Shown here piece after piece: positions 1-64,000 of a DNA stretch of 64,000 nt (the first letter of the stretch is position 1; each line of letters opens with the position of its first letter). The stretch is from Actinomycetes bacterium (lineage in GTDB: Bacteria; Actinomycetota; Acidimicrobiia; Acidimicrobiales; RAAP-2): positions 1 through 64,000 of the forward strand of contig JAJYVS010000007.1 of assembly GCA_021791895.1 (NCBI GenBank), read 5' to 3'. Made by a program: the position numbers and the translations under genes. A model generated the notes under the pieces. It worked only from the letters and a program-made list of their open reading frames with translations, was not told where the DNA came from and ran no database searches.

Positions 1-77
1 GTCCTCTGGGCTCGAACTCGACGCTCGAGCTCGGTGCGCTCCTCTTCGCTCAGGGAAAGCGGCTCCACGGTCCACAT
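1..77 (-). CDS. IS630-family transposase, N-terminus only (runs off window)
   Basis: The reading frame starts with ATG at 75-77 on the minus strand, preceded by a strong GGGAGG ribosome binding site, and runs off the left window edge after 25 codons. The visible peptide has the pattern LSLSEEERTELERRVRA, which resembles the N-terminal helix-turn-helix lead-in of IS630/Tc1-like transposases (usually LTLSEEERAELERLVRA). Only this short segment is visible, so family and intactness are inferred. It would belong to an insertion sequence lying just beyond the 3' end of the neighbouring glycosyltransferase gene. Confidence 0.5.
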   Translation of the reverse strand, partial: MWTVEPLSLSEEERTELERRVRAQR

Positions 78-100
78 TGTCGACCTCCCGGGATCGGCGA

Positions 101-116
101 TGTGGTCCATTCCACA
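101..116. repeat. Short inverted repeat upstream of the transposase start
   Basis: TGTGG and CCACA face each other across 6 bases, between the putative transposase start and the end of the GT4 gene. It could be part of an insertion-sequence end or an operator. The second IS end is outside the window, so this cannot be settled. Confidence 0.25.
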
Positions 117-128
117 ACGTTCAAGTTA

Positions 129-1319
129 CTAATGCGTGGATGTACTAGTGCCCGAGCTCGAGGCGGACGCGCTTGGAAGGGGTCCGTTGTGTCCCTTGGC
201 CAGCGGATCAAGAGTCGAGGGCCGTTGGGGGAGGCGAGCGATCGTCGCCTTCTCCCGCCGTCGCTCGGTTGCCGTCGCGGCTCGACGGTAGATCCGCTCG
301 TAGCCCGAGACCATTGCTTCGGCCGAGAACTTCCGCTGCACGCGTGACCGGCAGTCGATCGGGCGAATCGAGTCGATCGTGGCGACGGCGTCGACCATCT
401 CCTGGCTCGTGGAACAAAGAGCCCCGGTGACCTGGTCCAGCACAACCTCGGGAGCGGCTCCCAGGGGGCGGGCGATTACCGGGGTTCCGCAGGCCATCGA
501 TTCGAGCATGACGATCCCGAACGGTTCGGACCAGTCGATGGGGAACAGCATGGCCCGCGCCCGACCGAGAATGTCCACCTTCACGTCCTGGGGTGGCTGG
601 TCCAGGACCTCGATGTCGGGTCCGAGCACCGGGGCGACGACCTGATCCCAGTACTCTTGCTCAAAAGGCTCGCTCCGTTTGACCATCATGACGAGCGGCA
701 GGCCCGCTCGACGGGCGATGTCGATCGCCACCTCGGGGCGCTTCTCCGGGCTCACCCGTCCCATGAAGACCAGGTAGGGCTCCTTGACTTCCCGAAACGG
801 GTACTCGGCCAGATCGATGCCGTTGTAGACGATGCCGGCGTAGGAGAGGTCCGGGTTGTCGAACCGTTGGGTGCGGCTGATGGCGACCAGACGGACTCGA
901 TCGTGAATCAATCCGTAGAGGCGCCGGGCGAGCGGTGTCCACGGTCCGTGGAGGGTGTGGACGACCGGGACCCGGTGGGAGACCTGGGCACCGAGCATCG
1001 GGCCGAGCCAGGTGTGGTCGTGGATCACGTCGAACTCGTCGGCTCGCAGGTAGGCCGTCGTCACGTGGAAGGCCTCCTCGTGGACCGACGAGGGATCTCC
1101 GAGCAACGCCGCCGAAGTCAGCGGGATCACCAGGCGTGCGCTCGCCGATGAACCAGGGGCGGCGAAGAGGGTGATCGCGTGCCCTCGCCGGGCAAGCCCC
1201 TCGACGAGCAGCGCGACCACTCGCTCGATCCCCCCGTAGCCTTCGGGGGGGATCGGGATGAAGGGTGGGGCGACCACCCCGATCCGTAGAGGGTCTCCGG
1301 TCAACCGGACCGGTCTCAC
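129..1319 (-). CDS. GT4-family glycosyltransferase
   Basis: A 396-residue GT-B glycosyltransferase of family 4. The N-terminus carries the acceptor-side glycine-rich loop (PPEGYGGIERVV, about residues 25-36). The C-terminal half has the FMGRVSPEKRPE strand and the nucleotide-sugar motif EPFGIVMLESMACGTPVIA, containing the two glutamates of the EX7E signature. It should transfer a sugar from an NDP-sugar to an envelope glycan or small acceptor in the cytoplasm; the substrate cannot be told. The start is GTG at 1319. The last 50 or so residues form a low-complexity, Ser/Thr-rich tail beyond the usual end of the fold. This tail runs to within about 50 bp of the putative IS630 gene, so the original C-terminus may have been altered by insertion. 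The family call is secure; the tail interpretation is inference. Confidence 0.85.
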   Translation of the reverse strand: MRPVRLTGDPLRIGVVAPPFIPIPPEGYGGIERVVALLVEGLARRGHAITLFAAPGSSASARLVIPLTSAALLGDPSSVHEEAFHVTTAYLRADEFDVIHDHTWLGPMLGAQVSHRVPVVHTLHGPWTPLARRLYGLIHDRVRLVAISRTQRFDNPDLSYAGIVYNGIDLAEYPFREVKEPYLVFMGRVSPEKRPEVAIDIARRAGLPLVMMVKRSEPFEQEYWDQVVAPVLGPDIEVLDQPPQDVKVDILGRARAMLFPIDWSEPFGIVMLESMACGTPVIARPLGAAPEVVLDQVTGALCSTSQEMVDAVATIDSIRPIDCRSRVQRKFSAEAMVSGYERIYRRAATATERRREKATIARLPQRPSTLDPLAKGHNGPLPSASASSSGTSTSTH

Positions 1320-1395
1320 TGTTGGGCGCTAGGACACTCCAGCTTCATCTGCCTCGCCTCCTCCACACGCCTGTGGCCACATTGAAGCACCATCG

Positions 1396-1434
1396 GGGGA
1401 TCGCGGTAGGGCCCTTGGTCCCGCGAAAATCCCC
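1396..1434 (-). terminator. Candidate hairpin terminator without U-tract
   Basis: GGGGAT-CGCGG pairs with CCGCG-AAA-ATCCCC around a 14-base loop, just past the stop of the universal stress protein gene at 1443. There is no run of T, as is common for hairpins in high-GC actinobacteria, so terminator function is a guess. Confidence 0.35.
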
Positions 1435-1442
1435 TGGCCGGT

Positions 1443-2231
1443 TCACCGGTCCGCCCCGCCGTCGGTGACCGGGAGGAGCAGGACTGGACGGTCCGAGGCA
1501 CCGAGGACGTCACGGACCACCCGGGCGCGGCCCTCCTCGCCGACCTGGGACCAACTGAGCACGATCAGGTCGGCCTCGCGCTCCTCGGACACCTCGACCA
1601 CCCGGCTCGCGACCGGCCCGCGGCGCATCTCGATCGCGCCGGCTGGTGGGCAGTGGGTGATCAGGAACTCTTGCCCGAGCAACTCCATGTCCTGGTAGGG
1701 ACGGTCCAGCATCCGCGGCAGCGTCTCATCGGTGAACACGTGCAGGACGACCAGTTCCACCTCGTTGCGAAGCAGGCGACCCAGAGCCTGGAGAACCGGG
1801 CGGGAGGACGGTTCGGTACCCTCGAGCGGCACCAGGCACCGACGGATGACCGTCGGCAACCGGACGTCGGGGGGGACCACCAGGGCCGGCCTCGTCGTGT
1901 GCTCCAGGATGTGGCGAGCGGTGGGGCCGACGGGTCCGTCGTCGCTCGCGGGTCCGTGCCCGCCGATCACCGCGACGAGCACGTTGGGCGACTCGGTGGC
2001 GGCGAGCAGCGTGCTCGCCACCGGTCCGCGGAGGCGGCGAACAGAAACACCAAAGGTCGCCGCGAGGGTGCCCGTGGTATCCGCCGGGCCCTCGTCGACG
2101 TGGACCGCCTCCACAGTCGCCCCGATCAGCTCGCCCAGCTTCGCCGCCGTCTCCAGGACGAGAGGGGCCATAGAGGTGCCGCCGATGGCGGCAAGCACGA
2201 CCGGTTCCGTCGCAGTCGTCGGAGCAGTCAT
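1443..2231 (-). CDS. Tandem universal stress protein (UspA fold)
   Basis: A 262-residue protein with two UspA-like halves (about residues 8-140 and 145-262). Each half has the beta-strand/VHV pattern of the fold (AVHVDEG; LVVLHVF) and ends in the buried strand RPALVVP or RPVLLLP. The classical ATP-binding glycine pattern (GxxGx9GS) is not evident in either half, so ATP binding is doubtful. The ATG at 2231 overlaps the stop of the GH65 gene (ATGA), so the two are translationally coupled. Coupling to a disaccharide phosphorylase suggests a role in stress-related sugar metabolism, but that is inference from context. Confidence 0.85.
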   Translation of the reverse strand: MTAPTTATEPVVLAAIGGTSMAPLVLETAAKLGELIGATVEAVHVDEGPADTTGTLAATFGVSVRRLRGPVASTLLAATESPNVLVAVIGGHGPASDDGPVGPTARHILEHTTRPALVVPPDVRLPTVIRRCLVPLEGTEPSSRPVLQALGRLLRNEVELVVLHVFTDETLPRMLDRPYQDMELLGQEFLITHCPPAGAIEMRRGPVASRVVEVSEEREADLIVLSWSQVGEEGRARVVRDVLGASDRPVLLLPVTDGGADR

Positions 2232-5143
2232 CGGCGTCTCCCTTCGTGCTCGAGCCCACCGGGCAAGGAGAAGGTCCTGGACGGCGGCTCGCAGTGCTCG
2301 ACCGCGCGGCTGCCAACGCGCACGGCGATCGGGGAGTCGCAGTCGATGCTCACCCGGTCGTGACTCGCCTCGACGCGGAGACGGGTTCCCCGGAACCGCA
2401 TCCGCATCGACAAGAGTGACCACGCGTCGGGCAGGCAGGGGTCGATGCGAAGGGCTTCGGAGTCGGCTCGGAGCCCGAGGAACCCGAAGGCCAGTGCCTG
2501 CCAGACCCCGCCCATGGTCGCGAGGTGCAGGCCGCCGGCGGTCGTGCCCGTCAGATCGTCGGCATCGATGCGGGCCGCCACGCGGAAGAGCTCGAGCGCT
2601 TCGTCGGGGCGGCCGGCCCGTGCGAGGAGGGAGGCCGAAATCGCCGGCGAGAGGGAGCTCCCGTGAGCGGTTCGAGGCTCGTAGAAGTCCAGGCAGGGTC
2701 GAAGCGATCCCTCTGCCACTTCTGCAGGGACCAGATGGTGCAGCATCAGCACATCGGCTTGTTTGATGATCTGCGAACGCGCGACTCGATCGGCACCGAG
2801 GAGCATGTCGATCGCGACCGGAGGCGGGGCGATGTCGGCGACCAACAGAGATTCCAGGTCGAAAAACCCCGTGAACTGCTCGTAGAGATTGCGGTCTCGA
2901 TCCCAACCGTCGACCAAGCGATCGGCAAGCTCCACCCAGTGGGTCGCCTCGCGGTCGTCTGGACGCTCCGATCGCAGCAGCCGTGCCCCCTCGCGCAGAT
3001 TCCATCGGGCCATCACGTTGGTGTAGGCATTGTCGTCGACGACTTCGTGGTACTCGTCCGGGCCCATCACCTCGAAAATGTGGTAGCGACCGCCCGCATC
3101 GGCTTGCACCCGGCTCGCCCAGTAGCGGGCGGTCTCGACGATCAAGGCTCGACCGGCCCGAGCGAGGAAGGTTCGATCCGAGCTCCAGGTCGTGTAGTGC
3201 GTCGCCGCCCAGGCGACGTCGGCGACGATGTGCTCCTCGTGCGGGCCGGTGGCGATGGGGACCTGATGACCGTGGCCGTCGTCGACCAATCTCGGCGTCA
3301 CGTCGTATCCGTCGCCTGCGGACTCCCAGGGGAAGCGTGCACCTGAGCGCCCAGAGGCTTCGGCGGTGGCACGCGCCGCCGGAAGTCTGCGAATGCGGTA
3401 CTCGAGCATCGCCCGGGCCGCCTCGGGTCGAAGCGCGGCGAGTGCCGGCAGGACGAAGATGTCGGCATCCCAGAACACGTGTCCGGCGTACGCCGCACCG
3501 GTCATCCCTCGGGCTCCGACGGCCGCTTCGGCCGTCTCGCCGATGGCGGAGAGGAGATGGAAGACGGCCAGCCGGACCTGCAACTGGTCGGCGGCCGCGC
3601 CGGTCCCCTCGATGTTGACCTCGGCGTCCGCCCACCGGTCGGCCCAGGCTCGCCGGTGCTCGGCCAAAAGGGCCTCGAAACCGGCGGCCTCACCTTCTCG
3701 GAGCAACCGCTTGGATTCGAGTTGGCTGGTTTTGCCGGCCGTGCTCGTGTCCCAGGCGGCCAGTCGCTCGAGCGAACTGCGCCCGGCAACCTCGCCCATC
3801 TGGTCTCGCGCCGCTACGGCGATGTTGCGAGCCGAGTCCCGCGAGACCGCGATGCAGACGTCCCCACTGAACCGGCGCGTGAAGTCGATCGCCTGGCTTG
3901 GCGAGCGGACGGGGTTTCCCGGCTGCAGCATCGACGACGGGACCTCGAGCCGGAACGCCATGAGCCGGGGCGAGGCGATCGAGACGAATCGGAGCGATCG
4001 CAGGCCGGTCTGTTCGTCCACACGGACGAGGACACCGGTGCGGAGATCGAGCAGGCGGTGACCGGTGCTTGGGCCGGGGGCGGGAACGAGGTCCACCTCG
4101 GTCCAGATCGGGCCGGGGAGGAGGTGCTCGTCGTGGTCGTAGACCCCGGCGGCGAGGAACAGGGGAGCGGTGCCGGGACCACCCTCCTCCCTCGATCCCC
4201 GCACCCCCACCTGGCCGTTGCAGAGGGATCCGAGCGCTTCTGCCGAACGCTGGTGTGGGCCGTCCTCGACGAGCCCGAACGTCCAGGCCGGGTCGGGGTC
4301 CACCTGGGGGACCCGCCGCTCGGCCCGTCGGTCGAGCTGCGCTTGGAGGGTCGCGGCAAGGCCCACCAGACCCGACGGTGAACCGATCTTCGATCGTCCG
4401 GCGCGACCACCGGGGGGCAGGACGATCGCCCTGGCGAGTGGAGGCCAGGACGACGCCCGGCCCACGACCAGGACCAGTTCTCCCGTGATCCCTCGCTCGG
4501 CGAGCCAGTCTGAGGCGAACTGGGCGGCGTCCGACTTGGTCGTCAGGGCGAGCTGGATGTCGTCGACCCCGACGGTCACCTGCGGGCCGACGAGACCGGC
4601 CAGCTCGGCCTGCTGGCGGGCGAGAGCCCTGAGCCCGGGCTCTCCGAGGGTTGCAGGGAGGGTGGGCGCCGGGTCGGTCCCGGACCCCTCGACGGACCGG
4701 TCCGAGGGGCCATCCGCCCGCCTCGGCGACGCGACCACCCGCCGGGCGGTGCGGCCGGTTTCTTCGACTGTCGCGTCGAAACCCAAATCGGCCAGGGCGT
4801 CGGCGACCCGCTCTGCCGCACGGTCGAGGGCCGAGGACTCCTCGGCGCGCGGCTCCCGGGTCGAGACGGCGACGACGTCGTCTTCTATCACCTCGAAGTC
4901 CGCTGAGCCCTGTTCGCAGCACAAGAACAGCCGACCCGGTCCCGCCGGGTGGAACCCGACGTCGCGTCGGAGGTCGGGGAGCCGGCCGTCGGCCAGGACG
5001 AAGACCGGGACGCCGGCGGCGCAGAGCTCCTCGAGGCGGTCTCGGAGGCGGGCGAGCTCTGCCTTGGAGACGGCGCCACGGGTGGCGTCCCAGTCCACGA
5101 CGACGGCCTCGAACGTCCGGTCGAGTTCGGGCAGGTCGGTCAT
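2228..5143 (-). CDS. GH65 family disaccharide phosphorylase with N-terminal HAD-like domain
   Basis: A 971-residue protein. Residues about 10-240 resemble a HAD / trehalose-phosphatase-like fold (VVVDWDATRG near residue 17). Residues 280-950 are a GH65 (alpha/alpha)6 enzyme: HVFWDADIF at 555-563, FPWES at 604-608, and GPDEYHE at 694-700 with the general-acid Glu near 697. The phosphate-site signatures KQADVL and TAHGSSLS follow. Together these indicate an inverting phosphorylase splitting an alpha-linked disaccharide such as trehalose, kojibiose or maltose into glucose and beta-glucose-1-phosphate. The exact substrate cannot be read. The start ATG at 5143 has a strong GGGAGGAGG ribosome binding site. 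The HAD motif lacks the usual DxDGT (it reads DWDAT), so phosphatase activity is uncertain. Confidence 0.88.
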   Translation of the reverse strand: MTDLPELDRTFEAVVVDWDATRGAVSKAELARLRDRLEELCAAGVPVFVLADGRLPDLRRDVGFHPAGPGRLFLCCEQGSADFEVIEDDVVAVSTREPRAEESSALDRAAERVADALADLGFDATVEETGRTARRVVASPRRADGPSDRSVEGSGTDPAPTLPATLGEPGLRALARQQAELAGLVGPQVTVGVDDIQLALTTKSDAAQFASDWLAERGITGELVLVVGRASSWPPLARAIVLPPGGRAGRSKIGSPSGLVGLAATLQAQLDRRAERRVPQVDPDPAWTFGLVEDGPHQRSAEALGSLCNGQVGVRGSREEGGPGTAPLFLAAGVYDHDEHLLPGPIWTEVDLVPAPGPSTGHRLLDLRTGVLVRVDEQTGLRSLRFVSIASPRLMAFRLEVPSSMLQPGNPVRSPSQAIDFTRRFSGDVCIAVSRDSARNIAVAARDQMGEVAGRSSLERLAAWDTSTAGKTSQLESKRLLREGEAAGFEALLAEHRRAWADRWADAEVNIEGTGAAADQLQVRLAVFHLLSAIGETAEAAVGARGMTGAAYAGHVFWDADIFVLPALAALRPEAARAMLEYRIRRLPAARATAEASGRSGARFPWESAGDGYDVTPRLVDDGHGHQVPIATGPHEEHIVADVAWAATHYTTWSSDRTFLARAGRALIVETARYWASRVQADAGGRYHIFEVMGPDEYHEVVDDNAYTNVMARWNLREGARLLRSERPDDREATHWVELADRLVDGWDRDRNLYEQFTGFFDLESLLVADIAPPPVAIDMLLGADRVARSQIIKQADVLMLHHLVPAEVAEGSLRPCLDFYEPRTAHGSSLSPAISASLLARAGRPDEALELFRVAARIDADDLTGTTAGGLHLATMGGVWQALAFGFLGLRADSEALRIDPCLPDAWSLLSMRMRFRGTRLRVEASHDRVSIDCDSPIAVRVGSRAVEHCEPPSRTFSLPGGLEHEGRRR

Positions 5144-5246
5144 CCAACCTCCTCCCGCCGGGCCCCATCGTTGGGCACTTGGTGGTCACGCGCAAGGGCC
5201 GATGGTCATCAGGTGGGCGTTCTTTGGCTCCGGCTCGACGGTGAGG

Positions 5247-5278
5247 CGGACGGGGGAGGTTGGCCTTCGTCCCGTCCG
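5247..5278 (-). terminator. Candidate hairpin terminator downstream of aminotransferase gene
   Basis: An 8-bp perfect stem (CGGACGGG / CCCGTCCG) with a 16-base loop lies 35 bp past the stop of the class V aminotransferase on the minus strand. It lacks a T-tract. It may act as a terminator or as a leader structure for the GH65/Usp operon. Confidence 0.35.
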
Positions 5279-5313
5279 ACCAGCGTCCGGCGGCGCCCGC
5301 CCGGCGCTACCGG

Positions 5314-6405
5314 CTAGCGGTCGAGGATGGTTCCGAGGGCTTCGAGGAGAAGCTCGACGTTGCGCCGACGGGCGGTGTGGCCCATGCACCCGATGCGCCA
5401 CACCTTTCCGGCCATGGAACCGACCCCGGAGCCGATCTCGATGCCGTACGCGTTCAGCAGGAGGCGGCGAACATCAGCCTCACCGAGGCCGCTCGGGAGC
5501 TCGTCGGGTACCCAGACCGTCGTGAGCTCGGGAAGGCGGTGGGACGCCGGTGCGACCAGAACCATCCCGAGCTTCTCGAGGCCGTCTTGGAGGAGCTGCC
5601 CGCACGACTCGTGTCGGGCCCAGGAGGCCGCAAGCCCCTCTTCGAGGAGCACGCCGAGGCCGGCATGGAGGGCGTAGATCATCGAGATGGGCGCCGTGTG
5701 GTGGTAGGTGCGACCGGCGGCGGCACCCACGTAGCGCGAGATGAGGCCGAGATCGAGGTACCACGACGTGGGGCGCTCCAGGAGCCGTTCGCGCGCACCG
5801 GGCGACACGGTGACCGGGGACAGGCCCGGCGGGACTCCGAGGCACTTCTGCGTTCCGCTGTAGGAGATGTCGATGCCCCAGCCGTCGACCTCGACGGGGA
5901 TCCCGCCGAGGGAGGTCACCGTGTCCACGACCAAGAGGGCGTCGCCCTTGCCGGCGGCCAGGGTCGAAACGTCGTTGCGCACGCCGGTCGAGGTCTCGGC
6001 GTGGACCACGGCGACGACCTTGGGATCGGGGTGGGCGGAGAGCAGCGCCTCGGGATCCAGCGGCTGGCCCCAGGGAGCCTCGACCCGCACGACTTCGGCC
6101 CCCAGCCGCGAAGCGACCTCGCAGAGCCGCTCGCCGAAAAGCCCGTTCACCCCGACGACGACGACGTCGCCGGGCGAGACCACGTTGACGAGGGACGCCT
6201 CCATGCCGGCGGACCCGGTCCCGCTGAGCGGCAGGGTCAAGGGGTTCTCGGTCAAAAAGACGCTCCGCAGCCGGTCGCACGTCTCGTCGAGGAGTCCGAG
6301 GAACTCGGGGTCGAGATGGCCAAGCACCGGCCGCACCAATGCCGCCGTCACCTCGGGATACGGATTCGACGGCCCCGGTCCCATGAGGATGCGTTCGCTG
6401 AACAC
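5314..6405 (-). CDS. Class V aminotransferase (alanine/serine-glyoxylate type)
   Basis: A 363-residue PLP-dependent fold-type I enzyme of the alanine-glyoxylate / serine-glyoxylate aminotransferase group. The N-terminal substrate motif MGPGPSNPYPEV, the cofactor-phosphate loop SGTGSAGMEAS and the Schiff-base lysine in SGTQKCLGVPPG are all present, followed by the C-terminal arginine segment KVWRIGCMGH. It would transfer an amino group between alanine or serine and glyoxylate in the cytoplasm. The start is GTG at 6405, preceded by TAAGGT six bases upstream and no Shine-Dalgarno, so the mRNA is probably leaderless. It is transcribed alone; hairpin 5247-5278 lies downstream. Confidence 0.92.
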   Translation of the reverse strand: MFSERILMGPGPSNPYPEVTAALVRPVLGHLDPEFLGLLDETCDRLRSVFLTENPLTLPLSGTGSAGMEASLVNVVSPGDVVVVGVNGLFGERLCEVASRLGAEVVRVEAPWGQPLDPEALLSAHPDPKVVAVVHAETSTGVRNDVSTLAAGKGDALLVVDTVTSLGGIPVEVDGWGIDISYSGTQKCLGVPPGLSPVTVSPGARERLLERPTSWYLDLGLISRYVGAAAGRTYHHTAPISMIYALHAGLGVLLEEGLAASWARHESCGQLLQDGLEKLGMVLVAPASHRLPELTTVWVPDELPSGLGEADVRRLLLNAYGIEIGSGVGSMAGKVWRIGCMGHTARRRNVELLLEALGTILDR

Positions 6406-6411
6406 GATGGC

Positions 6412-6417
6412 ACCTTA
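6412..6417 (-). promoter_or_regulatory. TAAGGT -10 box (leaderless promoter)
   Basis: TAAGGT ends six bases before the GTG start at 6405 and there is no ribosome binding site between them. This fits the TANNNT -10 consensus of leaderless actinobacterial transcripts. Confidence 0.5.
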
Positions 6418-6477
6418 GGTCCTCTCGGACGGCCGACGCGGGCCGCTCGAAGGACGGCTACGCCTTGGCTTCCTCCT

Positions 6478-6882
6478 CTACCCGGCCGAGGCGGTGTAGG
6501 CACCGAGAAGATCCCGGGCCGAGACGATGCCGGCAAGGCCTCCGTCCTGTTGGACCAGGACATGACGGACGTAGTGCTCAAGCATCTCCTGCGCGACCTC
6601 GAGGACCGTCGAGGACGGGTCACACCAAAGCAGTTTCGAGTTGGCGATATCGGATGCCGTCGTCTGGTGCAGGTCCTTGCGTTGGGCAATGGCGTGCACG
6701 ATGTCACGCTCGGTCACGATCCCCTCGACGACCGTCCCGTCCCCGACCACCAGCGCACCGATCTCGCCGGCGCCGAGCAGATCGGCGACACCCTCGAGGC
6801 TGGCGTGCGGGGAGACCCACACCACCGCGTCCTCGATCAGCTGGGACACGGGGATCGAACCCCCGGTGCTCACGTCGCCCAT
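6478..6882 (-). CDS. CBS domain-pair protein
   Basis: A 134-residue protein made of two CBS domains and little else (about residues 15-70 and 77-132; the motif IGALVVGDGTVVEGIVTERDIV recurs as RHVLVQQDGGLAGIVSARDLL). Such stand-alone pairs (Bateman modules) bind adenine nucleotides and act as regulatory or redox-linked sensors. No partner is fused here. The ATG at 6882 was chosen because the longer in-frame extension is out of character with the family. The function of this copy is unknown. Confidence 0.85.
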   Translation of the reverse strand: MGDVSTGGSIPVSQLIEDAVVWVSPHASLEGVADLLGAGEIGALVVGDGTVVEGIVTERDIVHAIAQRKDLHQTTASDIANSKLLWCDPSSTVLEVAQEMLEHYVRHVLVQQDGGLAGIVSARDLLGAYTASAG

Positions 6883-6935
6883 GGCCCAAGACTGGCCCGA
6901 GCGATGGCCGGTGACCAGGGCCGAAGGTCCCCGGG

Positions 6936-7736
6936 TCAGCGGGTGGTGGCGTCGTGATAGGCGGAGAGGGACTTGGTCAGCCCGGCGACCCGTTCCCGCC
7001 AGATCCTGGCTTCTGGGAAGTAGAAGCGCAGGTCGGTCGCCGACAGCAGCTCGATACTCAGAATCTCGTCGATCAAATCGCCGTCGTTGCCGAGGGGGCT
7101 GAGAGGCCACCGTCGGGCAACGGAAGCCCTGAGCCGAATCGGAAGGAACTGGAACGCGGGAAACACCGCGTGGGGCTCAACCGGAAAGTATCGGTTGGGC
7201 GTCTGAACCCAGTACCTCGACGCGAGCGACCTGATCGCGTTGGCGAACTCGACCCGGCGTGCGTGGCCCCCGACGTGTTCGATCGTCGAATTGGAGAAGG
7301 CCAGGTCGAAGGGCCCGAGCCGCTCGATCGCCGGGAAGTCGCAGGCGTCACCCTGCACGGTCAGGAGCCAGTCTCCCGGGCTCTCATGGGCCTCGAAGTT
7401 GACGCACACCACGCGGCGAGGTCGGACCGGCAGTTGTTGCCACATGGACGGTCTGCCGCCGAGATCGACGACGGACATGTCCGCGAGGTCCGGGAAGGCG
7501 CGGAGCAGGGCCTCGAAGCGGTGTCGACGTAGCCGTGACGAGATCGAGAGGGGATTGTTCCCCCCGGTCAACGCATCCTGCATCCGGCGCCCCCGGACTC
7601 GGGCGTGCGGATCGGACAGGGTGTCGGAGGATTGCCGGCCGTCTTCGCTCGTCGATACCTCGTCGTGAGGTTCGACGACGGGCTCGCCGGGTCCGAGTCC
7701 GACCTCAGCGCGAGCCGTGTACCGCGTCACGGTCAC
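6936..7736 (-). CDS. Class I SAM-dependent methyltransferase
   Basis: A 266-residue methyltransferase of the type 11/12 group. The SAM-binding motif I is a slightly weak glycine loop (VVDLGGRP), motif II carries the acidic residue after VVCVNFE, and the post-motif FDLAFSNSTIEHVGG is typical of methyltransferases acting on sugars or lipids. The start GTG at 7736 overlaps the stop of the upstream glycosyltransferase gene (GTGA) and is preceded by GGAGGG, so the two genes are coupled. It probably methylates a sugar made by its partner; this is inferred only from coupling. Confidence 0.82.
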   Translation of the reverse strand: MTVTRYTARAEVGLGPGEPVVEPHDEVSTSEDGRQSSDTLSDPHARVRGRRMQDALTGGNNPLSISSRLRRHRFEALLRAFPDLADMSVVDLGGRPSMWQQLPVRPRRVVCVNFEAHESPGDWLLTVQGDACDFPAIERLGPFDLAFSNSTIEHVGGHARRVEFANAIRSLASRYWVQTPNRYFPVEPHAVFPAFQFLPIRLRASVARRWPLSPLGNDGDLIDEILSIELLSATDLRFYFPEARIWRERVAGLTKSLSAYHDATTR

Positions 7737-9550
7737 GGCCGAACCCTCCGGTGGATCATGCGCGACAGCGAGCAAGAGACGAACAGGTGTGCCGCGAAGG
7801 GAAGGTCGTGGACGATGTAGCGCCGAAAGAGACGGCGCGGTTCCAATCGGAGGCGGTGCACCCACTCGAGGGAGCGTTCCCGCATCCACGTGGGAGCCTT
7901 GGGCAGCTCGCCGGTCACCATGCTGAAGGTCCCGCCACAGGCGACGAACCAGACCGAGGGGTAACGCTCGCCCAAGTGGGCCATGAGTCGCTCCTGCTTC
8001 GGCGCCCCGAATCCGCAGAAGACGACGCCCGGGGCTGCCTGCTCGATCGCCCGGTGGACCTTGGCCATCTCGGTCTCGCTGTGCTCGAAGCCCATCGGCG
8101 GGCAATAGGAGTCGATCGTCAGCTCTTCATACCGATCGGCCAGGACGCCCGCGGCCTGCTCGGCACTGCCCGAAGAACCACCGAGCAGCAGGACGCCCAC
8201 ACCGTGGCACGCCGCTTGATGACAGAGCGACCAGATCATCTCGGAGGCCGGGACCCGCTCGAGTAGTGGCGTCCCTTGGATCCGAGACGCCCAGAGGATC
8301 GGCATGCCGTCGGCGAGAACCAGCTCGGCGTCACAGATGAGGCGCCGCAGTTCGGGATCCAAGCGGGCCTGACGGAGGATGTCCACGTTGAGGTTCGAGA
8401 TCCTCCCGCCGTCGCCGTGATCGAGCGAGCTCAGCACCTTAGTGATGGCCTCTCTTTCGGTCACGTTGTTGAGGGTGACTCCCATCACCTCCACTCGGTC
8501 GTCCCGTTCGGAGGGGACCGCGGCCCTGACCAGGCCGACCAGGACCCGGCGTTGGCACCGCCACCGGTCGAGTTGCTCGACGCGAGCTCGTTCGATCCGT
8601 CCGAGGTATCGCCGGTAATCGGTGACGAGGCGGGAGAGTGCTTCGACGAGTGCGTCGGCGTCGTTCTTGGCGTGGATCGCGTGTCGGAACAACTCCCGTC
8701 CGACGGGCCAGTCGCTGAGGACCAGGGGCCGGCGGGCATAGACGGCTTCGTAGGCCGCACGCATGACCGAGGTCGGCTCGGTGGTCAGGGCGACGACGGC
8801 GTCAGCTGCCGACATCTCCTGTCGATACCGCTCGGCATCCAAGAAGCCGGCGAGGCGGACGTTCCCGGGGAGGTCGTGCCGGAGGGCCGGTGACAGCCGA
8901 GCGGGCTCGCCGGTCAGCACGAAGTCGCACTGGGGGAATCGACCGGTCGCCTCCAGCAGGTCGGCGACCGGCTCGTCGGGGCTGAACGTCCCCACCACGA
9001 GCACCCGGAGCCGGCCGTGGCGGGCCGGAGCCGCCAGGTCCCAGCCTCCCGGCGCCTCGTGGACGATTACCGGGGTGCCGCCCCACGACCGCACCCGCTC
9101 GGCCCAGCCATCGTCGGTGACCATCACGAACGCCGCCCGCCGGACCAAGAACCGGTGCCACCGCTGGAGCCGGGCCGCCACCGTGTCCCCCTGGGCACCG
9201 AAACCCCCGGGATGGCTGTCCAGGGCGAACGCGGCCCCGATGATCCGCGACCACAGGTAGGCGACCAGGGCACCGGGCACCGGGGGATTGGTGAAGATCA
9301 CGAGTTTGGGACGTCGGCGCAGGAGGTAGGTGCCAGTGGCTACTGCCGCCATGAGGTAACGGAGCGGCACCGGCGGTCGGCGCCGGGTCCCGATCGGGAA
9401 GAAGCAGCGGGCCTCGCCACCGAGGACCTCGGCCATCTCCTTCGAGCGGCCGGCGATCGAGCCCCAGGCGAGAAAGGCGACGTCCCGGCGCGCCGGGCTC
9501 GCCGGGGAGACCGGCTCTCCTGATTGCGCTCTCGCGACGGTCTGCACCAC
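7733..9550 (-). CDS. Fusion of GT-B glycosyltransferase with WecG/TagA (GT26) glycosyltransferase
   Basis: A 605-residue two-domain enzyme. Residues 20-340 look like a GT-B glycosyltransferase (LRVLVVGTFSPDEPVADLLEA, then the acceptor/donor cleft segment ending MRAAYEAVYARRPLVLSD). Residues 354-600 are a WecG/TagA/CpsF domain: LNVDIL, the catalytic-Asp segment LADGMPILW, GFGAPKQE and the terminal pattern RSLEWVHRLRLEPRRLFRRY. GT26 enzymes transfer ManNAc or ManNAcA from UDP onto lipid-linked GlcNAc in teichoic-acid or exopolysaccharide initiation. Fusing it to a second transferase implies that two consecutive sugars are added by one polypeptide. Start GTG at 9550, with GTG at 9547 as alternative. 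It is the first gene of a two-gene operon with the methyltransferase. Confidence 0.88.
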   Translation of the reverse strand: MVQTVARAQSGEPVSPASPARRDVAFLAWGSIAGRSKEMAEVLGGEARCFFPIGTRRRPPVPLRYLMAAVATGTYLLRRRPKLVIFTNPPVPGALVAYLWSRIIGAAFALDSHPGGFGAQGDTVAARLQRWHRFLVRRAAFVMVTDDGWAERVRSWGGTPVIVHEAPGGWDLAAPARHGRLRVLVVGTFSPDEPVADLLEATGRFPQCDFVLTGEPARLSPALRHDLPGNVRLAGFLDAERYRQEMSAADAVVALTTEPTSVMRAAYEAVYARRPLVLSDWPVGRELFRHAIHAKNDADALVEALSRLVTDYRRYLGRIERARVEQLDRWRCQRRVLVGLVRAAVPSERDDRVEVMGVTLNNVTEREAITKVLSSLDHGDGGRISNLNVDILRQARLDPELRRLICDAELVLADGMPILWASRIQGTPLLERVPASEMIWSLCHQAACHGVGVLLLGGSSGSAEQAAGVLADRYEELTIDSYCPPMGFEHSETEMAKVHRAIEQAAPGVVFCGFGAPKQERLMAHLGERYPSVWFVACGGTFSMVTGELPKAPTWMRERSLEWVHRLRLEPRRLFRRYIVHDLPFAAHLFVSCSLSRMIHRRVRP

Positions 9551-9583
9551 CCCGGTGTTGTCTCACGCGCCCGTCCTCGTCTT

Positions 9584-9623
9584 GTCCCAGGTCGCCTCGG
9601 CGTTGACGAGACGCTCCTGGGAC
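9584..9623. repeat. 8-bp inverted repeat in the leader of the GT-WecG operon
   Basis: GTCCCAGG and CCTGGGAC are perfectly complementary across 24 bases, 34 bp upstream of the GTG start at 9550. It could be an operator or an mRNA hairpin. No further evidence is visible. Confidence 0.35.
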
Positions 9624-9734
9624 GCCCGAAGGGGGACCCGCGCACGCCTCACCCACTGAAACACCTGGTCAAAAGGATGAGGGTGCCGGCCGGCTGAGCG
9701 CCGCGAGGGCGCCCGAGTCGCGAGCCCGTGCCGG

Positions 9735-10352
9735 CTACTGGGGGCGGCCGGACTCTTTCGGATCGAGGTGGGGGAGTTCGTTCAACGACTCCACTGAGCG
9801 GACGCCGCCGCGCGAGACCAGCACGCGGTGCAGTGAGGTGTACCGGGGCTCGAACCACAAGAGCCGAGGGGTGCCGATGATGTCACCGAGGTAGGCGTTG
9901 ATGACCGCGCCGTGACAGACGATCGCCAGCCGCTGGCCGGGGTGGGATTCGGCCAGCCCGTCGAGCGTTCGCACGATGGTGTCCTGGAAGATCTCCGGCG
10001 CCACCGACGCCCCGAACTCGTCCCAGCGGCCCTCGACCATGGCCCGCAGTCGCGGGTGCTGGGTCGAACGCATCTCCTCCATCGGGATGTAGCTGGTGGA
10101 GTCGGCGTCGAACTCGGCCAGCTCGGAGATGACCTGCGGGTCGTGCCCCAGACGCTCGGCCAACGGCGCCGCGGTCTCGCGGGCGCGCAAGAGCGGGCTC
10201 ACGAAGACGGCATCGAGCCGTTCGTGGGCTATCAGCCACTCCGCCAGTCGTCGCGCCTGCTCCCGGCCCACATCGGTGAGCGGAGGGTCGGCCACCCCGG
10301 TCTCGACCTCGACGCGCTGGGTCTCACCGTGCCGGATCAAGAGGAGCTGCAC
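9735..10352 (-). CDS. Histidine phosphatase (phosphoglycerate-mutase-like)
   Basis: A 205-residue branch-1 histidine phosphatase. The catalytic motif LLIRHGETQ is at residues 4-12, the second arginine lies in SPLLRARETAAPL, and the second histidine is in AIVCHGAVINAYLG. It dephosphorylates a small phosphate ester in the cytoplasm; whether it is a mutase or a phosphatase, and on what substrate, cannot be read. Start GTG at 10352 lies six bases after TAGGTT with no ribosome binding site, suggesting a leaderless transcript. It is monocistronic and divergent from the desulfhydrase-like gene. Confidence 0.9.
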   Translation of the reverse strand: MQLLLIRHGETQRVEVETGVADPPLTDVGREQARRLAEWLIAHERLDAVFVSPLLRARETAAPLAERLGHDPQVISELAEFDADSTSYIPMEEMRSTQHPRLRAMVEGRWDEFGASVAPEIFQDTIVRTLDGLAESHPGQRLAIVCHGAVINAYLGDIIGTPRLLWFEPRYTSLHRVLVSRGGVRSVESLNELPHLDPKESGRPQ

Positions 10353-10358
10353 GGTGGC

Positions 10359-10364
10359 AACCTA
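10359..10364 (-). promoter_or_regulatory. TAGGTT -10 box (leaderless promoter)
   Basis: TAGGTT ends six bases before the GTG start at 10352, with no Shine-Dalgarno in between. It is the same arrangement as at 6412, 15272, 36494 and 55236. Confidence 0.5.
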
Positions 10365-10460
10365 CTTGGCCCGAAGCGGGGACCCCGAACCGGCGAGACG
10401 ACCGGCGTCGCCCCGGGGGGTCACGGAGAAGATGCGGAAGCCGCCGAGGCATCATGGGTC

Positions 10461-11489
10461 ATGGCCGGCCCCCGTGAAGCGATGACGAGGGTGTCGCTCG
10501 GTACCTGGCCGACGCCCGTCGAACGCGCCCCCCGGCTGGCCCGAGCGCTCGGGCTCGATCCGGAGACCTTCTGGCTGAAGCGTGACGACCTGACCGGCCT
10601 CGGAGCCGGTGGGAACAAGGTGCGCAAGCTGGAGTACCTGTGCGCCGACGCCCTCGGACGGGGCGCCGAGGTCCTGGTGACGAGCGGGCGCACCCAAAGC
10701 AACCATGCCAGGATCACCGCCGCGGCGGCCCGGCGACTGGGCCTTCGGTGCGTCCTCGTCCTCGGCGGAGAGGAGGAACCGACGAGGCAGGGCAACCTCC
10801 TCCTCGACGCGCTGCTCGGTGCCCGGATCGTCTGGGCCGGCCCGGTGGGTGACGCCGAACTCGATCGCAGGGTGGAGCAGGTGGCGGCCGAGCTGGAGGC
10901 CCGAGGATCGCCGAGCGCGGTCATCCCCCTCGGAGGCTCGAACCCCTCCGGAGCCCGCGGCTACGTCGATTGCGGACTGGAGCTCGAGGGCCAGATCCCC
11001 GGGCTTCGACACGTGGTGGTGGCGCTCGGGACCGGGGGCACCATGGCCGGTTTGGTCGCTGCCCTGGGCCCCGAGCGCGTCCTCGGGATCGACGTCGGGG
11101 CCACCGAGGATCCCGCCGGGCGGGTGGTGGCCCTGCTCGGCGGTCTCGGGGACCCGCGGGAGCGCCCCGTCCTGCGCATCCGGTCCGACCAGGTCGGGCC
11201 GGGCTACGGCGTGCTCACGGCCGACGCGTCGAGGGCGATGAGCGATGCGGCCGAGCTCGAGGGGGTCCTGCTCGACCCCGTCTACACGGCGAAGGCCCTG
11301 AGTGGGCTCCGGGCCGCGGTCGCCGACGGTGACGTCCATCCGGGCGAACCGACGGTGTTCGTCCACACCGGCGGACTGCCGGGCCTGTTCGGCCACGAGC
11401 TCGCCGCGCATCCGGAGTGGCTCGGCAAAACCGACCCGTCCGCTGCGACGGGAGGTCAGGGCAACCGGGGTCACGATCGGGCGGACTGA
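10461..11489 (+). CDS. D-cysteine desulfhydrase / ACC deaminase-like PLP enzyme
   Basis: A 342-residue fold-type II PLP enzyme of the ACC-deaminase/D-cysteine-desulfhydrase family. The motif WLKRDDLTGLGAGGNKVRKLEYL carries the Schiff-base lysine, SGRTQSNHARI contacts the cofactor, and VALGTGGTMAGL binds the PLP phosphate. The C-terminal FVHTGGLPGLFGH segment is typical of the family. It probably breaks down D-cysteine to pyruvate, sulfide and ammonia, or acts on a related amino acid. ATG 10461 gives the family-length N-terminus; ATG 10482 is an alternative. The reading frame stays open far upstream, but that part is antisense to the phosphatase gene and was discarded. Confidence 0.87.
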   Translation: MAGPREAMTRVSLGTWPTPVERAPRLARALGLDPETFWLKRDDLTGLGAGGNKVRKLEYLCADALGRGAEVLVTSGRTQSNHARITAAAARRLGLRCVLVLGGEEEPTRQGNLLLDALLGARIVWAGPVGDAELDRRVEQVAAELEARGSPSAVIPLGGSNPSGARGYVDCGLELEGQIPGLRHVVVALGTGGTMAGLVAALGPERVLGIDVGATEDPAGRVVALLGGLGDPRERPVLRIRSDQVGPGYGVLTADASRAMSDAAELEGVLLDPVYTAKALSGLRAAVADGDVHPGEPTVFVHTGGLPGLFGHELAAHPEWLGKTDPSAATGGQGNRGHDRAD

Positions 11490-11515
11490 GCGCGACAAGC
11501 GGCGAAGGAGGACCG

Positions 11516-11704
11516 ATGGCGCGTCGAAAGTCGCTCAGATCCCAGCTCTACCGGGCGGCCAGGGACTTGGGGAACGTCGAGGCGGCTGCCGACGGGCCGA
11601 CGGCCCTCGTCCGGCGCCAGGTTTGCCCGGCGACGTCTCGGCGCGCCAGCCGTGGGCTCGGGGGGCTTCTCAAGTCCCTCGGACTCGGCCCCTGGGGTCG
11701 GTAG
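11516..11704 (+). CDS. Small conserved actinobacterial protein (62 aa)
   Basis: A 62-residue very basic protein. A textbook ribosome binding site (AAGGAGG) lies four bases before ATG 11516. The sequence MARRKSLRSQLYRAARDLGN followed by VEAAADGP matches, from memory, a small family found widely in actinobacteria whose role is unknown. The C-terminal half appears more divergent than usual. It sits 26 bp after the desulfhydrase-like gene and may be co-transcribed with it. Its charge suggests RNA, DNA or membrane-surface binding, but no function can be assigned. Confidence 0.75.
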   Translation: MARRKSLRSQLYRAARDLGNVEAAADGPTALVRRQVCPATSRRASRGLGGLLKSLGLGPWGR

Positions 11705-11871
11705 CGCCGGCGCGTGACGGTTCCGAGTCGGCCGGCACCCGGTGCCCCGTTACGAAGTGAAGAAGCTTTCGGTTCACGCCATTGAGCTGGCCTTTTTGAA
11801 GAGCTCGGTGACGCCTGCCGCTCAACCTTTGGCCTACGCTGACCATCCTTCAACCCAGCGGTAGGGCGCTC

Positions 11872-12570
11872 ATGTCGGTCGATGTGGACGAGAGGTGTGG
11901 AGCGACGCCGACGACCGCTGGTCCACGCCTGGCGCTCGTATGTGCGGCGGTCCTGGCGGTCGCCGTGCTCACTGCGGGGTGTCAGCTCGGGTCGAGCTTC
12001 CAGTACGTGAGCCACCGGGCCCCCGACGGGGTGGATGCCTTCTTCAAGGTCCCCAACGACTGGACCATCTTTAATACCGACCAGGTTCTCGAGGCCGAGA
12101 ACGGGAAGCTCGGTCCGACCCAGCTCAAGCAGATCTCGAGCGGGGAGTGGATCGAGACCATGACCAACCGTCCAAGGGTCACGGCGAAGGGTTCGATCGG
12201 CATCGGACAGCGCTACCCGACCGCGCTGGCCGAAGTGCGTCAACTCGCGGCATCCGAACGTGACGCGCTGAACTTCGCCGCCATGCGCTCGGAGCTGCTG
12301 GGCACCGATCCTCTCACGGCCACCTCGGGGTTCCAGGTCCTGAACTACAACGAGTTCGCGAGCCCCGGCGGGATCCGCGGGATCAAGATGGTGGTGAACA
12401 TCACCAGCACGACGCCGGTCTTGACCTTCGGCCAGATCACTGCGGTGGATGCGAACACGAATTACATCTTTGCCATCGGCGTCGGGTGCGCGGCGAGCTG
12501 TTGGAACGTCAACGCCGGGGCCATCACCACCCTGTTGAAATCGTGGACACTGAAGGAGCAGGCGCCATGA
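11872..12570 (+). CDS. Predicted lipoprotein coupled to FtsH-like protease
   Basis: A 232-residue exported lipoprotein. A hydrophobic signal segment (LALVCAAVLAVAVL) is followed by the lipobox LTAGC at about residue 37, so Cys would be lipidated and the protein anchored on the outer face of the membrane. The mature part (SSFQYVSHRAPDGVDAFFKV onward) has no recognised domain but looks like a single alpha/beta domain ending near the C-terminus. Its stop overlaps the ATG of the membrane protease (ATGA), so the two are made together. The pair may form a membrane complex in which the lipoprotein regulates the protease or presents substrate to it. That role is inference. Confidence 0.82.
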   Translation: MSVDVDERCGATPTTAGPRLALVCAAVLAVAVLTAGCQLGSSFQYVSHRAPDGVDAFFKVPNDWTIFNTDQVLEAENGKLGPTQLKQISSGEWIETMTNRPRVTAKGSIGIGQRYPTALAEVRQLAASERDALNFAAMRSELLGTDPLTATSGFQVLNYNEFASPGGIRGIKMVVNITSTTPVLTFGQITAVDANTNYIFAIGVGCAASCWNVNAGAITTLLKSWTLKEQAP

Positions 12571-14984
12571 ACAATTGGGTCCCGGGCGTGAACGACGACG
12601 ACGGGTTGCCGCTCCTGCCCCCGGAGACCGCGCCGAGACTTGCCGAGATCTCCGTGCGGTCGCGCTCGAACTTCTGGGATCGCAGCAAGATCCTCCTTCT
12701 CCTGATCGCGTTGTGGTGGGTGCTGTTGTGGTCGGCCATGACCAACAACCCGATCGAGCCGTTCAGCGACGCGCTCAAGAACCAGATCGCGTCGCTGTGG
12801 TGGATCGAGCTCTTGTTCGCCCTGGAGATCCTCCGCCAGCTCCACTACTTCGTGTGCGAGCGCTCGGCCGTCTGGAACCACCTGTGGGCGGAGAGCGTCT
12901 TCGGTGGGTTGCGCCGGTTGACCCATCGGATCAGCGACTGGAACCGGTTCCGCCTGGCTCGCGCCGTGAAGGTCGTCGTGGCGCTGGCGATCCTGGCGGT
13001 GATCCTGGCCGGCTTCTACCACACCTCCCCGTTGGTCTCCCTCTTTCAGGTTCCCGCGGCCATCTACTCCGCGCTCCCGCTGCTGGTGCAGATCGTCTTC
13101 GGCTTCTTCTTCGTGATCCTCCAGTTCGTCGGCCTCTTCTGGTTCCTCTCGAAGGGCGGGATCGACACCTACTACCCCGGGGACATGAAGACCCGGTTCA
13201 CCGACGTGTGGGGTCAGGACTCGGTCCTCGACCGGGTGAAGGAGAACATCATCTTCTTGAAGGACCCCGACTCGATCGAGACCCGCGGCGGCTACGTTCC
13301 TGGCGGGATCCTGCTCTGGGGTCCTCCGGGAACCGGGAAGACCCTGATCGCCGAGGCCGTCGCGGGTGAGACGCACAACCCCTTCGTGTTCGTGGACCCC
13401 GGTGCGTTCAACAACATGTTCTTCGGGGTCGGGGTCTTGAAGGTGAAGGGGCTCTTTCGCAAGCTTCGCCGGCTCGCCCTGCGATACGGCGGTGTGGTCG
13501 TCTTCTTCGACGAAGCGGACTCGCTCGGGAGCCGCGGGGCGCTCACCCCGGGACGGGTCTTCGGACCGAACGCATCCTTGATGCCCTGGAGCAACCCCGG
13601 CTGTCACGGCTTGGCCTACTCGGATGAGGGTGCGCTGGCCCACGTCCTCGGGGTGGCACGCGCGGCGTCCGAGGCGGCCGAGCCGCCGGGGATCGGTCCC
13701 ATCAAGATGATGGGCATGGGGGTCGGAGGCGGCGGTGGCATGGGCACGCTGGAGTCGCTGCTCTCGGAGCTTTCCGGCCTGAGCAAGCCACGGGGGCTAG
13801 TCAATCGGGTGGTTCGTCGAGCACTGGGCCTCAAGCCCTCCCCGCCCCCCAAGTACCGGATCCTGGTCATGATGGCCACCAACTTGCCGGAGGCCCTCGA
13901 CGAGGCGCTGTTACGGCCGGGGCGCATCGACCGGGTCTACAAGGTCGGCTATCCGACCAAGGCGGGTCGGGTGCGGACTTACCAGGGCTACTTCTCCAAG
14001 GTGAAGCACGCCCTCGACTCCGAGCACATCAACCGCCTCGCCACCATCACCCCGTACGCGACCGGGGCCACCATCAAGGACCTGGTCAACGAGTCCCTCA
14101 TCAACGCTATCCGGGACGGGCGCGAGGTGATCACCTGGGGGGACGTCGTCAAGGCGAAGCAGCTGAAGGAGTTGGGGCCCCCCGAGGACGTCGAGTACAT
14201 CGAGCGGGAGCGGCACGCGGTCGCCGTCCACGAGGCCTGCCACGCGGTCACCGCGGCCCGGATCCACCGCGACTGGGCCATCGACGTCGCCACCATCGAG
14301 AAGGGCGGGACCTATCTCGGCATGGTGAAGCCGGTCAAGGTGGAGGACACCTTCACCCGCTGGAAGAGCGACTTCGAGTCCGAGGTCATGGTGTTCCTGG
14401 CCAGCCTGGCGGGCGAGCGGATGTTCTTCGAGGGCGATACCTCATCGGGCGTGAGCGGGGATCTCGAACACGCCACCCGCATCGCGACCTACATGGAGGG
14501 CTACTGGGGGATGGGATCGACCGTGGCCAGCCACGGCGTCACCAAGGAAGCGGGGGTGTCCGGCGGGGATCCCGAGAAGGGACGCCGGAACAGCAAGGAG
14601 AACGAGATCCTGAAGGGCGGACTCGGCAACCGCATCGAGGCCAACCTGGCCAGGCTGGTGGAGGAGACCCGCAAGCTGCTCGAGGCGAACCGGCTCCAGG
14701 TGTTCGCCATCGCCCATGCGCTCGAGAAGTTCAAGACCATCACCGGCGAGGACGTGCTGGCCATCATCGAGGGTCGTCGGGGACCGTTCATCGACGGGAG
14801 TCGCTACCACACCGAGGAATTCCGCCAGATGGCCGAGGAGTACCACCAGCGGATCCTCGACGTCCACGCCGGCCGGAGCCACGATCCGATCCCGCTTCCC
14901 GTGGTCTTGGGACTCGCGATCGCCGAGCAGCAACCCGAACCGGTCGGGCACGCGACCGACTCTCCCCTTGGAGAGCTCAGCTAA
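12567..14984 (+). CDS. FtsH-like membrane AAA+ metalloprotease with enlarged AAA domain
   Basis: A 805-residue relative of FtsH. Four hydrophobic segments precede the ATPase (about 41-57, 75-92, 134-150, 168-194), whereas ordinary FtsH has two. The AAA+ core has Walker A GPPGTGKT (252-259), an FtsH-like pore loop (NMFFGVG, about 283-289), Walker B VVFFDEAD (311-318), sensor-1 ATN (437-439) and arginine fingers in LLRPGRIDR. Between Walker B and sensor 1 there are about 120 residues rather than the usual 55 or so, including a Gly/Met-rich loop. The M41 zinc site HEACH (555-559) and the downstream Asp in SGDLEHAT are intact, so it should degrade membrane or lipoprotein substrates. ATG 12567 overlaps the lipoprotein stop. 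This is probably an accessory paralogue and not the essential housekeeping FtsH. It ends in TAA, which is rare in this window. Confidence 0.88.
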   Translation: MNNWVPGVNDDDGLPLLPPETAPRLAEISVRSRSNFWDRSKILLLLIALWWVLLWSAMTNNPIEPFSDALKNQIASLWWIELLFALEILRQLHYFVCERSAVWNHLWAESVFGGLRRLTHRISDWNRFRLARAVKVVVALAILAVILAGFYHTSPLVSLFQVPAAIYSALPLLVQIVFGFFFVILQFVGLFWFLSKGGIDTYYPGDMKTRFTDVWGQDSVLDRVKENIIFLKDPDSIETRGGYVPGGILLWGPPGTGKTLIAEAVAGETHNPFVFVDPGAFNNMFFGVGVLKVKGLFRKLRRLALRYGGVVVFFDEADSLGSRGALTPGRVFGPNASLMPWSNPGCHGLAYSDEGALAHVLGVARAASEAAEPPGIGPIKMMGMGVGGGGGMGTLESLLSELSGLSKPRGLVNRVVRRALGLKPSPPPKYRILVMMATNLPEALDEALLRPGRIDRVYKVGYPTKAGRVRTYQGYFSKVKHALDSEHINRLATITPYATGATIKDLVNESLINAIRDGREVITWGDVVKAKQLKELGPPEDVEYIERERHAVAVHEACHAVTAARIHRDWAIDVATIEKGGTYLGMVKPVKVEDTFTRWKSDFESEVMVFLASLAGERMFFEGDTSSGVSGDLEHATRIATYMEGYWGMGSTVASHGVTKEAGVSGGDPEKGRRNSKENEILKGGLGNRIEANLARLVEETRKLLEANRLQVFAIAHALEKFKTITGEDVLAIIEGRRGPFIDGSRYHTEEFRQMAEEYHQRILDVHAGRSHDPIPLPVVLGLAIAEQQPEPVGHATDSPLGELS

Positions 14985-15265
14985 CTGCGTCGTCCGACGG
15001 GGTCGGGCGCCCGTTCCCTCGCCCGGCGGCGCCGGGCCGCGGCGAGCTCCCGATCCTGCGGGGGAGCATTCGACACCAGCCCGGCCAACAGGTGCTCGGA
15101 GGCCACCGCGATGTCGCGCACGGCGCGCTCGAATGCCTCGGCGTTGGCCCGCGACGGTCTCGTCGAGCCGCTGATCTTGCGCACGTACTGCAGCGCCGCC
15201 GCTCGCACCTCGTCCCCGGTCACCGGGGGGTCGAGGTGGTAGAGGCGTTGGATGCTTCGACACAT
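14981..15265 (-). CDS. DUF2277 family protein
   Basis: A 94-residue protein starting MCRSIQRLYHLDPPVTGDEV with VRAAALQYVRKISG following, which is the recognisable signature of the DUF2277 family of unknown function (usually MCRNI..L..F.PPAT.DE). It is cytoplasmic and alpha-helical, with no catalytic motif visible. The C-terminal 25 residues are an Arg-rich tail. ATG 15265 is preceded six bases upstream by TAGGCT and no clear Shine-Dalgarno, suggesting a leaderless transcript divergent from the 2H phosphoesterase gene. The stop codon overlaps the stop of the protease gene tail to tail. Confidence 0.85.
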   Translation of the reverse strand: MCRSIQRLYHLDPPVTGDEVRAAALQYVRKISGSTRPSRANAEAFERAVRDIAVASEHLLAGLVSNAPPQDRELAAARRRRARERAPDPVGRRS

Positions 15266-15271
15266 CTCCCG

Positions 15272-15277
15272 AGCCTA
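15272..15277 (-). promoter_or_regulatory. TAGGCT -10 box (leaderless promoter)
   Basis: TAGGCT ends six bases before ATG 15265 on the minus strand. With the box at 15341 it forms a compact divergent promoter pair. Confidence 0.45.
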
Positions 15278-15340
15278 CGGCTTGGCTTGGACGCTCCACC
15301 GGCTCGTTCGAAGAGACGTCGTTCACCGACGACCCCGGCC

Positions 15341-15346
15341 TAACCT
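15341..15346 (+). promoter_or_regulatory. TAACCT -10 box (leaderless promoter)
   Basis: TAACCT ends five bases before GTG 15352. The intervening GGAGC is too close to act as a ribosome binding site, so initiation is probably leaderless. Confidence 0.4.
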
Positions 15347-15351
15347 GGAGC

Positions 15352-15930
15352 GTGCTCGCTCAGCGCAAGGGGCGGTTGCGGGAGCGGGTCGGTCGTCACC
15401 AAGGTGAGCGGCAAAGCGCGCTCCTGATCGCCGTGCCCGAGGTGGATCCGCTGATCCGCTCGCTCGGGGTGCCGCCGGCCGGCAACGGCCTGCCGCCGCA
15501 CGTCACCGTCCTCTACCCCTTCCTCCCGCCGCCGACCCTCGGCCCCTCGGTGGACGAGGCACTGGCCAGGCTTCTCGGCGCCCATCGCGCCTTCGACTTC
15601 GCCCTCACCGGGCTCGGCACGTTTCCCGGGGTGGTGTGGCTCGCCCCCGAACCCGACCAACCGTTCCTGGACCTTGGCGACTCGGTCATCGCCGAGTGGC
15701 CCGACCTCGCCCGCTACGGCGGCGCGTACCCGAGCGAGGTGGCCCATCTCACCGTGGCGCGCGGTCGGGTCCGCCGTTCCTGGCGGGCGACCGTCGCCGC
15801 GGCCGTCCCGATCCGGGCGCGGGCGACCGAGGTGCTGCTCATGGTGGAGGGCCCCTCGGGGAACTGGAGCCTGCTGCGACGGTTCGCGCTATCGGGGCTC
15901 GGAGGGAGCGATGTCCTGCAGGGTGGCTAG
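15352..15930 (+). CDS. 2H phosphoesterase (2'-5' RNA ligase-like)
   Basis: A 192-residue member of the 2H phosphoesterase superfamily, recognised by its two H-x-T motifs: PHVTVLYPF (about residue 45) and VAHLTVARG (about residue 130). Members act on 2',3'-cyclic or 2'-5' phosphodiesters of RNA or nucleotides; the substrate here is unknown. GTG 15352 was chosen because a TANNNT box lies directly upstream. The last 42 bp overlap the end of the nucleotidyltransferase gene on the other strand. Confidence 0.85.
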   Translation: MLAQRKGRLRERVGRHQGERQSALLIAVPEVDPLIRSLGVPPAGNGLPPHVTVLYPFLPPPTLGPSVDEALARLLGAHRAFDFALTGLGTFPGVVWLAPEPDQPFLDLGDSVIAEWPDLARYGGAYPSEVAHLTVARGRVRRSWRATVAAAVPIRARATEVLLMVEGPSGNWSLLRRFALSGLGGSDVLQGG

Positions 15931-16593
15931 GTCTTGGAGGTCGCGTCGGCGGGGCTCGTAACCGCGATGCAAGGCGAGCTGGACGTCGGTGCTGAGGCAC
16001 GGGACGATCCGCCCGCCGAGGGACCCCCAGCCGAAGCAGTCCGAGCCCAGGGTCGGCGTGAGGTCGGGTTCGGCCCCAGGGCCTTCGATCGTCACCGGGT
16101 GGACATCGATGTGGCGGCCGAGCGCGTCGCGATACACCGAGCTGCGGGACAGGCCGGCCTCGGGGACCTCGAACTGCGCGTAGGGCTCGAAGCCGAGCGA
16201 CGCGAGGCAGGCCGCGACGGCCTCTTCGTCCTCGATGCGGACGACCAGGTCGAGGTCGTGGTGCCAGCGGGTCTGCCGACCGACCAGCGCGTCGACCCCC
16301 CAGCCCCCGGTCAACCAGACCGCCAGCCCGGACGTCTCGAAGTGCTCGACGAGCCTGAGCACCTGTTCGGATCGCACCCCCACCACCCGCCGCTTGAGGC
16401 GCCGGACGAACCGCACCCGTTCGAACGCCCGGCGCAGGACGCCCGGCACGGAACGGTAGATCCGCCAAGCGGACGCCCCCGACCGTTTCGACGGGCACGC
16501 CGGGCCACCGGTCGTCGCCGGTCGGTCGGCCTTCGCCCCGGGGAGCGGGCCGGGACCGACGACGGCGTCGGAGCGAGGATCGACCGAGGTCAC
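15889..16593 (-). CDS. Nucleotidyltransferase (aminoglycoside-nucleotidyltransferase-like fold)
   Basis: A 234-residue protein whose C-terminal 170 residues match the AadB/LinA-type nucleotidyltransferase fold. WLTGGWGVDALVGRQTRWHH is followed directly by DLDLVV, giving the Gly-Gly and DxD metal ligands that bind NTP. Residues 1-60 are Arg-rich and poorly conserved. It would transfer an NMP to a hydroxyl group of a small molecule, sugar or protein. GTG 16593 overlaps the stop of the upstream alpha/beta hydrolase gene (GTGA), making it the last gene of the carrier-protein operon. An antibiotic-resistance role is possible, but context favours a biosynthetic or sugar-activating job. Confidence 0.78.
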   Translation of the reverse strand: MTSVDPRSDAVVGPGPLPGAKADRPATTGGPACPSKRSGASAWRIYRSVPGVLRRAFERVRFVRRLKRRVVGVRSEQVLRLVEHFETSGLAVWLTGGWGVDALVGRQTRWHHDLDLVVRIEDEEAVAACLASLGFEPYAQFEVPEAGLSRSSVYRDALGRHIDVHPVTIEGPGAEPDLTPTLGSDCFGWGSLGGRIVPCLSTDVQLALHRGYEPRRRDLQDLATLQDIAPSEPR

Positions 16594-18359
16594 CGGCCCA
16601 CCGCCTCGCTCGGGCCGTGAACCGGTGCCCCAGCGTCGTTCGCCGCCGGCGGATCGGCCAAGAAGAGCACCTTCTCTAGGTGCTCGGTCATCCTCGATGC
16701 GACGTCGGCACGCTGCCAGGCCGGGACCAGCGCGTGGTCGAGACCCTCGATCACCTCGATCTGGACGCGGTCCCCGTCCGAAGTGGCCAGGGTGTCGTAG
16801 GCCTCCACCCCGAAGGAGCGGGCCTCGTTGACCCCGCAGAGGATCAGGACGTCGACCGCCTCGGCACGGAGCCGGTCGAGCCACTCGGCGGGATTGCGCC
16901 GACGGTGGAGCAGGTGGGCTACCCGCCAGACGGCCTTGCTCAGCTGCCGACGGACCGGTTCGACCGCGAGCAGGCGGTAGGCGCCGACGAAGGAGCCCAC
17001 CGGCCAGCAGATCCGCCGTCTCGGGTCCATCGGTCCGTGGGCGAGTTCGGGGGGGGTGAAGTGCAGGATCGGGTTGATCGCGCAGACCGCGCGCAGGGGT
17101 CGAGCCAGCGCCGCCTCGAGGGCCTGGTAGCCCCCCGAGCACAGGCCGACCACGGCGACGTCGGCTGGGTCGGCGCAGAGGGCCCGGCGGGCGTCCTCGA
17201 CGTCGTCGAAGTTCTCCGGTGCCCGGATCACCTGGGGAGCCTGGCCCGGGCGGGTGGGGCTGTCGCCCAGGCCGCTCTCGTCGAAGCGGACACAACGGAC
17301 CCCCATCGACGCCCAACGTCGGGCCAGGTCGACCCACAGCCGGCTCGGTCCGACGTGGCTGTTATTCCCACTGTTGAGCATGAGGACGGTGGTCGAGACC
17401 CTGGGATCGTCGGGGTCGGTGACGATCCCGAACAGGCCCGCCGGGCCGATCCGCACCGTCTGCTCGGTGACGCTCGTCCCGGCCGCACCGATCCGGGCCG
17501 ACTCGCGCCGGGGCACCACGACCGGGCCCACCGGCCCGGGGTTGGGCGTCGCCAGCCACGAGACGATGTGCCCCATGGTTTCCATCGGGATCTCCCGTTC
17601 CGCCAGGTCCACGTCCAAGAGCCGCTCCTGGCCCAGAGCCGGCCCCTCGGTGATCTCGGCCCCGAGCGCGCCGGCCAGGTCGACCTGGGGCTGCCGGCCA
17701 GGCCTGGTCAGGAGCAGGACCCGGGCCGGCGGGTGTCGGACCTCGGGGATCTCGAGCGAACTGAGCTCCGCCGCCGTCGGGGCGTCGAGCACCATGCCGG
17801 GGAGTTCGACGATGCCCTCCGCGACCGGGTGGTCGTCGAGCGCCAGCCTGTGGAGCGCCGACTGCTCACGGAGGAAGGCCCGGGGCGAGGAGCAAGGATC
17901 CCACAGCACCACCCCGTCGATCGATCCTGTCCCGGCGGTCGCTACCGCGGCCAGGAGGGCTCCCATCCGCATCCCAACGAGCGACACCGAAGGACAGCCC
18001 GATCCCCGGGCCAGCTCGACGGCAGCGGAGATGCTGGCGAGCCAGGCCGCCACCCGAGCAGGGTCGCCGTCCTCACCGGCTGAGTCCCCGGTGCCGTCGT
18101 AGTCGAACCGCACCGCCAGCATGCCGGCCGCCGCGAGGTGCTCGGCCAGCAGTCGGTAGGCGTAATGGGCGTTGGTCCACTCTCGGGCGAGTGGCGGACA
18201 GAGGACCACCGCCCCGATCGCCCGGCCGTCAGCCGGGCGATGGACCCAGCCGAAGAGGGGCCGGTCGGTGGGGCCGAACCACAGCGTGCTCTCGGTCGTC
18301 GGCGTCTTCAGGTCGTCCCGATGCCCAGCGGCGCGCTCGGGCGCGTGCACGAGGCTCAC
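16590..18359 (-). CDS. Tandem alpha/beta hydrolase (exosortase-system-like), first half lacks nucleophile
   Basis: A 589-residue protein made of two alpha/beta-hydrolase domains (about 20-265 and 300-575). Both resemble the serine-hydrolase family found beside exosortase/polysaccharide loci (PPLAREWTNAHYAYRLLAEHL; VRFDYDGTGDS). The first nucleophile elbow reads GMRMG (129-133), with Arg where Ser or Cys should be, so this half is probably not catalytic. The second reads GLCSG (405-409), leaving Cys407 as nucleophile, with a DHALVPAW histidine segment near the end. It could release or transfer an acyl or aminoacyl group from the neighbouring carrier protein. GTG 18359 overlaps the ligase stop (GTGA). 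Confidence 0.8.
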   Translation of the reverse strand: MSLVHAPERAAGHRDDLKTPTTESTLWFGPTDRPLFGWVHRPADGRAIGAVVLCPPLAREWTNAHYAYRLLAEHLAAAGMLAVRFDYDGTGDSAGEDGDPARVAAWLASISAAVELARGSGCPSVSLVGMRMGALLAAVATAGTGSIDGVVLWDPCSSPRAFLREQSALHRLALDDHPVAEGIVELPGMVLDAPTAAELSSLEIPEVRHPPARVLLLTRPGRQPQVDLAGALGAEITEGPALGQERLLDVDLAEREIPMETMGHIVSWLATPNPGPVGPVVVPRRESARIGAAGTSVTEQTVRIGPAGLFGIVTDPDDPRVSTTVLMLNSGNNSHVGPSRLWVDLARRWASMGVRCVRFDESGLGDSPTRPGQAPQVIRAPENFDDVEDARRALCADPADVAVVGLCSGGYQALEAALARPLRAVCAINPILHFTPPELAHGPMDPRRRICWPVGSFVGAYRLLAVEPVRRQLSKAVWRVAHLLHRRRNPAEWLDRLRAEAVDVLILCGVNEARSFGVEAYDTLATSDGDRVQIEVIEGLDHALVPAWQRADVASRMTEHLEKVLFLADPPAANDAGAPVHGPSEAVGR

Positions 18360-19267
18360 CCGAACAGCTCCCTGCCGACGCGCTCGGGCCATTGGTCGGG
18401 GTCGAACCCGTGCGCGGCCAACAGCGCGATGGCGACCCGGTCGGTGCCGAACCCGAGGCAGGCGCTGTGGGCGACGTCGCCGTCGGCGGTCTCGATGTGG
18501 AACGGCAGGCCGAAGTGATCGCGGTGGTAATTGGCCGACAGGAGGGCCGTCGGATCGGCACCGGGCACGATCGGGGCCACCCCCTCGTACTTCAGGCCCT
18601 CGTCCTTCTGCTCCGCTGCCATCGCGGCGCCGAGCCTCCCGAAGAACGGGTCGTTGGCCGGGACCGCGCTGACCTCGAGCCCGAGCTCGGTCAGGAGTCC
18701 CAACCCGATCTTGAGTGCCTGGTCGCGATGACGTTGGGCCGTCTTGGGTTCCCCGATGTAGACGATCTCGTGCATGCGGAACGTCTGCTGACGGACCGGG
18801 TCCAAGCTCGGCTCGTGCCGGTAGCAGGACCCAGTGACCTCGAAGCGCACGCCACCCTCGGGCAGACGACCGGTGCACATGGGGTAGAGGTGGTGGCAGA
18901 GCGCCGGCACCAGCATCACTTCTGCTGGTTGGAGCAACGTCGAGTAGTCCACGTCGTGCTCGAGCCGGCGGATCAGCTCGGCGTGCTCCCGGTCGGATCC
19001 CTCGAAGACGTGAATGGACCCCATGAGATCGGGGAAGGCGCGCAGGTAGCCAGTCGAGTCGAAGGTGCGCCGGGCCATGACCGGAGGGAGATGGAGCGCG
19101 GTGGCGCCGAGGCGCTCTCCCCATCGGCGAACCTTGGCGTCAAAGGCGCGCACGATCCGCTCGTAGGTCTCGGAGCGGCCGTAGACGCCGTCGACCCCGG
19201 TCGGGAACAAAAGGCCCTCGTCGAACAGCCGCTTTCGCAGGTCCTGGCGGAGGTCGATGGCGTTCAC
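18356..19267 (-). CDS. Amino acid:[carrier protein] ligase (class II aaRS-like)
   Basis: A 303-residue homologue of the catalytic core of atypical seryl-tRNA synthetase with no tRNA-binding arm. It has class II motif 2 (VTGSCYRHEPSLDPVRQQ, then FRMHE) and motif 3 (ACLGFGTDRVAIALL). Candidate zinc-ligand cysteines lie in LYPMCTG and SACLGFG. In known members (the Bradyrhizobium type) the enzyme activates a small amino acid such as glycine or alanine with ATP and loads it onto the phosphopantetheine arm of a dedicated carrier protein. The carrier gene lies 52 bp upstream in the same operon. GTG 19267 was taken as start because no in-frame alternative fits; an out-of-frame ATGA overlap exists at 19320-19323. 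The loaded amino acid cannot be read by eye. Confidence 0.85.
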   Translation of the reverse strand: MNAIDLRQDLRKRLFDEGLLFPTGVDGVYGRSETYERIVRAFDAKVRRWGERLGATALHLPPVMARRTFDSTGYLRAFPDLMGSIHVFEGSDREHAELIRRLEHDVDYSTLLQPAEVMLVPALCHHLYPMCTGRLPEGGVRFEVTGSCYRHEPSLDPVRQQTFRMHEIVYIGEPKTAQRHRDQALKIGLGLLTELGLEVSAVPANDPFFGRLGAAMAAEQKDEGLKYEGVAPIVPGADPTALLSANYHRDHFGLPFHIETADGDVAHSACLGFGTDRVAIALLAAHGFDPDQWPERVGRELFG

Positions 19268-19319
19268 GGCGAACCTGGCCGTTGCCGGCTCACGGCGAAG
19301 AAGTCGGCCCGGGTCCGGC

Positions 19320-19583
19320 TCATGCCGCGACCCCGCCGAGCTCGAGCAGGGCGTGCTCGATGGATGTCACCGATTGGAAGGTCGACTTGCGGATGAGGGC
19401 CTCGGGGAACTCGACCTCAAAGGTCTCCTCGAGAGCGAGCATGAGGCTGACGCTGGCGTGCGAAGTCATGCCGGCCTGGAACAGATCGCTATCGTCGCCC
19501 AGCTCCTCGATCGGCACCGAGAGGCGGGCGTGCTCGGACACCACCGTTCGAATCTGTTCCTTCACGATCAGCTCCTGGTTCAC
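19320..19583 (-). CDS. Aminoacyl carrier protein (ACP-like)
   Basis: An 87-residue acyl-carrier-like protein. The phosphopantetheine attachment Ser lies in DLFQAGMTSHASVSLMLALE, at the start of helix 2, and matches the pattern of amino-acid carrier proteins that partner with aaRS-like ligases. GTG 19583 overlaps the stop of the AcpS gene (GTGA). This start is preferred over an ATG 36 bp further upstream because every neighbouring junction in this operon uses the same GTGA overlap. It is the expected substrate of both AcpS (upstream) and the ligase (downstream). Confidence 0.85.
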   Translation of the reverse strand: MNQELIVKEQIRTVVSEHARLSVPIEELGDDSDLFQAGMTSHASVSLMLALEETFEVEFPEALIRKSTFQSVTSIEHALLELGGVAA

Positions 19584-20011
19584 GAGTCGCGGGACTCCAT
19601 TGTCATTGGTCGGTGCCATCCGTACGCGGACCCGCTCACCACGACTGCGGCCGCCATGCCCGCTTCATGGGCCATGCTTAGGGAGAACGGACCGAGGCCC
19701 TGCTCGAGCGCGAGTCGGGCGGCGGCACCGCGGAGCCGGAGCCGACAGACGCCGGTGGGGAGCCGGACCACCTCGATGGACCGCCACTCGGGACGTCTTC
19801 GGGTCCGACCGAGCAGCTTGAGGGTCGCCTCCTTGGCCGCGAACCGGGCCGCCAGCGAGGCGGCCGCCACCGGGAGCGGCCCCTGGCAGCTCGAGATCTC
19901 GTGCTCGGTGAACACCCGATGCAAGTAGCGGTCGCCGAAGCGCTGGACGGACCGGACCACCCCGGCAATGTCCACGAAGTCCACCCCGACGGCGATCTCG
20001 GCGCTGGTCAC
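19580..20011 (-). CDS. Holo-ACP synthase (AcpS-type phosphopantetheinyl transferase)
   Basis: A 143-residue AcpS-type enzyme. The metal-binding motif VGVDFVDIAGV (about 8-18), FTEHEI and the RFAAKEATLKLLG motif with the catalytic Glu-Lys region are present. It transfers 4'-phosphopantetheine from CoA to a carrier-protein serine. GTG 20011 and the stop at 19580 both form GTGA overlaps with the flippase and ACP genes, so it is very likely dedicated to the adjacent carrier. The divergent Sfp-type enzyme at 23891 probably serves the NRPS carrier. About 20 residues beyond the usual end form a short tail. Confidence 0.88.
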   Translation of the reverse strand: MTSAEIAVGVDFVDIAGVVRSVQRFGDRYLHRVFTEHEISSCQGPLPVAAASLAARFAAKEATLKLLGRTRRRPEWRSIEVVRLPTGVCRLRLRGAAARLALEQGLGPFSLSMAHEAGMAAAVVVSGSAYGWHRPMTMESRDS

Positions 20012-22176
20012 GGGTGGGTCTCCAGACTCGGGAATCGACGGAAGACCGAACCGTTGACGCGCGAGAGCGCCTCCTTGCCGGCGAAGGGATTCCCGCCCCG
20101 GGCGAGCACGGCATCGAAGCCCGCCAGCCAGTGCCGCCGGGGGGTGCCGGCAGGGGGTTCGGCCCGACCGGTCAGGGCGTCGAGGGCGTGCAGCAAGAAC
20201 ACCTCGGTGTCGATGGCCTCGCCGCTCGCCACGCTGGTCGCCGAAGTGCGAACCGCAACCCCGTCGCCCAGAGGGAGCGCCCCCAGCATCTCGGCCACCC
20301 GAGACCGCAGCGTCTCCAGCTCGACTTCGTAGGGGAGGTGGACGAGGAGTCCGAGCAGTGCGGGGCCGAGGCGGGCGACGACGTCGTCGTCCCGGACGTA
20401 CTCGGACAGCCAGGCCGCGACCTGCTGGATCCGAGGGAATCCGCGTGGCCCGGGAGCCTCCGGCTCGGGAACCTCGACGAGGATGACGCCGACCGTCCCG
20501 GTCGCGGAGCGCAGCGTGGCGAGGGACCGCCCGAGACGGTCGGTGAACCCTCCCAGATTGGCGATCCCGGTGAGCGGGTCGGGTGCGAACAGCTCGCTGA
20601 GCCGGATCGTCCCGAGTACCGGGTCGGGCGCCGACGGCGCAGCCGTCCCTCCGAAAACCCCGGCACCGTTGCCTGCTGCGTCGCCCGTCCACTCGATTGC
20701 CGGCGAGCTCGTCTGACGGTCCTGGCGCGCCGCCGCCCAACGGAACAGGTTGACGAGCCGGACGATCTCTCGGCGCATGGGTGGCAGTGCCACGAGCGGC
20801 AGTCCCGCCAAGAGGAGCAGGGCCCACGGCATCGGGGCGACCGGGAACGCGATCACCGGCCCCAAGACCACCAACCACGGGATCACCTTTCGGTAGCTGA
20901 AGGCGAACATCTGGCGCATCACGACGTGCAGGTACCCAAGGGCGCCCAGCGCGCCGAGCGACGCCCAGCCGAACCCGTCGAGGCCGGTCAGCCGAACGAG
21001 GGCCGTCGCGCTCACGCCGAGCACGAGGACGCGGAGGGCGACGGTGGTCGCGACGACGAGGTTGCGGCCCCGGCTGTAGAGGAACGTCGACTGGACGAGG
21101 CCCGAGGCGCCGACCGTGGCGGCCAACGCCAGCAGACCGTAGACCGGGAGCCCCCGGACCCACTGCGGACCGAAGACGACCGGCACGATCCAGCGCGCGC
21201 ACACGCTGAAGCAGGCGAAGGGGATCCCAAGCGAGAGCAGCTGGAGCAGCGACCCTTCCTCGATCGAGTAGCGCAACCGCTTCTCGTCTCGGTTCGGGAC
21301 CCTCGACATGGCCACGAGCCCGAGGCGAAAGGCGCTGCGCTTGGCGAAGCCGAGCGTGTCGACCAGCCTCTGGGCAAAGGCCACGTAGCCGACCCCGGCG
21401 GCGCCCAGGAACGTGCCGACGACGAGGGGGTTGACCAGGTCGCCGGCCCGCCGGAGCCAGTCCGAGCTCGAGAACCCGAGTCCGTGCCGGAAGAACTCCC
21501 GAACCGCCTCCCAGGACCAGTCCCATCGGTAGCGCAGCCTCGAGGCGATCCAGGTCGCCACGAACAACCAGCCCTGCCAGGCGAAGAACCCGGCGACCAG
21601 GGACCACTCCCGATGGTGGGTCAGCGCCAGCGGGATGGCGGTCGCGTACAGGATGACGTCGCCGACGAGCTCGATCATCCCCATGGTCCGGTAGTCGAAG
21701 CGTCGCTCGATCGCCGCCTGGGCCGGGGCCCACAGCACGTTGAGGGGGATGCACAGGAGCAGCACGCGCAGGGGCTCCAGCACGCCGATCGGTCGGAGCA
21801 GGCCGCCGACCGCCAAGGTGAGCGCTTCGCCGACGGCGGTGACCACCACAGACGTCACCAACAGCAGGCTGAAGGCCTGGTCGTAGTGCCGCGCCTCGAT
21901 GGCCGTGCCGAGCCGGATCAGATAGACCTCGAGGCCCATCTGGGCGAAGGACGCCATGAAGAGCGCGAAGGCCGAGGCCGCCGTGTAGATCCCGAACGCA
22001 CTAGGGCCGATCAGCCTGATCACCACGACCACGCCAATCAGGCGCAGCAGCATGCCGACGGCCTCGCGACCGATCAGATACCCGCCACCGCGGATGGCCA
22101 GCTGACCGAGTGAGGGACCCGTGGTCCGCCTGTCTGGGGCGCTTTCAACCGCTAGCGGCCCGGAAGCAGTGTCCAT
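20008..22176 (-). CDS. Wzx-like polysaccharide flippase fused to degenerate GGDEF domain
   Basis: A 722-residue protein. Residues about 25-470 are a polysaccharide/lipid-linked oligosaccharide flippase of the MOP superfamily with many transmembrane helices (start RGGGYLIGREAVGMLLRLIG). After a linker, residues 530-650 form a GGDEF-like domain: the entry motif DPLTGIANLGGFTDRL is kept, but the catalytic loop reads VVARLGPALLG instead of GGDEF. It should not make c-di-GMP and may bind nucleotide or partners as a regulatory domain. A close paralogue of this domain lies in the next upstream gene. ATG 22176; the stop overlaps the AcpS start. Fusing a flippase to a signalling domain is unusual. Confidence 0.85.
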   Translation of the reverse strand: MDTASGPLAVESAPDRRTTGPSLGQLAIRGGGYLIGREAVGMLLRLIGVVVVIRLIGPSAFGIYTAASAFALFMASFAQMGLEVYLIRLGTAIEARHYDQAFSLLLVTSVVVTAVGEALTLAVGGLLRPIGVLEPLRVLLLCIPLNVLWAPAQAAIERRFDYRTMGMIELVGDVILYATAIPLALTHHREWSLVAGFFAWQGWLFVATWIASRLRYRWDWSWEAVREFFRHGLGFSSSDWLRRAGDLVNPLVVGTFLGAAGVGYVAFAQRLVDTLGFAKRSAFRLGLVAMSRVPNRDEKRLRYSIEEGSLLQLLSLGIPFACFSVCARWIVPVVFGPQWVRGLPVYGLLALAATVGASGLVQSTFLYSRGRNLVVATTVALRVLVLGVSATALVRLTGLDGFGWASLGALGALGYLHVVMRQMFAFSYRKVIPWLVVLGPVIAFPVAPMPWALLLLAGLPLVALPPMRREIVRLVNLFRWAAARQDRQTSSPAIEWTGDAAGNGAGVFGGTAAPSAPDPVLGTIRLSELFAPDPLTGIANLGGFTDRLGRSLATLRSATGTVGVILVEVPEPEAPGPRGFPRIQQVAAWLSEYVRDDDVVARLGPALLGLLVHLPYEVELETLRSRVAEMLGALPLGDGVAVRTSATSVASGEAIDTEVFLLHALDALTGRAEPPAGTPRRHWLAGFDAVLARGGNPFAGKEALSRVNGSVFRRFPSLETHP

Positions 22177-22209
22177 CTCATCGCTCGCTTCCCTGGCGCG
22201 AGCCCGAGG

Positions 22210-23691
22210 TCATTGTCCGGGCAGCTCGTCTGCTGCTCGGCGCAGAAGCGACTCCGCGGTCTCGGTGCTCCCGGCCTCGGCCGTCGCCATGGCCGAGCGC
22301 GCTCGCAGGCCACCGGTCGACGAGTCGACGCCCGCCGTCAGGGCGTCGACGGTGCGCGTCCGGATCACCTCGAGTTCGATGGAGCCGGGCCGCAGGTCGG
22401 CCATGATCGCGAACAGGTTCGGCCCGATGCGGGCCACGAGGTCTCGGTCGCGGAGATGGTTGGTAAGCCGCCCTGAGACCGTCATAAGGGCCGAGGGTCC
22501 GAGCTCGTGCACCGGGTCAGTCGGCGAGACCTCGATGAGGATCAGCCCCACCGTCCCCTCGTTGTTCGCCACGTGAGTGAGCGAGCTGCTGAGCCGACCG
22601 ACCAGCGTGGTCAGACTGGCCAGCCCGGTGTCAGGATCCGGCGCCAAGAGGGCGTCGAGTCCGCTCGCGCCCGAGGCGATGGTGCTCGGCTGGGGCTCGG
22701 CAACCGAAGGTTCGGCAACCGAGGGTTCGGCAACCGAGGGTTCGGCAACCGAGGGTTCGGCAACCGAGGGTTCGGTCCGTGCCTCCGTCGACCACGTTTC
22801 CTCGGCCGGAGGTCCGGCCTCGGTATCCATGTCGGTCGGCGGAGCGACCGCCGGCTCTGGCGCCGGCATGACGACCTCGGGCTGAGGGACCGTCGCCGGG
22901 GTCACCGCCTCGACCCATTCGATCTGGTCGAGGCCGAGGAACTCCCAGTCGTCGACTCGGCTGGCGCCCTGCACGGGCTGACCCCAGGCGATGCCGTCGT
23001 CGAGCGCGTCGGCGGCTTGGTCGAGCGGGTGCTCGTCGTCGACCTGCTCGAAGAAGGCTTCGAGGTCGACGTCGGGCTGCGATGGAGGTACATCTGCCGT
23101 GGCCCATCCTTCGACGAGCGGCTCCGAAGGGCTGAGGGTCCAGGCCGACTCGGTCGGCTCGACCGGTGCCGGCTCTGGCTCGGCGCTCGGCCGCGGATCG
23201 AAGGAGAGCGAGCCCTCGAGCACCCGCTGGCGCGCCCGCAGGTAGGAGGTCAGCCGGGTGGCCAGGTTCGCGAGGAGGTTCAGCTGGTCCTGCTCGAAGT
23301 GGCCGGCCGGAGGCTCGGCCACGCAGAGCAGGCCCCAGGGGTGCTCGGGGGCGTCGGTGTCGCTGAGCGGTGCGACCGCCAGCTTGATGTGGTGGCCTTG
23401 TCCGGTCCACATGCTCCTCAGGACCCGGCCGCTGCGGACGAGCACCGTTCCGCCGGTCAGGTGTGGGTCCTCCCAGGTCTGCCGGACGAGCTCGTCGATC
23501 GACTCGACCGTCCAGGTCGGATCGGCCGTCAGCGTGGGGAAGGTGGCGATGGCGAACCCGCCGTCGGCCTTGCGCAGCGCGGCGAAGGCCAGCGAGCCGC
23601 CGCATTGGGTCTTGGCCATCCGGAGCAGGTGACCGACACCTCCATGAGCTCCGTTGGCGCTTCCCTGGTCGTCGGTCATCATCGTCGACAC
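22210..23691 (-). CDS. GAF-like plus degenerate GGDEF protein with repeat linker
   Basis: A 493-residue cytoplasmic signalling-type protein. Residues 20-160 have a GAF-like pattern (ending GLLCVAEPPAGHFEQDQLNLLANLA). A long acidic Pro/Glu-rich linker contains five near-identical PSVAE repeats. Residues 345-490 are a GGDEF-like domain (DPDTGLASLTTLVGRL) whose signature is lost (ARIGPNLFAI), so cyclase activity is not expected. The domain is clearly similar to the one fused to the flippase 33 bp downstream. GTG 23691 has AGGAGG seven bases upstream. It is the first gene of the minus-strand operon running to the nucleotidyltransferase, and may sense a signal and control export. Confidence 0.78.
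   Translation of the reverse strand: MSTMMTDDQGSANGAHGGVGHLLRMAKTQCGGSLAFAALRKADGGFAIATFPTLTADPTWTVESIDELVRQTWEDPHLTGGTVLVRSGRVLRSMWTGQGHHIKLAVAPLSDTDAPEHPWGLLCVAEPPAGHFEQDQLNLLANLATRLTSYLRARQRVLEGSLSFDPRPSAEPEPAPVEPTESAWTLSPSEPLVEGWATADVPPSQPDVDLEAFFEQVDDEHPLDQAADALDDGIAWGQPVQGASRVDDWEFLGLDQIEWVEAVTPATVPQPEVVMPAPEPAVAPPTDMDTEAGPPAEETWSTEARTEPSVAEPSVAEPSVAEPSVAEPSVAEPQPSTIASGASGLDALLAPDPDTGLASLTTLVGRLSSSLTHVANNEGTVGLILIEVSPTDPVHELGPSALMTVSGRLTNHLRDRDLVARIGPNLFAIMADLRPGSIELEVIRTRTVDALTAGVDSSTGGLRARSAMATAEAGSTETAESLLRRAADELPGQ
22696..22770. repeat. Five tandem 15-bp repeats inside the GAF/GGDEF-like gene
   Basis: Five contiguous copies of a 15-bp unit (TTCGGCAACCGAGGG on the plus strand; four exact and the first with two changes) encode PSVAE repeats in the linker. 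Being in multiples of three, slippage would change linker length without breaking the frame. Confidence 0.9.
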
Positions 23692-23890
23692 GCCTTGTCC
23701 TCCTGGTCAGCGTTGAAAGAGCCGTTTGGACGGTCGATCCTCGGGGGGAGTTCGGTCGCCTCCGAGGCCGCTCGTCGCCAATAGCGTACGAAATCCGCGT
23801 CCCGGAACCGTCTACCCCTTGTCCCAGGCACGATTGAACCCCTTGCGTCCTCGCGATCTAAGAGTCCCTACATTGCCGAGCGGAGGAGCG

Positions 23891-24562
23891 ATGGGAGCCG
23901 CTGGCGTGACCTACGAGGTGGAGCTGTGGTGGACGACCCTCGATCTGTCGGCGCGCTCGGTGGAGGCGAGCGCCCTGACGCTGTCCTCCGACGAGGCGGT
24001 TCGGGCGACCCAGTACCGGGCGTCGAGCGATCAAGCACGCTTCGTCGTGGCTCGCGCGACGCTGCGCCGATTGCTCGGCCGGATGATCGGACAGCCCCCC
24101 GAGCAGGTGCGATTGGAGGTCGCCCCGGGGGGGAAGCCGGTCGTGCCCGGCTCGCCGCTCCGCTTCAGCACCTCTCGCAGTGCCGAGGTGGCCCTCTTCG
24201 CCACCAGCTGGACGATGGAGGTGGGGGTGGACGTCGAGGCGGTCCGTGCGGACGCCGACATGGACGCCATCGCGGCCCGGTTCTTCGCCCCCGAGGAGAA
24301 CCGGGCCCTTGCCGTCCTGGACCCCGCGCTGCGCGTGCGAGCCGCCTACCAGTGCTGGAGCTGCAAGGAGGCCTACGGGAAAGGCACCGGCGAGGGGTTG
24401 ACCGGCGCGCTGGGCGACCTGGTGGTCTGGAACCCCGAGGGGGATCCCACCACTTTGGGTGATTGGAGAATCCACCCGGTCGACCTGGGCGGCGGGTACG
24501 CCGCCGCCGTCGCCGGGCGCTCCCCGGCCCGGTGGCGACCGAGCCCCCCGCAACGACTCTGA
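23891..24562 (+). CDS. Sfp-type 4'-phosphopantetheinyl transferase
   Basis: A 223-residue Sfp/Gsp-type phosphopantetheinyl transferase. The central motif VGVDVEAVRAD carries the magnesium aspartates and WSCKEAYGKGTGEGL is the WxxKEA(Y)xK CoA-binding segment; an FSTSRS-type strand precedes them (FSTSRSAEVALFA). It activates carrier proteins of secondary metabolism, most likely the PCP of the A-PCP gene 180 bp downstream. ATG 23891 has GGAGG five bases upstream. It is transcribed divergently from the carrier-protein/flippase operon, whose carrier has its own AcpS. Confidence 0.9.
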   Translation: MGAAGVTYEVELWWTTLDLSARSVEASALTLSSDEAVRATQYRASSDQARFVVARATLRRLLGRMIGQPPEQVRLEVAPGGKPVVPGSPLRFSTSRSAEVALFATSWTMEVGVDVEAVRADADMDAIAARFFAPEENRALAVLDPALRVRAAYQCWSCKEAYGKGTGEGLTGALGDLVVWNPEGDPTTLGDWRIHPVDLGGGYAAAVAGRSPARWRPSPPQRL

Positions 24563-24646
24563 CTTAGCGCCCACCGCTGATCCGTGCCTGAGGCTGGGAC
24601 ACGACACGGACGGTGGTGGGACGCCCGCTTCGTACCCTGCCAGGAG

Positions 24647-24678
24647 CACTGAACCGGCCCGCCACTGAACCGGCCCGC
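24647..24678. repeat. Two tandem 16-bp repeats upstream of the NRPS genes
   Basis: The sequence CACTGAACCGGCCCGC occurs twice in direct succession (24647-24662 and 24663-24678), about 62 bp before the A-PCP start. Direct repeats before a biosynthetic operon can be activator sites, for example for SARPs, but the 16-bp period is not the usual 11 or 22. Confidence 0.6.
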
Positions 24679-24740
24679 TGACGGGGTCCTTCCGTCACCA
24701 CTCTCCGTGTTTACAGGGCTCCGTGAGGGAGGAAGAGCGA

Positions 24741-26519
24741 ATGGCAGCAGCTGTGGCCCTCGGCACCACGGTGATCGACCTGGTCGACGCCGTCGCCGCG
24801 TCCCGACCCAAACGGCTGGCCGTGCACAGCTCGGACGGCACCTTGACCTATGCCGAGCTCCTCGAGCGGGCCGACGCCGTCGCCGCCGAGCTCGGCGAGC
24901 TGGGCGTCCAACCCGGCGACCTGGTCGGCCTCTGCGTGGCCCGTTCGTCCGCCCTCGTTGCGGGCGCGCTCGGCGTGCTACGGGCCGGCGCCGCCTACGT
25001 GGCCATCGACCCCAGCTACCCCGACGACCGGATCGCCTGGATGGTGGAGGACTCCGGGGCCAAAACCGTCGTCTGCGACGAGGGCACCAAGGACCGGCTC
25101 GGCGACCGACGGCCAACCCTGGTGCTCGGGCGCGGCGGCCGGTGTGGGCGTCTTGGGCGCCCGGACCGCCTTCCGGTCCACCCAGCACCGAGCGACCCCG
25201 CCTAAGTGGTCTACACGTCGGGCTCGACCGGGCAACCCAAGGGGGTCCTCGTCGATCACGCCAGCCTCGGCAACCTGGTCGCCTGGCACGTCGGCGCCTT
25301 CGACCTCGACTTCGCCGACCGATGCACCCAGATCGCCAGCCCCGGTTTCGACGCCGTCATCTGGGAGATCTGGCCGGCCCTGGCCGTCGGCGCCTCGCTG
25401 CACGTAGTGCCCGAAGAGCTGCGCACCGACCCGATCGGCCTGCGCGACTGGCTGGTCGCGAAGGGGGTCACGGTGTCGTTCATCCCGACCGCGGTGGCCG
25501 AGGGCCTGATCGGCCTGAGCTGGCCGCAGAACGCCCCGCTCCGCTACCTGCTGACCGGGGGCGACGCCCTCGGTCGTCGGCCGCCCATCGAGCTGCCGTT
25601 CGCGGTGGTGAACAACTACGGCCTGAGTGAGACCACGGTGGTGGCCACCTCGGGCGTCGTCGACCCGAAGGGCGACGGACCCCCCTCGATCGGCCGGGCG
25701 ATCGAAGGAGTGGTCGCCGAGGTCGTCGACGAACGACTGCAACCGGTCGCGCCCGGGATGGCCGGCGAACTCGTCATCGGCGGGGTGGCCGTGGCCAGCG
25801 GCTATCTCGGACGCCCCGAGCTCACGGCCGAGCGATTCCTCGGCGAGGGCGTCGACCGCCGCTACCGCACCGGGGACCTGGTGCGTCAGCGTCCCGACGG
25901 GGCCTTCGACTTCCTCGGCCGTCTCGACGACCAGCTGAGCATCCGCGGGTACCGGGTGGAGCCCGGCGAGGTCACCGCGGTCTTGAACGCCCACCCGGCC
26001 ATCGCCGCCAGCATCGTGGTCGGTGTCGGCGCGACTAGCGCGCAGCGCCAACTCGTCGCCTATGTCGTCGGCAACGGCGAGGTCCAGCCGGACCACTTCG
26101 AGATCATCGAGTATCTGCGGGGCTCGCTCCCCGAGTACCTGGTCCCGGGACGCTACGTGTGGCTCGAGGCCCTGCCCCTCACCCCCCACGGCAAGGTGGA
26201 TCGGGCCGCCCTGCCGGCGCTGGTCGACGAGCCGAGCTCCGGCTCCGAGGGGGATCGACCACTCCGGACCCCTACGGAGGCGAAAATCGAGGCCGTGTTG
26301 ACGGAATTGCTCGACGTGCCCGAGGTGGGGCCGGAGGAGAACTTCTTCTTGCTTGGGGGCCACTCGATGCTCGGGGCCCAGTTGATCGTGCGGCTCGAGA
26401 CGCTGTTCGACGTCGAGCTCAGCCTCCGGTACCTGTTCGACCACCCGACCCTCGGCGAGATCGCCGCCGCCGTCGACCGCCAGGTCGCCGAGCAGACGCT
26501 CGGGGCCCCGGTCCGGTGA
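24741..26519 (+). pseudogene. NRPS A-PCP didomain gene interrupted by one in-frame TAA (leucine code)
   Basis: ATG 24741 with GGAGG eight bases upstream opens an adenylation-PCP didomain of about 592 codons. At 25203-25205 a TAA stands where the A3 core motif AYVVYTSGSTGQPKG needs Tyr (codon 155); the frame then continues intact, restarting at GTG 25206, to the stop at 26519. The rest is well preserved: FDAVIWEIW, NNYGLSETT, YRTGDLV, a C-terminal lysine in PHGKVDR, and a PCP with Ser in LGGHSMLG. Reading the ten specificity positions by eye gives D-A-W-F-L-G-N-V-V-K, the published leucine-type code. The gene ends in a GTGA overlap with the P450. It may be a very recent nonsense mutation, a sequencing or assembly error, or two polypeptides made by restart at the adjacent GTG. 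Confidence 0.8.
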
Positions 26520-27748
26520 GCGGCCCGGCGACGCGCCAGGGGGCGCCGGCGCTGAGCCTGTACCAGCTCCTCGACCCCGAGGTGCTCGCCAATCCCTACC
26601 CGCTCTACCGGCGGCTGCGCGAGGAGAGCCCGGTGTACTGGGACCCCTACCTGCACGCCTGGGTCGTGACCCGGTACCCCGATGTCGTCGAGGTCCTCCA
26701 TCACTTCCACGCCGACCGCACCCCGACCCCCGAACGGCTCGACCAGCTCGGGATGGGGGAGATCACCCCCATCGCCCAGGTCATGGTGGAGCAGATGCTG
26801 TTCCTCGACCCCCCCCAGCACGGGCGGGTCCGACGCCTGGCCTCGGTCGCCTTCTCGCCCGGCCGGATCGCCGTCCTGCGCGAGCACATCGGCGGCATCT
26901 GCGACCGGCTCTTCGACGAGCTCGCCGGGAGCGGAGGGTTCGACGTGATGACCACGATCGCCAACCCCCTCCCAGCCATCGTGACCGCGGAGATGCTGGG
27001 GGTGCCGACCTCCGACCACCTGCTGCTCAAGGGGTGGTCGCAGGACTTCGCCGAGATGCTGGGCAACTTCCAGCACAACCCGGGGCGGGCTCGCAAGACC
27101 CTGAAGGCGGTCGAGGAGATGACCCACTACTTTCACGCCGCGGTCAAACGGGACGCCGTCCATCCGACCGACGGTCTCATCCACGCCCTGAGCACGGCCG
27201 AGGTCGACGGCGACCGCCTGAGCGAGTCCGAGGTCGTGGCCAACGTCATCGTGACCATGGTCGGGGGCCAGGAGACCACCACCAACCTGATCGGCAACGG
27301 CCTGTTGACCCTGCTGCGCGAGCCCGAGCAGCTCGACCGGCTGCGGGCGGACCCCGGTCTCATCCAGAGCGCGGTCGAAGAGCTGCTCCGCTACGAGAGC
27401 CCTAGCCAGCACACCGCGAGGATCGCCCCGGCGGGGGCCGAGCTGAGGGGGGTGCCCATCCCCGAGGGCGACGCCGTGATGGCGGTGATGGGCTCGGCCA
27501 ACCGGGACCCGTACCGCTTCGAGGACCCCGACCGCCTCGACCTCGGCCGGCAGGACAATCGGCACCTGGCCTTCGGCTGGGCGGCGCACTTCTGCTTCGG
27601 TGCTCCGCTGGCCCGGATGGAGGGCCAGATCGCGTTCTCCAAGCTGCTCCAACGATTCGGCTCCCTCGCCTTGGCCGACGAGGAGGTGACCTGGCGGCCG
27701 AACCTCGGACTCCGAGGCCTGAGCGAGCTGAACGTCTTGGCCTCGTGA
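26516..27748 (+). CDS. Cytochrome P450 paired with the A-PCP protein
   Basis: A 410-residue bacterial class P450. The I-helix oxygen-activation motif reads VGGQETTTN (about 249-257), ExxR is at 289-292 (ELLR) and the heme loop FGWAAHFCFG places the thiolate Cys at 360, with Ala replacing the usual Gly before the His. GTG 26516 overlaps the A-PCP stop and its own stop overlaps the condensation gene start (both GTGA), so the three are strictly coupled. P450s in such pairs typically hydroxylate the amino acid while bound to the PCP, so beta-hydroxylation of leucyl-PCP is the natural prediction. No ferredoxin is in this operon; a small ferredoxin is encoded at 59006. Confidence 0.9.
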   Translation: MSGPATRQGAPALSLYQLLDPEVLANPYPLYRRLREESPVYWDPYLHAWVVTRYPDVVEVLHHFHADRTPTPERLDQLGMGEITPIAQVMVEQMLFLDPPQHGRVRRLASVAFSPGRIAVLREHIGGICDRLFDELAGSGGFDVMTTIANPLPAIVTAEMLGVPTSDHLLLKGWSQDFAEMLGNFQHNPGRARKTLKAVEEMTHYFHAAVKRDAVHPTDGLIHALSTAEVDGDRLSESEVVANVIVTMVGGQETTTNLIGNGLLTLLREPEQLDRLRADPGLIQSAVEELLRYESPSQHTARIAPAGAELRGVPIPEGDAVMAVMGSANRDPYRFEDPDRLDLGRQDNRHLAFGWAAHFCFGAPLARMEGQIAFSKLLQRFGSLALADEEVTWRPNLGLRGLSELNVLAS

Positions 27749-30309
27749 CCGAGGAGGCGGGCCCCCTCTCCGAGGCGGGACCGATTTCGGTGGCGCAGGA
27801 GGCCATGTTCTACCAGTGCCTCCTCAATCCCAACGCCCGCAGCTACCACGAGACGATCTCGATACGGAAGAACGGCGAACTCGATCTGGCCTGCTTCGAG
27901 GCCGCTTTCAATGAGATCCTCCGTCGGCACGCCTCGTGGCGGAGCACCTTCGAGGTGTCTCACGGGCAACCGGTCCAGGTGGCGCACGAGCCCGCCTGGC
28001 TCCACCTCCCACTCGTGGACCTGAGCGGGCTCGGCGAGGACGCCGAGCACCACGCCGTGCGGCTGGTCGCCGAAGCCTCCTCGGTCCCTTACGACCTGCG
28101 ACGCGGTCCGCTTCTCCGTCCGAGGCTCATGAAGTTTGCCGACCACCACCGCCTCTATCTGGCGATGCACCACCTGATCTTCGACGTCGTGAGCGTGCAC
28201 CGGGTGGTGCTCCCCGAGCTCGTGGCGATCTACGACGCGTTCTGCGAGGGTCGCAGCTCGCCGCTGCCCGAGCTCGAGACGACCTACGCCGACTACGCCG
28301 CCTGGGAGCAGGAGTGGATTGCCGGAGCGCGCGCGACCCAGCGGCTCGAGCACTGGCGGACGCGTCTCGAGTCGGCGCCGTCGCTGTCCCTGCCGCTCGA
28401 CCGTCGGCGGGCGGCGACCCCGCGCCTCGCCGGCGCGACGACGTCGTTGCGCGTCGATGCGAAGACGGTGAGTGGGCTGCGTGCTCTCGGCCAGGGAGCT
28501 GGCGCCACGCTCTTCCAGACGCTGGCGGCGGCCTGGGCGCTCGTCCTCGCCCGATCGTCGGGACAGGACGACGTCGTGTTTGCCACCGCGGCGGACCTGC
28601 GCCAACGACCCGAATTCGAGTCGGTCGTCGGGTGCTCGATCTCGCCGCTCGTCCTCCGGGTCGATCTCTCGGGGGACCCGAGCTTCTTCGACCTCGTGGT
28701 TCGGACGCGCAACGAGGTGCTCGACGGCCTGGACCACCTGGTGCCGTTCGAGCGGATCGTTCGGGACCTCGAAGCGCCGAGGCCGTCGGGGGCGAACCCG
28801 ATCTACCAGACGATGGTGGTCCTTGAGCCCCCGATCGCCACGCCGCACCCCGACTGGGCCGTCCACCTGATGGAGTCGACCGTCGTCGATGCCGTCGGCG
28901 TGACCAAGCTCGACCTCGAGCTCGGCTTGGACGAGCGTTGGGACGGTTCGATTGAGGGTCGGCTCATCTACGACCGGGACCTGTTCGACAAAGAGACCGC
29001 CGACGACCTGGTCGGCGACTGGCTCGGCGTCATCTCGGCCGCCTTGGCCGACCCCACCGTGGCCATCTCGGCGCTGATGCGCGCCGATCAGACCGACCGG
29101 CGCCGGATCGCCGACTGGAATGCCACGACCACCCCGCTCGTTGCCACGTCGGTTCCCGAGCTGATCGCCGCCCAGGCCCGCCGCCGGCCCGACGCCCCGG
29201 CGGTGTGGGACGGGGAGCACCAGCTCAGCTACGGCCAGTTGGTGGAGCAGGCGGCGCGCACGGCCCGTCGGCTCCAAGACGCCGGGTTGGGGTGCGGTGA
29301 GGTCGTCGCGCTCTGCGCCCGCCCGAGTGTCGAGCTGGTGGCGAGCGCGCTCGGGGTTTTGCAGGCCGGAGCGGCGTACCTGCTCTTGGATCCCGATCTC
29401 GGGCCCGAGTGCCTGGAGCGGGTGGTCGAGGAGGCTGCGGTGGCTCTGGTCTACGCCGATCCGGTGCTCGCCAGCCGCCTCACCGGTACCGCGGCACCCA
29501 TCCACGACGGTGGCGACGAGCCGGGCGTTACGGCGCCGGTCGAACCGCCGGCTGCCCCGTGCTGCATCCAGTACCCGGATCCGACCAGCGGCGAGAGGTC
29601 GGGATACTCGCTCTCCCAGCGAGCGGTCGTGGGGCTGTGCACCGGGCTCACCGCCGACTTGGGCATCGGACCGGCCGACACGGTGCTCGTGCTCGCAGAG
29701 ACGCTCCGGTGCGCCTCGGCCATCGAGCTGTGGATGCCCTTGTCGGCCGGGGCGCGGGTGGTCCTGGCACCGGCGGCGCTCGCCGACGATGGGGCCGCCC
29801 TGAGCGAGCTGATCTCGGCCGAGCGCGTCTCGTTCCTCCACGCATCGGCCACGCGATGGCAACGGCTCGTCGACACCGGTTTGCGGGCGGCTCGGGGCCT
29901 CGGCGCCCTGTCGGGCGCCGTCGGGTTGACCGAGGAGTTGGCTGACGCGATCTGCGAGCGCTCCCGTGCCCTGTTCGTCGGGTTCGGGGGACCCGAGGTC
30001 ACCGGTTATGCCGCCTGGGGCCCGGTCGATCGCACGACTCCGCTCACCATCGGTCGGCCGAGGGTCAACAACCGTGCCTACGTGGTCGACGAGCGGAAGA
30101 ACCCGCTCCCGGTCGGCACCGTGGGCGAGTTGCTGTTCGCGGGCGACGGCGTGGCCACACCCCACCCTCCGGACTTTGCGGCTGTCGAGAGGGCTGTGCT
30201 CGAGCCCGGTGGTGACGGTCGGGCCGTCGCGACCGGGTTCCGGGCCAGGTGGCGCCGAGACGGCAGCCTCGAGCTCGTTCCGCCGCCGGTCGAGCGCCCG
30301 GATCGCTAG
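27745..30309 (+). CDS. NRPS condensation domain fused to a decayed adenylation-like domain
   Basis: An 854-residue protein. Residues 12-440 are an NRPS condensation domain whose active-site motif reads HHLIFDV (142-148), with Val replacing the usual Gly; the catalytic second His and the Asp are kept. Residues 460-850 follow the fold of an adenylation domain (LSYGQLVEQAARTARRL; GVLQAGAAYLLLDPDL), but core motif A3 has lost the TSGSTG phosphate loop, the YGPTE motif is replaced by FGGPEVTGYAAW, and the protein ends around A7 with no A10 lysine and no PCP. This half should not activate an amino acid. The C domain could join the leucyl (hydroxyleucyl) unit to an amine or hydroxyl acceptor. GTG 27745 overlaps the P450 stop. 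Confidence 0.82.
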   Translation: MTEEAGPLSEAGPISVAQEAMFYQCLLNPNARSYHETISIRKNGELDLACFEAAFNEILRRHASWRSTFEVSHGQPVQVAHEPAWLHLPLVDLSGLGEDAEHHAVRLVAEASSVPYDLRRGPLLRPRLMKFADHHRLYLAMHHLIFDVVSVHRVVLPELVAIYDAFCEGRSSPLPELETTYADYAAWEQEWIAGARATQRLEHWRTRLESAPSLSLPLDRRRAATPRLAGATTSLRVDAKTVSGLRALGQGAGATLFQTLAAAWALVLARSSGQDDVVFATAADLRQRPEFESVVGCSISPLVLRVDLSGDPSFFDLVVRTRNEVLDGLDHLVPFERIVRDLEAPRPSGANPIYQTMVVLEPPIATPHPDWAVHLMESTVVDAVGVTKLDLELGLDERWDGSIEGRLIYDRDLFDKETADDLVGDWLGVISAALADPTVAISALMRADQTDRRRIADWNATTTPLVATSVPELIAAQARRRPDAPAVWDGEHQLSYGQLVEQAARTARRLQDAGLGCGEVVALCARPSVELVASALGVLQAGAAYLLLDPDLGPECLERVVEEAAVALVYADPVLASRLTGTAAPIHDGGDEPGVTAPVEPPAAPCCIQYPDPTSGERSGYSLSQRAVVGLCTGLTADLGIGPADTVLVLAETLRCASAIELWMPLSAGARVVLAPAALADDGAALSELISAERVSFLHASATRWQRLVDTGLRAARGLGALSGAVGLTEELADAICERSRALFVGFGGPEVTGYAAWGPVDRTTPLTIGRPRVNNRAYVVDERKNPLPVGTVGELLFAGDGVATPHPPDFAAVERAVLEPGGDGRAVATGFRARWRRDGSLELVPPPVERPDR

Positions 30310-31436
30310 GCCCCGACCGCCTTGGCCATGGGCGTCACCGCCCCTGCGGCGGCGACCGTGTGGAGCATCGCCGCCGAGCGGGGGAAGGAGCCGTTGGTGA
30401 GCGCCCACGAGCCGTCGTCCCAGACCACCGCGGCGACCAGGTTCTGTCGGTCTGCCCAGCGGAGGAACTGGCTGACGAACGTGGGGTCGTCGCCGCCCCC
30501 CGAGGCCGCGGCCGGGACCACGCCCCACTTGGCGATCATGAAGAGCTTCTTGTGCTGGTCGGCGAAGGTCGCGAACCAGTCGGGGCCGTAGGCGGCGGAG
30601 GCCAGCTCGTTCCAGCTGGGGCCGACCAGCCCGAGCCCGACGTCGAAGGCGTCGGTGGCGACGACGTCGACGTAGGCGTTGCCCGGGTAGAGCGCGCTCG
30701 GCAGGACCCCGTAGCCGGCGGCGGCGTCCCACACGAAGAGGAACTGCTGGTTGGGCACCGAGCGCATGGCCGTAACCACCGCCCGCCAGTAGGCCACGTA
30801 CTGCTGCGCGGCGCCCGGCGTGGTCGCCGCCCACGGCACCGTCGGGTCGCCGGGGTCCCAGCCGAGCACGATCAGCGAGCTGCCCTGACCGCCGTCGACG
30901 AGCACCTGGGCGAGCTCGGTGAAGTACGAGTTGTAGGCACCGGCCGCCCCGGCGGCCAGCGTGGCGCCGCCGGTGCTCGGGAGCATCGGGACGCCCCACA
31001 TCATCCGGAAGCCGGTGCCGTTCCACCGTTGCAGGAACCACGCGGGGTTCTCGATCGTCGACCACGAGGTGCCGTCGAGATAGTCGAAGGCATAGGGGAC
31101 CGGGGCACCGGCGACGGCGCTGAAGGTGCTGGCGCTGGCCACTGCACCAGGGCCGGCGTAGACGCCGAGGGGGACGGTGGTGCCGATGACGGCCGGCTTC
31201 GGTGCCTTGTGGGCGGGGCTCATCGTGGGCGGCGCTGGGGTGGTCGTCGGGGCGGAAGTCGTCGAGCTGACGGCGGGCGCCGCCGTGTTGAGGGTGCTCT
31301 CGGAGACCACCCGCACCAGGACCCAGACCGCGGTCCCGGTCGCTGCGAGCAGGAACAAGGTGGCGACGAGTCGCCCCGGTCGCATGGACCGGGCCATCCG
31401 CCTCCTCGCGGACCGTGCTCGGGCGCGCAGGCTCAT
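30306..31436 (-). CDS. GH26-like exported protein with both catalytic Glu replaced
   Basis: A 376-residue protein with an N-terminal basic/hydrophobic signal anchor (21-44), a Thr/Pro-rich linker and a GH26 (mannanase-like) TIM barrel starting GVYAGPGA at about 91. In related proteins the acid/base Glu sits in LGWE and the nucleophile Glu in EWG; here they read LGWD (D194) and AKWG (K303). Hydrolysis is therefore unlikely, and a binding or scaffold role for the exported polysaccharide is possible. ATG 31436 overlaps the stop of the polymerase gene (ATGA). The 3' ends of this gene and of the convergent condensation gene overlap by 4 bp. Confidence 0.78.
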   Translation of the reverse strand: MSLRARARSARRRMARSMRPGRLVATLFLLAATGTAVWVLVRVVSESTLNTAAPAVSSTTSAPTTTPAPPTMSPAHKAPKPAVIGTTVPLGVYAGPGAVASASTFSAVAGAPVPYAFDYLDGTSWSTIENPAWFLQRWNGTGFRMMWGVPMLPSTGGATLAAGAAGAYNSYFTELAQVLVDGGQGSSLIVLGWDPGDPTVPWAATTPGAAQQYVAYWRAVVTAMRSVPNQQFLFVWDAAAGYGVLPSALYPGNAYVDVVATDAFDVGLGLVGPSWNELASAAYGPDWFATFADQHKKLFMIAKWGVVPAAASGGGDDPTFVSQFLRWADRQNLVAAVVWDDGSWALTNGSFPRSAAMLHTVAAAGAVTPMAKAVGA

Positions 31437-32947
31437 GACGCACCTCCCGTGGGCACGAGAGCGGCCTCGGCCGCCACCGCTGGTACGGCGGGTGAGGGAC
31501 GCCTGGGCACGGTGATGGCCAGGAGACACCAGAGCACCTGGGGCATCCCGCCGTTGCTCAGGAACGGCCAGATCAGGTTCATCACGAGCATGGCGCCGAC
31601 CGAGACCGCGACGGCCCGACCCAGGGCCTGCTCGAAGGGGTCCTTTGACCGGCCGGCCCTCCGGCTCTCCTCCACCATCGCCCATGCCAGGGCGCCGAAC
31701 AGCAACAGCATGGGCAGGCCGCCCTCGATCAGGTACGAGATGTACTGGGATTCGGGGTACACCCAGGTGATCGAGGAGGGGAGCTCGGAGCCGTAGCCGG
31801 TCAGGGGCCGGTTGCCGATGGCCGGCAGGTACTGGCCGGTCCACACGTTCCAGCGGAACGCGAGGGTCTGGGGGACGCCGGCGGGCCGCGACGAGCCCGG
31901 TGACGCCGAGAACTCGGCGGCGAAGCGGGGGGCGATGAAGGGGGCGGCCACCAGCACCCCGACCAAGAGGACGGCACCGGCATAGCGGATGACGCGACGG
32001 CCCAGCCCGTACTGGCGGGCGAGGAGCACCGCGCCGAGGACCAAGAGGGCCATGGCCGAGATCTCGATGGTGACCAGCAACCCGATCAGCACGCACAGCC
32101 CGACGGCGACCGTCGCCCGGCGGTGCCGCCGGATTTGGCCGGAGAAGCTGAGGGCGCACAGCACGAGCAGGACCGGCAGCAGGTACCCGGCGAGGGCGGC
32201 CCAGTTGTTGAAGGGCCCGGTGGCCCGAAGGCTGTGGCCGGTCTCCATCGAGGCCGTGATCTCGGCCGCCAGGCCGCCGGTGATGGTGTTGAGGAACCGG
32301 GAGACCACCCCTACGTGCAGCTCCTGGAGCAGAGCCAGGAGCGACACCGGGACGGCCGCGGCGAGGAGCACCTTGGTCGCCAGGCGGCGCTCGGCGGCGC
32401 TTCGAAGCGAGAGGCGCACCCCGCGGTAGATGAGGAAGAACTGGAGCTGGCCGATGGTCGTTCCCCACGCGTCGAGGCTCAGGTGCTGGTGGAGGTTCAG
32501 CGCGTCCAGCACCCCGAAGAACGCCCAGGCCAGGCCGTAGGCGAGGAGGAGCCAGTCGAGCATCGACCACGCGACGGCGTCGGCCCGGCGGGTGGTGGCG
32601 ATGACGGTCATCCCCACCAGGCCCACGATCAGCTCGGAGGCTCGGACGTGGGGGACCGGGATGCCGGTGGCCATCCCCGAGAGGATCGGCACCGCGCCGA
32701 CCAAGATGATCCCACCGATCACCGGGCGCACGAGGACCGCGACCACCAGGCCCACCCCGACCAGCCCGGCCACCGCCAGGTCGAGCTTGTGCATGGCCAT
32801 CACGCCGAGTGCAAAGGCGACGACCGGCGCCGCGAGGCCGAGGAGGATCGGGCGCTGGCGCGCCGCGAACCACCCGGCGTCGTGCCCGTCGAGCCGAAGT
32901 GTGCTCGGACGGCGCAGGAGCGCCGTCCCGCCGGGCTCAGCCCACAC
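31433..32947 (-). CDS. O-antigen ligase / Wzy-type polysaccharide polymerase
   Basis: A 504-residue integral membrane protein with about 11-12 hydrophobic helices and the O-antigen ligase/polymerase (Wzy_C) pattern: a large extracytoplasmic loop in the second half (from FRWNVWTGQYLPAIG through LTGYGSELPSS) carrying conserved Arg and Gly residues. It would polymerise or ligate lipid-linked oligosaccharide repeats outside the membrane after flipping. GTG 32947 overlaps the chain-length gene by 11 bp and the stop overlaps the GH26-like gene start, placing it inside a four-gene exopolysaccharide operon. Confidence 0.87.
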   Translation of the reverse strand: MWAEPGGTALLRRPSTLRLDGHDAGWFAARQRPILLGLAAPVVAFALGVMAMHKLDLAVAGLVGVGLVVAVLVRPVIGGIILVGAVPILSGMATGIPVPHVRASELIVGLVGMTVIATTRRADAVAWSMLDWLLLAYGLAWAFFGVLDALNLHQHLSLDAWGTTIGQLQFFLIYRGVRLSLRSAAERRLATKVLLAAAVPVSLLALLQELHVGVVSRFLNTITGGLAAEITASMETGHSLRATGPFNNWAALAGYLLPVLLVLCALSFSGQIRRHRRATVAVGLCVLIGLLVTIEISAMALLVLGAVLLARQYGLGRRVIRYAGAVLLVGVLVAAPFIAPRFAAEFSASPGSSRPAGVPQTLAFRWNVWTGQYLPAIGNRPLTGYGSELPSSITWVYPESQYISYLIEGGLPMLLLFGALAWAMVEESRRAGRSKDPFEQALGRAVAVSVGAMLVMNLIWPFLSNGGMPQVLWCLLAITVPRRPSPAVPAVAAEAALVPTGGAS

Positions 32948-34679
32948 GGCGCCCGGCTCCGATCTTGCGTCGGTTCGCGAGCACGGCCCAGGCCGGGGTC
33001 CGACCGATCATGCGGAGCCGCTGGGCCGCCGTCACGACGTCGCGCTGACGGCTCCCGGGATGCGAGACGAGCACGGTCGGTCCCGATCCCCGCGCCAGCT
33101 CGACCACCCCCGAGGCGAACGCCGGACTGATCTGGACGGCCGGGCCGTCCGCCGGCCACCACGGGCGCAGCTGGCGAGCCAGCTCCATCGTGGGGTTGGT
33201 GTCGCCGATGGCCAAGGGGACCACCGTGAGGCGGCCTGAGTCACGACCGGAGTCGGCGAGGACCCGGGCGAGCTCGGCGTAGGAGAGGCCGGTCGGCACC
33301 GAGGCGGCCCGACAGCCGCTCGCGGTGGCCATGGTGCCCGCGTCGTCCACCCTCGGGTCGGCGCGCTCGGCCGCGAACACGAGCACCAGCCCGAGGGCCA
33401 GGCCGAGAAAGCCGCCGATGACGATGCCGTACTTGTGCAGGGTCCCCTGCCGGTGGGCCGAGGTCGGCTCGCTTACCACCGCGACCGATCCGGGGCCGAT
33501 GGCCAGGCTCACGGGCCTGGTCGAGGCGACCGCCCCGGCCACGGCGTCGGCGCCGGCGATGGCCCGGGAGGGCGACGGGGCCGAGAAGTCGATGACCACG
33601 ATCGACGTCCCGTTCTCGACCGAGACCCCGAGGCTGTGGCTCACCGAGCTCGGCGTGCTCTTGAGCGACCGGGCCGCGACCGACAGGATCGCCTGGTCCT
33701 TGGGGATCAGGGCGGCGTAGGTGGTGGCGAGGGCCATGGCGTCGTTCGCGTTCCCCGGGCCGTTGAGCCCGGAGCCAGACCGCACGACGACCGTCGCCTG
33801 GGCGGCGTAGGAGATCCCGGCGTGCTTGCCGGCGAACCAGCCTCCGGCCGACCCGGCGAGCAGGGCGATGGCGAGCAGCCAGCCCCGGCGCAAGAGGCCG
33901 CGGGGGAATCGGCGCCTGGTGGCGGCCCCGATCGCCTCGGCCGCCGGGGCGTGCGGTGACGTGCCGGCGGCCGCGGCCCGCGGGGCCCGGACCGGGTTGG
34001 GGGTGACGACGGCGCTCGCCGTGGCCGGCTGGTAGTGGTGCGTGGTGGAGGTGGCCGCGGTCACAACCGGCGTCCCTTCGAGGGTCCGCGGGCCCTCGCC
34101 CGCCGCCGGACGGATCCCGGGATCCACCGGGGGCCCGACCGGCTCGGGTGCGGCGTAGGCCATGAGGTCGCCGACCGGCCGGTTCCAGTCCGGAAGGGGC
34201 GGGATGGGCGGGTCGAACTCGCCGAAGGCCGGCTCGGGGTCGATGAGGGTCTCAGGACCCGGAGGGGCTCGGTGCCCCGCCGGGTCGCCCGCCTCGGCGT
34301 TCGCCCAGACGATCGAGTACACGCAGGCCGGCGCTCCCCGCTGGGCGCAACCGTTCTCGACGAGGGCGGCGCGCACGTCGCAGACCTGGTCGGCCAGCTC
34401 ACCGAGGAGCGCCTTCACCAGCTCGCAGGCCGAGCGGGAGCTGACCGGGCCCTCGGCGTGCGAGCGGACCACGACGCAGCCCGGGCGGCTCCGGACGATC
34501 TCGAAGTTGATGCCGTAGGTACCGAGCAGCGCTCGGGTGTCACCGAGCACCTCGGCCACGGTCGGCCGGGCGTCGCCCGGACGGGTCGCGAGGAGGGGGT
34601 GCTCCGCCAGCTGACGGCCGACCAGTCGAGCCTGCTCGACCGAGAACTCGCCGTCGGGGGGAACGGTCGGGAACATCAT
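32937..34679 (-). CDS. Wzz-like chain-length protein with N-terminal sensor-like domain
   Basis: A 580-residue protein. Residues 255-450 carry the polysaccharide co-polymerase layout: a transmembrane helix (265-283), an extracytoplasmic part (YAAQATVVVRSG onward) and a second helix (about 425-445), followed by a cytoplasmic domain without a clear Walker A motif. Unusually, residues 35-125 form a separate cytoplasmic domain with paired cysteines near its end (C111, C119: NGCAQRGAPACVYSI) that resembles V4R/GAF-like small-molecule sensors. A Pro-rich linker joins the two. This suggests chain length is tuned by an internal signal. ATG 34679 overlaps the cyclase stop (ATGA). Confidence 0.78.
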   Translation of the reverse strand: MMFPTVPPDGEFSVEQARLVGRQLAEHPLLATRPGDARPTVAEVLGDTRALLGTYGINFEIVRSRPGCVVVRSHAEGPVSSRSACELVKALLGELADQVCDVRAALVENGCAQRGAPACVYSIVWANAEAGDPAGHRAPPGPETLIDPEPAFGEFDPPIPPLPDWNRPVGDLMAYAAPEPVGPPVDPGIRPAAGEGPRTLEGTPVVTAATSTTHHYQPATASAVVTPNPVRAPRAAAAGTSPHAPAAEAIGAATRRRFPRGLLRRGWLLAIALLAGSAGGWFAGKHAGISYAAQATVVVRSGSGLNGPGNANDAMALATTYAALIPKDQAILSVAARSLKSTPSSVSHSLGVSVENGTSIVVIDFSAPSPSRAIAGADAVAGAVASTRPVSLAIGPGSVAVVSEPTSAHRQGTLHKYGIVIGGFLGLALGLVLVFAAERADPRVDDAGTMATASGCRAASVPTGLSYAELARVLADSGRDSGRLTVVPLAIGDTNPTMELARQLRPWWPADGPAVQISPAFASGVVELARGSGPTVLVSHPGSRQRDVVTAAQRLRMIGRTPAWAVLANRRKIGAGRRVG

Positions 34680-36487
34680 TGCTGTGCCTCCGCCGCCCGG
34701 CGCCGCGCGCTCTTGCGCCGGTACATCTCACGGTCGGCCCGGACCAAGAGCGTGGTCGGGTCCTCGTGGCGGGGGTCGGCCGCCACCCATCCGATCGACG
34801 CGCTCACCGCCAGGGTCTGACCACGCACCTGGTACGGGGCGGTCAGGGTCTTGCGGATGCGCGAGATCACCATCTCGATCTCGCCGGGGTCGTCGGAGGC
34901 GGCGTGGGCCACCACGAACTCGTCTCCTCCGAGGCGGGCGACGATGTCGCTGGAGCGCACCGCGCCCTGGATTCGGCGGCCCACGGCGACGAGGACCTCG
35001 TCGCCGACGTCGTGGCCGAAACGGTCGTTGATCATCTTGAAGTCGTCGAGGTCCAAGAACACGAGGGCGATGGACCCGCCACGGGTCCGGAACTGCAGGA
35101 GGACCCGGCGCAGGTAGTCGAGCAGCAGGTACCGGTTGGCCAGCCCGGTCAACGGGTCGTGGAGGGCCAGGTGCATGAGCCAAGCCTCCTCCTCGAGCTG
35201 GGTGGTGACGTCGCGCAGCACGAGCAAAGCACCGACCGATCCGTCCTCGAGCTCGAAGGGCTTGGCCGAGGCCACCAGGTGCCGACGGTCCTCGCCGGCC
35301 AGCTGGAGCTGCTCGGAGCGGACCACCGTGCCGTTCAGGGCCCGGCTCATCGGGTGGTGGGACTCGGTGAGCGGTGAGCCGTCCGAGCTGCACAGGGCGG
35401 GGGAGTAGGGGAAGGACCGGCCGACCAGGTCCTCGTCGGTGGGGAGCCCCTGGAGGGCGAGGGCCCCCCGGTTGGCGATCCGCACGATGCCCTCGGCGTC
35501 GCAGACCACGATGCCCTCGTCCAGCGCGTCGAGGAGCACCGACAAGGTGGTGCTGGACGAGACGCCGGCGACCGCCAGGGCCTCCCGCAGGATGGCGACG
35601 TGGCAGTCACCGATGGCCCGGCTCTGGAACCGGGTGCCGCTCACCTGGACGGCCAGGGACTCGCCGTCGACGTGCTCGAGGTCGAGCCGCTGGCCGGGGA
35701 ACGGGACGTCGAGGAGCGAGGCCGCGCTGTCGGCGTCGGGGTCGGAGGAGTGGAGGATCTCGGCGATGTCCTTGGCCAGGATCTCCTCGGGCAGCAAGCC
35801 GCTCATGTCACTGACCGCGGCGTTGGCGAACACGATCGCCCCGTCGTCGCGGGTCACGACCAGGCCGTCGGGCAGGTTCTCGATCACCTCGTCGAGGAGC
35901 TCGACGCCCTCGGGGTGGACGGTTCCACCGGCGGTCTCGTCGGTTGAGGCGCCCGGGCCGCCCTCGGGCCCCCCGTCGGTCTCGGCCGACTCGTCGAAGA
36001 CGGCGAACCCGAGGGACTCGGTCGGTTGCTCCTCGACCTCGACGCGGTCGTCGGGCCCGTAGGAGCTCGGGCCGCCCAAGGCGAGCTGGCCCCTGGCGAC
36101 CTGATCGCCGAGCGCCTGGGTCAGACGCAGGAGGCCGAGCCGCTGCTCCTCGTCGAGCTCGGGCAGCCAGGTGTCGACGACCCCGAGGAGCCCGACCAGC
36201 TCGGCCCCCGCCCGGACCGGCACGGCGACACAGGCGAGCGACTCGTCCGCCGACTCGTCCTCGCCGAGGATCTCGGCGTTCCAGAACGGCTCGTTTCCCT
36301 GGGCACCGGGACGCTCGAGGCACGACCGCGCGAGGGCGAGCACCCGCTCCCCGACGCCGGCCGAGCCGGCCTCCGCCAGCTCGAATCGCACGTCGCCCCT
36401 GGTCGAGACCACAAAGGCGCCCATGCCCATGCACAGGTCACGAGCGAGACGGACGGCCTCGATCGTCAGGTCCTCGGCATTACCCAT
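34676..36487 (-). CDS. Diguanylate cyclase with GAF and two PAS domains
   Basis: A 603-residue soluble protein with a GAF domain (about 5-135), an acidic linker, two PAS domains (about 195-310 and 315-430) and a complete GGDEF domain: entry HDPLTGLANRYLL, signature GGDEF at 520-524 and an inhibitory-site RxxD at 511-514 (RSSD). It should make c-di-GMP from two GTP and be subject to product inhibition. It heads the operon of the Wzz-like, polymerase and GH26-like genes, so c-di-GMP made here probably controls polysaccharide output. ATG 36487 has TAGTCT six bases upstream and no Shine-Dalgarno. Confidence 0.92.
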   Translation of the reverse strand: MGNAEDLTIEAVRLARDLCMGMGAFVVSTRGDVRFELAEAGSAGVGERVLALARSCLERPGAQGNEPFWNAEILGEDESADESLACVAVPVRAGAELVGLLGVVDTWLPELDEEQRLGLLRLTQALGDQVARGQLALGGPSSYGPDDRVEVEEQPTESLGFAVFDESAETDGGPEGGPGASTDETAGGTVHPEGVELLDEVIENLPDGLVVTRDDGAIVFANAAVSDMSGLLPEEILAKDIAEILHSSDPDADSAASLLDVPFPGQRLDLEHVDGESLAVQVSGTRFQSRAIGDCHVAILREALAVAGVSSSTTLSVLLDALDEGIVVCDAEGIVRIANRGALALQGLPTDEDLVGRSFPYSPALCSSDGSPLTESHHPMSRALNGTVVRSEQLQLAGEDRRHLVASAKPFELEDGSVGALLVLRDVTTQLEEEAWLMHLALHDPLTGLANRYLLLDYLRRVLLQFRTRGGSIALVFLDLDDFKMINDRFGHDVGDEVLVAVGRRIQGAVRSSDIVARLGGDEFVVAHAASDDPGEIEMVISRIRKTLTAPYQVRGQTLAVSASIGWVAADPRHEDPTTLLVRADREMYRRKSARRRAAEAQQ

Positions 36488-36493
36488 GGGCGC

Positions 36494-36499
36494 AGACTA
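36494..36499 (-). promoter_or_regulatory. TAGTCT -10 box (leaderless promoter)
   Basis: TAGTCT ends six bases before ATG 36487 on the minus strand. With the box at 36592 it makes a divergent promoter region between the two halves of the polysaccharide locus. Confidence 0.45.
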
Positions 36500-36591
36500 C
36501 GAGGGGCCGGTCCCACGAGCGTCTTTCGAGTGTCCCGATTTTCGGGCCCGAAACAGTTCTGGCCAGGGACGGTCGGTGGACAGCGGTTCCG

Positions 36592-36597
36592 TACCGT
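36592..36597 (+). promoter_or_regulatory. TACCGT -10 box before the small gene
   Basis: TACCGT lies eight bases before GTG 36606 with no ribosome binding site, a slightly longer spacing than at other leaderless starts. Confidence 0.35.
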
Positions 36598-36605
36598 TCC
36601 TCATT

Positions 36606-36791
36606 GTGTTCGTGTCCTATGTGCTGAGGGTGCGGCCCGAGGGGCTGCAGGACGGGCGGTTCAGTGGGGAGGTCGAGGCGGTGGCGACCGGCCAGCGCTT
36701 CGCCGTCCGCTCCTTGGACGAGCTGCTGGCTTTCGTGGTCGAGACCATGACCGAGGGCTGGTTGGGCGGATCGTGGGCGGGGGGGTCGTGA
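36606..36791 (+). CDS. Small hypothetical protein coupled to sugar transferase
   Basis: A 61-residue protein (VFVSYVLRVRPEGLQDGRFS, then GEVEAVATGQRFAVRSLDELLAF). The pattern of a beta-hairpin followed by LDELLAFL-type helix is seen in small actinobacterial hypotheticals; no function is known. Its stop overlaps the GTG of the sugar transferase (GTGA), so it is translated as the first gene of that operon. The start is uncertain (GTG 36606 or 36612). Confidence 0.6.
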   Translation: MFVSYVLRVRPEGLQDGRFSGEVEAVATGQRFAVRSLDELLAFVVETMTEGWLGGSWAGGS

Positions 36792-38257
36792 GCAGCCGTC
36801 CCGCCGGGGCCCCGGCCGCCCTGGCCGTCGCTCGGACCCACCGGGCCGCTGGGGCCGCGTTCGTTGCCCATCGGGCGGCGCCCCCGCCGAGCTGGCGCTG
36901 GCTGGCCCTCGGTGACGGGCTGAGCGCGCTCGTGGTCCTGCTCGTGGCGAGCAATCTGATCCCGGTCCTGGCCGCCTCGTCGACCTCGGTCGCCGACATC
37001 GTCCAGTTCGTCGCGATCTCGTGGGTCGCCCTGGCGGTGGTGGCGGGCGCGAAGCGGATCTACCCCCGCGCCACCCGTCGCATCGCCCCCGAGCCGGCCG
37101 ACGACCTCGTCGGCCTGGAGGCGTCGATTGCCACCGCCGGCCTCTTGACGCTGGCTCTCGGGGCGGTGGCGCCACCGTTGCTCCATGGGCCGCTCGCGCC
37201 GGGCGCGGTGGCGGTGGCCTTCGGCGGCTGCGCCGTGGTGCTGCCGCTCGCCCGGGCGGCGGTGGTCGCCACTCGGGCCCGGACGGCCACCCGGCCGACA
37301 CGGATCGTGGTGGTCGGGACCGGGACCATCGCCACCGACGTCGCCGGGCGCCTGACCCGGTCGCCGCACGTGGAGCTCGTGGGGTTCGTCGACGACGAGC
37401 CGGTCGCCGGCCACCCGGTCCTCGGTGGGCTCGGTGACCTGCCGACCATCTGTGCGCGCACCTCGGTCGACCGGGTGGTCGTGGCCTTCAGCCGCTCTCA
37501 CCCCGCCCGGACCACCGACATCCTGCGCTCCTTGGTCGGGAAGGTGGCCATCGACGTGGTCCCCCGGTATTTCGAGCTGACCGGGTGGGCGGCGAGTGTC
37601 CAGGACCTCGACGGGCTCGCCGTGATCAGCCTCGACGGCGGTGGCCCCGGGCGGCTCGGCGCGCTGGCCAAGCGGGCCTTCGACCTCCTCGGGGCGTCTT
37701 TCGGCCTGCTCGTCCTCTCCCCGGTCCTGCTCGGGGCGGTGGTGGCGATCAAGCTCAGCTCACCGGGTCCGGTGCTCTTCCGCCAGAGCCGGCTCGGGCG
37801 GCACCGGCAGCGGTTCGACATCTTGAAGCTCCGGACCATGCGCGAGCCCGATCCCTCCGACGAGCGGGTCGAACACCGGGCACCGGGGCCGCTCGCCGAG
37901 CGGCCCGAGACCTGTCGACGGGTGACCCCGGTCGGCGCGCTGCTGCGGCGCCTGGGCATCGACGAGCTGCCCCAGCTCATCAACGTGGTGCGGGGCGAGA
38001 TGTCGCTCGTCGGACCGCGCCCGTTCGTCCCCGAGGAGTGCTCGGTCCTGCCCGAGTGGGTCGACCGGCGGTTCGAGATCCGGCCCGGGCTGACCGGACT
38101 GTGGCAGGTCTGCGGGCAGCACAACCTGCGGTTCGACGAGCTGTGCCGTCTGGATTGCCAGTACGTGGCCAGCTGGACCTTCGCCGGCGACGTGCGGATC
38201 CTGGCCCGCACCCCTGGCCGCCTGTTGCGGGGCAATGGCGGCGAACCTCTTCGGTGA
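36788..38257 (+). CDS. Polyprenyl-phosphate sugar-1-phosphate transferase (exopolysaccharide initiation)
   Basis: A 489-residue integral membrane enzyme of the bacterial sugar transferase (WbaP/WcaJ-like) family. An N-terminal membrane region of about four helices is followed by a Rossmann-like CoA-binding-type domain (RIVVVGTGTIATDVAGRL). The C-terminal catalytic domain contains KRAFDLLGASFGLLVLSPVL, PVLFRQSRLGRHRQRFDILKLRTM, IDELPQLINVVRGEMSLVGPRP and RPGLTGLWQVCG. It links a sugar-1-phosphate from an NDP-sugar to undecaprenyl phosphate, the first step of repeat-unit assembly that the flippase (20008) and polymerase (31433) would complete. GTG 36788 overlaps the small gene's stop. Confidence 0.92.
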   Translation: MSSRPAGAPAALAVARTHRAAGAAFVAHRAAPPPSWRWLALGDGLSALVVLLVASNLIPVLAASSTSVADIVQFVAISWVALAVVAGAKRIYPRATRRIAPEPADDLVGLEASIATAGLLTLALGAVAPPLLHGPLAPGAVAVAFGGCAVVLPLARAAVVATRARTATRPTRIVVVGTGTIATDVAGRLTRSPHVELVGFVDDEPVAGHPVLGGLGDLPTICARTSVDRVVVAFSRSHPARTTDILRSLVGKVAIDVVPRYFELTGWAASVQDLDGLAVISLDGGGPGRLGALAKRAFDLLGASFGLLVLSPVLLGAVVAIKLSSPGPVLFRQSRLGRHRQRFDILKLRTMREPDPSDERVEHRAPGPLAERPETCRRVTPVGALLRRLGIDELPQLINVVRGEMSLVGPRPFVPEECSVLPEWVDRRFEIRPGLTGLWQVCGQHNLRFDELCRLDCQYVASWTFAGDVRILARTPGRLLRGNGGEPLR

Positions 38258-38391
38258 ACGGGACGCCGGCGGCGGAGTGCCTTGTCGCCGTCCCCCCGGG
38301 CGCGGGGCCGGGGGTGGCACGTCGAGGGTGGCGGGCGAGCCCCGATGCCCGACGGGCCCGCCGAACCGGACGCGGCCGCCGGGGTGAGGCC

Positions 38392-39090
38392 GTGAAGCGG
38401 CTCACGCTGCTCGCCGTGGCGCTGGTCGTTCTGTTCGCTGCGGCGGCGGCCGTGGTGCCGCTCGGACCCTCGGCCGCCGAAGGGGGCACCGTCGTCTTGA
38501 TGGGGGACTCCCTGCTGGCGCAGGCGTCGGCGGACATCACGACCGGCCTGGCCAAGTTGGGGTTCAGCGTGGACTCGTCGGCCGCCTACCCGGGGGCCGG
38601 GCTCCTTGACACCCAGATCAACTGGCTGGCCAAGGCGAGACGCCTGAAGGCCGAGGACCATCCGACGATCGCCGTCGTCGAGTACGTCGGCAACTACGGG
38701 ATCTACGGGGGCATCTCTGGCGTCAGGGTCTACACCCGCCCCTTCTACCGACGCTGGGAGGCCGCCGCCCAGCGGCTCGAGGACGTCCTGTCCTCCGGCG
38801 GGACCACCGTCTACTGGGTGATCGGGCCGCCGGTCGCCCCCCGGGTGCCCGAGCGCGGGATCGAGGTGCTCGACCGGATCTACGAGAACCTGCATGCGCC
38901 GAGGACCCAGTCGGGCCGTCCCCCGCTGATCGACGTCACCCCGGCGTTGACCGGGGGGACCGGGCGCTACACCGGATCGTTGAGCGAACCCGACGGGAAG
39001 AGGATCCAGGTCCGTCGGAGCGACGGGGTCCACCTCACCGCCGCCGGGCAGGCCCTCTTCGCCCAGGCGGTCATCGAGGCGATCGGCTGA
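38392..39090 (+). CDS. Exported SGNH/GDSL-type hydrolase
   Basis: A 232-residue secreted or membrane-anchored SGNH hydrolase. A signal segment (KRLTLLAVALVVLFAAAAAV) precedes block I VVLMGDSLLAQA with the nucleophile Ser40, and block V SDGVHLTAAGQ supplies the Asp-His pair near the end. It may remove or add acyl groups on the exported polysaccharide. The frame is open back to GTG 38254, which overlaps the transferase stop (GTGA). GTG 38392 is preferred because it places the signal peptide at the N-terminus, but coupling argues for the earlier start, so the start is uncertain. Confidence 0.8.
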   Translation: MKRLTLLAVALVVLFAAAAAVVPLGPSAAEGGTVVLMGDSLLAQASADITTGLAKLGFSVDSSAAYPGAGLLDTQINWLAKARRLKAEDHPTIAVVEYVGNYGIYGGISGVRVYTRPFYRRWEAAAQRLEDVLSSGGTTVYWVIGPPVAPRVPERGIEVLDRIYENLHAPRTQSGRPPLIDVTPALTGGTGRYTGSLSEPDGKRIQVRRSDGVHLTAAGQALFAQAVIEAIG

Positions 39091-39114
39091 TCCAACCGGT
39101 GGGACCGGACGAGC

Positions 39115-42100
39115 TCAGGCCGGCGAGGGGGGCTCCTCCTCGGGGCTGAGGGCCGCCCGGGCCCGGAGCACCGAGCGCGACGGTGCCACCCCGAGATCGG
39201 CCAGCATCCGCTCGGCCCGGTCCAGCATCAAGAGCGCCCGACGCCGGTTGCCCGAGCGGGCCAGCAGCTCGGTCGCCCGCAGGTAGTGGTGCTCCTCGTA
39301 GGGGTCGGCCTCGATGAGCCGGTCCAAGAGGGCGAGGGCCTCTTGGAGGTGCTCGTGGGCGATCGCCTCGTCGAGGAGGAGGTCGAGGAGCTGGATGTGG
39401 AGCCGGGCGAAGGACTCGCGGTACCCGGCCGCCCAGTCGGCGTAGCGGTCGCCGGGCAAGAGCTCACCTCGGTAGAGGAGGAGCGCCTCCCTAGCCAGCC
39501 GGGCCGCCTCCTCGGAGGGGGTGTCACGACGGATGGCCCGCTCGGCCAGCTGACGGAACTGCCCCACGTCGGTCAGGGCGTCGGGGGCGAGCCGGATGAA
39601 GTTGTCGTCCCGTTCCAAGAGCTCGCCGCTCGCCGCTCGCACCCGCCACAGCACGTTGCGGAGGCGCCTCGTGCCCACGCCGGGTGCCGCGTCGGGCCAG
39701 AGCAGCTCGACGAGCTCCTCCACCGGGATCTTCTCGTGCAGCGCCACGATCTTGAGCCCTTGGGCGGCCAGGGAGAGGGGGAGCGAGACCGTCTCGCCGA
39801 AGCGGCGGACCGAGAACGATCCGAGCAGCGTGATCTCCCAGGGGGGGTGCTCGACCCGGGAGGCGGGGCTGGCCACCACCATGGCCGGCGCGCCCGCGCT
39901 GGCGGGCTCGGCGCGCTGGCTCTCCTCGAGCAGCTGTCCGGCCACCGGGACGAGGGCCAGCTCCCGACGGGCCAGCGCCGCCCAGCCCTGGGCACCGAGG
40001 GGCTCGAAGATCGAGAGGGCGGCGTGGAGGTGCCCCTCGGCCTCCTCGGGTTGCCCCGCCTCCCCGAGCCGGACGCCCCAGGCCATCTCCACCCGGGCCG
40101 CGAGGAGCGGACGGGACGCGAGGGCGTCGCGGGCGTTCGCCAGGAGCTCCACCGCATCGGTGAGGTCGTCGGCGGCGATTCCTCCGACCCACTCGACCCA
40201 ACCGGTCGGGACCGCCCCGGCCGAGCGAGCCTTGGTGACGACGTCGACGAAGGGGGCCGAGTGCTGGCGGCGCCTGCCGAGCAGCATGATCTCGGCGGCG
40301 GCAGGGGCCAGGGTGGCCCGGACGGTGTCGTGGTGCGGGGTGGCCGCCTGCATGCCGACCCGGGGGACGGCGTCGTCGTCGGCCGCACCCAGCCAGGCGA
40401 ACGCCGAGGAGGGTCGCCCGCGCTGCAGTTCGAGGTTGGCCAGCATGGTGAGGGTCCGGACCCTCGGGCCCCGCCCCATCTCCCCGGTCATCCCGAACAA
40501 CCTGGCCGCGATCTCGAACGCGGCGTCATAGGAGCCGTGCCCGGCGTCCGCCTCCGCCTGCACGCCGAGGGCCTGGGCCGCCAAGGTGGGCTGGTCACAG
40601 CGCTCGGCCAGGTCGGCCGCCGCCCCGGCGTCGCGTCCGGCCTCGCTCAGCTCGCCTCGCTCGAGGGAGACACAGGCCCGGAGGAGGGCCGGGACGGCCA
40701 CGAGGGCCCGGTCGCCGACGGTGTCGGCGCAGTCTTCGATCCACTGGGCCCACCGCAGGGCCGGTTCGAGGTGACCCTGGTGGATCAGGCTGCTGCCGAT
40801 CACGAGGGCCAGCTGGGGCGACGCCGCGAACTCCTGGGTCTGGCCGATCAGGAGCGAGACCATCGTGACCAGGTCGATCGACTGGTGGGTGCCGGGGCGG
40901 CCCTCGAAGACGTCGGCCGCGCCGAGGGCGGCCGACGCCAGCGCCTCGGCGTGGCTGCTCACCGACCGGGCCACCCGCACCGCCCGTTCGGCGACCTCGG
41001 CCGAGTCGTCGCTCGTGCCAAGGAGGATCTGGCAGGCGACCGCGTCGACCAGCATGAGGACGGCCCGGTGGGGCGAGCTGCTCTCGCAGCGGGCGGCCGC
41101 GGCGCGCAGCTCCGAGGACAGCGCGAAGGAGACCTCGCCGGCCAGCCGGGTCCGGGCCCGTTGGTAGACGATCTCGCACGCGACCTTCTCGGAGACCGAG
41201 AAGTCCGAGGCCCGTTGGACGCAGACCTGGGCCCGGCCGACCTCGCCGACGCTCATCCACAGCGACGCCGCCCGGCACAGGTGACGGGCGCTGGCGTCGT
41301 CGGTCGGCCCGTAGTCGGCGGCCATCTCCTCGTGGTGGGCGGCGGCCACCGAGTCCCCGCGGTCGAGGGCGATCCGCGCGCTCTGGGTGAACAGGCGGGC
41401 CACCGCCTCGTCGCGACGGACGGTGTGCTGGGCGGCGTGGAAGGCGCTCCGCTCGATCTGGCCCCGGGCCGAAAAAGCCCGGGAGATGGCGGCCTGGGCC
41501 CGGAGGCGCAGCTCCTTTGGGACCGCCCAGAAGGAGCTGGCCCGGACGAGCGGATGGGCGAAGTCGAGGCGCTCGCCCCGCAGCGCCACGATGCCGGCCT
41601 TCTGGGCCGGGCGCAGCGCCTCCATGCTGAGCCCGATGTCCTCCAGTGCCCTCTCGAGCACGCTCACCGGCAACCGCCCGGCGGAGGCGGCGGCCAGTGC
41701 GAACCGGATGTCCTCGGCCAGCGAGGCGACCCGTTGTCCGAACGCGTGCACGAGTGCCTGGCCGAGCGGCAGGGGCTCGGGCAGGGGCCGCCACCCCTGG
41801 AGCTGTTCCTCGCCCAGCCGGTTGCACGCGTCGATGAGGGCGCTCGGGTTGCCGCCGGTCGCGCCGAGGAGGGCCGACATCACGCTCTCGACCGGCAGCT
41901 CGCCGAATTGCTGGAAGAGAAGGGTGTTGGCCTGGGTCAGGTTGAGCCCCTCCAGACGGTGCTGGGGCACCGGGACGGTCAGCTCGGGCGACGCCATGTG
42001 GGGGGTGTCCCGCCAGGCCAACAGGAGGGCCACGGGGAGCTCACCGAGCTCGCCCAGGACGGCCTGGCTGATCACGTTGGGGAACCAGCCGGGGAGCAGG

Positions 42101-42663
42101 TGGCAGTCGTCGACGGCGATGAGGAGAGGGAGCTGGGCGTCGTTGAAGAGGATCCGCACCGCCCTGGCGGCGGCTTCGACCCCCGACGCGACCTGGGCCG
42201 GACTGAGGTCGGGCGCCGGTGCGTCGCCCGGGGAGCGGAGCGGCACCGGTGCCTGGCTGAACAGTTCGACCACCGGCTGCGGCCACTCCTTGGGCGGGGT
42301 GTCGCGGTCCTGGATGGCCGTGCCCCGCAGCCGGACCACGTAGAAGTCGCTGGCCCGGGCAACCCCCGCCTCGATCAGCGCGCTCTTGCCGACCCCGGGC
42401 TCGCCGCGCAGCACGACGGCGCTCGAGGTGCCGGCCCGGGCCTTCCACAAGATGTGGTCCAGGTGGGCGAGCTCACGGTTCCGGGCCACCAGGCCGGCGG
42501 CAAGCTCGACGCGGGGTTCGAGGTGATCCCGGCCGTAGGAGAGGGAGCCGGGATCGGGACGGGTTTGCGGGCGCGCCGCTTCGGGGCGTTCGCCCTCGGG
42601 CGACCGCTGTGACTGCCGCTCCGCGTCCGAGGGGAGCTCCGTGCTTCCCACACCTCGTCTCAT
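39115..42663 (-). CDS. Large AAA ATPase-SARP transcription regulator (BTAD domain at C-terminus)
   Basis: A 1182-residue regulator. An AAA/STAND-type ATPase begins at about 55 (LVARNRELAHLDHIL), with Walker A GEPGVGKS at 87-94 and a Walker B-like LLIAVDDCHLL. A long helical-repeat region follows. The last 240 residues are a SARP module: OmpR-like winged helix (ITLLGSFSVRRFGETV, then LVELLWPDAAPGVGTRRLRNVLWRVR) and a bacterial transcriptional activator domain (EALLLYRGELLPGD; EADPYEEHHYLRATELLARSG). Most large SARPs carry the DNA-binding part at the N-terminus, so the order is reversed here. It is the likely pathway-specific regulator of the polysaccharide/NRPS genes, by location only. ATG 42663. 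Confidence 0.88.
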   Translation of the reverse strand: MRRGVGSTELPSDAERQSQRSPEGERPEAARPQTRPDPGSLSYGRDHLEPRVELAAGLVARNRELAHLDHILWKARAGTSSAVVLRGEPGVGKSALIEAGVARASDFYVVRLRGTAIQDRDTPPKEWPQPVVELFSQAPVPLRSPGDAPAPDLSPAQVASGVEAAARAVRILFNDAQLPLLIAVDDCHLLPGWFPNVISQAVLGELGELPVALLLAWRDTPHMASPELTVPVPQHRLEGLNLTQANTLLFQQFGELPVESVMSALLGATGGNPSALIDACNRLGEEQLQGWRPLPEPLPLGQALVHAFGQRVASLAEDIRFALAAASAGRLPVSVLERALEDIGLSMEALRPAQKAGIVALRGERLDFAHPLVRASSFWAVPKELRLRAQAAISRAFSARGQIERSAFHAAQHTVRRDEAVARLFTQSARIALDRGDSVAAAHHEEMAADYGPTDDASARHLCRAASLWMSVGEVGRAQVCVQRASDFSVSEKVACEIVYQRARTRLAGEVSFALSSELRAAAARCESSSPHRAVLMLVDAVACQILLGTSDDSAEVAERAVRVARSVSSHAEALASAALGAADVFEGRPGTHQSIDLVTMVSLLIGQTQEFAASPQLALVIGSSLIHQGHLEPALRWAQWIEDCADTVGDRALVAVPALLRACVSLERGELSEAGRDAGAAADLAERCDQPTLAAQALGVQAEADAGHGSYDAAFEIAARLFGMTGEMGRGPRVRTLTMLANLELQRGRPSSAFAWLGAADDDAVPRVGMQAATPHHDTVRATLAPAAAEIMLLGRRRQHSAPFVDVVTKARSAGAVPTGWVEWVGGIAADDLTDAVELLANARDALASRPLLAARVEMAWGVRLGEAGQPEEAEGHLHAALSIFEPLGAQGWAALARRELALVPVAGQLLEESQRAEPASAGAPAMVVASPASRVEHPPWEITLLGSFSVRRFGETVSLPLSLAAQGLKIVALHEKIPVEELVELLWPDAAPGVGTRRLRNVLWRVRAASGELLERDDNFIRLAPDALTDVGQFRQLAERAIRRDTPSEEAARLAREALLLYRGELLPGDRYADWAAGYRESFARLHIQLLDLLLDEAIAHEHLQEALALLDRLIEADPYEEHHYLRATELLARSGNRRRALLMLDRAERMLADLGVAPSRSVLRARAALSPEEEPPSPA

Positions 42664-42807
42664 GGTCAGGTCGCAGGGAAGGGCGGCGGCCGCGCCCGGC
42701 CCCGACTCAGCGACGCCAAACGATCGATCTGACGACGTCCGTTTCCCCTGGTGAGGCGAGCCTATCCGGCCGAGGTCGCCCGACTGGGGGATCGGGCGGC
42801 CCGGGCC

Positions 42808-43606
42808 TCAGGGTCGACGGGCCGTGAACACCGAGAAGGCGAGCGGCGCCAGGTACCCGCCCTCGGTCCGGTGCGGCTCGACGTGAGCCTCCATCGTCCG
42901 GACCACCTCGGCTCGGCGCGCCTCGGGGACGCCGGCGAGCGCTCGGTCGTCGTCGCTGATGACCGCCTCCCGGGGGACGAGGACCTCAGCGCGGTAGGGG
43001 GTGCCCTCGACGCCGGTTTACCCGGCCGCGCCGAGGAGGGTGGCGACCCGCTCGGGATCGCAGAGGGAGAAGGGGCCGGCCGTCGGCGGGGTTCGCGGCG
43101 GTTCGGTGAGGAACCCGGCCAGCACCCCGGTCAGCCACCACGGGTTGTCTTCGACCCGCTGCCAGCACGAGAAGCCCAGCCGTCCCCCCGGCGCCAGCTG
43201 GGAGGCGATGTTGGCGAACGCCGCCACCGGGTCCTCGAAGAACATGACCCCGAACTGGCTGGCGGCCACGTCGAAGGGCGCTCCCGGAGCCCGGTCAACC
43301 TGGGCGTCACCGAGCGAGAAGGTGACCGAGGAGGTTTCGCTCCGGCGCTTGGCCAGGACGACCAGCGCATCGGAGAAGTCCAGCCCGACCACCCGGCCGG
43401 TCGGCCCGACCACGGTCGCGGCGGCGAGAGAGAGCCCCCCCGCAGCCGACGTCGAGCACCCGTTCGCCGGGGGCGAGGGCCAGGTGGTCGAGCAGCGGAC
43501 CGGCGGTGGCCGAGGTGAGCTGCTCCCGTGCCAACCAGACCGAGAGCCATCCTGGGTCGTTCCAGCGACGCCGCTGCTCGGCGTTGGGCCCGTTGCTTGG
43601 GGTCAC
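42808..43606 (-). pseudogene. SAM-dependent methyltransferase gene with a frameshift and an in-frame TAA
   Basis: GTG 43606 overlaps the ABC-ATPase stop (GTGA) and opens a class I methyltransferase (LAPGERVLDVGCGG). At a run of seven G on the coding strand (43435-43441) the frame is off by one; removing a single G restores LSLAAATVVGPTGRVVGLDFSD and gives exactly 266 codons to the stop at 42808. A second lesion, TAA at 43018-43020, lies after LLGAAG where related enzymes have an aromatic residue. Beyond it the frame continues in a protein-like manner to FSVFTARRP. As written it cannot make the full enzyme. Either it is decaying or the sequence has errors here. Confidence 0.75.
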
Positions 43607-44709
43607 CACCGGGGCCCATCGGCCGCCGCGTTCCCGGGTCCGGCGATCCGCTCCCCGGTCACGGCGTCGAAAAAGTGGACCGCTCGCTCGTCGATCCGCA
43701 GACGGATGGCCGCACCGATCGCCGGTCTCGGTTGGCTCAGCTCCTGGCGCACCACCACCCGGGACGAGCCGACCGTGGCGACCACGTGGACCTCGGAGCC
43801 GAGCAGCTCGACGATGCTGACCGAGGCGGCGACGCCGCCGCCGTCGGGGTCGATGGCCACGGCCTCGGGCCGGAACCCGGCGACCACCCGGCCCCCCGGG
43901 GACAGGGGCATCTGCTCGGGGATCGCCAGCGCGCCAGCCTCCATGCGCAGGGCGCGCGCGCCGTCGCCGCTGACCTCCCCGGCCAGCAGGTTCATGCCGG
44001 GGTTGCCGATGAACCCGGCGACGAAGACGTTGGCCGGCCACTCGTAGATCTCCTGGGGCCGGGCGACCTGCTGGAGCACGCCGGCGTTCATCACCGCGAT
44101 CCGATGCCCCATGGTCATTGCCTCGACCTGGTCGTGGGTCACGTACAGCGTGGTCGTGCCGAGACGCTGCTGGAGGGTGACGATGTCGGCCCGGGTCTGG
44201 GTGCGCAGCGTGGCGTCGAGGTTCGAGAGCGGTTCGTCCATCAAGAAGGCCTGCGGCGACCGCACGATGGCCCGGGCCAGCGCGACCCGTTGGCGCTGGC
44301 CGCCCGAGAGTTGTCCGGGTCGGCGGTCGAGGAACGAGCTGAGGCCGAGCGTCTCGGCGGTCTCGCGCACCATGCGCTCTCGCTCCGGGCGCTCGACGCC
44401 GCGCTGACGGAGCGGGAACTCGATGTTCTTCGCCACCGTCATGTGCGGATAGAGGGCGTAGGACTGGAAGACCATCGCGACGTCGCGGTCCTTCGGTTCG
44501 ACGTCGTTGACGATGCGGTCCCCGATCCAGATCGACCCGCTCGTCGCGTCCTCCAGACCGGCCACCATGCGCAGCGCCGTGGTCTTGCCGCACCCCGAGG
44601 GCCCGAGGAGCACCAGGAGCTCGCCGTCCTCCACCTCCAAGTTGAGGTCCTCGACCGCCACCGCCTGGTCGAAGTGCTTCGAGACGGCCTCGAACAAGAG
44701 ACGGGCCAC
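43603..44709 (-). CDS. Sugar ABC transporter ATP-binding protein (MalK/UgpC type)
   Basis: A 368-residue ABC ATPase with Walker A LLGPSGCGKTTALRM, signature LSGGQRQRVALARAI, Walker B AFLMDEPLSNLD, the H-loop YVTHDQVEAMTMGHR and a C-terminal TOBE/OB regulatory region. This length and layout match the MalK/UgpC/MsmX group that energises carbohydrate importers. No permease or binding-protein genes are in the window, so it may serve several importers encoded elsewhere. GTG 44709 has GGGGAG six bases upstream. Its stop overlaps the start of the broken methyltransferase gene. Confidence 0.93.
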   Translation of the reverse strand: MARLLFEAVSKHFDQAVAVEDLNLEVEDGELLVLLGPSGCGKTTALRMVAGLEDATSGSIWIGDRIVNDVEPKDRDVAMVFQSYALYPHMTVAKNIEFPLRQRGVERPERERMVRETAETLGLSSFLDRRPGQLSGGQRQRVALARAIVRSPQAFLMDEPLSNLDATLRTQTRADIVTLQQRLGTTTLYVTHDQVEAMTMGHRIAVMNAGVLQQVARPQEIYEWPANVFVAGFIGNPGMNLLAGEVSGDGARALRMEAGALAIPEQMPLSPGGRVVAGFRPEAVAIDPDGGGVAASVSIVELLGSEVHVVATVGSSRVVVRQELSQPRPAIGAAIRLRIDERAVHFFDAVTGERIAGPGNAAADGPRW

Positions 44710-44798
44710 GTCAGCTCCCCGGGTGCGCCGGTCCGAGGGGCCGGCTCACCTGGAGCCGTCGCGCCGAGTCAGCCCCGCCGACCGGTAGAGGTCCCGAG

Positions 44799-45000
44799 GT
44801 GAAGAGCCCGATCGACCCCGGTCGGGGGGGGCGCCCGGGACGTCGACGCGGGGTTCCTCGAGCTCATCGGATCCGCCGGGGCCGATCCGACGCCCGCACC
44901 GGCCGATCTCGAACCTCGCCACCGGGGCCGGATCGTAGTCTTCGACGACGTGGATCCGGGCTGGACGAGCCTGGTCAAGACGATGAAGGAGCACCGGTGA
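44799..45000 (+). pseudogene. Possible small gene remnant with frameshift before the HAD gene
   Basis: The plus-strand frame ending in TGA at 44998-45000 reads GFLELIGSAG, then GRIVVFDDVDPGWTSLVKTM, which looks protein-like but has no start codon until a near-terminal ATG. An upstream GTG (44799) is in another frame, and a run of eight G (44824-44831) lies between. Shifting one base there would join them into about 66 codons. The stop overlaps the HAD gene start (GTGA), as real genes here do. No family is recognised; this may be chance. Confidence 0.3.
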
Positions 45001-45794
45001 ATGACGAGCGCCGAGCGGGCCGGAACCCCGAGCTGGCGGGCACCTGGCTGGTCGACCTGGACGGCGTGGTCTGGTTGGCTGGCGAGCCCATCGACCGGGT
45101 CGGGGAGGCAGTGGCTCGCCTGCGCGAGCGCGGGGTCCGGGTCGTCTTCGCCACCAACAACTCGGCGCCGACCGTCGACGAGCTGGTGGCGCGGATGCGC
45201 CGCGCCGAGATCGCCGTCACGCCCGCGGATCTCCTCACCTCGGCCCAGGCGGCGGCGTCGTTGGTGTCGAGGGGTGACCGGGTCCTCGCGCTCGCCGACG
45301 GGGGCGCCCGCGAAGCGCTCGTCGAGCGGGGGGCCGAGTTGGTCGAAAACGGCCCGGTCGACGCGGTGGTCGTCGGGTGGACCCACGAGTTCACCTTCGA
45401 TCGCCTGGCCCAGGCGGCGACGGCCGTGCGCGAGGGGGCCCGGCTCATCGGGACCAACGAGGACCCGACCCACCCCACGCCCCGGGGCCTGCTCCCGGGG
45501 GCCGGGGCCTTGCTGGTGTCGGTCGAGGCGGCGTCGGGCCAACAGGCCGAGGTCGCCGGCAAGCCCCACCGTCCGATGATCGAGCTCGTCACCGCCCGCT
45601 GCGGGGAAGTGGCCGCGGTGGTCGGTGACCGGCCGTCGACCGACGGCCTGCTGGCCGGCCGGCTGGGGGCCCCCTTCGCCCTCGTGCTCTCGGGGGTCAC
45701 GGCGCCCGGCGATCGACCGGACCCGGCGCCCGACGTCGTCGCGGGCGACCTCTTCGAGCTGGTGGCACAGCTCACCGACGCCAAAGGGGCGTGA
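44997..45794 (+). CDS. HAD-superfamily phosphatase (NagD type)
   Basis: A 265-residue HAD phosphatase with a C2-type cap. Motif I is LVDLDGVVW, motif II FATNNSAPT, the motif III lysine lies in GKPHRPM and motif IV is VVGDRPSTDG (usual GDR.xTDI). It should dephosphorylate sugar or nucleotide phosphates; the NagD group lies next to tlyA/nadK in many actinobacteria. GTG 44997 forms a GTGA overlap with the open frame ending at 45000. The in-frame extension upstream is Arg-rich, non-protein-like and was left out. Confidence 0.88.
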   Translation: MNDERRAGRNPELAGTWLVDLDGVVWLAGEPIDRVGEAVARLRERGVRVVFATNNSAPTVDELVARMRRAEIAVTPADLLTSAQAAASLVSRGDRVLALADGGAREALVERGAELVENGPVDAVVVGWTHEFTFDRLAQAATAVREGARLIGTNEDPTHPTPRGLLPGAGALLVSVEAASGQQAEVAGKPHRPMIELVTARCGEVAAVVGDRPSTDGLLAGRLGAPFALVLSGVTAPGDRPDPAPDVVAGDLFELVAQLTDAKGA

Positions 45795-45818
45795 GTCGGT
45801 CCGCCGGCCTCCGGACAC

Positions 45819-45824
45819 TACGGT
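45819..45824 (+). promoter_or_regulatory. TACGGT -10 box (leaderless promoter)
   Basis: TACGGT ends seven bases before GTG 45832, with no ribosome binding site between. It would drive the hypothetical-tlyA-nadK-recN operon. Confidence 0.5.
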
Positions 45825-45831
45825 TGCAGGC

Positions 45832-46476
45832 GTGACTAACAGCGAGAGCTGGCGTCGCCTCCTCGACGCCGGGGCAGCGGTGGGCGAGATCACGCTCACG
45901 AAGGCCAACGAGATCGCCAAGGGTCTGATGGCCGAGGAGCCGACGGCACGTGATCAGGCATGGCGCGACCTCGACGACCTGGGCCGGTTCGGGTTCAAGA
46001 TGGGCGAGCAGCTGGCCGATCTGGCCCGGTCCCAGGTGCGGGGGCGCCTGCGCGACCTCGATGCCCTGGACCAGCTCATCGACCTGGTCGGCGGGCTCTT
46101 CTCGTCGTCGTCAAGAGGGGAGGAGTCGCCCGAGGAGGCAGCCGGCCCCGAGGTGCTGCACCCCGGCGGGGGGCTGCGGGTCGAACCGGTACCCGCGCCC
46201 GACAGGCCCGAGCCGAGCGGCGAAACGACGGCGATCGAGATCAAGAACAAGATGAACAAGAAGGACAAGAAGAAAGGGAAGGGCAAGAAGAAGGCCCGTG
46301 GGCAGGACCAGGCGGTCCGGACCACCTCGAAGGAGGGCCGCGCCAAGAAGCCGAAGGGAACCGCCGAGCGTCAGGGCTCCAAGAAGGGCAAGCAGCGGCA
46401 CGAGGGCTCCCGTGACGCCGATGTCGACCGGGTGCTGACCCTGACCAGGCTCACCCACCCGACGGAGCCTCTCTGA
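45832..46476 (+). CDS. Hypothetical protein with phasin-like N-terminus and Lys-rich tail
   Basis: A 214-residue protein. Residues 1-95 are a helical segment (LLDAGAAVGEITLTKANEIA; DLDDLGRFGFKMGEQLADLA) reminiscent of small actinobacterial coiled or phasin-like proteins that precede tlyA. Residues 135-205 form a highly basic tail of Lys clusters (KNKMNKKDKKKGKGKKK), locally lowering the GC content. The tail would bind nucleic acid or polyphosphate. The start is GTG 45832, with a TANNNT box directly upstream. The stop overlaps the CTG start of tlyA. Function unknown. Confidence 0.75.
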   Translation: MTNSESWRRLLDAGAAVGEITLTKANEIAKGLMAEEPTARDQAWRDLDDLGRFGFKMGEQLADLARSQVRGRLRDLDALDQLIDLVGGLFSSSSRGEESPEEAAGPEVLHPGGGLRVEPVPAPDRPEPSGETTAIEIKNKMNKKDKKKGKGKKKARGQDQAVRTTSKEGRAKKPKGTAERQGSKKGKQRHEGSRDADVDRVLTLTRLTHPTEPL

Positions 46477-47294
46477 GCGCCACCCGGCGACGGCTCGACG
46501 TCGAGCTGGTTCGTCGGGGTCTGTTCGCCTCCCGGGAGCAGGCCTCCCTCGCCGTCGCCTCCGGCCGGGTGTTGGTGGCCGGGGCCCATGCCGACAAACC
46601 CTCGCGCCTCGTCGCCTCGTCCGAGCCGATCGGCGTCACCGGCCCGCCACCCCGCTTCGTCTCCCGGGCCGGGGAGAAGCTGGACGCCGCGATCGACCGC
46701 TTCGCGGTAGTGGTGTCGGAGAGGCGGGCCCTCGACGCCGGGGCCTCCACCGGCGGCTTCGTCGACTGTCTCCTCCAGCGGGGTGCGTCGAGCGTCGTGG
46801 CGGTCGACGTGGGCCGGGGTCAGCTCGATCCGAGGATCCGGGGCGATCGCCGGGTGGTCGTGCTCGAAGGGAGGAACGTGCGCTCGCTCGAGCCGGCCGA
46901 TCTCGGTGCCGCAGGAGCGGTCGACGTGCTGACGGCCGACCTGTCGTTCATCTCGCTGCGGACAGTCGCCGACCGGTTGGTGCGGCTCACGGTCGCCGGA
47001 GGCGACCTGCTCCTCTTGGTCAAGCCCCAGTTCGAGGTGGGAAGGGTGGAGGCCTCCCGCGCCAAGGGGGTGATCGTCGACCCCGAGCTGTGGCGCCGGG
47101 CCGTCTCGGGGGTCGCTTCAGCGATGGCCGCCGCCGGAACCGGCATCATGGGGGTGATGGCCTCGCCGATCCGAGGAGCAGCCGGGAACGTCGAGTTCCT
47201 GTTGCACGCCCGCGTGGGGGCGCCCCACCCCGCGGGCGCGACCGTCGCGGCGTGGTTGGACGACGCGGTGGTGTCGGGCGCCACGATCGGCTGA
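46473..47294 (+). CDS. tlyA: TlyA family rRNA 2'-O-methyltransferase, probable CTG start
   Basis: A 273-residue TlyA homologue: an N-terminal S4 RNA-binding domain (RLDVELVRRGLFASREQA; ASGRVLV) followed by an FtsJ-like SAM methyltransferase (FVSRAGEKLDAAI; ALDAGASTGGFVDCLL; DLSFISLR; VKPQFEVG). It methylates ribose 2'-OH in 16S and 23S rRNA, which affects capreomycin-type drug sensitivity. No ATG, GTG or TTG exists in frame between a stop at 46413 and GTG 46569, and starting at 46569 would delete most of the S4 domain. CTG 46473 has GGAG five bases upstream and overlaps the previous stop as CTGA, so it is the best start. Confidence 0.9.
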   Translation: MSATRRRLDVELVRRGLFASREQASLAVASGRVLVAGAHADKPSRLVASSEPIGVTGPPPRFVSRAGEKLDAAIDRFAVVVSERRALDAGASTGGFVDCLLQRGASSVVAVDVGRGQLDPRIRGDRRVVVLEGRNVRSLEPADLGAAGAVDVLTADLSFISLRTVADRLVRLTVAGGDLLLLVKPQFEVGRVEASRAKGVIVDPELWRRAVSGVASAMAAAGTGIMGVMASPIRGAAGNVEFLLHARVGAPHPAGATVAAWLDDAVVSGATIG

Positions 47295-47297
47295 GCC

Positions 47298-48212
47298 ATG
47301 GCGACCGTCGCGATCCTGGCCAATCCCGCCAACCAGGCCGCCACGCGGCTCGCCGCCGAGACGGCCGACTGGCTGGGGCCGAGGGGCCATCGGGTGCGAA
47401 CCCTGCTCCTCGAGGTCCCCGACCGGGTGCGGGAGGATCAGCGCACCAAGGAGTTGACCGAGGTGCACCTCGAAGGGGTCGACCTCGCCGTCAGCCTGGG
47501 CGGGGACGGCACCTTCCTGCGCATGATCCCGCTGGCCCACGCGGCTGGGGTTCCCATCCTCGGGGTCAACTTCGGGCATCTCGGCTACCTCCTCCAGGTC
47601 GCGCCGGGGGACCTCCAACGGGCCATCGAGCGGGCGCTCGCTGGCGACGCGGTCGTCGAAGAGCGTGCGGTGCTCACGATCACGAGCGACGGTGGCCAGA
47701 TCCCGGTGGACGAACGCAACCCGTCGGCGGTCCTAGCCGAGGGGCCCGAGGACGTCGTCCGACACTGGTTGGCGCTCAACGAGGTCGTGGTGGAACGCAC
47801 CTACCCCGGGCACACGGTTCGCTTCGGCACCGAGATCGACGGCCAGCCGTTCCTTAGCTACGTCGCCGACGGCGTGCTGGTGGCCACCCCGACCGGCTCG
47901 ACCGCGTACAACCTCTCGGCCGGCGGTCCAGTCCTCTCGCCGACGCTGCGATCCCTCGTCGTCACGCCGATCGCCCCCCATCTCGGGTTCGATCGGAGCG
48001 TGGTCCTCGATGTCGGCCAGGCTGTCACCATCACCATCAGGGGCATCCGACCGGCTCTGGTGGTGATCGACGGGCGCGCCGTCTCCCGGATCCCACCCGG
48101 CTCGGCGATCACCTGCCGTGCCGCCCCCGAACCGATCCGCTTCGTCTCGCTCGCCCGCCAAGGGTTCGGCGCCCTTCTTCGAGACACCCTCGCCGCCGAG
48201 CGCGACCGGTAG
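47298..48212 (+). CDS. nadK: NAD kinase
   Basis: A 304-residue ATP-NAD kinase: SLGGDGTFLRMIPLA holds the catalytic Asp, NEVVVER and the glycine-rich DGVLVATPTGSTAYNLSAGGP form the NAD site. It phosphorylates NAD to NADP in the cytoplasm. ATG 47298 is three bases past the tlyA stop, in the conserved tlyA-nadK-recN operon. Length and motifs are normal. Confidence 0.95.
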   Translation: MATVAILANPANQAATRLAAETADWLGPRGHRVRTLLLEVPDRVREDQRTKELTEVHLEGVDLAVSLGGDGTFLRMIPLAHAAGVPILGVNFGHLGYLLQVAPGDLQRAIERALAGDAVVEERAVLTITSDGGQIPVDERNPSAVLAEGPEDVVRHWLALNEVVVERTYPGHTVRFGTEIDGQPFLSYVADGVLVATPTGSTAYNLSAGGPVLSPTLRSLVVTPIAPHLGFDRSVVLDVGQAVTITIRGIRPALVVIDGRAVSRIPPGSAITCRAAPEPIRFVSLARQGFGALLRDTLAAERDR

Positions 48213-48218
48213 CGCCAC

Positions 48219-51570
<3,352 letters not shown>

Positions 51571-51581
51571 GGGGCGCGGCG

Positions 51582-52166
51582 ATGGCCCGTCCGCCCGACC
51601 CCGGGTCCGGATTCGTCCGCTCGAGCGCCGACGTCGTCTGGCAGGGCCGCCGCCTGGCGATGGAGCGGGCCACCTACACCAGTCCCGACGGCGAGACCTT
51701 CTCGCGCGAGTTCACCCGGCACCCCGGCGCGGTCGGGATCATCGCCGTCGACGACGACGGCACGGTCACTCTGGTGCGCCAGTTCCGCGCCCCGATGGGG
51801 AGGAGCATGCTCGAGATGCCTGCGGGGACCTGCGACGTGGCGGGGGAGGACCCGCTCGAGACCGCCCGCCGGGAGCTGGCCGAGGAGGCCGGGCTGGTCG
51901 CGTCGACCTGGCGCAGGCTGGCCCCGCTCCCGGTCTCGCCCGGGGTGAGCGACCAGGTGACCACGGTGTACCTGGCCACCGGGCTCGGCACCTGTGCCAC
52001 CGAACGCGAGGGTCCCGAGGAGCGGGCCATGACCTTGGAACGGGTCCCCCTCGATGCGGTGGTGGCACTGGCGGCGGGCGGGGAGCTGATCGACGCCCCG
52101 ACCCTGGCCGGGGTGGCGCTCGCCCTGGCGGCCCTCGCCGATGGGGATCCGAAGCGAGGTCGATGA
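51582..52166 (+). CDS. NUDIX hydrolase (ADP-ribose pyrophosphatase-like)
   Basis: A 194-residue NUDIX protein. PAGTCDVAGEDPLETARREL followed by AEEAGL is the NUDIX box in the one-residue-longer form seen in actinobacterial ADP-ribose pyrophosphatases beside pyrG and xerD. HPGAVGIIAVDDDG and VRQFRAPM supply the substrate strand. It probably hydrolyses ADP-ribose to AMP and ribose-5-phosphate. ATG 51582 is 11 bases after pyrG, and the gene's end overlaps the recombinase start. Confidence 0.9.
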   Translation: MARPPDPGSGFVRSSADVVWQGRRLAMERATYTSPDGETFSREFTRHPGAVGIIAVDDDGTVTLVRQFRAPMGRSMLEMPAGTCDVAGEDPLETARRELAEEAGLVASTWRRLAPLPVSPGVSDQVTTVYLATGLGTCATEREGPEERAMTLERVPLDAVVALAAGGELIDAPTLAGVALALAALADGDPKRGR

Positions 52167-53109
52167 GGTGGCGGGGACCATCCTCAGCGCCGGGGCCGAG
52201 GAGTACCTGTCGTGGTTGACGGTCGAGCGGGGCCGGGCCGAGCTGACCGTGGCGGCGTACCGGCGGGACCTCGTGGCCTACGAGGCCGGCCTGGCCGCCC
52301 GGGGCCGGATCCCCACCTCAGCGACCCTGGCCGACGTCGAGGCCCACCTGGCCTCGCTGCGCTCGAGCGGGCACTCGCCGGCGTCGGTGGCCCGGGCCCA
52401 GTCGGTCCTGCGCGGGCTGCACCGGTTCTTGGTCGACGAGGGCGGATCGTCGCTCGACCCGACGGCCGAGGTCGACGGCGTCCGGCTGGGGAGCCGCCTC
52501 CCGAAGGCCCTGAGCGAGGCCGAGGTCGGTCGGCTGCTCGCCACGGTGCTCGGCGACGACCCCCGTTCCCGGCGGGACCGGGCTCTGCTCGAGCTGCTCT
52601 ACGGGACCGGGGCCCGGATCTCCGAGGCGGTGGGGTTGGACCTCGCCGATCTGGCCGGGGGGGAGGGGTTGCTGCGGCTGTTCGGCAAGGGCGCGAAGGA
52701 GCGGATCGTCCCGATCGGCGCCAAGTGCGAAGAGGCGCTCGCCGCCTGGCTGTGCGAGGCCGGTCGCGCCGCGTTGGCCCCGGCCCGCTGGCGGCGGCGC
52801 CAGGACGCCGAGGCGGTCTTCTTGAACCTCCGGGGCGGTCGCCTGAGCCGCCAGGGTGCCTTCGGCGTGGTGGCCTCCCGGGCCGCCCAGGCCGGGATCG
52901 AGCGCCCGGTGAGCCCACACGTGCTGCGGCACTCCTGTGCGACCCACATGCTGGCCCACGGGGCCGACATCCGGGTGGTCCAGGAGCTGCTTGGCCACGC
53001 CTCGATCGGGACCACCCAGCTGTACACGAAGATCTCCGCCGACCACCTGCGGTCCGCCTACGAGGCGGCCCACCCCCGGGCGACGCCGGCCCGGACGCGC
53101 AGCGCCTGA
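52141..53109 (+). CDS. xerD: Tyrosine recombinase XerD
   Basis: A 322-residue site-specific tyrosine recombinase. An N-terminal SAM-like core-binding domain (YLSWLTVERGRAELTVAAYR) precedes the catalytic domain with Arg in GTGARISEAVGL, Lys in FGKGAKERIVP, HVLRHSCATHM (His, Arg), LGHASIGTTQ (His) and the nucleophile Tyr in LYTKIS. It resolves chromosome dimers at dif with XerC. ATG 52141 overlaps the NUDIX gene by 26 bp; GTG 52168 is an alternative that avoids most of the overlap. Confidence 0.93.
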   Translation: MGIRSEVDEVAGTILSAGAEEYLSWLTVERGRAELTVAAYRRDLVAYEAGLAARGRIPTSATLADVEAHLASLRSSGHSPASVARAQSVLRGLHRFLVDEGGSSLDPTAEVDGVRLGSRLPKALSEAEVGRLLATVLGDDPRSRRDRALLELLYGTGARISEAVGLDLADLAGGEGLLRLFGKGAKERIVPIGAKCEEALAAWLCEAGRAALAPARWRRRQDAEAVFLNLRGGRLSRQGAFGVVASRAAQAGIERPVSPHVLRHSCATHMLAHGADIRVVQELLGHASIGTTQLYTKISADHLRSAYEAAHPRATPARTRSA

Positions 53110-53142
53110 GCAGCTGGGCGCTCGCCCGCCGCGGCGCCCCAA

Positions 53143-53148
53143 TACGAT
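53143..53148 (+). promoter_or_regulatory. TACGAT -10 box before the response regulator
   Basis: TACGAT lies ten bases before ATG 53159. The spacing leaves a transcript leader of only a few bases. Confidence 0.4.
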
Positions 53149-53158
53149 CGGGGATCCG

Positions 53159-53827
53159 ATGAGAGTGCTCGTCGCCGAGGACGACTCGGCGCTCCGTGCC
53201 GTCCTCGTTCGTGGGCTGCAGGACAACGGCTACACCGTCGACGCCGTGGGGGAGGGCGCCGCGGCCCTCACCCACCTGCGGACCTACGAGTACGAGGTCG
53301 CCATCGTCGACTGGCGGATGCCGGTGAAGAGCGGGGTCGAGACGGTGGCCGAGGCCCGCGCCGCCGGGGTCCGCACCCCCATCCTCATGCTCACCGCCCG
53401 GGACACCGCGGCCGACCGGATCCAAGGACTCAACACCGGCTCCGACGACTACCTGGTGAAGCCGTTCGACTTCGAAGAACTGCTCGCCCGGCTGCGGGCG
53501 CTGCAGCGGCGCCCGGCCCTCCGACTGGACCCCGAGATCACCTGCGGGGACCTGTGCTTCGACCCGGCCACCCGGGTCCTTACCGTCTCGGGCCAGCCGG
53601 TGCCGCTCACCGCCACCGAGACCGGCATCGTCGAGCTGCTCCTGCGCCGGTCCCCGGCCGTGGTCACAAGACGGAGCATCGCCCTGCAGGTCTGGGACGA
53701 GGAGGCCGACGCCGTCGGGTCCAACACCATCGACGTCCACATCGGCCGCCTCCGGGCCAAGATCGATCGGTCGACCGCCCGGATCGAGACGGTGCGGGGC
53801 ACCGGGTATCGGATCGCCGAGGGATGA
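53159..53827 (+). CDS. OmpR-family response regulator
   Basis: A 222-residue response regulator. The receiver domain has the acidic pair in VAEDDS, phospho-acceptor Asp51 (AIVDWRMP), Thr in MLTAR and Lys in LVKPF. The C-terminal winged helix has LTATETGIVELLLRR and NTIDVHIGRLRAKID with RGTGYRI. It binds DNA when phosphorylated by the kinase encoded by the overlapping downstream gene (ATGA at 53824). It is a candidate regulator of the redox cassette that follows. Confidence 0.93.
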   Translation: MRVLVAEDDSALRAVLVRGLQDNGYTVDAVGEGAAALTHLRTYEYEVAIVDWRMPVKSGVETVAEARAAGVRTPILMLTARDTAADRIQGLNTGSDDYLVKPFDFEELLARLRALQRRPALRLDPEITCGDLCFDPATRVLTVSGQPVPLTATETGIVELLLRRSPAVVTRRSIALQVWDEEADAVGSNTIDVHIGRLRAKIDRSTARIETVRGTGYRIAEG

Positions 53828-55167
53828 GCCCGCGGCGCGAACGTCGGCGGCGAGACCGCTCCCACGCCGCCCGGGTGGCCGTGGTCGCCACCCTGGTGGT
53901 CGTGGCCCTTTACGTCGTCGGGGCCGAGGTCATCAACGTGCTGGTCGCCCACCGACTGACCAATGAGGTCGACGTCCGGCTGGTCGACCGGCTGGAGCAC
54001 CTGCGGGCCGTCCCGGCCCCGGTGTCGGGCCCGTCGCCCACCCTTCCCCAACCGAGCGCCGCCGACATCGACGACGCCCCCAGTTTTCTTTGGGCCGTGA
54101 CCGACGCCGGGGTCGTCACCCCGCTCACGGCCGGCGCACCGGCGCTCCCCACCCAGCAGTGGAGCAGCGTGCCGGTGACAGTCGACGTGGGGAGCGTCCC
54201 GTTCCGCTTCATCGCCCGCCGGCTCGACGGCCGGTGGGTCGTCGTCGGCCAGAGCGTCTCGGAGATCAGTCGGGTCCACTCGGCGTTCCTCGTTCCCGAG
54301 ATCGTCTTCGGCGTCGTGCTCCTCGTGGCGGTGTTCGCCGGTGCGTTCGTCATCGGGCTGCGGGCCTCCGCGCCGCTCGAGTTGATCCGCCGACGCCAGG
54401 TCGAGTTCACCGCCGACGCCTCCCACGAGCTGCGCACCCCCTTGAGCGTCATCGAGGCCGAGGTCGGCCTCGCCCTTCGGGCCGAGCGGGACCCGGCCAA
54501 CGACGCGGCCGTGCTCCAGCGCATCGCGGGCGAGGGCCGCCGCCTTCGCCAGGTGGTCGACGACCTGTTGTGGCTGGCCCGCAACGACGGTTCGGCACCC
54601 GATCGCGACCCCGGCGCGGCCTGCGACCTCGGCACGGTGGCGACCGACTGCGCGGCGCGCTTTCTGGCGGTGAGCGAGGCCCGGGGCCTCACCTTGGACG
54701 TGGGGATGAGCGGTCGGGGCCCGTTCCTCGTCCCGGCGGCGGCTGAGGACATCGACCGGTTGACCGGGGTGCTGGTCGACAACGCCTGCCGCTACGCCGG
54801 TCCCGGGGGCCGGGTCGAGGTCCGGGTGCGGGCCCTCGCGAACCGGGTCAGCCTGGAGGTGGACGACTCGGGGACCGGGATCCCCGAGGACGAGATTCCC
54901 TACATCTTCGACCGGTTCCACCGGGCCAACGAGTCGCCAGGGGGCACCGGGCTCGGGCTCGCCATCGCCGACACCGTCGTCCGCTCCAGCCGGGGCTCGT
55001 GGACCGTTGGTCGCTCCCGGCTCGGCGGCGCCCACATGGCGGTGTCGTGGCGCCGTGGGGTCTCATGGCGCGCCGGGGCGTCGCCACCCGAGGGGCGGGC
55101 GGCCGAGCGCCCCGAGCGCCAACCGGGGTGGACCCGGGCCGCCGACGACACGCCGGTACGCCCCTGA
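53824..55167 (+). CDS. Membrane sensor histidine kinase
   Basis: A 447-residue sensor kinase: transmembrane helix (about 18-40), an extracytoplasmic sensor region of roughly 120 residues, a second helix (about 158-180), HisKA with FTADASHELRTPLSVIEAE, then HATPase with VLVDNACRYAG (N box), VDDSGTGIPEDEI (G1), FDRFHRA and GGTGLGLAIAD (G2). The last 55 residues are an Arg/Pro-rich tail. ATG 53824 overlaps the regulator stop. The signal is unknown; the adjacent ApbE/ferric-reductase-like genes suggest a redox or metal cue. Confidence 0.92.
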   Translation: MSPRRERRRRDRSHAARVAVVATLVVVALYVVGAEVINVLVAHRLTNEVDVRLVDRLEHLRAVPAPVSGPSPTLPQPSAADIDDAPSFLWAVTDAGVVTPLTAGAPALPTQQWSSVPVTVDVGSVPFRFIARRLDGRWVVVGQSVSEISRVHSAFLVPEIVFGVVLLVAVFAGAFVIGLRASAPLELIRRRQVEFTADASHELRTPLSVIEAEVGLALRAERDPANDAAVLQRIAGEGRRLRQVVDDLLWLARNDGSAPDRDPGAACDLGTVATDCAARFLAVSEARGLTLDVGMSGRGPFLVPAAAEDIDRLTGVLVDNACRYAGPGGRVEVRVRALANRVSLEVDDSGTGIPEDEIPYIFDRFHRANESPGGTGLGLAIADTVVRSSRGSWTVGRSRLGGAHMAVSWRRGVSWRAGASPPEGRAAERPERQPGWTRAADDTPVRP

Positions 55168-55235
55168 GCAGGAATGATTTAGCGGCTTCTTAGCGCCCCG
55201 GCCCCTGTTTTCATGCTGGCTTCAGGCTCGATCCC

Positions 55236-55241
55236 TACCTT
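55236..55241 (+). promoter_or_regulatory. TACCTT -10 box (leaderless promoter of redox cassette)
   Basis: TACCTT ends six bases before GTG 55248 with no ribosome binding site. It is the only clear promoter before the seven-gene run to 61220. Confidence 0.5.
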
Positions 55242-55247
55242 GGATCC

Positions 55248-55577
55248 GTGCCCGGTGCACCGAAGCACGCCCGTGCGGCGTTCGAGTGGGTCGCCCGACG
55301 CCGGAGGGACGAGTCCCTGGCCCGGGTGGGCAGGATCACCCGGGCCATCGGCGCCTCGAGCCTGCTCGCGGTCGGCGCGCTCGGGCTCTACGTGGCCAGG
55401 GCCTTCCCGGGGCACCAGAGCACCGGATCGACCCCCTCGACGACCACCGGGGTGGCCGACACCCCGTCGACCCCCACGACGAGCGGCACGAGCGGCGCCC
55501 CGAGCACCATCACCCCCCCGACGAGCCCGCCGGTGCGCACCACGGCCCCGCCGGTCGTGGCCAGCGGGGCCAGCTGA
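55248..55577 (+). CDS. Membrane-anchored Thr/Pro-rich hypothetical protein
   Basis: A 109-residue protein: a basic N-terminal cytoplasmic part, one transmembrane helix (about 34-50, GASSLLAVGALGLYVA) and an extracytoplasmic tail of about 55 residues almost entirely Thr, Ser, Pro and Gly. No domain or cofactor motif is visible. As first gene of the redox cassette it may be a spacer or an assembly factor. There is no FMN-binding domain in it. GTG 55248 follows the TACCTT box. Confidence 0.75.
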   Translation: MPGAPKHARAAFEWVARRRRDESLARVGRITRAIGASSLLAVGALGLYVARAFPGHQSTGSTPSTTTGVADTPSTPTTSGTSGAPSTITPPTSPPVRTTAPPVVASGAS

Positions 55578-55579
55578 GC

Positions 55580-56533
55580 GTGGCGGCACCAACGCGCCGC
55601 GGCCCGGCGCGCTACTCGACCATTGGCCTCGGCACCCAAGCCGAGGTGGTCGTGGCCGATCGCGCCGTCGTCGTCGAGGCCGGCCGGATCCTGGAGGACG
55701 AGATCGTCCTGGTGGACCGGTTGGCCAGCCGCTTCCGGGACGACTCGGAGATCACCCGGCTCCGGGCGGCCCCCCCAGGGCCGGTGCCGATCAGCGCCGA
55801 GCTCGGCGAGCTCCTCGCCGCAACCCTCTCCATGTCGGCGGCGACCGGGGGCGCCGTCGACCCCACGGTGGGCGACGCCATGTGCCGGCTCGGCTACGAC
55901 CGGGACTTCGCCGCCCTCCCCGACGACCGCGACGCGCTGGCCCCGCCCCGCCCCGCCCCGGGCTGGCGCAGCGTCGTGCTCGACACCGGACGCTGCGAGG
56001 TCGTGTGCCCTCCGGGGGTGTGGCTCGACCTCGGGGCGACGGCCAAGGCGTGGGCGGCCGACCGCGCCGCCCGGCGGACCCACGAGGCGATCGGCTGCGC
56101 GGTGCTCGTGGCCCTCGGTGGTGACGTCGCCGTCTGTGCCCCGTCCGAGCACGAAGGGTTCGCGGTGGCCGTGGGCGACCGCTGCGACGACGGGGGGGGC
56201 CGGAGCACCGAGTCGGTGAGGGTCCGGTCCGGAGGCCTCGCGACCTCGGGAACGGCCAAGCGGCGCTGGCGGGTCGGCGGGGAGGTGCTCCACCACATCG
56301 TCGACCCTTCGACCGGCCGACCGGCGGGGGGCCGGTGGCGCACCGTTTCGGTCGCCGCGGCCAGCTGCCTCCAGGCCAACGCCGCCGCGACCGCCTCGAT
56401 CGTGAAAGGCGACGACGCCCCCGACTGGCTGCGGTCCCTCGAGCTCCCGGCCCGGCTGGTCGACCACGCCGGGGTGGTGGTCACAACCGGGCGCTGGCCC
56501 CGGGATCACGACGAGGAGGCGCCGGGACGATGA
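55580..56533 (+). CDS. apbE: FAD:protein FMN transferase
   Basis: A 317-residue ApbE-type flavin transferase: VDRLASRFRDDSEITRL, the glycine/aspartate-rich GAVDPTVGDAM, WLDLGATAKAWAADRAA, VALGGDVAV, SGGLATSGTAKRRW and HHIVDPSTGRPA are the family motifs in order, with the metal-binding Asp/Thr region near the end. It attaches FMN to Ser or Thr of a target protein outside the cytoplasm. No clear signal peptide is seen at GTG 55580; CTG 55574, which overlaps the preceding stop, is an alternative start. Its stop overlaps the next gene (ATGA). Confidence 0.9.
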   Translation: MAAPTRRGPARYSTIGLGTQAEVVVADRAVVVEAGRILEDEIVLVDRLASRFRDDSEITRLRAAPPGPVPISAELGELLAATLSMSAATGGAVDPTVGDAMCRLGYDRDFAALPDDRDALAPPRPAPGWRSVVLDTGRCEVVCPPGVWLDLGATAKAWAADRAARRTHEAIGCAVLVALGGDVAVCAPSEHEGFAVAVGDRCDDGGGRSTESVRVRSGGLATSGTAKRRWRVGGEVLHHIVDPSTGRPAGGRWRTVSVAAASCLQANAAATASIVKGDDAPDWLRSLELPARLVDHAGVVVTTGRWPRDHDEEAPGR

Positions 56534-57681
56534 GCACGCCCCTCCTCGCCGCCGTCGGCCACGGCAGCACCGCGCTGTGGTACCTCACCCGGGCCACCGG
56601 CCTGGTGGCCCTCGTCCTCCTCTCGGCGACGGTGGTGGTCGGGATCGTCTGCTCGGTCGGGTGGGTCAGCGAACGCTGGCCCCGGTTCCTCTCCCAGGCG
56701 CTGCACCGGAACCTGTCGCTCCTCAGCCTGGGGCTCATCGTGGTCCACGTGCTCACCACGGTGGGCGACGGCTACGTGCCCATCTCGGTCGTCGACGCGG
56801 TCATCCCGTTCCGGTCCCCCTACCGCCCGATCTGGGTCGGGCTCGGCGCCTGCGCCTTCGACCTGCTGCTGGCGGTGGCCATCACGAGCGCCTTGCGCCG
56901 GCACCTCGGTGCCCGCCTCTGGCGGGCGGTCCACTGGCTCGCCTACGCCTGCTGGCCCGTCGCCCTGTTCCACGCGCTCGGGTCGGGTTCCGACGCCCGG
57001 CTCGGCGGGGCCCAGCTCGTCTACCTAGTCTGCGTGGCCGCGGTGGTGGGGGCGCTCGGGTGGCGGATCGCCGCGGCCCGGGCGGCCTCGCCGGTCATGC
57101 GGACCGGGGCGGCCGTCACGGGGGTCGTGGTCGTGGTCCTTTTGGCCACGTTCGCCTTCCTCGGTCCGTTGCGTCCCGGCTGGTCCCGTCGGGCCGGCAC
57201 CTCGAGCGCGTTGTTGGCCGCCCTGAGCGGCGCCGCGGCCTCGAGGGGCGCCGGCGGCACGGCGACCGGGAGCCCATCGACCGGGCAGAGCCCGACCACG
57301 AGCACGCCGGGGACCGCCGGGCTGGCCGCGCCGTTCACCAGTGCCTTCAGCGGGACCTACTCGGTGGTCGGCCCCGACCCGACCGGTCACGAGCAGGTGG
57401 TCTTCTCCGCCCACCTCGAGCCGTCGGGCAGCGCGCTCAGCATCTCGTTGAGCGGGAGCGCCCTCGACGACGGGGTCAGCCTCAGCTCGGGGACGGTGAC
57501 CCTCGGATCCCTGCAGGGGCCGGTAACCTCGCTTGATGGATCGGTGGTGAGCGCCTCGGTGTCGGGATCCGGGCGCACCGAGAGCCTGTCCATCCAGCTC
57601 GTGATCGACGACCATTCGAACCTCGTCTCGGGGTCGGTGTCCGCTGCCCGGAGCGCCGGCGGCAAAGGGTCCTCCCCGTGA
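56530..57681 (+). CDS. Ferric-reductase-like transmembrane protein with extracytoplasmic C-terminus
   Basis: A 383-residue protein. Six hydrophobic helices (about 17-210) carry histidines expected to bind heme in the ferric-reductase-like/YedZ fold: ALHRNLSLLSL, VVHVLTT, AVHWLAYACWP and LFHALGSG. After a Ser/Thr/Pro linker the last 115 residues form a beta-rich extracytoplasmic domain without recognised family. It probably passes electrons across the membrane. ATG 56530 overlaps the apbE stop and its own stop overlaps the NuoF-like gene. Confidence 0.85.
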   Translation: MSTPLLAAVGHGSTALWYLTRATGLVALVLLSATVVVGIVCSVGWVSERWPRFLSQALHRNLSLLSLGLIVVHVLTTVGDGYVPISVVDAVIPFRSPYRPIWVGLGACAFDLLLAVAITSALRRHLGARLWRAVHWLAYACWPVALFHALGSGSDARLGGAQLVYLVCVAAVVGALGWRIAAARAASPVMRTGAAVTGVVVVVLLATFAFLGPLRPGWSRRAGTSSALLAALSGAAASRGAGGTATGSPSTGQSPTTSTPGTAGLAAPFTSAFSGTYSVVGPDPTGHEQVVFSAHLEPSGSALSISLSGSALDDGVSLSSGTVTLGSLQGPVTSLDGSVVSASVSGSGRTESLSIQLVIDDHSNLVSGSVSAARSAGGKGSSP

Positions 57682-59009
57682 CCGTCGGCACCCTGCCCCT
57701 CGCCGCCGAGCGGCCGGCCCACGACGAGCCGGCGCGCCTGCTCGGCGGCCTCCACCCCGACGGGGCCACGGTCGAGTTGTCCGAGCACCTGGCCCGGTGG
57801 GGAGCGTTGGATCTAGGCCCGGCCCGGACCCGCCTGGTCGCCGAACTCGAGGCGAGCGGGCTCAGCGGCCGGGGCGGCGCCGCCTTCCCGGTCGGGGCCA
57901 AGTGGCGGTCGGTTGGGACGCGGGGCCGACCGGTGGTGGTCGCGAACGGCGCCGAGGGCGAGCCGGCCAGCGCCAAGGACGCCACGCTGCTCGCCCGCAC
58001 CCCCCACCTGGTCCTCGACGGGGCGAGCGCCGCCGCCACGGCCCTCGGTGCCTCCCGGGTGCTGGCCTACGTCCCGGCCCACCTCGCCCCGGGCCTCGAG
58101 CGAGCGGTCGAGGGCCGGGAGCGCATCGGGCTCGACCCGGTCCCGGTCGAGATCGTGGTGGCCCCCGACGCGTTCATCGCCGGCCAGGAGAGCGCGGTCG
58201 TGAACGCCGTCGCCGGCCGGGGTGCCGTCCCGGCGTTCCAGGGGCTGACCCCGATCCGCCACCGGGGGGTGGGTGGGCGCCCGACGCTCGTCCAGAACGT
58301 CGAGACCCTCGCCCACGTGGCGCTGGTCGCCCGGTTCGGAGCCCGGTGGTTCCGGGGCGTGGGTACCGAGGACGCCCCGGGCACCGCCCTTCTGACCGTG
58401 ACCGGCCGCTTCGAGTCCCCGGTCGTGCTCGAGGCACCGCTCGGCACCCCCCTCGACCGCCTCCTCGGGCTCGGTCCTGATGCCGCCGACCGCTACCAGG
58501 GAGCCCTCCTCGGCGGCTACGGGGGGACCTGGGTGTCCCTCGACACCCTGGGCGGCCTCAGGTTCTCCGAGCCGGCCGCCCAGGCCCGCGCTGCGACCCT
58601 CGGTCCCGGCGTGGTGGTCCTGCTGGCCCGCCGGGCCTGCCCGCTGGCCGAGGTGGCCCGGGTGGTCCGGTACCTGCACGCCCAGTCGGCCGGCCAGTGC
58701 GGGCCGTGCGTCCACGGGCTCTTCGACTTGGAACGGGCCGTCGACGCCCTGGCCTTCGGACCCCGGGCGCTCGGAGGGCGCCTCGAGCCCGTCCTCGACG
58801 CCTGCGCGCTGGCCGAAGGGCGCGGGGCCTGCCGCCATCCCGACGGGGTGGCCCGGTTCGTGACCAGCGCCTGTCGGGTCTTCTCGGCCGAGGTCGCCGC
58901 CCACCTGGGTTCGGGGCCCTGCCGGTCCGCGTCGGCACCCGGCGTCCTGCCGGTGCCGGGCACACGGGGGTCCGCCGCGGGGCGGGAACGCCCGAGGTGG
59001 GCCCGGTGA
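57678..59009 (+). CDS. NuoF-like NADH/FMN oxidoreductase subunit
   Basis: A 443-residue protein of the NuoF/complex I 51-kDa family: FMN-binding GLSGRGGAAFPVGAKW, NGAEGEPASAKD, a SLBB-like middle and an iron-sulfur region. The cluster motif reads SAGQCGPCVHG rather than SCGxCxPC, so the first of the usual cysteines is Ala; the distal Cys is in RGACRHPDG. It could oxidise NAD(P)H and hand electrons to the small ferredoxin encoded next (GTGA overlap at 59006). It lacks other complex I subunits nearby, so it is part of the redox cassette, not of a nuo operon. Confidence 0.87.
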   Translation: MTVGTLPLAAERPAHDEPARLLGGLHPDGATVELSEHLARWGALDLGPARTRLVAELEASGLSGRGGAAFPVGAKWRSVGTRGRPVVVANGAEGEPASAKDATLLARTPHLVLDGASAAATALGASRVLAYVPAHLAPGLERAVEGRERIGLDPVPVEIVVAPDAFIAGQESAVVNAVAGRGAVPAFQGLTPIRHRGVGGRPTLVQNVETLAHVALVARFGARWFRGVGTEDAPGTALLTVTGRFESPVVLEAPLGTPLDRLLGLGPDAADRYQGALLGGYGGTWVSLDTLGGLRFSEPAAQARAATLGPGVVVLLARRACPLAEVARVVRYLHAQSAGQCGPCVHGLFDLERAVDALAFGPRALGGRLEPVLDACALAEGRGACRHPDGVARFVTSACRVFSAEVAAHLGSGPCRSASAPGVLPVPGTRGSAAGRERPRWAR

Positions 59010-59242
59010 GGCGCCGGTTGCGCATCGTGGTCGACCCCACGGCCTGCGAGGGTCGGGGACTGTGCGCCGAGCTGTTGCCCGAGCGTATCGACCTCGACCC
59101 GTTCGGCTACCCGATCGTGCTCGACGACGAGGTCGGGCCCGAGCTGGTCTCCCACGCCCGCCGGGCCGTCCAGATGTGCCCGCAGCTGGCCCTGCATCTG
59201 GTGGACCGGGAGCCCGAGCGCACCGGGGGCCACCGGCGATGA
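59006..59242 (+). CDS. Small single-cluster ferredoxin
   Basis: A 78-residue ferredoxin of the P450-associated [3Fe-4S]/[4Fe-4S] type: DPTACEGRGLCAEL gives two cysteines in a C-x5-C arrangement and AVQMCPQLAL the third. It would carry electrons between the NuoF-like protein and the membrane partners. GTG 59006 overlaps the NuoF-like stop and ATG of the next gene overlaps its stop. It might also serve the P450 at 26516, but only the local role is supported by context. Confidence 0.9.
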   Translation: MRRRLRIVVDPTACEGRGLCAELLPERIDLDPFGYPIVLDDEVGPELVSHARRAVQMCPQLALHLVDREPERTGGHRR

Positions 59243-59901
59243 TGCCCCTCGAGGACTCGCGGCGTCGGACGCGACCGCCCGACGCGAACCCCGGGCTCGC
59301 CCGGGTCACCCGCCGCGCCCGCGAGGGGGTGGAGGCCAACGCCCGGCTCACCGGCACCACCGCGGCGTTGCTCTTGGTCCTCCTCTTCGTCGAAGGGCTC
59401 ACAATCCTGCGCATCGGCTCGCTGCTCACCCTGCACGTCTTCGTCGGCATGCTGCTGGTCCCCCCGGTCCTGGTGAAGATGTCGGCCACGATGTGGCGGT
59501 TCGCCCGCTACTACCTGGGCGCGCCCGAGTACCGGCGCAAGGGCCCGCCGCCCAACCTCCTGCGGGCGCTCGGCCCGATTGTCGTCGTGCTCACCGTGGT
59601 CCTGTTCGCCTCGGGGATCGCTCTGCTCCTCGGTCCGCCCTCGTGGCAGCACGACCTGCTGGCGGTGCACAAGGGAAGCTTCGTTCTGTGGTTGGGCGCG
59701 ATGGGGCTGCACGTGCTCGGGCACCTCCTCGACACCGCCCGGCTGGCCCCGCTCGACTTCATCGCCCGCACCCGGCGCCAGGTCCGGGGCGCGGCGATCC
59801 GTCAATGGCTGCTCGCGCTCAGCCTGGTGATCGGCATCGGTCTCGGAGTGCTGGTGGTCCCGTACGTGGGGGCGTGGTGGCACGCGTTCAGACTCGGGTG
59901 A
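59239..59901 (+). CDS. Four-helix membrane protein (cytochrome b561-like)
   Basis: A 220-residue membrane protein with about four helices (near 42-62, 65-82, 110-130 and 145-165, plus a C-terminal helix). Histidines in LLTLHVFVG, LAVHKGSF and GLHVLGHLLD resemble heme-binding pairs of cytochrome b561/ferric-reductase-like folds. It is probably the membrane electron acceptor for the ferredoxin. ATG 59239 overlaps the ferredoxin stop and the stop overlaps the next GTG, keeping the cassette coupled. The family assignment is by pattern only. Confidence 0.75.
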   Translation: MMPLEDSRRRTRPPDANPGLARVTRRAREGVEANARLTGTTAALLLVLLFVEGLTILRIGSLLTLHVFVGMLLVPPVLVKMSATMWRFARYYLGAPEYRRKGPPPNLLRALGPIVVVLTVVLFASGIALLLGPPSWQHDLLAVHKGSFVLWLGAMGLHVLGHLLDTARLAPLDFIARTRRQVRGAAIRQWLLALSLVIGIGLGVLVVPYVGAWWHAFRLG

Positions 59902-61220
59902 CCGAGCGCCGTCCGGCGCCACCGAACCGCCGACGCGGCGAGCGTCCCACCAAGGCGACCTTCCGCCGGCGCCGCATCCGCGTCGCCCTCTTGGCCCTGA
60001 CGGTCGGGGTGGTCGGCTGGCTCGGCATCTCGATCGGCTCCGCCCTCACCAACCCGATGCTCGGCTCCTCGCTCCCGGGCCGCTTCGCTGAGTGGGCCCG
60101 CGCGCACGGGGCGAGCGCCATCGTGAACTGGGCCGAGAACCTCTGGTACAGCCACCACCCGCCGCCGGTGGGGGGCAAGCCGCCGGCCGGCGCCATCAAG
60201 ACCGTCCACCGCCACGAGGTGCACACCACCTCGGGCCCGCCCCATCTCGCCCCGCCGCCGGCCATCGTGCCGCCGGCCTCGCCTCCGTTGCCGGGTGAGG
60301 GCCAGTGGACCCCAGTCGGGCGCACGGTCGGAGGGCTGCCGGCCATCTACGTGACCACGGTGCGACCGGACCCCGTCCACACGAGCTACGTGGTCGGGGT
60401 GGCCTGGATGGACACCAAGCTCTTGCGGGCCACGCTGTACTCGGGCAGTCAGATCCCCGGCGGCGGTCCCTATCCGAACACCGCGCCGATCTCCCCGACC
60501 GCCTCGGACACCCTCGTGGCCGCGTTCAACGCCGGCTTCTTGATGTCGGCGGCCAACGGCGGGTACTACACCGACGGGCAGACCGAGATCCCATTGCGCA
60601 ACGGGGCGGCGTCCTTCGTCGTCTACCGCAACGGCTCGGCCACCGTGGGGGCATGGGGCCAGGACGTCACCATGACCCCCCAGGTGGTGTCGGTCCGCCA
60701 GAACCTCGACCTGTTGGTCGAGGGGGGGCAAGCGGTGCCCGGCCTCAACGCCAACGACACCACCCAGTGGGGCGCCACCCTCGGCAACGCCGTCTACGTG
60801 TGGCGTTCGGGGCTCGGGATCACCGCCGACGGGGCGCTCGTCTACGTGGGGGGTCCCGGGCTCAACATCACCGACCTGGCCAACCTCTTGGTGCGGGCGG
60901 GGGCGGTGCGGGCGATGGAGCTCGACATCAACACCGACTGGGTCAACTACAGCTACTACACGCCGTCGAGCACCTTCGGGGCGGCCAGCGGCACCAACGG
61001 GACCGAGCTGCTCTCGGCCATGGCCGGGGGCCCCAGCCGCTACTTCCAGTCCTGGTGGGCCCGGGACTTCATCACCATGTCGGCTGCCCCGGTGGTGACC
61101 GGCACCCCGAGCTCGGGCTCCCTCGGCCGCCCGCTCCAGCATTCGGCGGCCGCCGGGAGCCGCAAGCTCAGCCCGACGCCGCTGACGGGCCGGAGCCAGC
61201 GCTCGCCGCCGGCGGAGTGA
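59898..61220 (+). CDS. Phosphodiester glycosidase (NAGPA/DUF2233-like), membrane-anchored
   Basis: A 440-residue protein with one N-terminal transmembrane helix (about 27-47), a Pro/His-rich stalk and, from residue 130, a NAGPA-type domain (AFNAGFLMSAANGGYYTDG; NITDLANLLVRAGAVRAMEL). Such domains cleave a sugar from a phosphodiester in polysaccharides or glycolipids outside the cell. GTG 59898 overlaps the preceding stop, so it is translated with the redox genes although its role seems cell-wall related. Its last 53 bp overlap the cytochrome b gene tail to tail. Confidence 0.87.
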   Translation: MTERRPAPPNRRRGERPTKATFRRRRIRVALLALTVGVVGWLGISIGSALTNPMLGSSLPGRFAEWARAHGASAIVNWAENLWYSHHPPPVGGKPPAGAIKTVHRHEVHTTSGPPHLAPPPAIVPPASPPLPGEGQWTPVGRTVGGLPAIYVTTVRPDPVHTSYVVGVAWMDTKLLRATLYSGSQIPGGGPYPNTAPISPTASDTLVAAFNAGFLMSAANGGYYTDGQTEIPLRNGAASFVVYRNGSATVGAWGQDVTMTPQVVSVRQNLDLLVEGGQAVPGLNANDTTQWGATLGNAVYVWRSGLGITADGALVYVGGPGLNITDLANLLVRAGAVRAMELDINTDWVNYSYYTPSSTFGAASGTNGTELLSAMAGGPSRYFQSWWARDFITMSAAPVVTGTPSSGSLGRPLQHSAAAGSRKLSPTPLTGRSQRSPPAE

Positions 61221-63021
61221 GGTCGTGGGCCTTCGCCGCCGCCGAGCGGTGCCAGTCACGCCAGATCAGCCGGTGCAGCGGGATCCATTTCGGGATGTCC
61301 CGGAGGCCGGGGATGAACGGCACGAGCAGCAAGAGGATCGTCGCCAGGCCGGTCAGGTAGATGGCGATGAGGTCGATGTTGGAGGAGTGGTCGAACCCGG
61401 GGATCTGGTACCAGAGCGTGTACAGCCACAGCCAGGGCTGCCCGGGGTAGCTGCCGGTCTCGTTCATCACGCCCCACTGCGAGCCGGTCAGGTGCTGGGC
61501 CTGGGCCTTGTTGGAGAAGTAGCTGCCGTCCTCCAAGAACAACAAGGGCTTGGTGAAGTCGGTCCCGTAGAAGGGGTGCTGGGCCAACAGGTCGGCGTCG
61601 AGGGCGCCCGAGCGGGCCAGGGTCAGCTCGCTCGCGATCATGGTGGGGACCGGCCCGTCATTGGTCCTCGGCACGACCGGACTCCCGTTGACGAAGCGGA
61701 CCTTGCCCACCGCGTTCAGATAGGACTGGGCCCATGCCTTCTGGGTCGAGGCCGGGGCCGAGACGTACTCGTCCAGGGCCGCCCGCAGGGTGGGGGAGTC
61801 TGGGGTCAGCGTCTTCAGTGGGTCGACGACGAAGCTGGTGGCGGCGTCGATCGGCTGGCGGACCCCGGCCAGGGTTTGCCAGGACCAGCCGAGCCGCTGC
61901 ACGTTGCCGTCTTGGTGGTTGTAGGGCGGCCCGTAGGTCGCGGTCTCACTGGTCCCGGCCAGCTCGCTCGCGGCGGTGGCCACGAAGTCGGCCGGGGCGA
62001 TCTTCGCCCAGGTGGACACGGTCACCGGGGGCTCGTCGGGGGAGGAGAGCAGGGTGGCCAAGAGCACCACAAGCACGAGGGCGACGCCACCGGCGATGGT
62101 CGCCTCCTTCACGATGTCGTAGCGGCGGGTGGGGCCCCGCCACTCGGCGGCGTCGGCCGTCTGGGCGGCGCGGCGGGCCGCCCGTCCCCGGGCCGGGACG
62201 GCCGGGAGCGGGTGGGAGACCCCGCGGACCCGCACCAAGAGGATGTGGGCCCCGACGATGGCCACGAGGATGATTGGGATCAGGACCACGTGCCACAGCA
62301 GCATCTGGCCGAAGTTCATGAGGTTGAAGAAGGCGCCCAGCCCGACCGAGTTGAGGGCGTCCTTGCCGTTGGTGGAGATCCACTGGGAGTCGAAGTTCTG
62401 CTGGGACAGGTACCCGGTGAAGCACTCGACGATCGAGGCCATGAAGGCGACGATGCCGGTGATCCAGGTGGCGGTCCGACGGCCCCGCCATGCCGCCATC
62501 CAGAACTTGCCCCACAGGTGGATGACGAGGAACGCCATGAACAGCTCGACGCTCCAGAGGTGCAGGCTGTTGAAGAAGTGGCCGACCGGGTTGGTGTGCC
62601 ACCAGTCGACGCCGCCCAACGCGATGACCGCCCCCGAGATAATGGCCATCGCCAGCGCGGCCAGGCTGGCCACGCCGAAGACGTAGACCCAGGAGGAGAC
62701 GTAGGCCGGCTGGCGGTCGGGCAGGAGCTTGCCCGGCGGCAGCAGCCGGAGGGCCCGGCGCCGGATCCTCGCCGTCCACATGGTGGCTGTCCCCTCCGTC
62801 GGGTCAACCGGCGGCTCGGGGGATTCGGGGGCGGCGGGCGGCGGGAGGTCCGGTTCGGCCCGGTGACGGTTCGGGAACGGCACCAGGAGGGCCAGGGCGA
62901 AGATCACCACCATTACGGCGATCAGCACCAGATTGGACACCGAGACCATGAAGATCGACCAGTGGAGGTACCGGCCGGGCTGGTCCAGGTTTACGGCCGC
63001 TCCCATCATGGTGTGGAGCAC
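61168..63021 (-). CDS. Cytochrome b-like protein with large extracytoplasmic insert
   Basis: A 617-residue protein. An N-terminal single helix (about 20-48) is followed by a four-helix cytochrome b core with two histidine pairs for two hemes (H154/H168 in SLHLWSVELFMAFLVIHLWG; H244/H259 in LLWHVVLIPIILVAIVGAHI) and the conserved ECFTGYL segment. A helix (about 310-327) leads into roughly 210 extracytoplasmic residues, then a final helix near the C-terminus. It differs from ordinary QcrB in lacking a clear second (subunit IV-like) domain and has no qcrA/qcrC neighbours. Quinol oxidation with an unknown partner is likely. GTG 63021 has GAGGGGGG six bases upstream. Confidence 0.8.
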   Translation of the reverse strand: MLHTMMGAAVNLDQPGRYLHWSIFMVSVSNLVLIAVMVVIFALALLVPFPNRHRAEPDLPPPAAPESPEPPVDPTEGTATMWTARIRRRALRLLPPGKLLPDRQPAYVSSWVYVFGVASLAALAMAIISGAVIALGGVDWWHTNPVGHFFNSLHLWSVELFMAFLVIHLWGKFWMAAWRGRRTATWITGIVAFMASIVECFTGYLSQQNFDSQWISTNGKDALNSVGLGAFFNLMNFGQMLLWHVVLIPIILVAIVGAHILLVRVRGVSHPLPAVPARGRAARRAAQTADAAEWRGPTRRYDIVKEATIAGGVALVLVVLLATLLSSPDEPPVTVSTWAKIAPADFVATAASELAGTSETATYGPPYNHQDGNVQRLGWSWQTLAGVRQPIDAATSFVVDPLKTLTPDSPTLRAALDEYVSAPASTQKAWAQSYLNAVGKVRFVNGSPVVPRTNDGPVPTMIASELTLARSGALDADLLAQHPFYGTDFTKPLLFLEDGSYFSNKAQAQHLTGSQWGVMNETGSYPGQPWLWLYTLWYQIPGFDHSSNIDLIAIYLTGLATILLLLVPFIPGLRDIPKWIPLHRLIWRDWHRSAAAKAHDLTPPAASAGSGPSAASG

Positions 63022-63229
63022 AGTTCGCCCCCCTCATCTCCTCGACGTGCGGGTGCCTGCGGGCCATCGTGGTCGAGCGCTTACGCCGAGACTAGGGCCC
63101 AAGGTCCCTCGAGCGGTCGGTGGCGGGGGGGTTGGGGCGATTGCCCAGGGGTTTTCCTCGGTGGCTTCGGTCCGTTGCCGTCGGGTTTCGGCCCGGCGGG
63201 CGGGGGCCATCTCCGGCGAGCGGAACCTC

Positions 63230-63235
63230 TAGGCT
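63230..63235 (+). promoter_or_regulatory. TAGGCT -10 box before the DksA-type gene
   Basis: TAGGCT lies eight bases before ATG 63244 with no clear ribosome binding site. The 222-bp region 63022-63243 between the divergent genes otherwise shows only G-rich sequence. Confidence 0.4.
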
Positions 63236-63243
63236 TGGTCTTC

Positions 63244-63597
63244 ATGGCGAGTGACGCCTCCACCTCCGAACCGGTCACGGCCGACTACCGCGCCATCCTC
63301 GAGCGCGAGCGGGCCGGCCTGGCGCACCAGCTGGCCGAGCTGGGCCACGGCGACTCGGGCGGCCTCAACTACGACTCCAACTTCGCCGACACCTCCCAGG
63401 TGACGGCGGAACGGGGGGAGGCCGAGGCGTTGGCCGGTGAGCTGAAGGACGCGTTGGCCGAGGTCGAGGCGGCGCTGGCCCGGGTGGACAACGGCACCTA
63501 CGGCCGGTGCGCCCGCTGCGGGCAGGCCATCGGTCCGGCCCGCCTCGAGGCCATGCCGGCGGCGCAGCTCTGCATCACCTGCGCGTCGCGCTCGTGA
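63244..63597 (+). CDS. DksA/TraR-type zinc finger protein
   Basis: A 117-residue protein with a coiled-coil N-terminal half (ILERERAGLAHQLAEL; LKDALAEVEAALARVDNGTYG) and a C4 zinc finger (CARCGQAIGPARLEAMPAAQ, then LCITC). Actinobacterial members of this family are transcription-associated proteins, often called DksA/TraR C4-type, related to general stress and RNA polymerase control. ATG 63244 follows a TANNNT box. The next gene starts five bases downstream, so they may form an operon. Confidence 0.9.
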   Translation: MASDASTSEPVTADYRAILERERAGLAHQLAELGHGDSGGLNYDSNFADTSQVTAERGEAEALAGELKDALAEVEAALARVDNGTYGRCARCGQAIGPARLEAMPAAQLCITCASRS

Positions 63598-63601
63598 CTC
63601 G

Positions 63602-64000
63602 ATGAGCGACCCCAACCACTGGTGGCCAGGACCCCGAGAGCGGACCGGCGGATCGCAGGGCGACGGTACCAACGGGGCCGGCCCGCTCGGCGGGGGCGGC
63701 TACTACTACCCGCCCGGGACCACCCCCGGCGGCCGGCGGACCGAACCGCCGGCCCCGCGGGGCCCCCGCGGCCGGGGCGGCGCCCGGACCTGGCTGTGGG
63801 TCGGCATCGCGGTCCTCGTGGCGGTGCTCCTGGCCCACGCGCACAGCATCAACCGGGTCGACGTCGTCTTGTTCTGCACGATCATCCCCTCGATCATCCT
63901 CCACGAGGTGGCCCACGGCTGGGTGGCCCTGGCGTTCGGGGACGACACCGCCAAGCGGGCCGGGCGCCTCACCCTCAACCCGCTGGCCCACGTCGATCTG
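63602..64000 (+). CDS. Site-2 protease family (M50) membrane metalloprotease, truncated by window end
   Basis: The first 133 codons of a membrane metalloprotease. A Gly/Pro/Arg-rich cytoplasmic N-terminus (about 60 residues) precedes a transmembrane helix (LWVGIAVLVAVLLAHA), then the zinc motif HEVAH within ILHEVAHGWVALAFGD and RLTLNPLAHVD, typical of M50 peptidases of the rhomboid-like/site-2 class. It would cleave membrane-embedded substrates such as anti-sigma factors. The remainder, including the second catalytic Asp, is outside the window. ATG 63602 is five bases after the DksA-type gene's stop. Confidence 0.88.
   Translation, partial: MSDPNHWWPGPRERTGGSQGDGTNGAGPLGGGGYYYPPGTTPGGRRTEPPAPRGPRGRGGARTWLWVGIAVLVAVLLAHAHSINRVDVVLFCTIIPSIILHEVAHGWVALAFGDDTAKRAGRLTLNPLAHVDL

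Follow-up and report, generated by a model that had tools for sequence, protein, structure and literature searches.

The window analysed in this study covers the first 64 kb of a contig of 86.8 kb, which belongs to an actinobacterial genome of 2.83 Mb that is 88% complete (G000). On its minus strand lie six genes in the order Wzx, AcpS, ACP, ligase, tandem hydrolase and nucleotidyltransferase. A Wzx-type polysaccharide flippase of the MOP family (20008..22176, -; PF13440, 7e-36) is followed by an AcpS-type 4'-phosphopantetheinyl transferase (19580..20011, -; PF01648, 6e-14; PRK14660, 9e-28), whose GTG start overlaps the wzx stop, and then by a dedicated acyl carrier protein (19320..19583, -; NF005480/PRK07081, 98.7 bits with a cut-off of 72). 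Further along come a class II aaRS-like amino acid:[carrier protein] ligase of 303 aa (18356..19267, -; NF005479, 370.7 bits with a cut-off of 357), a tandem alpha/beta-hydrolase encoded as one 589-aa protein (16590..18359, -), which was recognized by TIGR03101/TIGR03100-like matches below cut-off, by alignment and with AlphaFold, and a nucleotidyltransferase of the lincosamide/aminoglycoside type (15889..16593, -; PF10706), closest to lincosamide nucleotidyltransferases. All the parts that the initial annotation had named in its five-gene chain directly behind a flippase are present there on the minus strand, and its statement that most junctions overlap by GTGA is correct: the overlap occurs at four of the five junctions (Wzx/AcpS, AcpS/ACP, ligase/hydrolase and hydrolase/nucleotidyltransferase), and at the remaining junction ACP and ligase are separated by 52 bp.

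The cassette is not there by chance, because the same order is found in seven genomes of the window's genus and its genes are under purifying selection when compared with congeners (dN/dS 0.13-0.49). The nucleotidyltransferase had been taken as a member of the set, which was to be looked for beside wzx in other genomes. In fact, recurrence in the seven genomes holds for AcpS, ACP, ligase and hydrolase, whereas the nucleotidyltransferase is found in only three of the seven genus members and is accessory; the conserved unit is therefore AcpS-ACP-ligase-hydrolase behind Wzx.

The window also holds a Wzy/O-antigen-ligase-like membrane protein (31433..32947, -; PF04932, 3.9e-9), a polyprenyl-phosphate sugar transferase (36506..38254, +, start not fixed; PF02397, 1.8e-53, with the Bac_transf domain at 37670-38227), a glycosyltransferase fused to a WecG/TagA/CpsF glycosyltransferase (7733..9550, -; PF03808, 7e-48) and a GT4 glycosyltransferase. 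Upstream of Wzx lies a degenerate GGDEF protein (22210..23691, -; PF00990, 1.8e-5), and the GGDEF-Wzx pair recurs in all ten genomes with this Wzx type; the C-terminal tail of Wzx itself (20008-20560, -), where there is no Pfam match, resembles by eye a degenerate GGDEF domain. A protein of 580 aa encoded between Wzy and a PAS-GGDEF protein (32937-34679, -) gave no Pfam or PHROG match. The polysaccharide locus also contains an NRPS-type operon (23726-30309, +), placed between Wzy and the Wzx cassette, with an Sfp-like PPTase, an A-T protein, a P450 and a C-A protein. This operon recurs in the congeners G296, G297, G298 and G301, and no copy was found in the 20 kb surrounding the ligase of G300. 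The A-T gene of the window has an in-frame stop at 25203-25205 (+), just 5' of the VVYTSGSTG core motif of the A domain; intact copies of the gene occur in congeners, and the stop codon may be a real mutation or an assembly error.

The ligase and its carrier protein

Amino acid:[carrier protein] ligases were reportedly first described in 2010. The window ligase aligns over nearly its whole length with the Bll0957 structures 4h2w/3mey (E about 1e-67), and its C124, E167 and C270 align with C131, E176 and C279 of Bll0957, which we take to be the residues binding zinc; among 32 ligase sequences two of these ligands are invariant and one is conserved at >90%. On the side of the carrier, Ser41 (TSHASV) is the phosphopantetheine site and is invariant in 20 of 20 aligned sequences. 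Both proteins score above the curated family cut-offs, which confirms the ligase-ACP pair of the initial annotation, and the view of the AcpS as a private enzyme of the cassette is also supported. Because of this family membership, the loading of this ACP is well supported, and we consider it very probable from the sequences that the window ligase charges its neighbour with an amino acid. Gly and Ala are among the reported substrates of such ligases, whose in vivo role was still called unknown in a 2022 review (PMC9437257).

It might be supposed that the enzyme charges tRNA and that its ACP neighbourhood is incidental, as it shows a distant similarity to archaeal-type SerRS (E 6.5e-18, residues 111-299 only). 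The match to the amino acid:[carrier protein] ligase family is far better, however, and the 303-aa protein ends with the class II catalytic core, having no tRNA-binding domain; moreover, an ACP of the matching PRK07081 family is adjacent to the ligase in nearly all loci. Family score and domain content led us to reject tRNA charging, and we give this reading next to no credence. With the Bll0957-type ligases of Bradyrhizobium (NF005479/PRK07080) the window enzyme shares the cut-off passed, the zinc ligands, the lack of a tRNA-binding domain and the adjacent cognate ACP family. It differs from the described members in that the pair is linked to a private AcpS, to a Cys tandem hydrolase and to a Wzx/Wzy locus, and in that the acyl-CoA-dehydrogenase-like and DUF1839 genes are missing from the window.

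The tandem hydrolase

The AlphaFold model of the hydrolase (pLDDT 86, pTM 0.87) comprises two domains. At the nucleophile elbow of the N-terminal domain stands Arg131 in 25 of 27 homologues, and because it replaces the nucleophile, this domain is, to judge by its residues, very likely inactive. The C-terminal domain carries Cys407 in a G-x-C elbow in all 27 homologues and seven further copies, position 512 (Glu512 in the window) is acidic, D or E, in all aligned sequences by inspection, and His542 is kept in all complete sequences but two; its nearest folds are those of esterases, dienelactone hydrolases and the thioesterase DcsB. This pairing of a seemingly dead first domain with an invariant Cys nucleophile in the second, the latter as in aminoacyl transferases, is new here. 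The two exceptions come from congeners (L048:8117-9748 and L058:10638-12269), where the catalytic His is Gly and the Cys is retained. In one of these two genomes (G297) the ligase is frameshifted and split in two pieces, which together with the change from His to Gly may be a sign of cassette decay.

Remote similarity links the two halves to XrtA-associated hydrolases 1 and 2 (TIGR03100, TIGR03101), families that belong to exopolysaccharide-linked systems. However, the halves are fused here in one protein, both cut-offs are missed by far (75.8 vs 202.75 and 44.8 vs 168.45), and exosortase was found in none of eight genomes, including the window's own (88% complete), with one control genome giving a signal. 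Membership of an XrtA/PEP-CTERM system is ruled out by the missed cut-offs together with this negative search.

CmaE and SyrC are proteins of the alpha/beta-hydrolase fold with a Cys nucleophile, and features of this type, namely the fold, the Cys nucleophile and its acid-His partners, are found in the window hydrolase. CmaE, SyrC and CysB, the last being a CmaE homologue similar to SyrC, move aminoacyl groups from carrier to carrier (PMC7966384, PMC8748450), shuttling between carrier domains in NRPS pathways. As these proteins act on carrier-bound aminoacyl groups, the window hydrolase may be seen by analogy as a candidate for the same, although it has two domains, one of them apparently dead, and stands in an operon without an NRPS partner.

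The co-occurrence of hydrolase and ligase was counted by whole-genome searches of 61 relatives, a contig scan having yielded two loci only. The hydrolase is present in 21 of 21 ligase genomes and in one of the 40 genomes without ligase (Fisher, 1.8e-15), and at the genus level the two are associated in the same 13 genera (1.4e-11); relatedness inflates these figures, yet the genus-level one remains strong. The invariant Cys upholds the earlier proposal that the hydrolase may be the transfer enzyme. Since the protein constantly accompanies an aminoacyl-ACP and has a Cys nucleophile, it is suggested to be a transferase, a role for which we judge the chances, as read from the sequence, to be about even.

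The fuller operon and its genomic setting

Loci of Alpha- and Betaproteobacteria, Planctomycetota, Actinomycetota and Bacillota outline a wider operon, of which the commonest order is (AcpS)-ACP-acyl-CoA-dehydrogenase-like-ligase-DUF1839-GH2-like-tandem hydrolase; a variant in Priestia is without DUF1839 and GH2. The dehydrogenase, DUF1839 and GH2 genes are absent at the cassette locus of the window genus. In a close relative (L056) the full set follows a Wzx of the window's type, another relative (L045) keeps the dehydrogenase and is without DUF1839 and GH2, and in the window itself only AcpS, ACP, ligase and hydrolase are left. The window cassette is a reduced form of this wider operon, a relationship which is new here. 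A search for the GH2-like gene relocated elsewhere in the window genus, run without a positive control, gave no match, in agreement with the absence of the gene from the flanks analysed; the window genome, at 88% completeness, has no PF08893 (DUF1839) and no PF14399. Among the 61 relatives, DUF1839 occurs in eight ligase genomes and in no other. In a tree in which many of the deeper forks are open, the ligases of G592 (full set) and G693 (short set) are sisters with 100/100 support, so that the short set has probably originated on more than one occasion.

The predicted fold of DUF1839 matches CcbD (Z 19.1, 286 aligned residues, 3.5 A) as well as AziU3 and CtaG, the next matches being far lower (7.5), and the family has an invariant Cys19; its match to a BtrH_N-type profile is weak (hhalign E 0.019, probability 2.4%), too weak to demonstrate a link on its own. 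In CcbD the amino acid is transferred from its carrier to the enzyme's own Cys and then joined to a sugar amino group (PMC12945683). Because DUF1839 is predicted to fold like CcbD, a likeness which appears to be new here, the likely chemistry of the fuller operon would be the joining of an amino acid to an amino sugar via DUF1839, and descent gives a hint that this chemistry extends to the window, which is without DUF1839. The lincosamide synthetase (CcbC/CcbZ/CcbD, LmbC/LmbN/LmbD) thus resembles the fuller operon in bringing together a carrier-bound amino acid and a sugar, but it activates the amino acid by an NRPS A domain instead of an aaRS-type ligase, and the window lacks the CcbD-like member.

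Regarding the polysaccharide context, 11 of 21 genomes, where 0.45 were expected, have a polyprenyl-phosphate sugar transferase no more than 21 kb from the ligase, as do 7 of 13 genera; the 21-kb limit was set after the data were seen, the count at 10 kb is 3 against 0.21 expected, and the ligase genomes have 0-3 copies of this transferase each. In ten genomes, which belong to four genera, one Wzx type is located about 2-3 kb from the ligase. The hydrolase also has copies on other contigs, with Wzx as their neighbour in G320, G323 and G315 and with glycosyltransferases beside them in other genomes. In Tsukamurella and the actinomycete G693, AcpS, ACP, ligase and hydrolase are placed among sugar transferase and glycosyltransferase genes, the Tsukamurella locus also having a Wzx; indeed, the loci with a clear short form (those of the window genus, G308, G693 and Tsukamurella) are among polysaccharide genes. 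Co-conservation is well above expectation, and an absence of it, which had been named as a ground for refutation, fails because Tsukamurella and another actinomycete keep the short set in polysaccharide loci. However, the full operon stands outside any polysaccharide locus in Azospirillum, Mycetohabitans and Phyllobacterium. The proposal that a surface polysaccharide is aminoacylated is hence favoured by the co-conservation and weakened by these several Proteobacteria, because of which the polysaccharide link is seen as lineage-dependent.

The Dlt system (DltA/DltC/DltB), which decorates a surface polymer with an amino acid carried on a dedicated ACP, is similar by analogy; nevertheless, the cassette has an aaRS-type ligase in place of DltA and a Cys hydrolase, and the lack of an MBOAT within it rules out Dlt membership. 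The single MBOAT of the window genome is on another contig (C92). Capsules with amino acid substituents, in which the amino acid nitrogen is joined to uronic acid (PMC10627249), were rejected as a precedent owing to the opposite polarity of the linkage.

Possible routes of the aminoacyl group

In view of the above, we propose that the cassette might be a reduced aminoacyl-carrier-protein module in a Wzx/Wzy-type locus. Most likely, the aminoacyl group would pass from ACP to the Cys hydrolase and from there to a sugar within a lipid-linked glycan, a model that we believe about as much as we doubt; the product would be a glycan, on which our opinion is equally divided. AcpS would transfer phosphopantetheine onto Ser41 of the ACP, and the ligase would, as is well supported for its family, activate what is probably a small amino acid, such as Gly or Ala, as its adenylate and load it onto the ACP. 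The aminoacyl group would then move onto Cys407 and further to a sugar amino or hydroxyl group, with the dead N-terminal hydrolase domain perhaps serving for docking, and the acceptor would be a lipid-linked repeat unit or sugar precursor, flipped by the neighbouring Wzx. For the fuller operon found elsewhere, the CcbD-like DUF1839 would form an amide to an amino sugar. What counts against this model is that the full operon stands outside polysaccharide loci in the three genera named above, that DUF1839 is missing in the window genome, that His542 is Gly in two genus members and that one genome has a frameshifted ligase.

The Cys hydrolase could also be an editing thioesterase, that is, a proofreading type II enzyme clearing wrong aminoacyl-ACP, with the acceptor enzyme located elsewhere, for example in the adjacent NRPS condensation domain or in the off-contig MBOAT. 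Its fold, shared with lipases, esterases and DcsB, agrees with this, and an NRPS operon does adjoin the locus in several genus members; nevertheless, the A domain of the window operon carries a stop codon, the operon does not adjoin the cassette in G300, and the MBOAT of the genome lies outside the cassette. Moreover, the strict co-occurrence with the ligase, the two-domain architecture with one domain inactivated, and a Cys instead of a Ser point to transfer, so that we regard editing as improbable.

Another explanation is that the cassette makes a diffusible, lincosamide-like aminoacyl-glycoside or modified amino acid, and that the polysaccharide loci reflect only shared sugar precursors or export. 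The CcbD-like DUF1839, the operon standing alone in Proteobacteria and in Priestia (in the latter with genes for an ATP-grasp protein, an alanine permease and an alanine racemase as neighbours), the window nucleotidyltransferase resembling lincosamide-modifying enzymes and the adjoining NRPS operon all speak for such a product. On the other hand, in Actinomycetota the set shows an enrichment next to Wzx and to the polyprenyl-phosphate sugar transferase, the clear short-form loci are among polysaccharide genes, and the window genome is without DUF1839; we therefore consider a small diffusible product unlikely, though worth serious attention.

If the transfer to a glycan sugar is taken as the working model, the cassette would represent a new route of glycan decoration, in which a tRNA-synthetase-derived ligase, a private carrier and a Cys tandem hydrolase (or DUF1839) act on a surface-polysaccharide sugar before export, which would supply the in vivo role so far missing for the ligases; we hold this view tentatively, at somewhat below even probability. 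If true, enzymes derived from the translation machinery would be linked to surface glycan chemistry, and PF08893 would gain a likely function. That the Cys tandem hydrolase is a constant partner, that DUF1839 is CcbD-like in its predicted fold and that polysaccharide genes form the context leads to the direct question whether an amino acid is put on a sugar.

Some further loci deserve mention. The operon on a Priestia megaterium plasmid (L092:10169-18716) has the order AcpS-ACP-dehydrogenase-ligase-DMT transporter-ATP-grasp-hydrolase, with the alanine permease and alanine racemase genes adjoining, and this plasmid is a good model for finding the loaded amino acid. ATP-grasp proteins resembling L-amino acid ligases are also seen beside the cassette in several members of the family, at L053:5172-6509, L055:14659-16488, L043:3788-5140 and L057:10273-11943. 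On a Rhizobium plasmid (L088:7481-10307) the cassette is directly 3' of efp, epmA and a lysine-2,3-aminomutase-like gene, and thus two aaRS-derived modification systems adjoin there.
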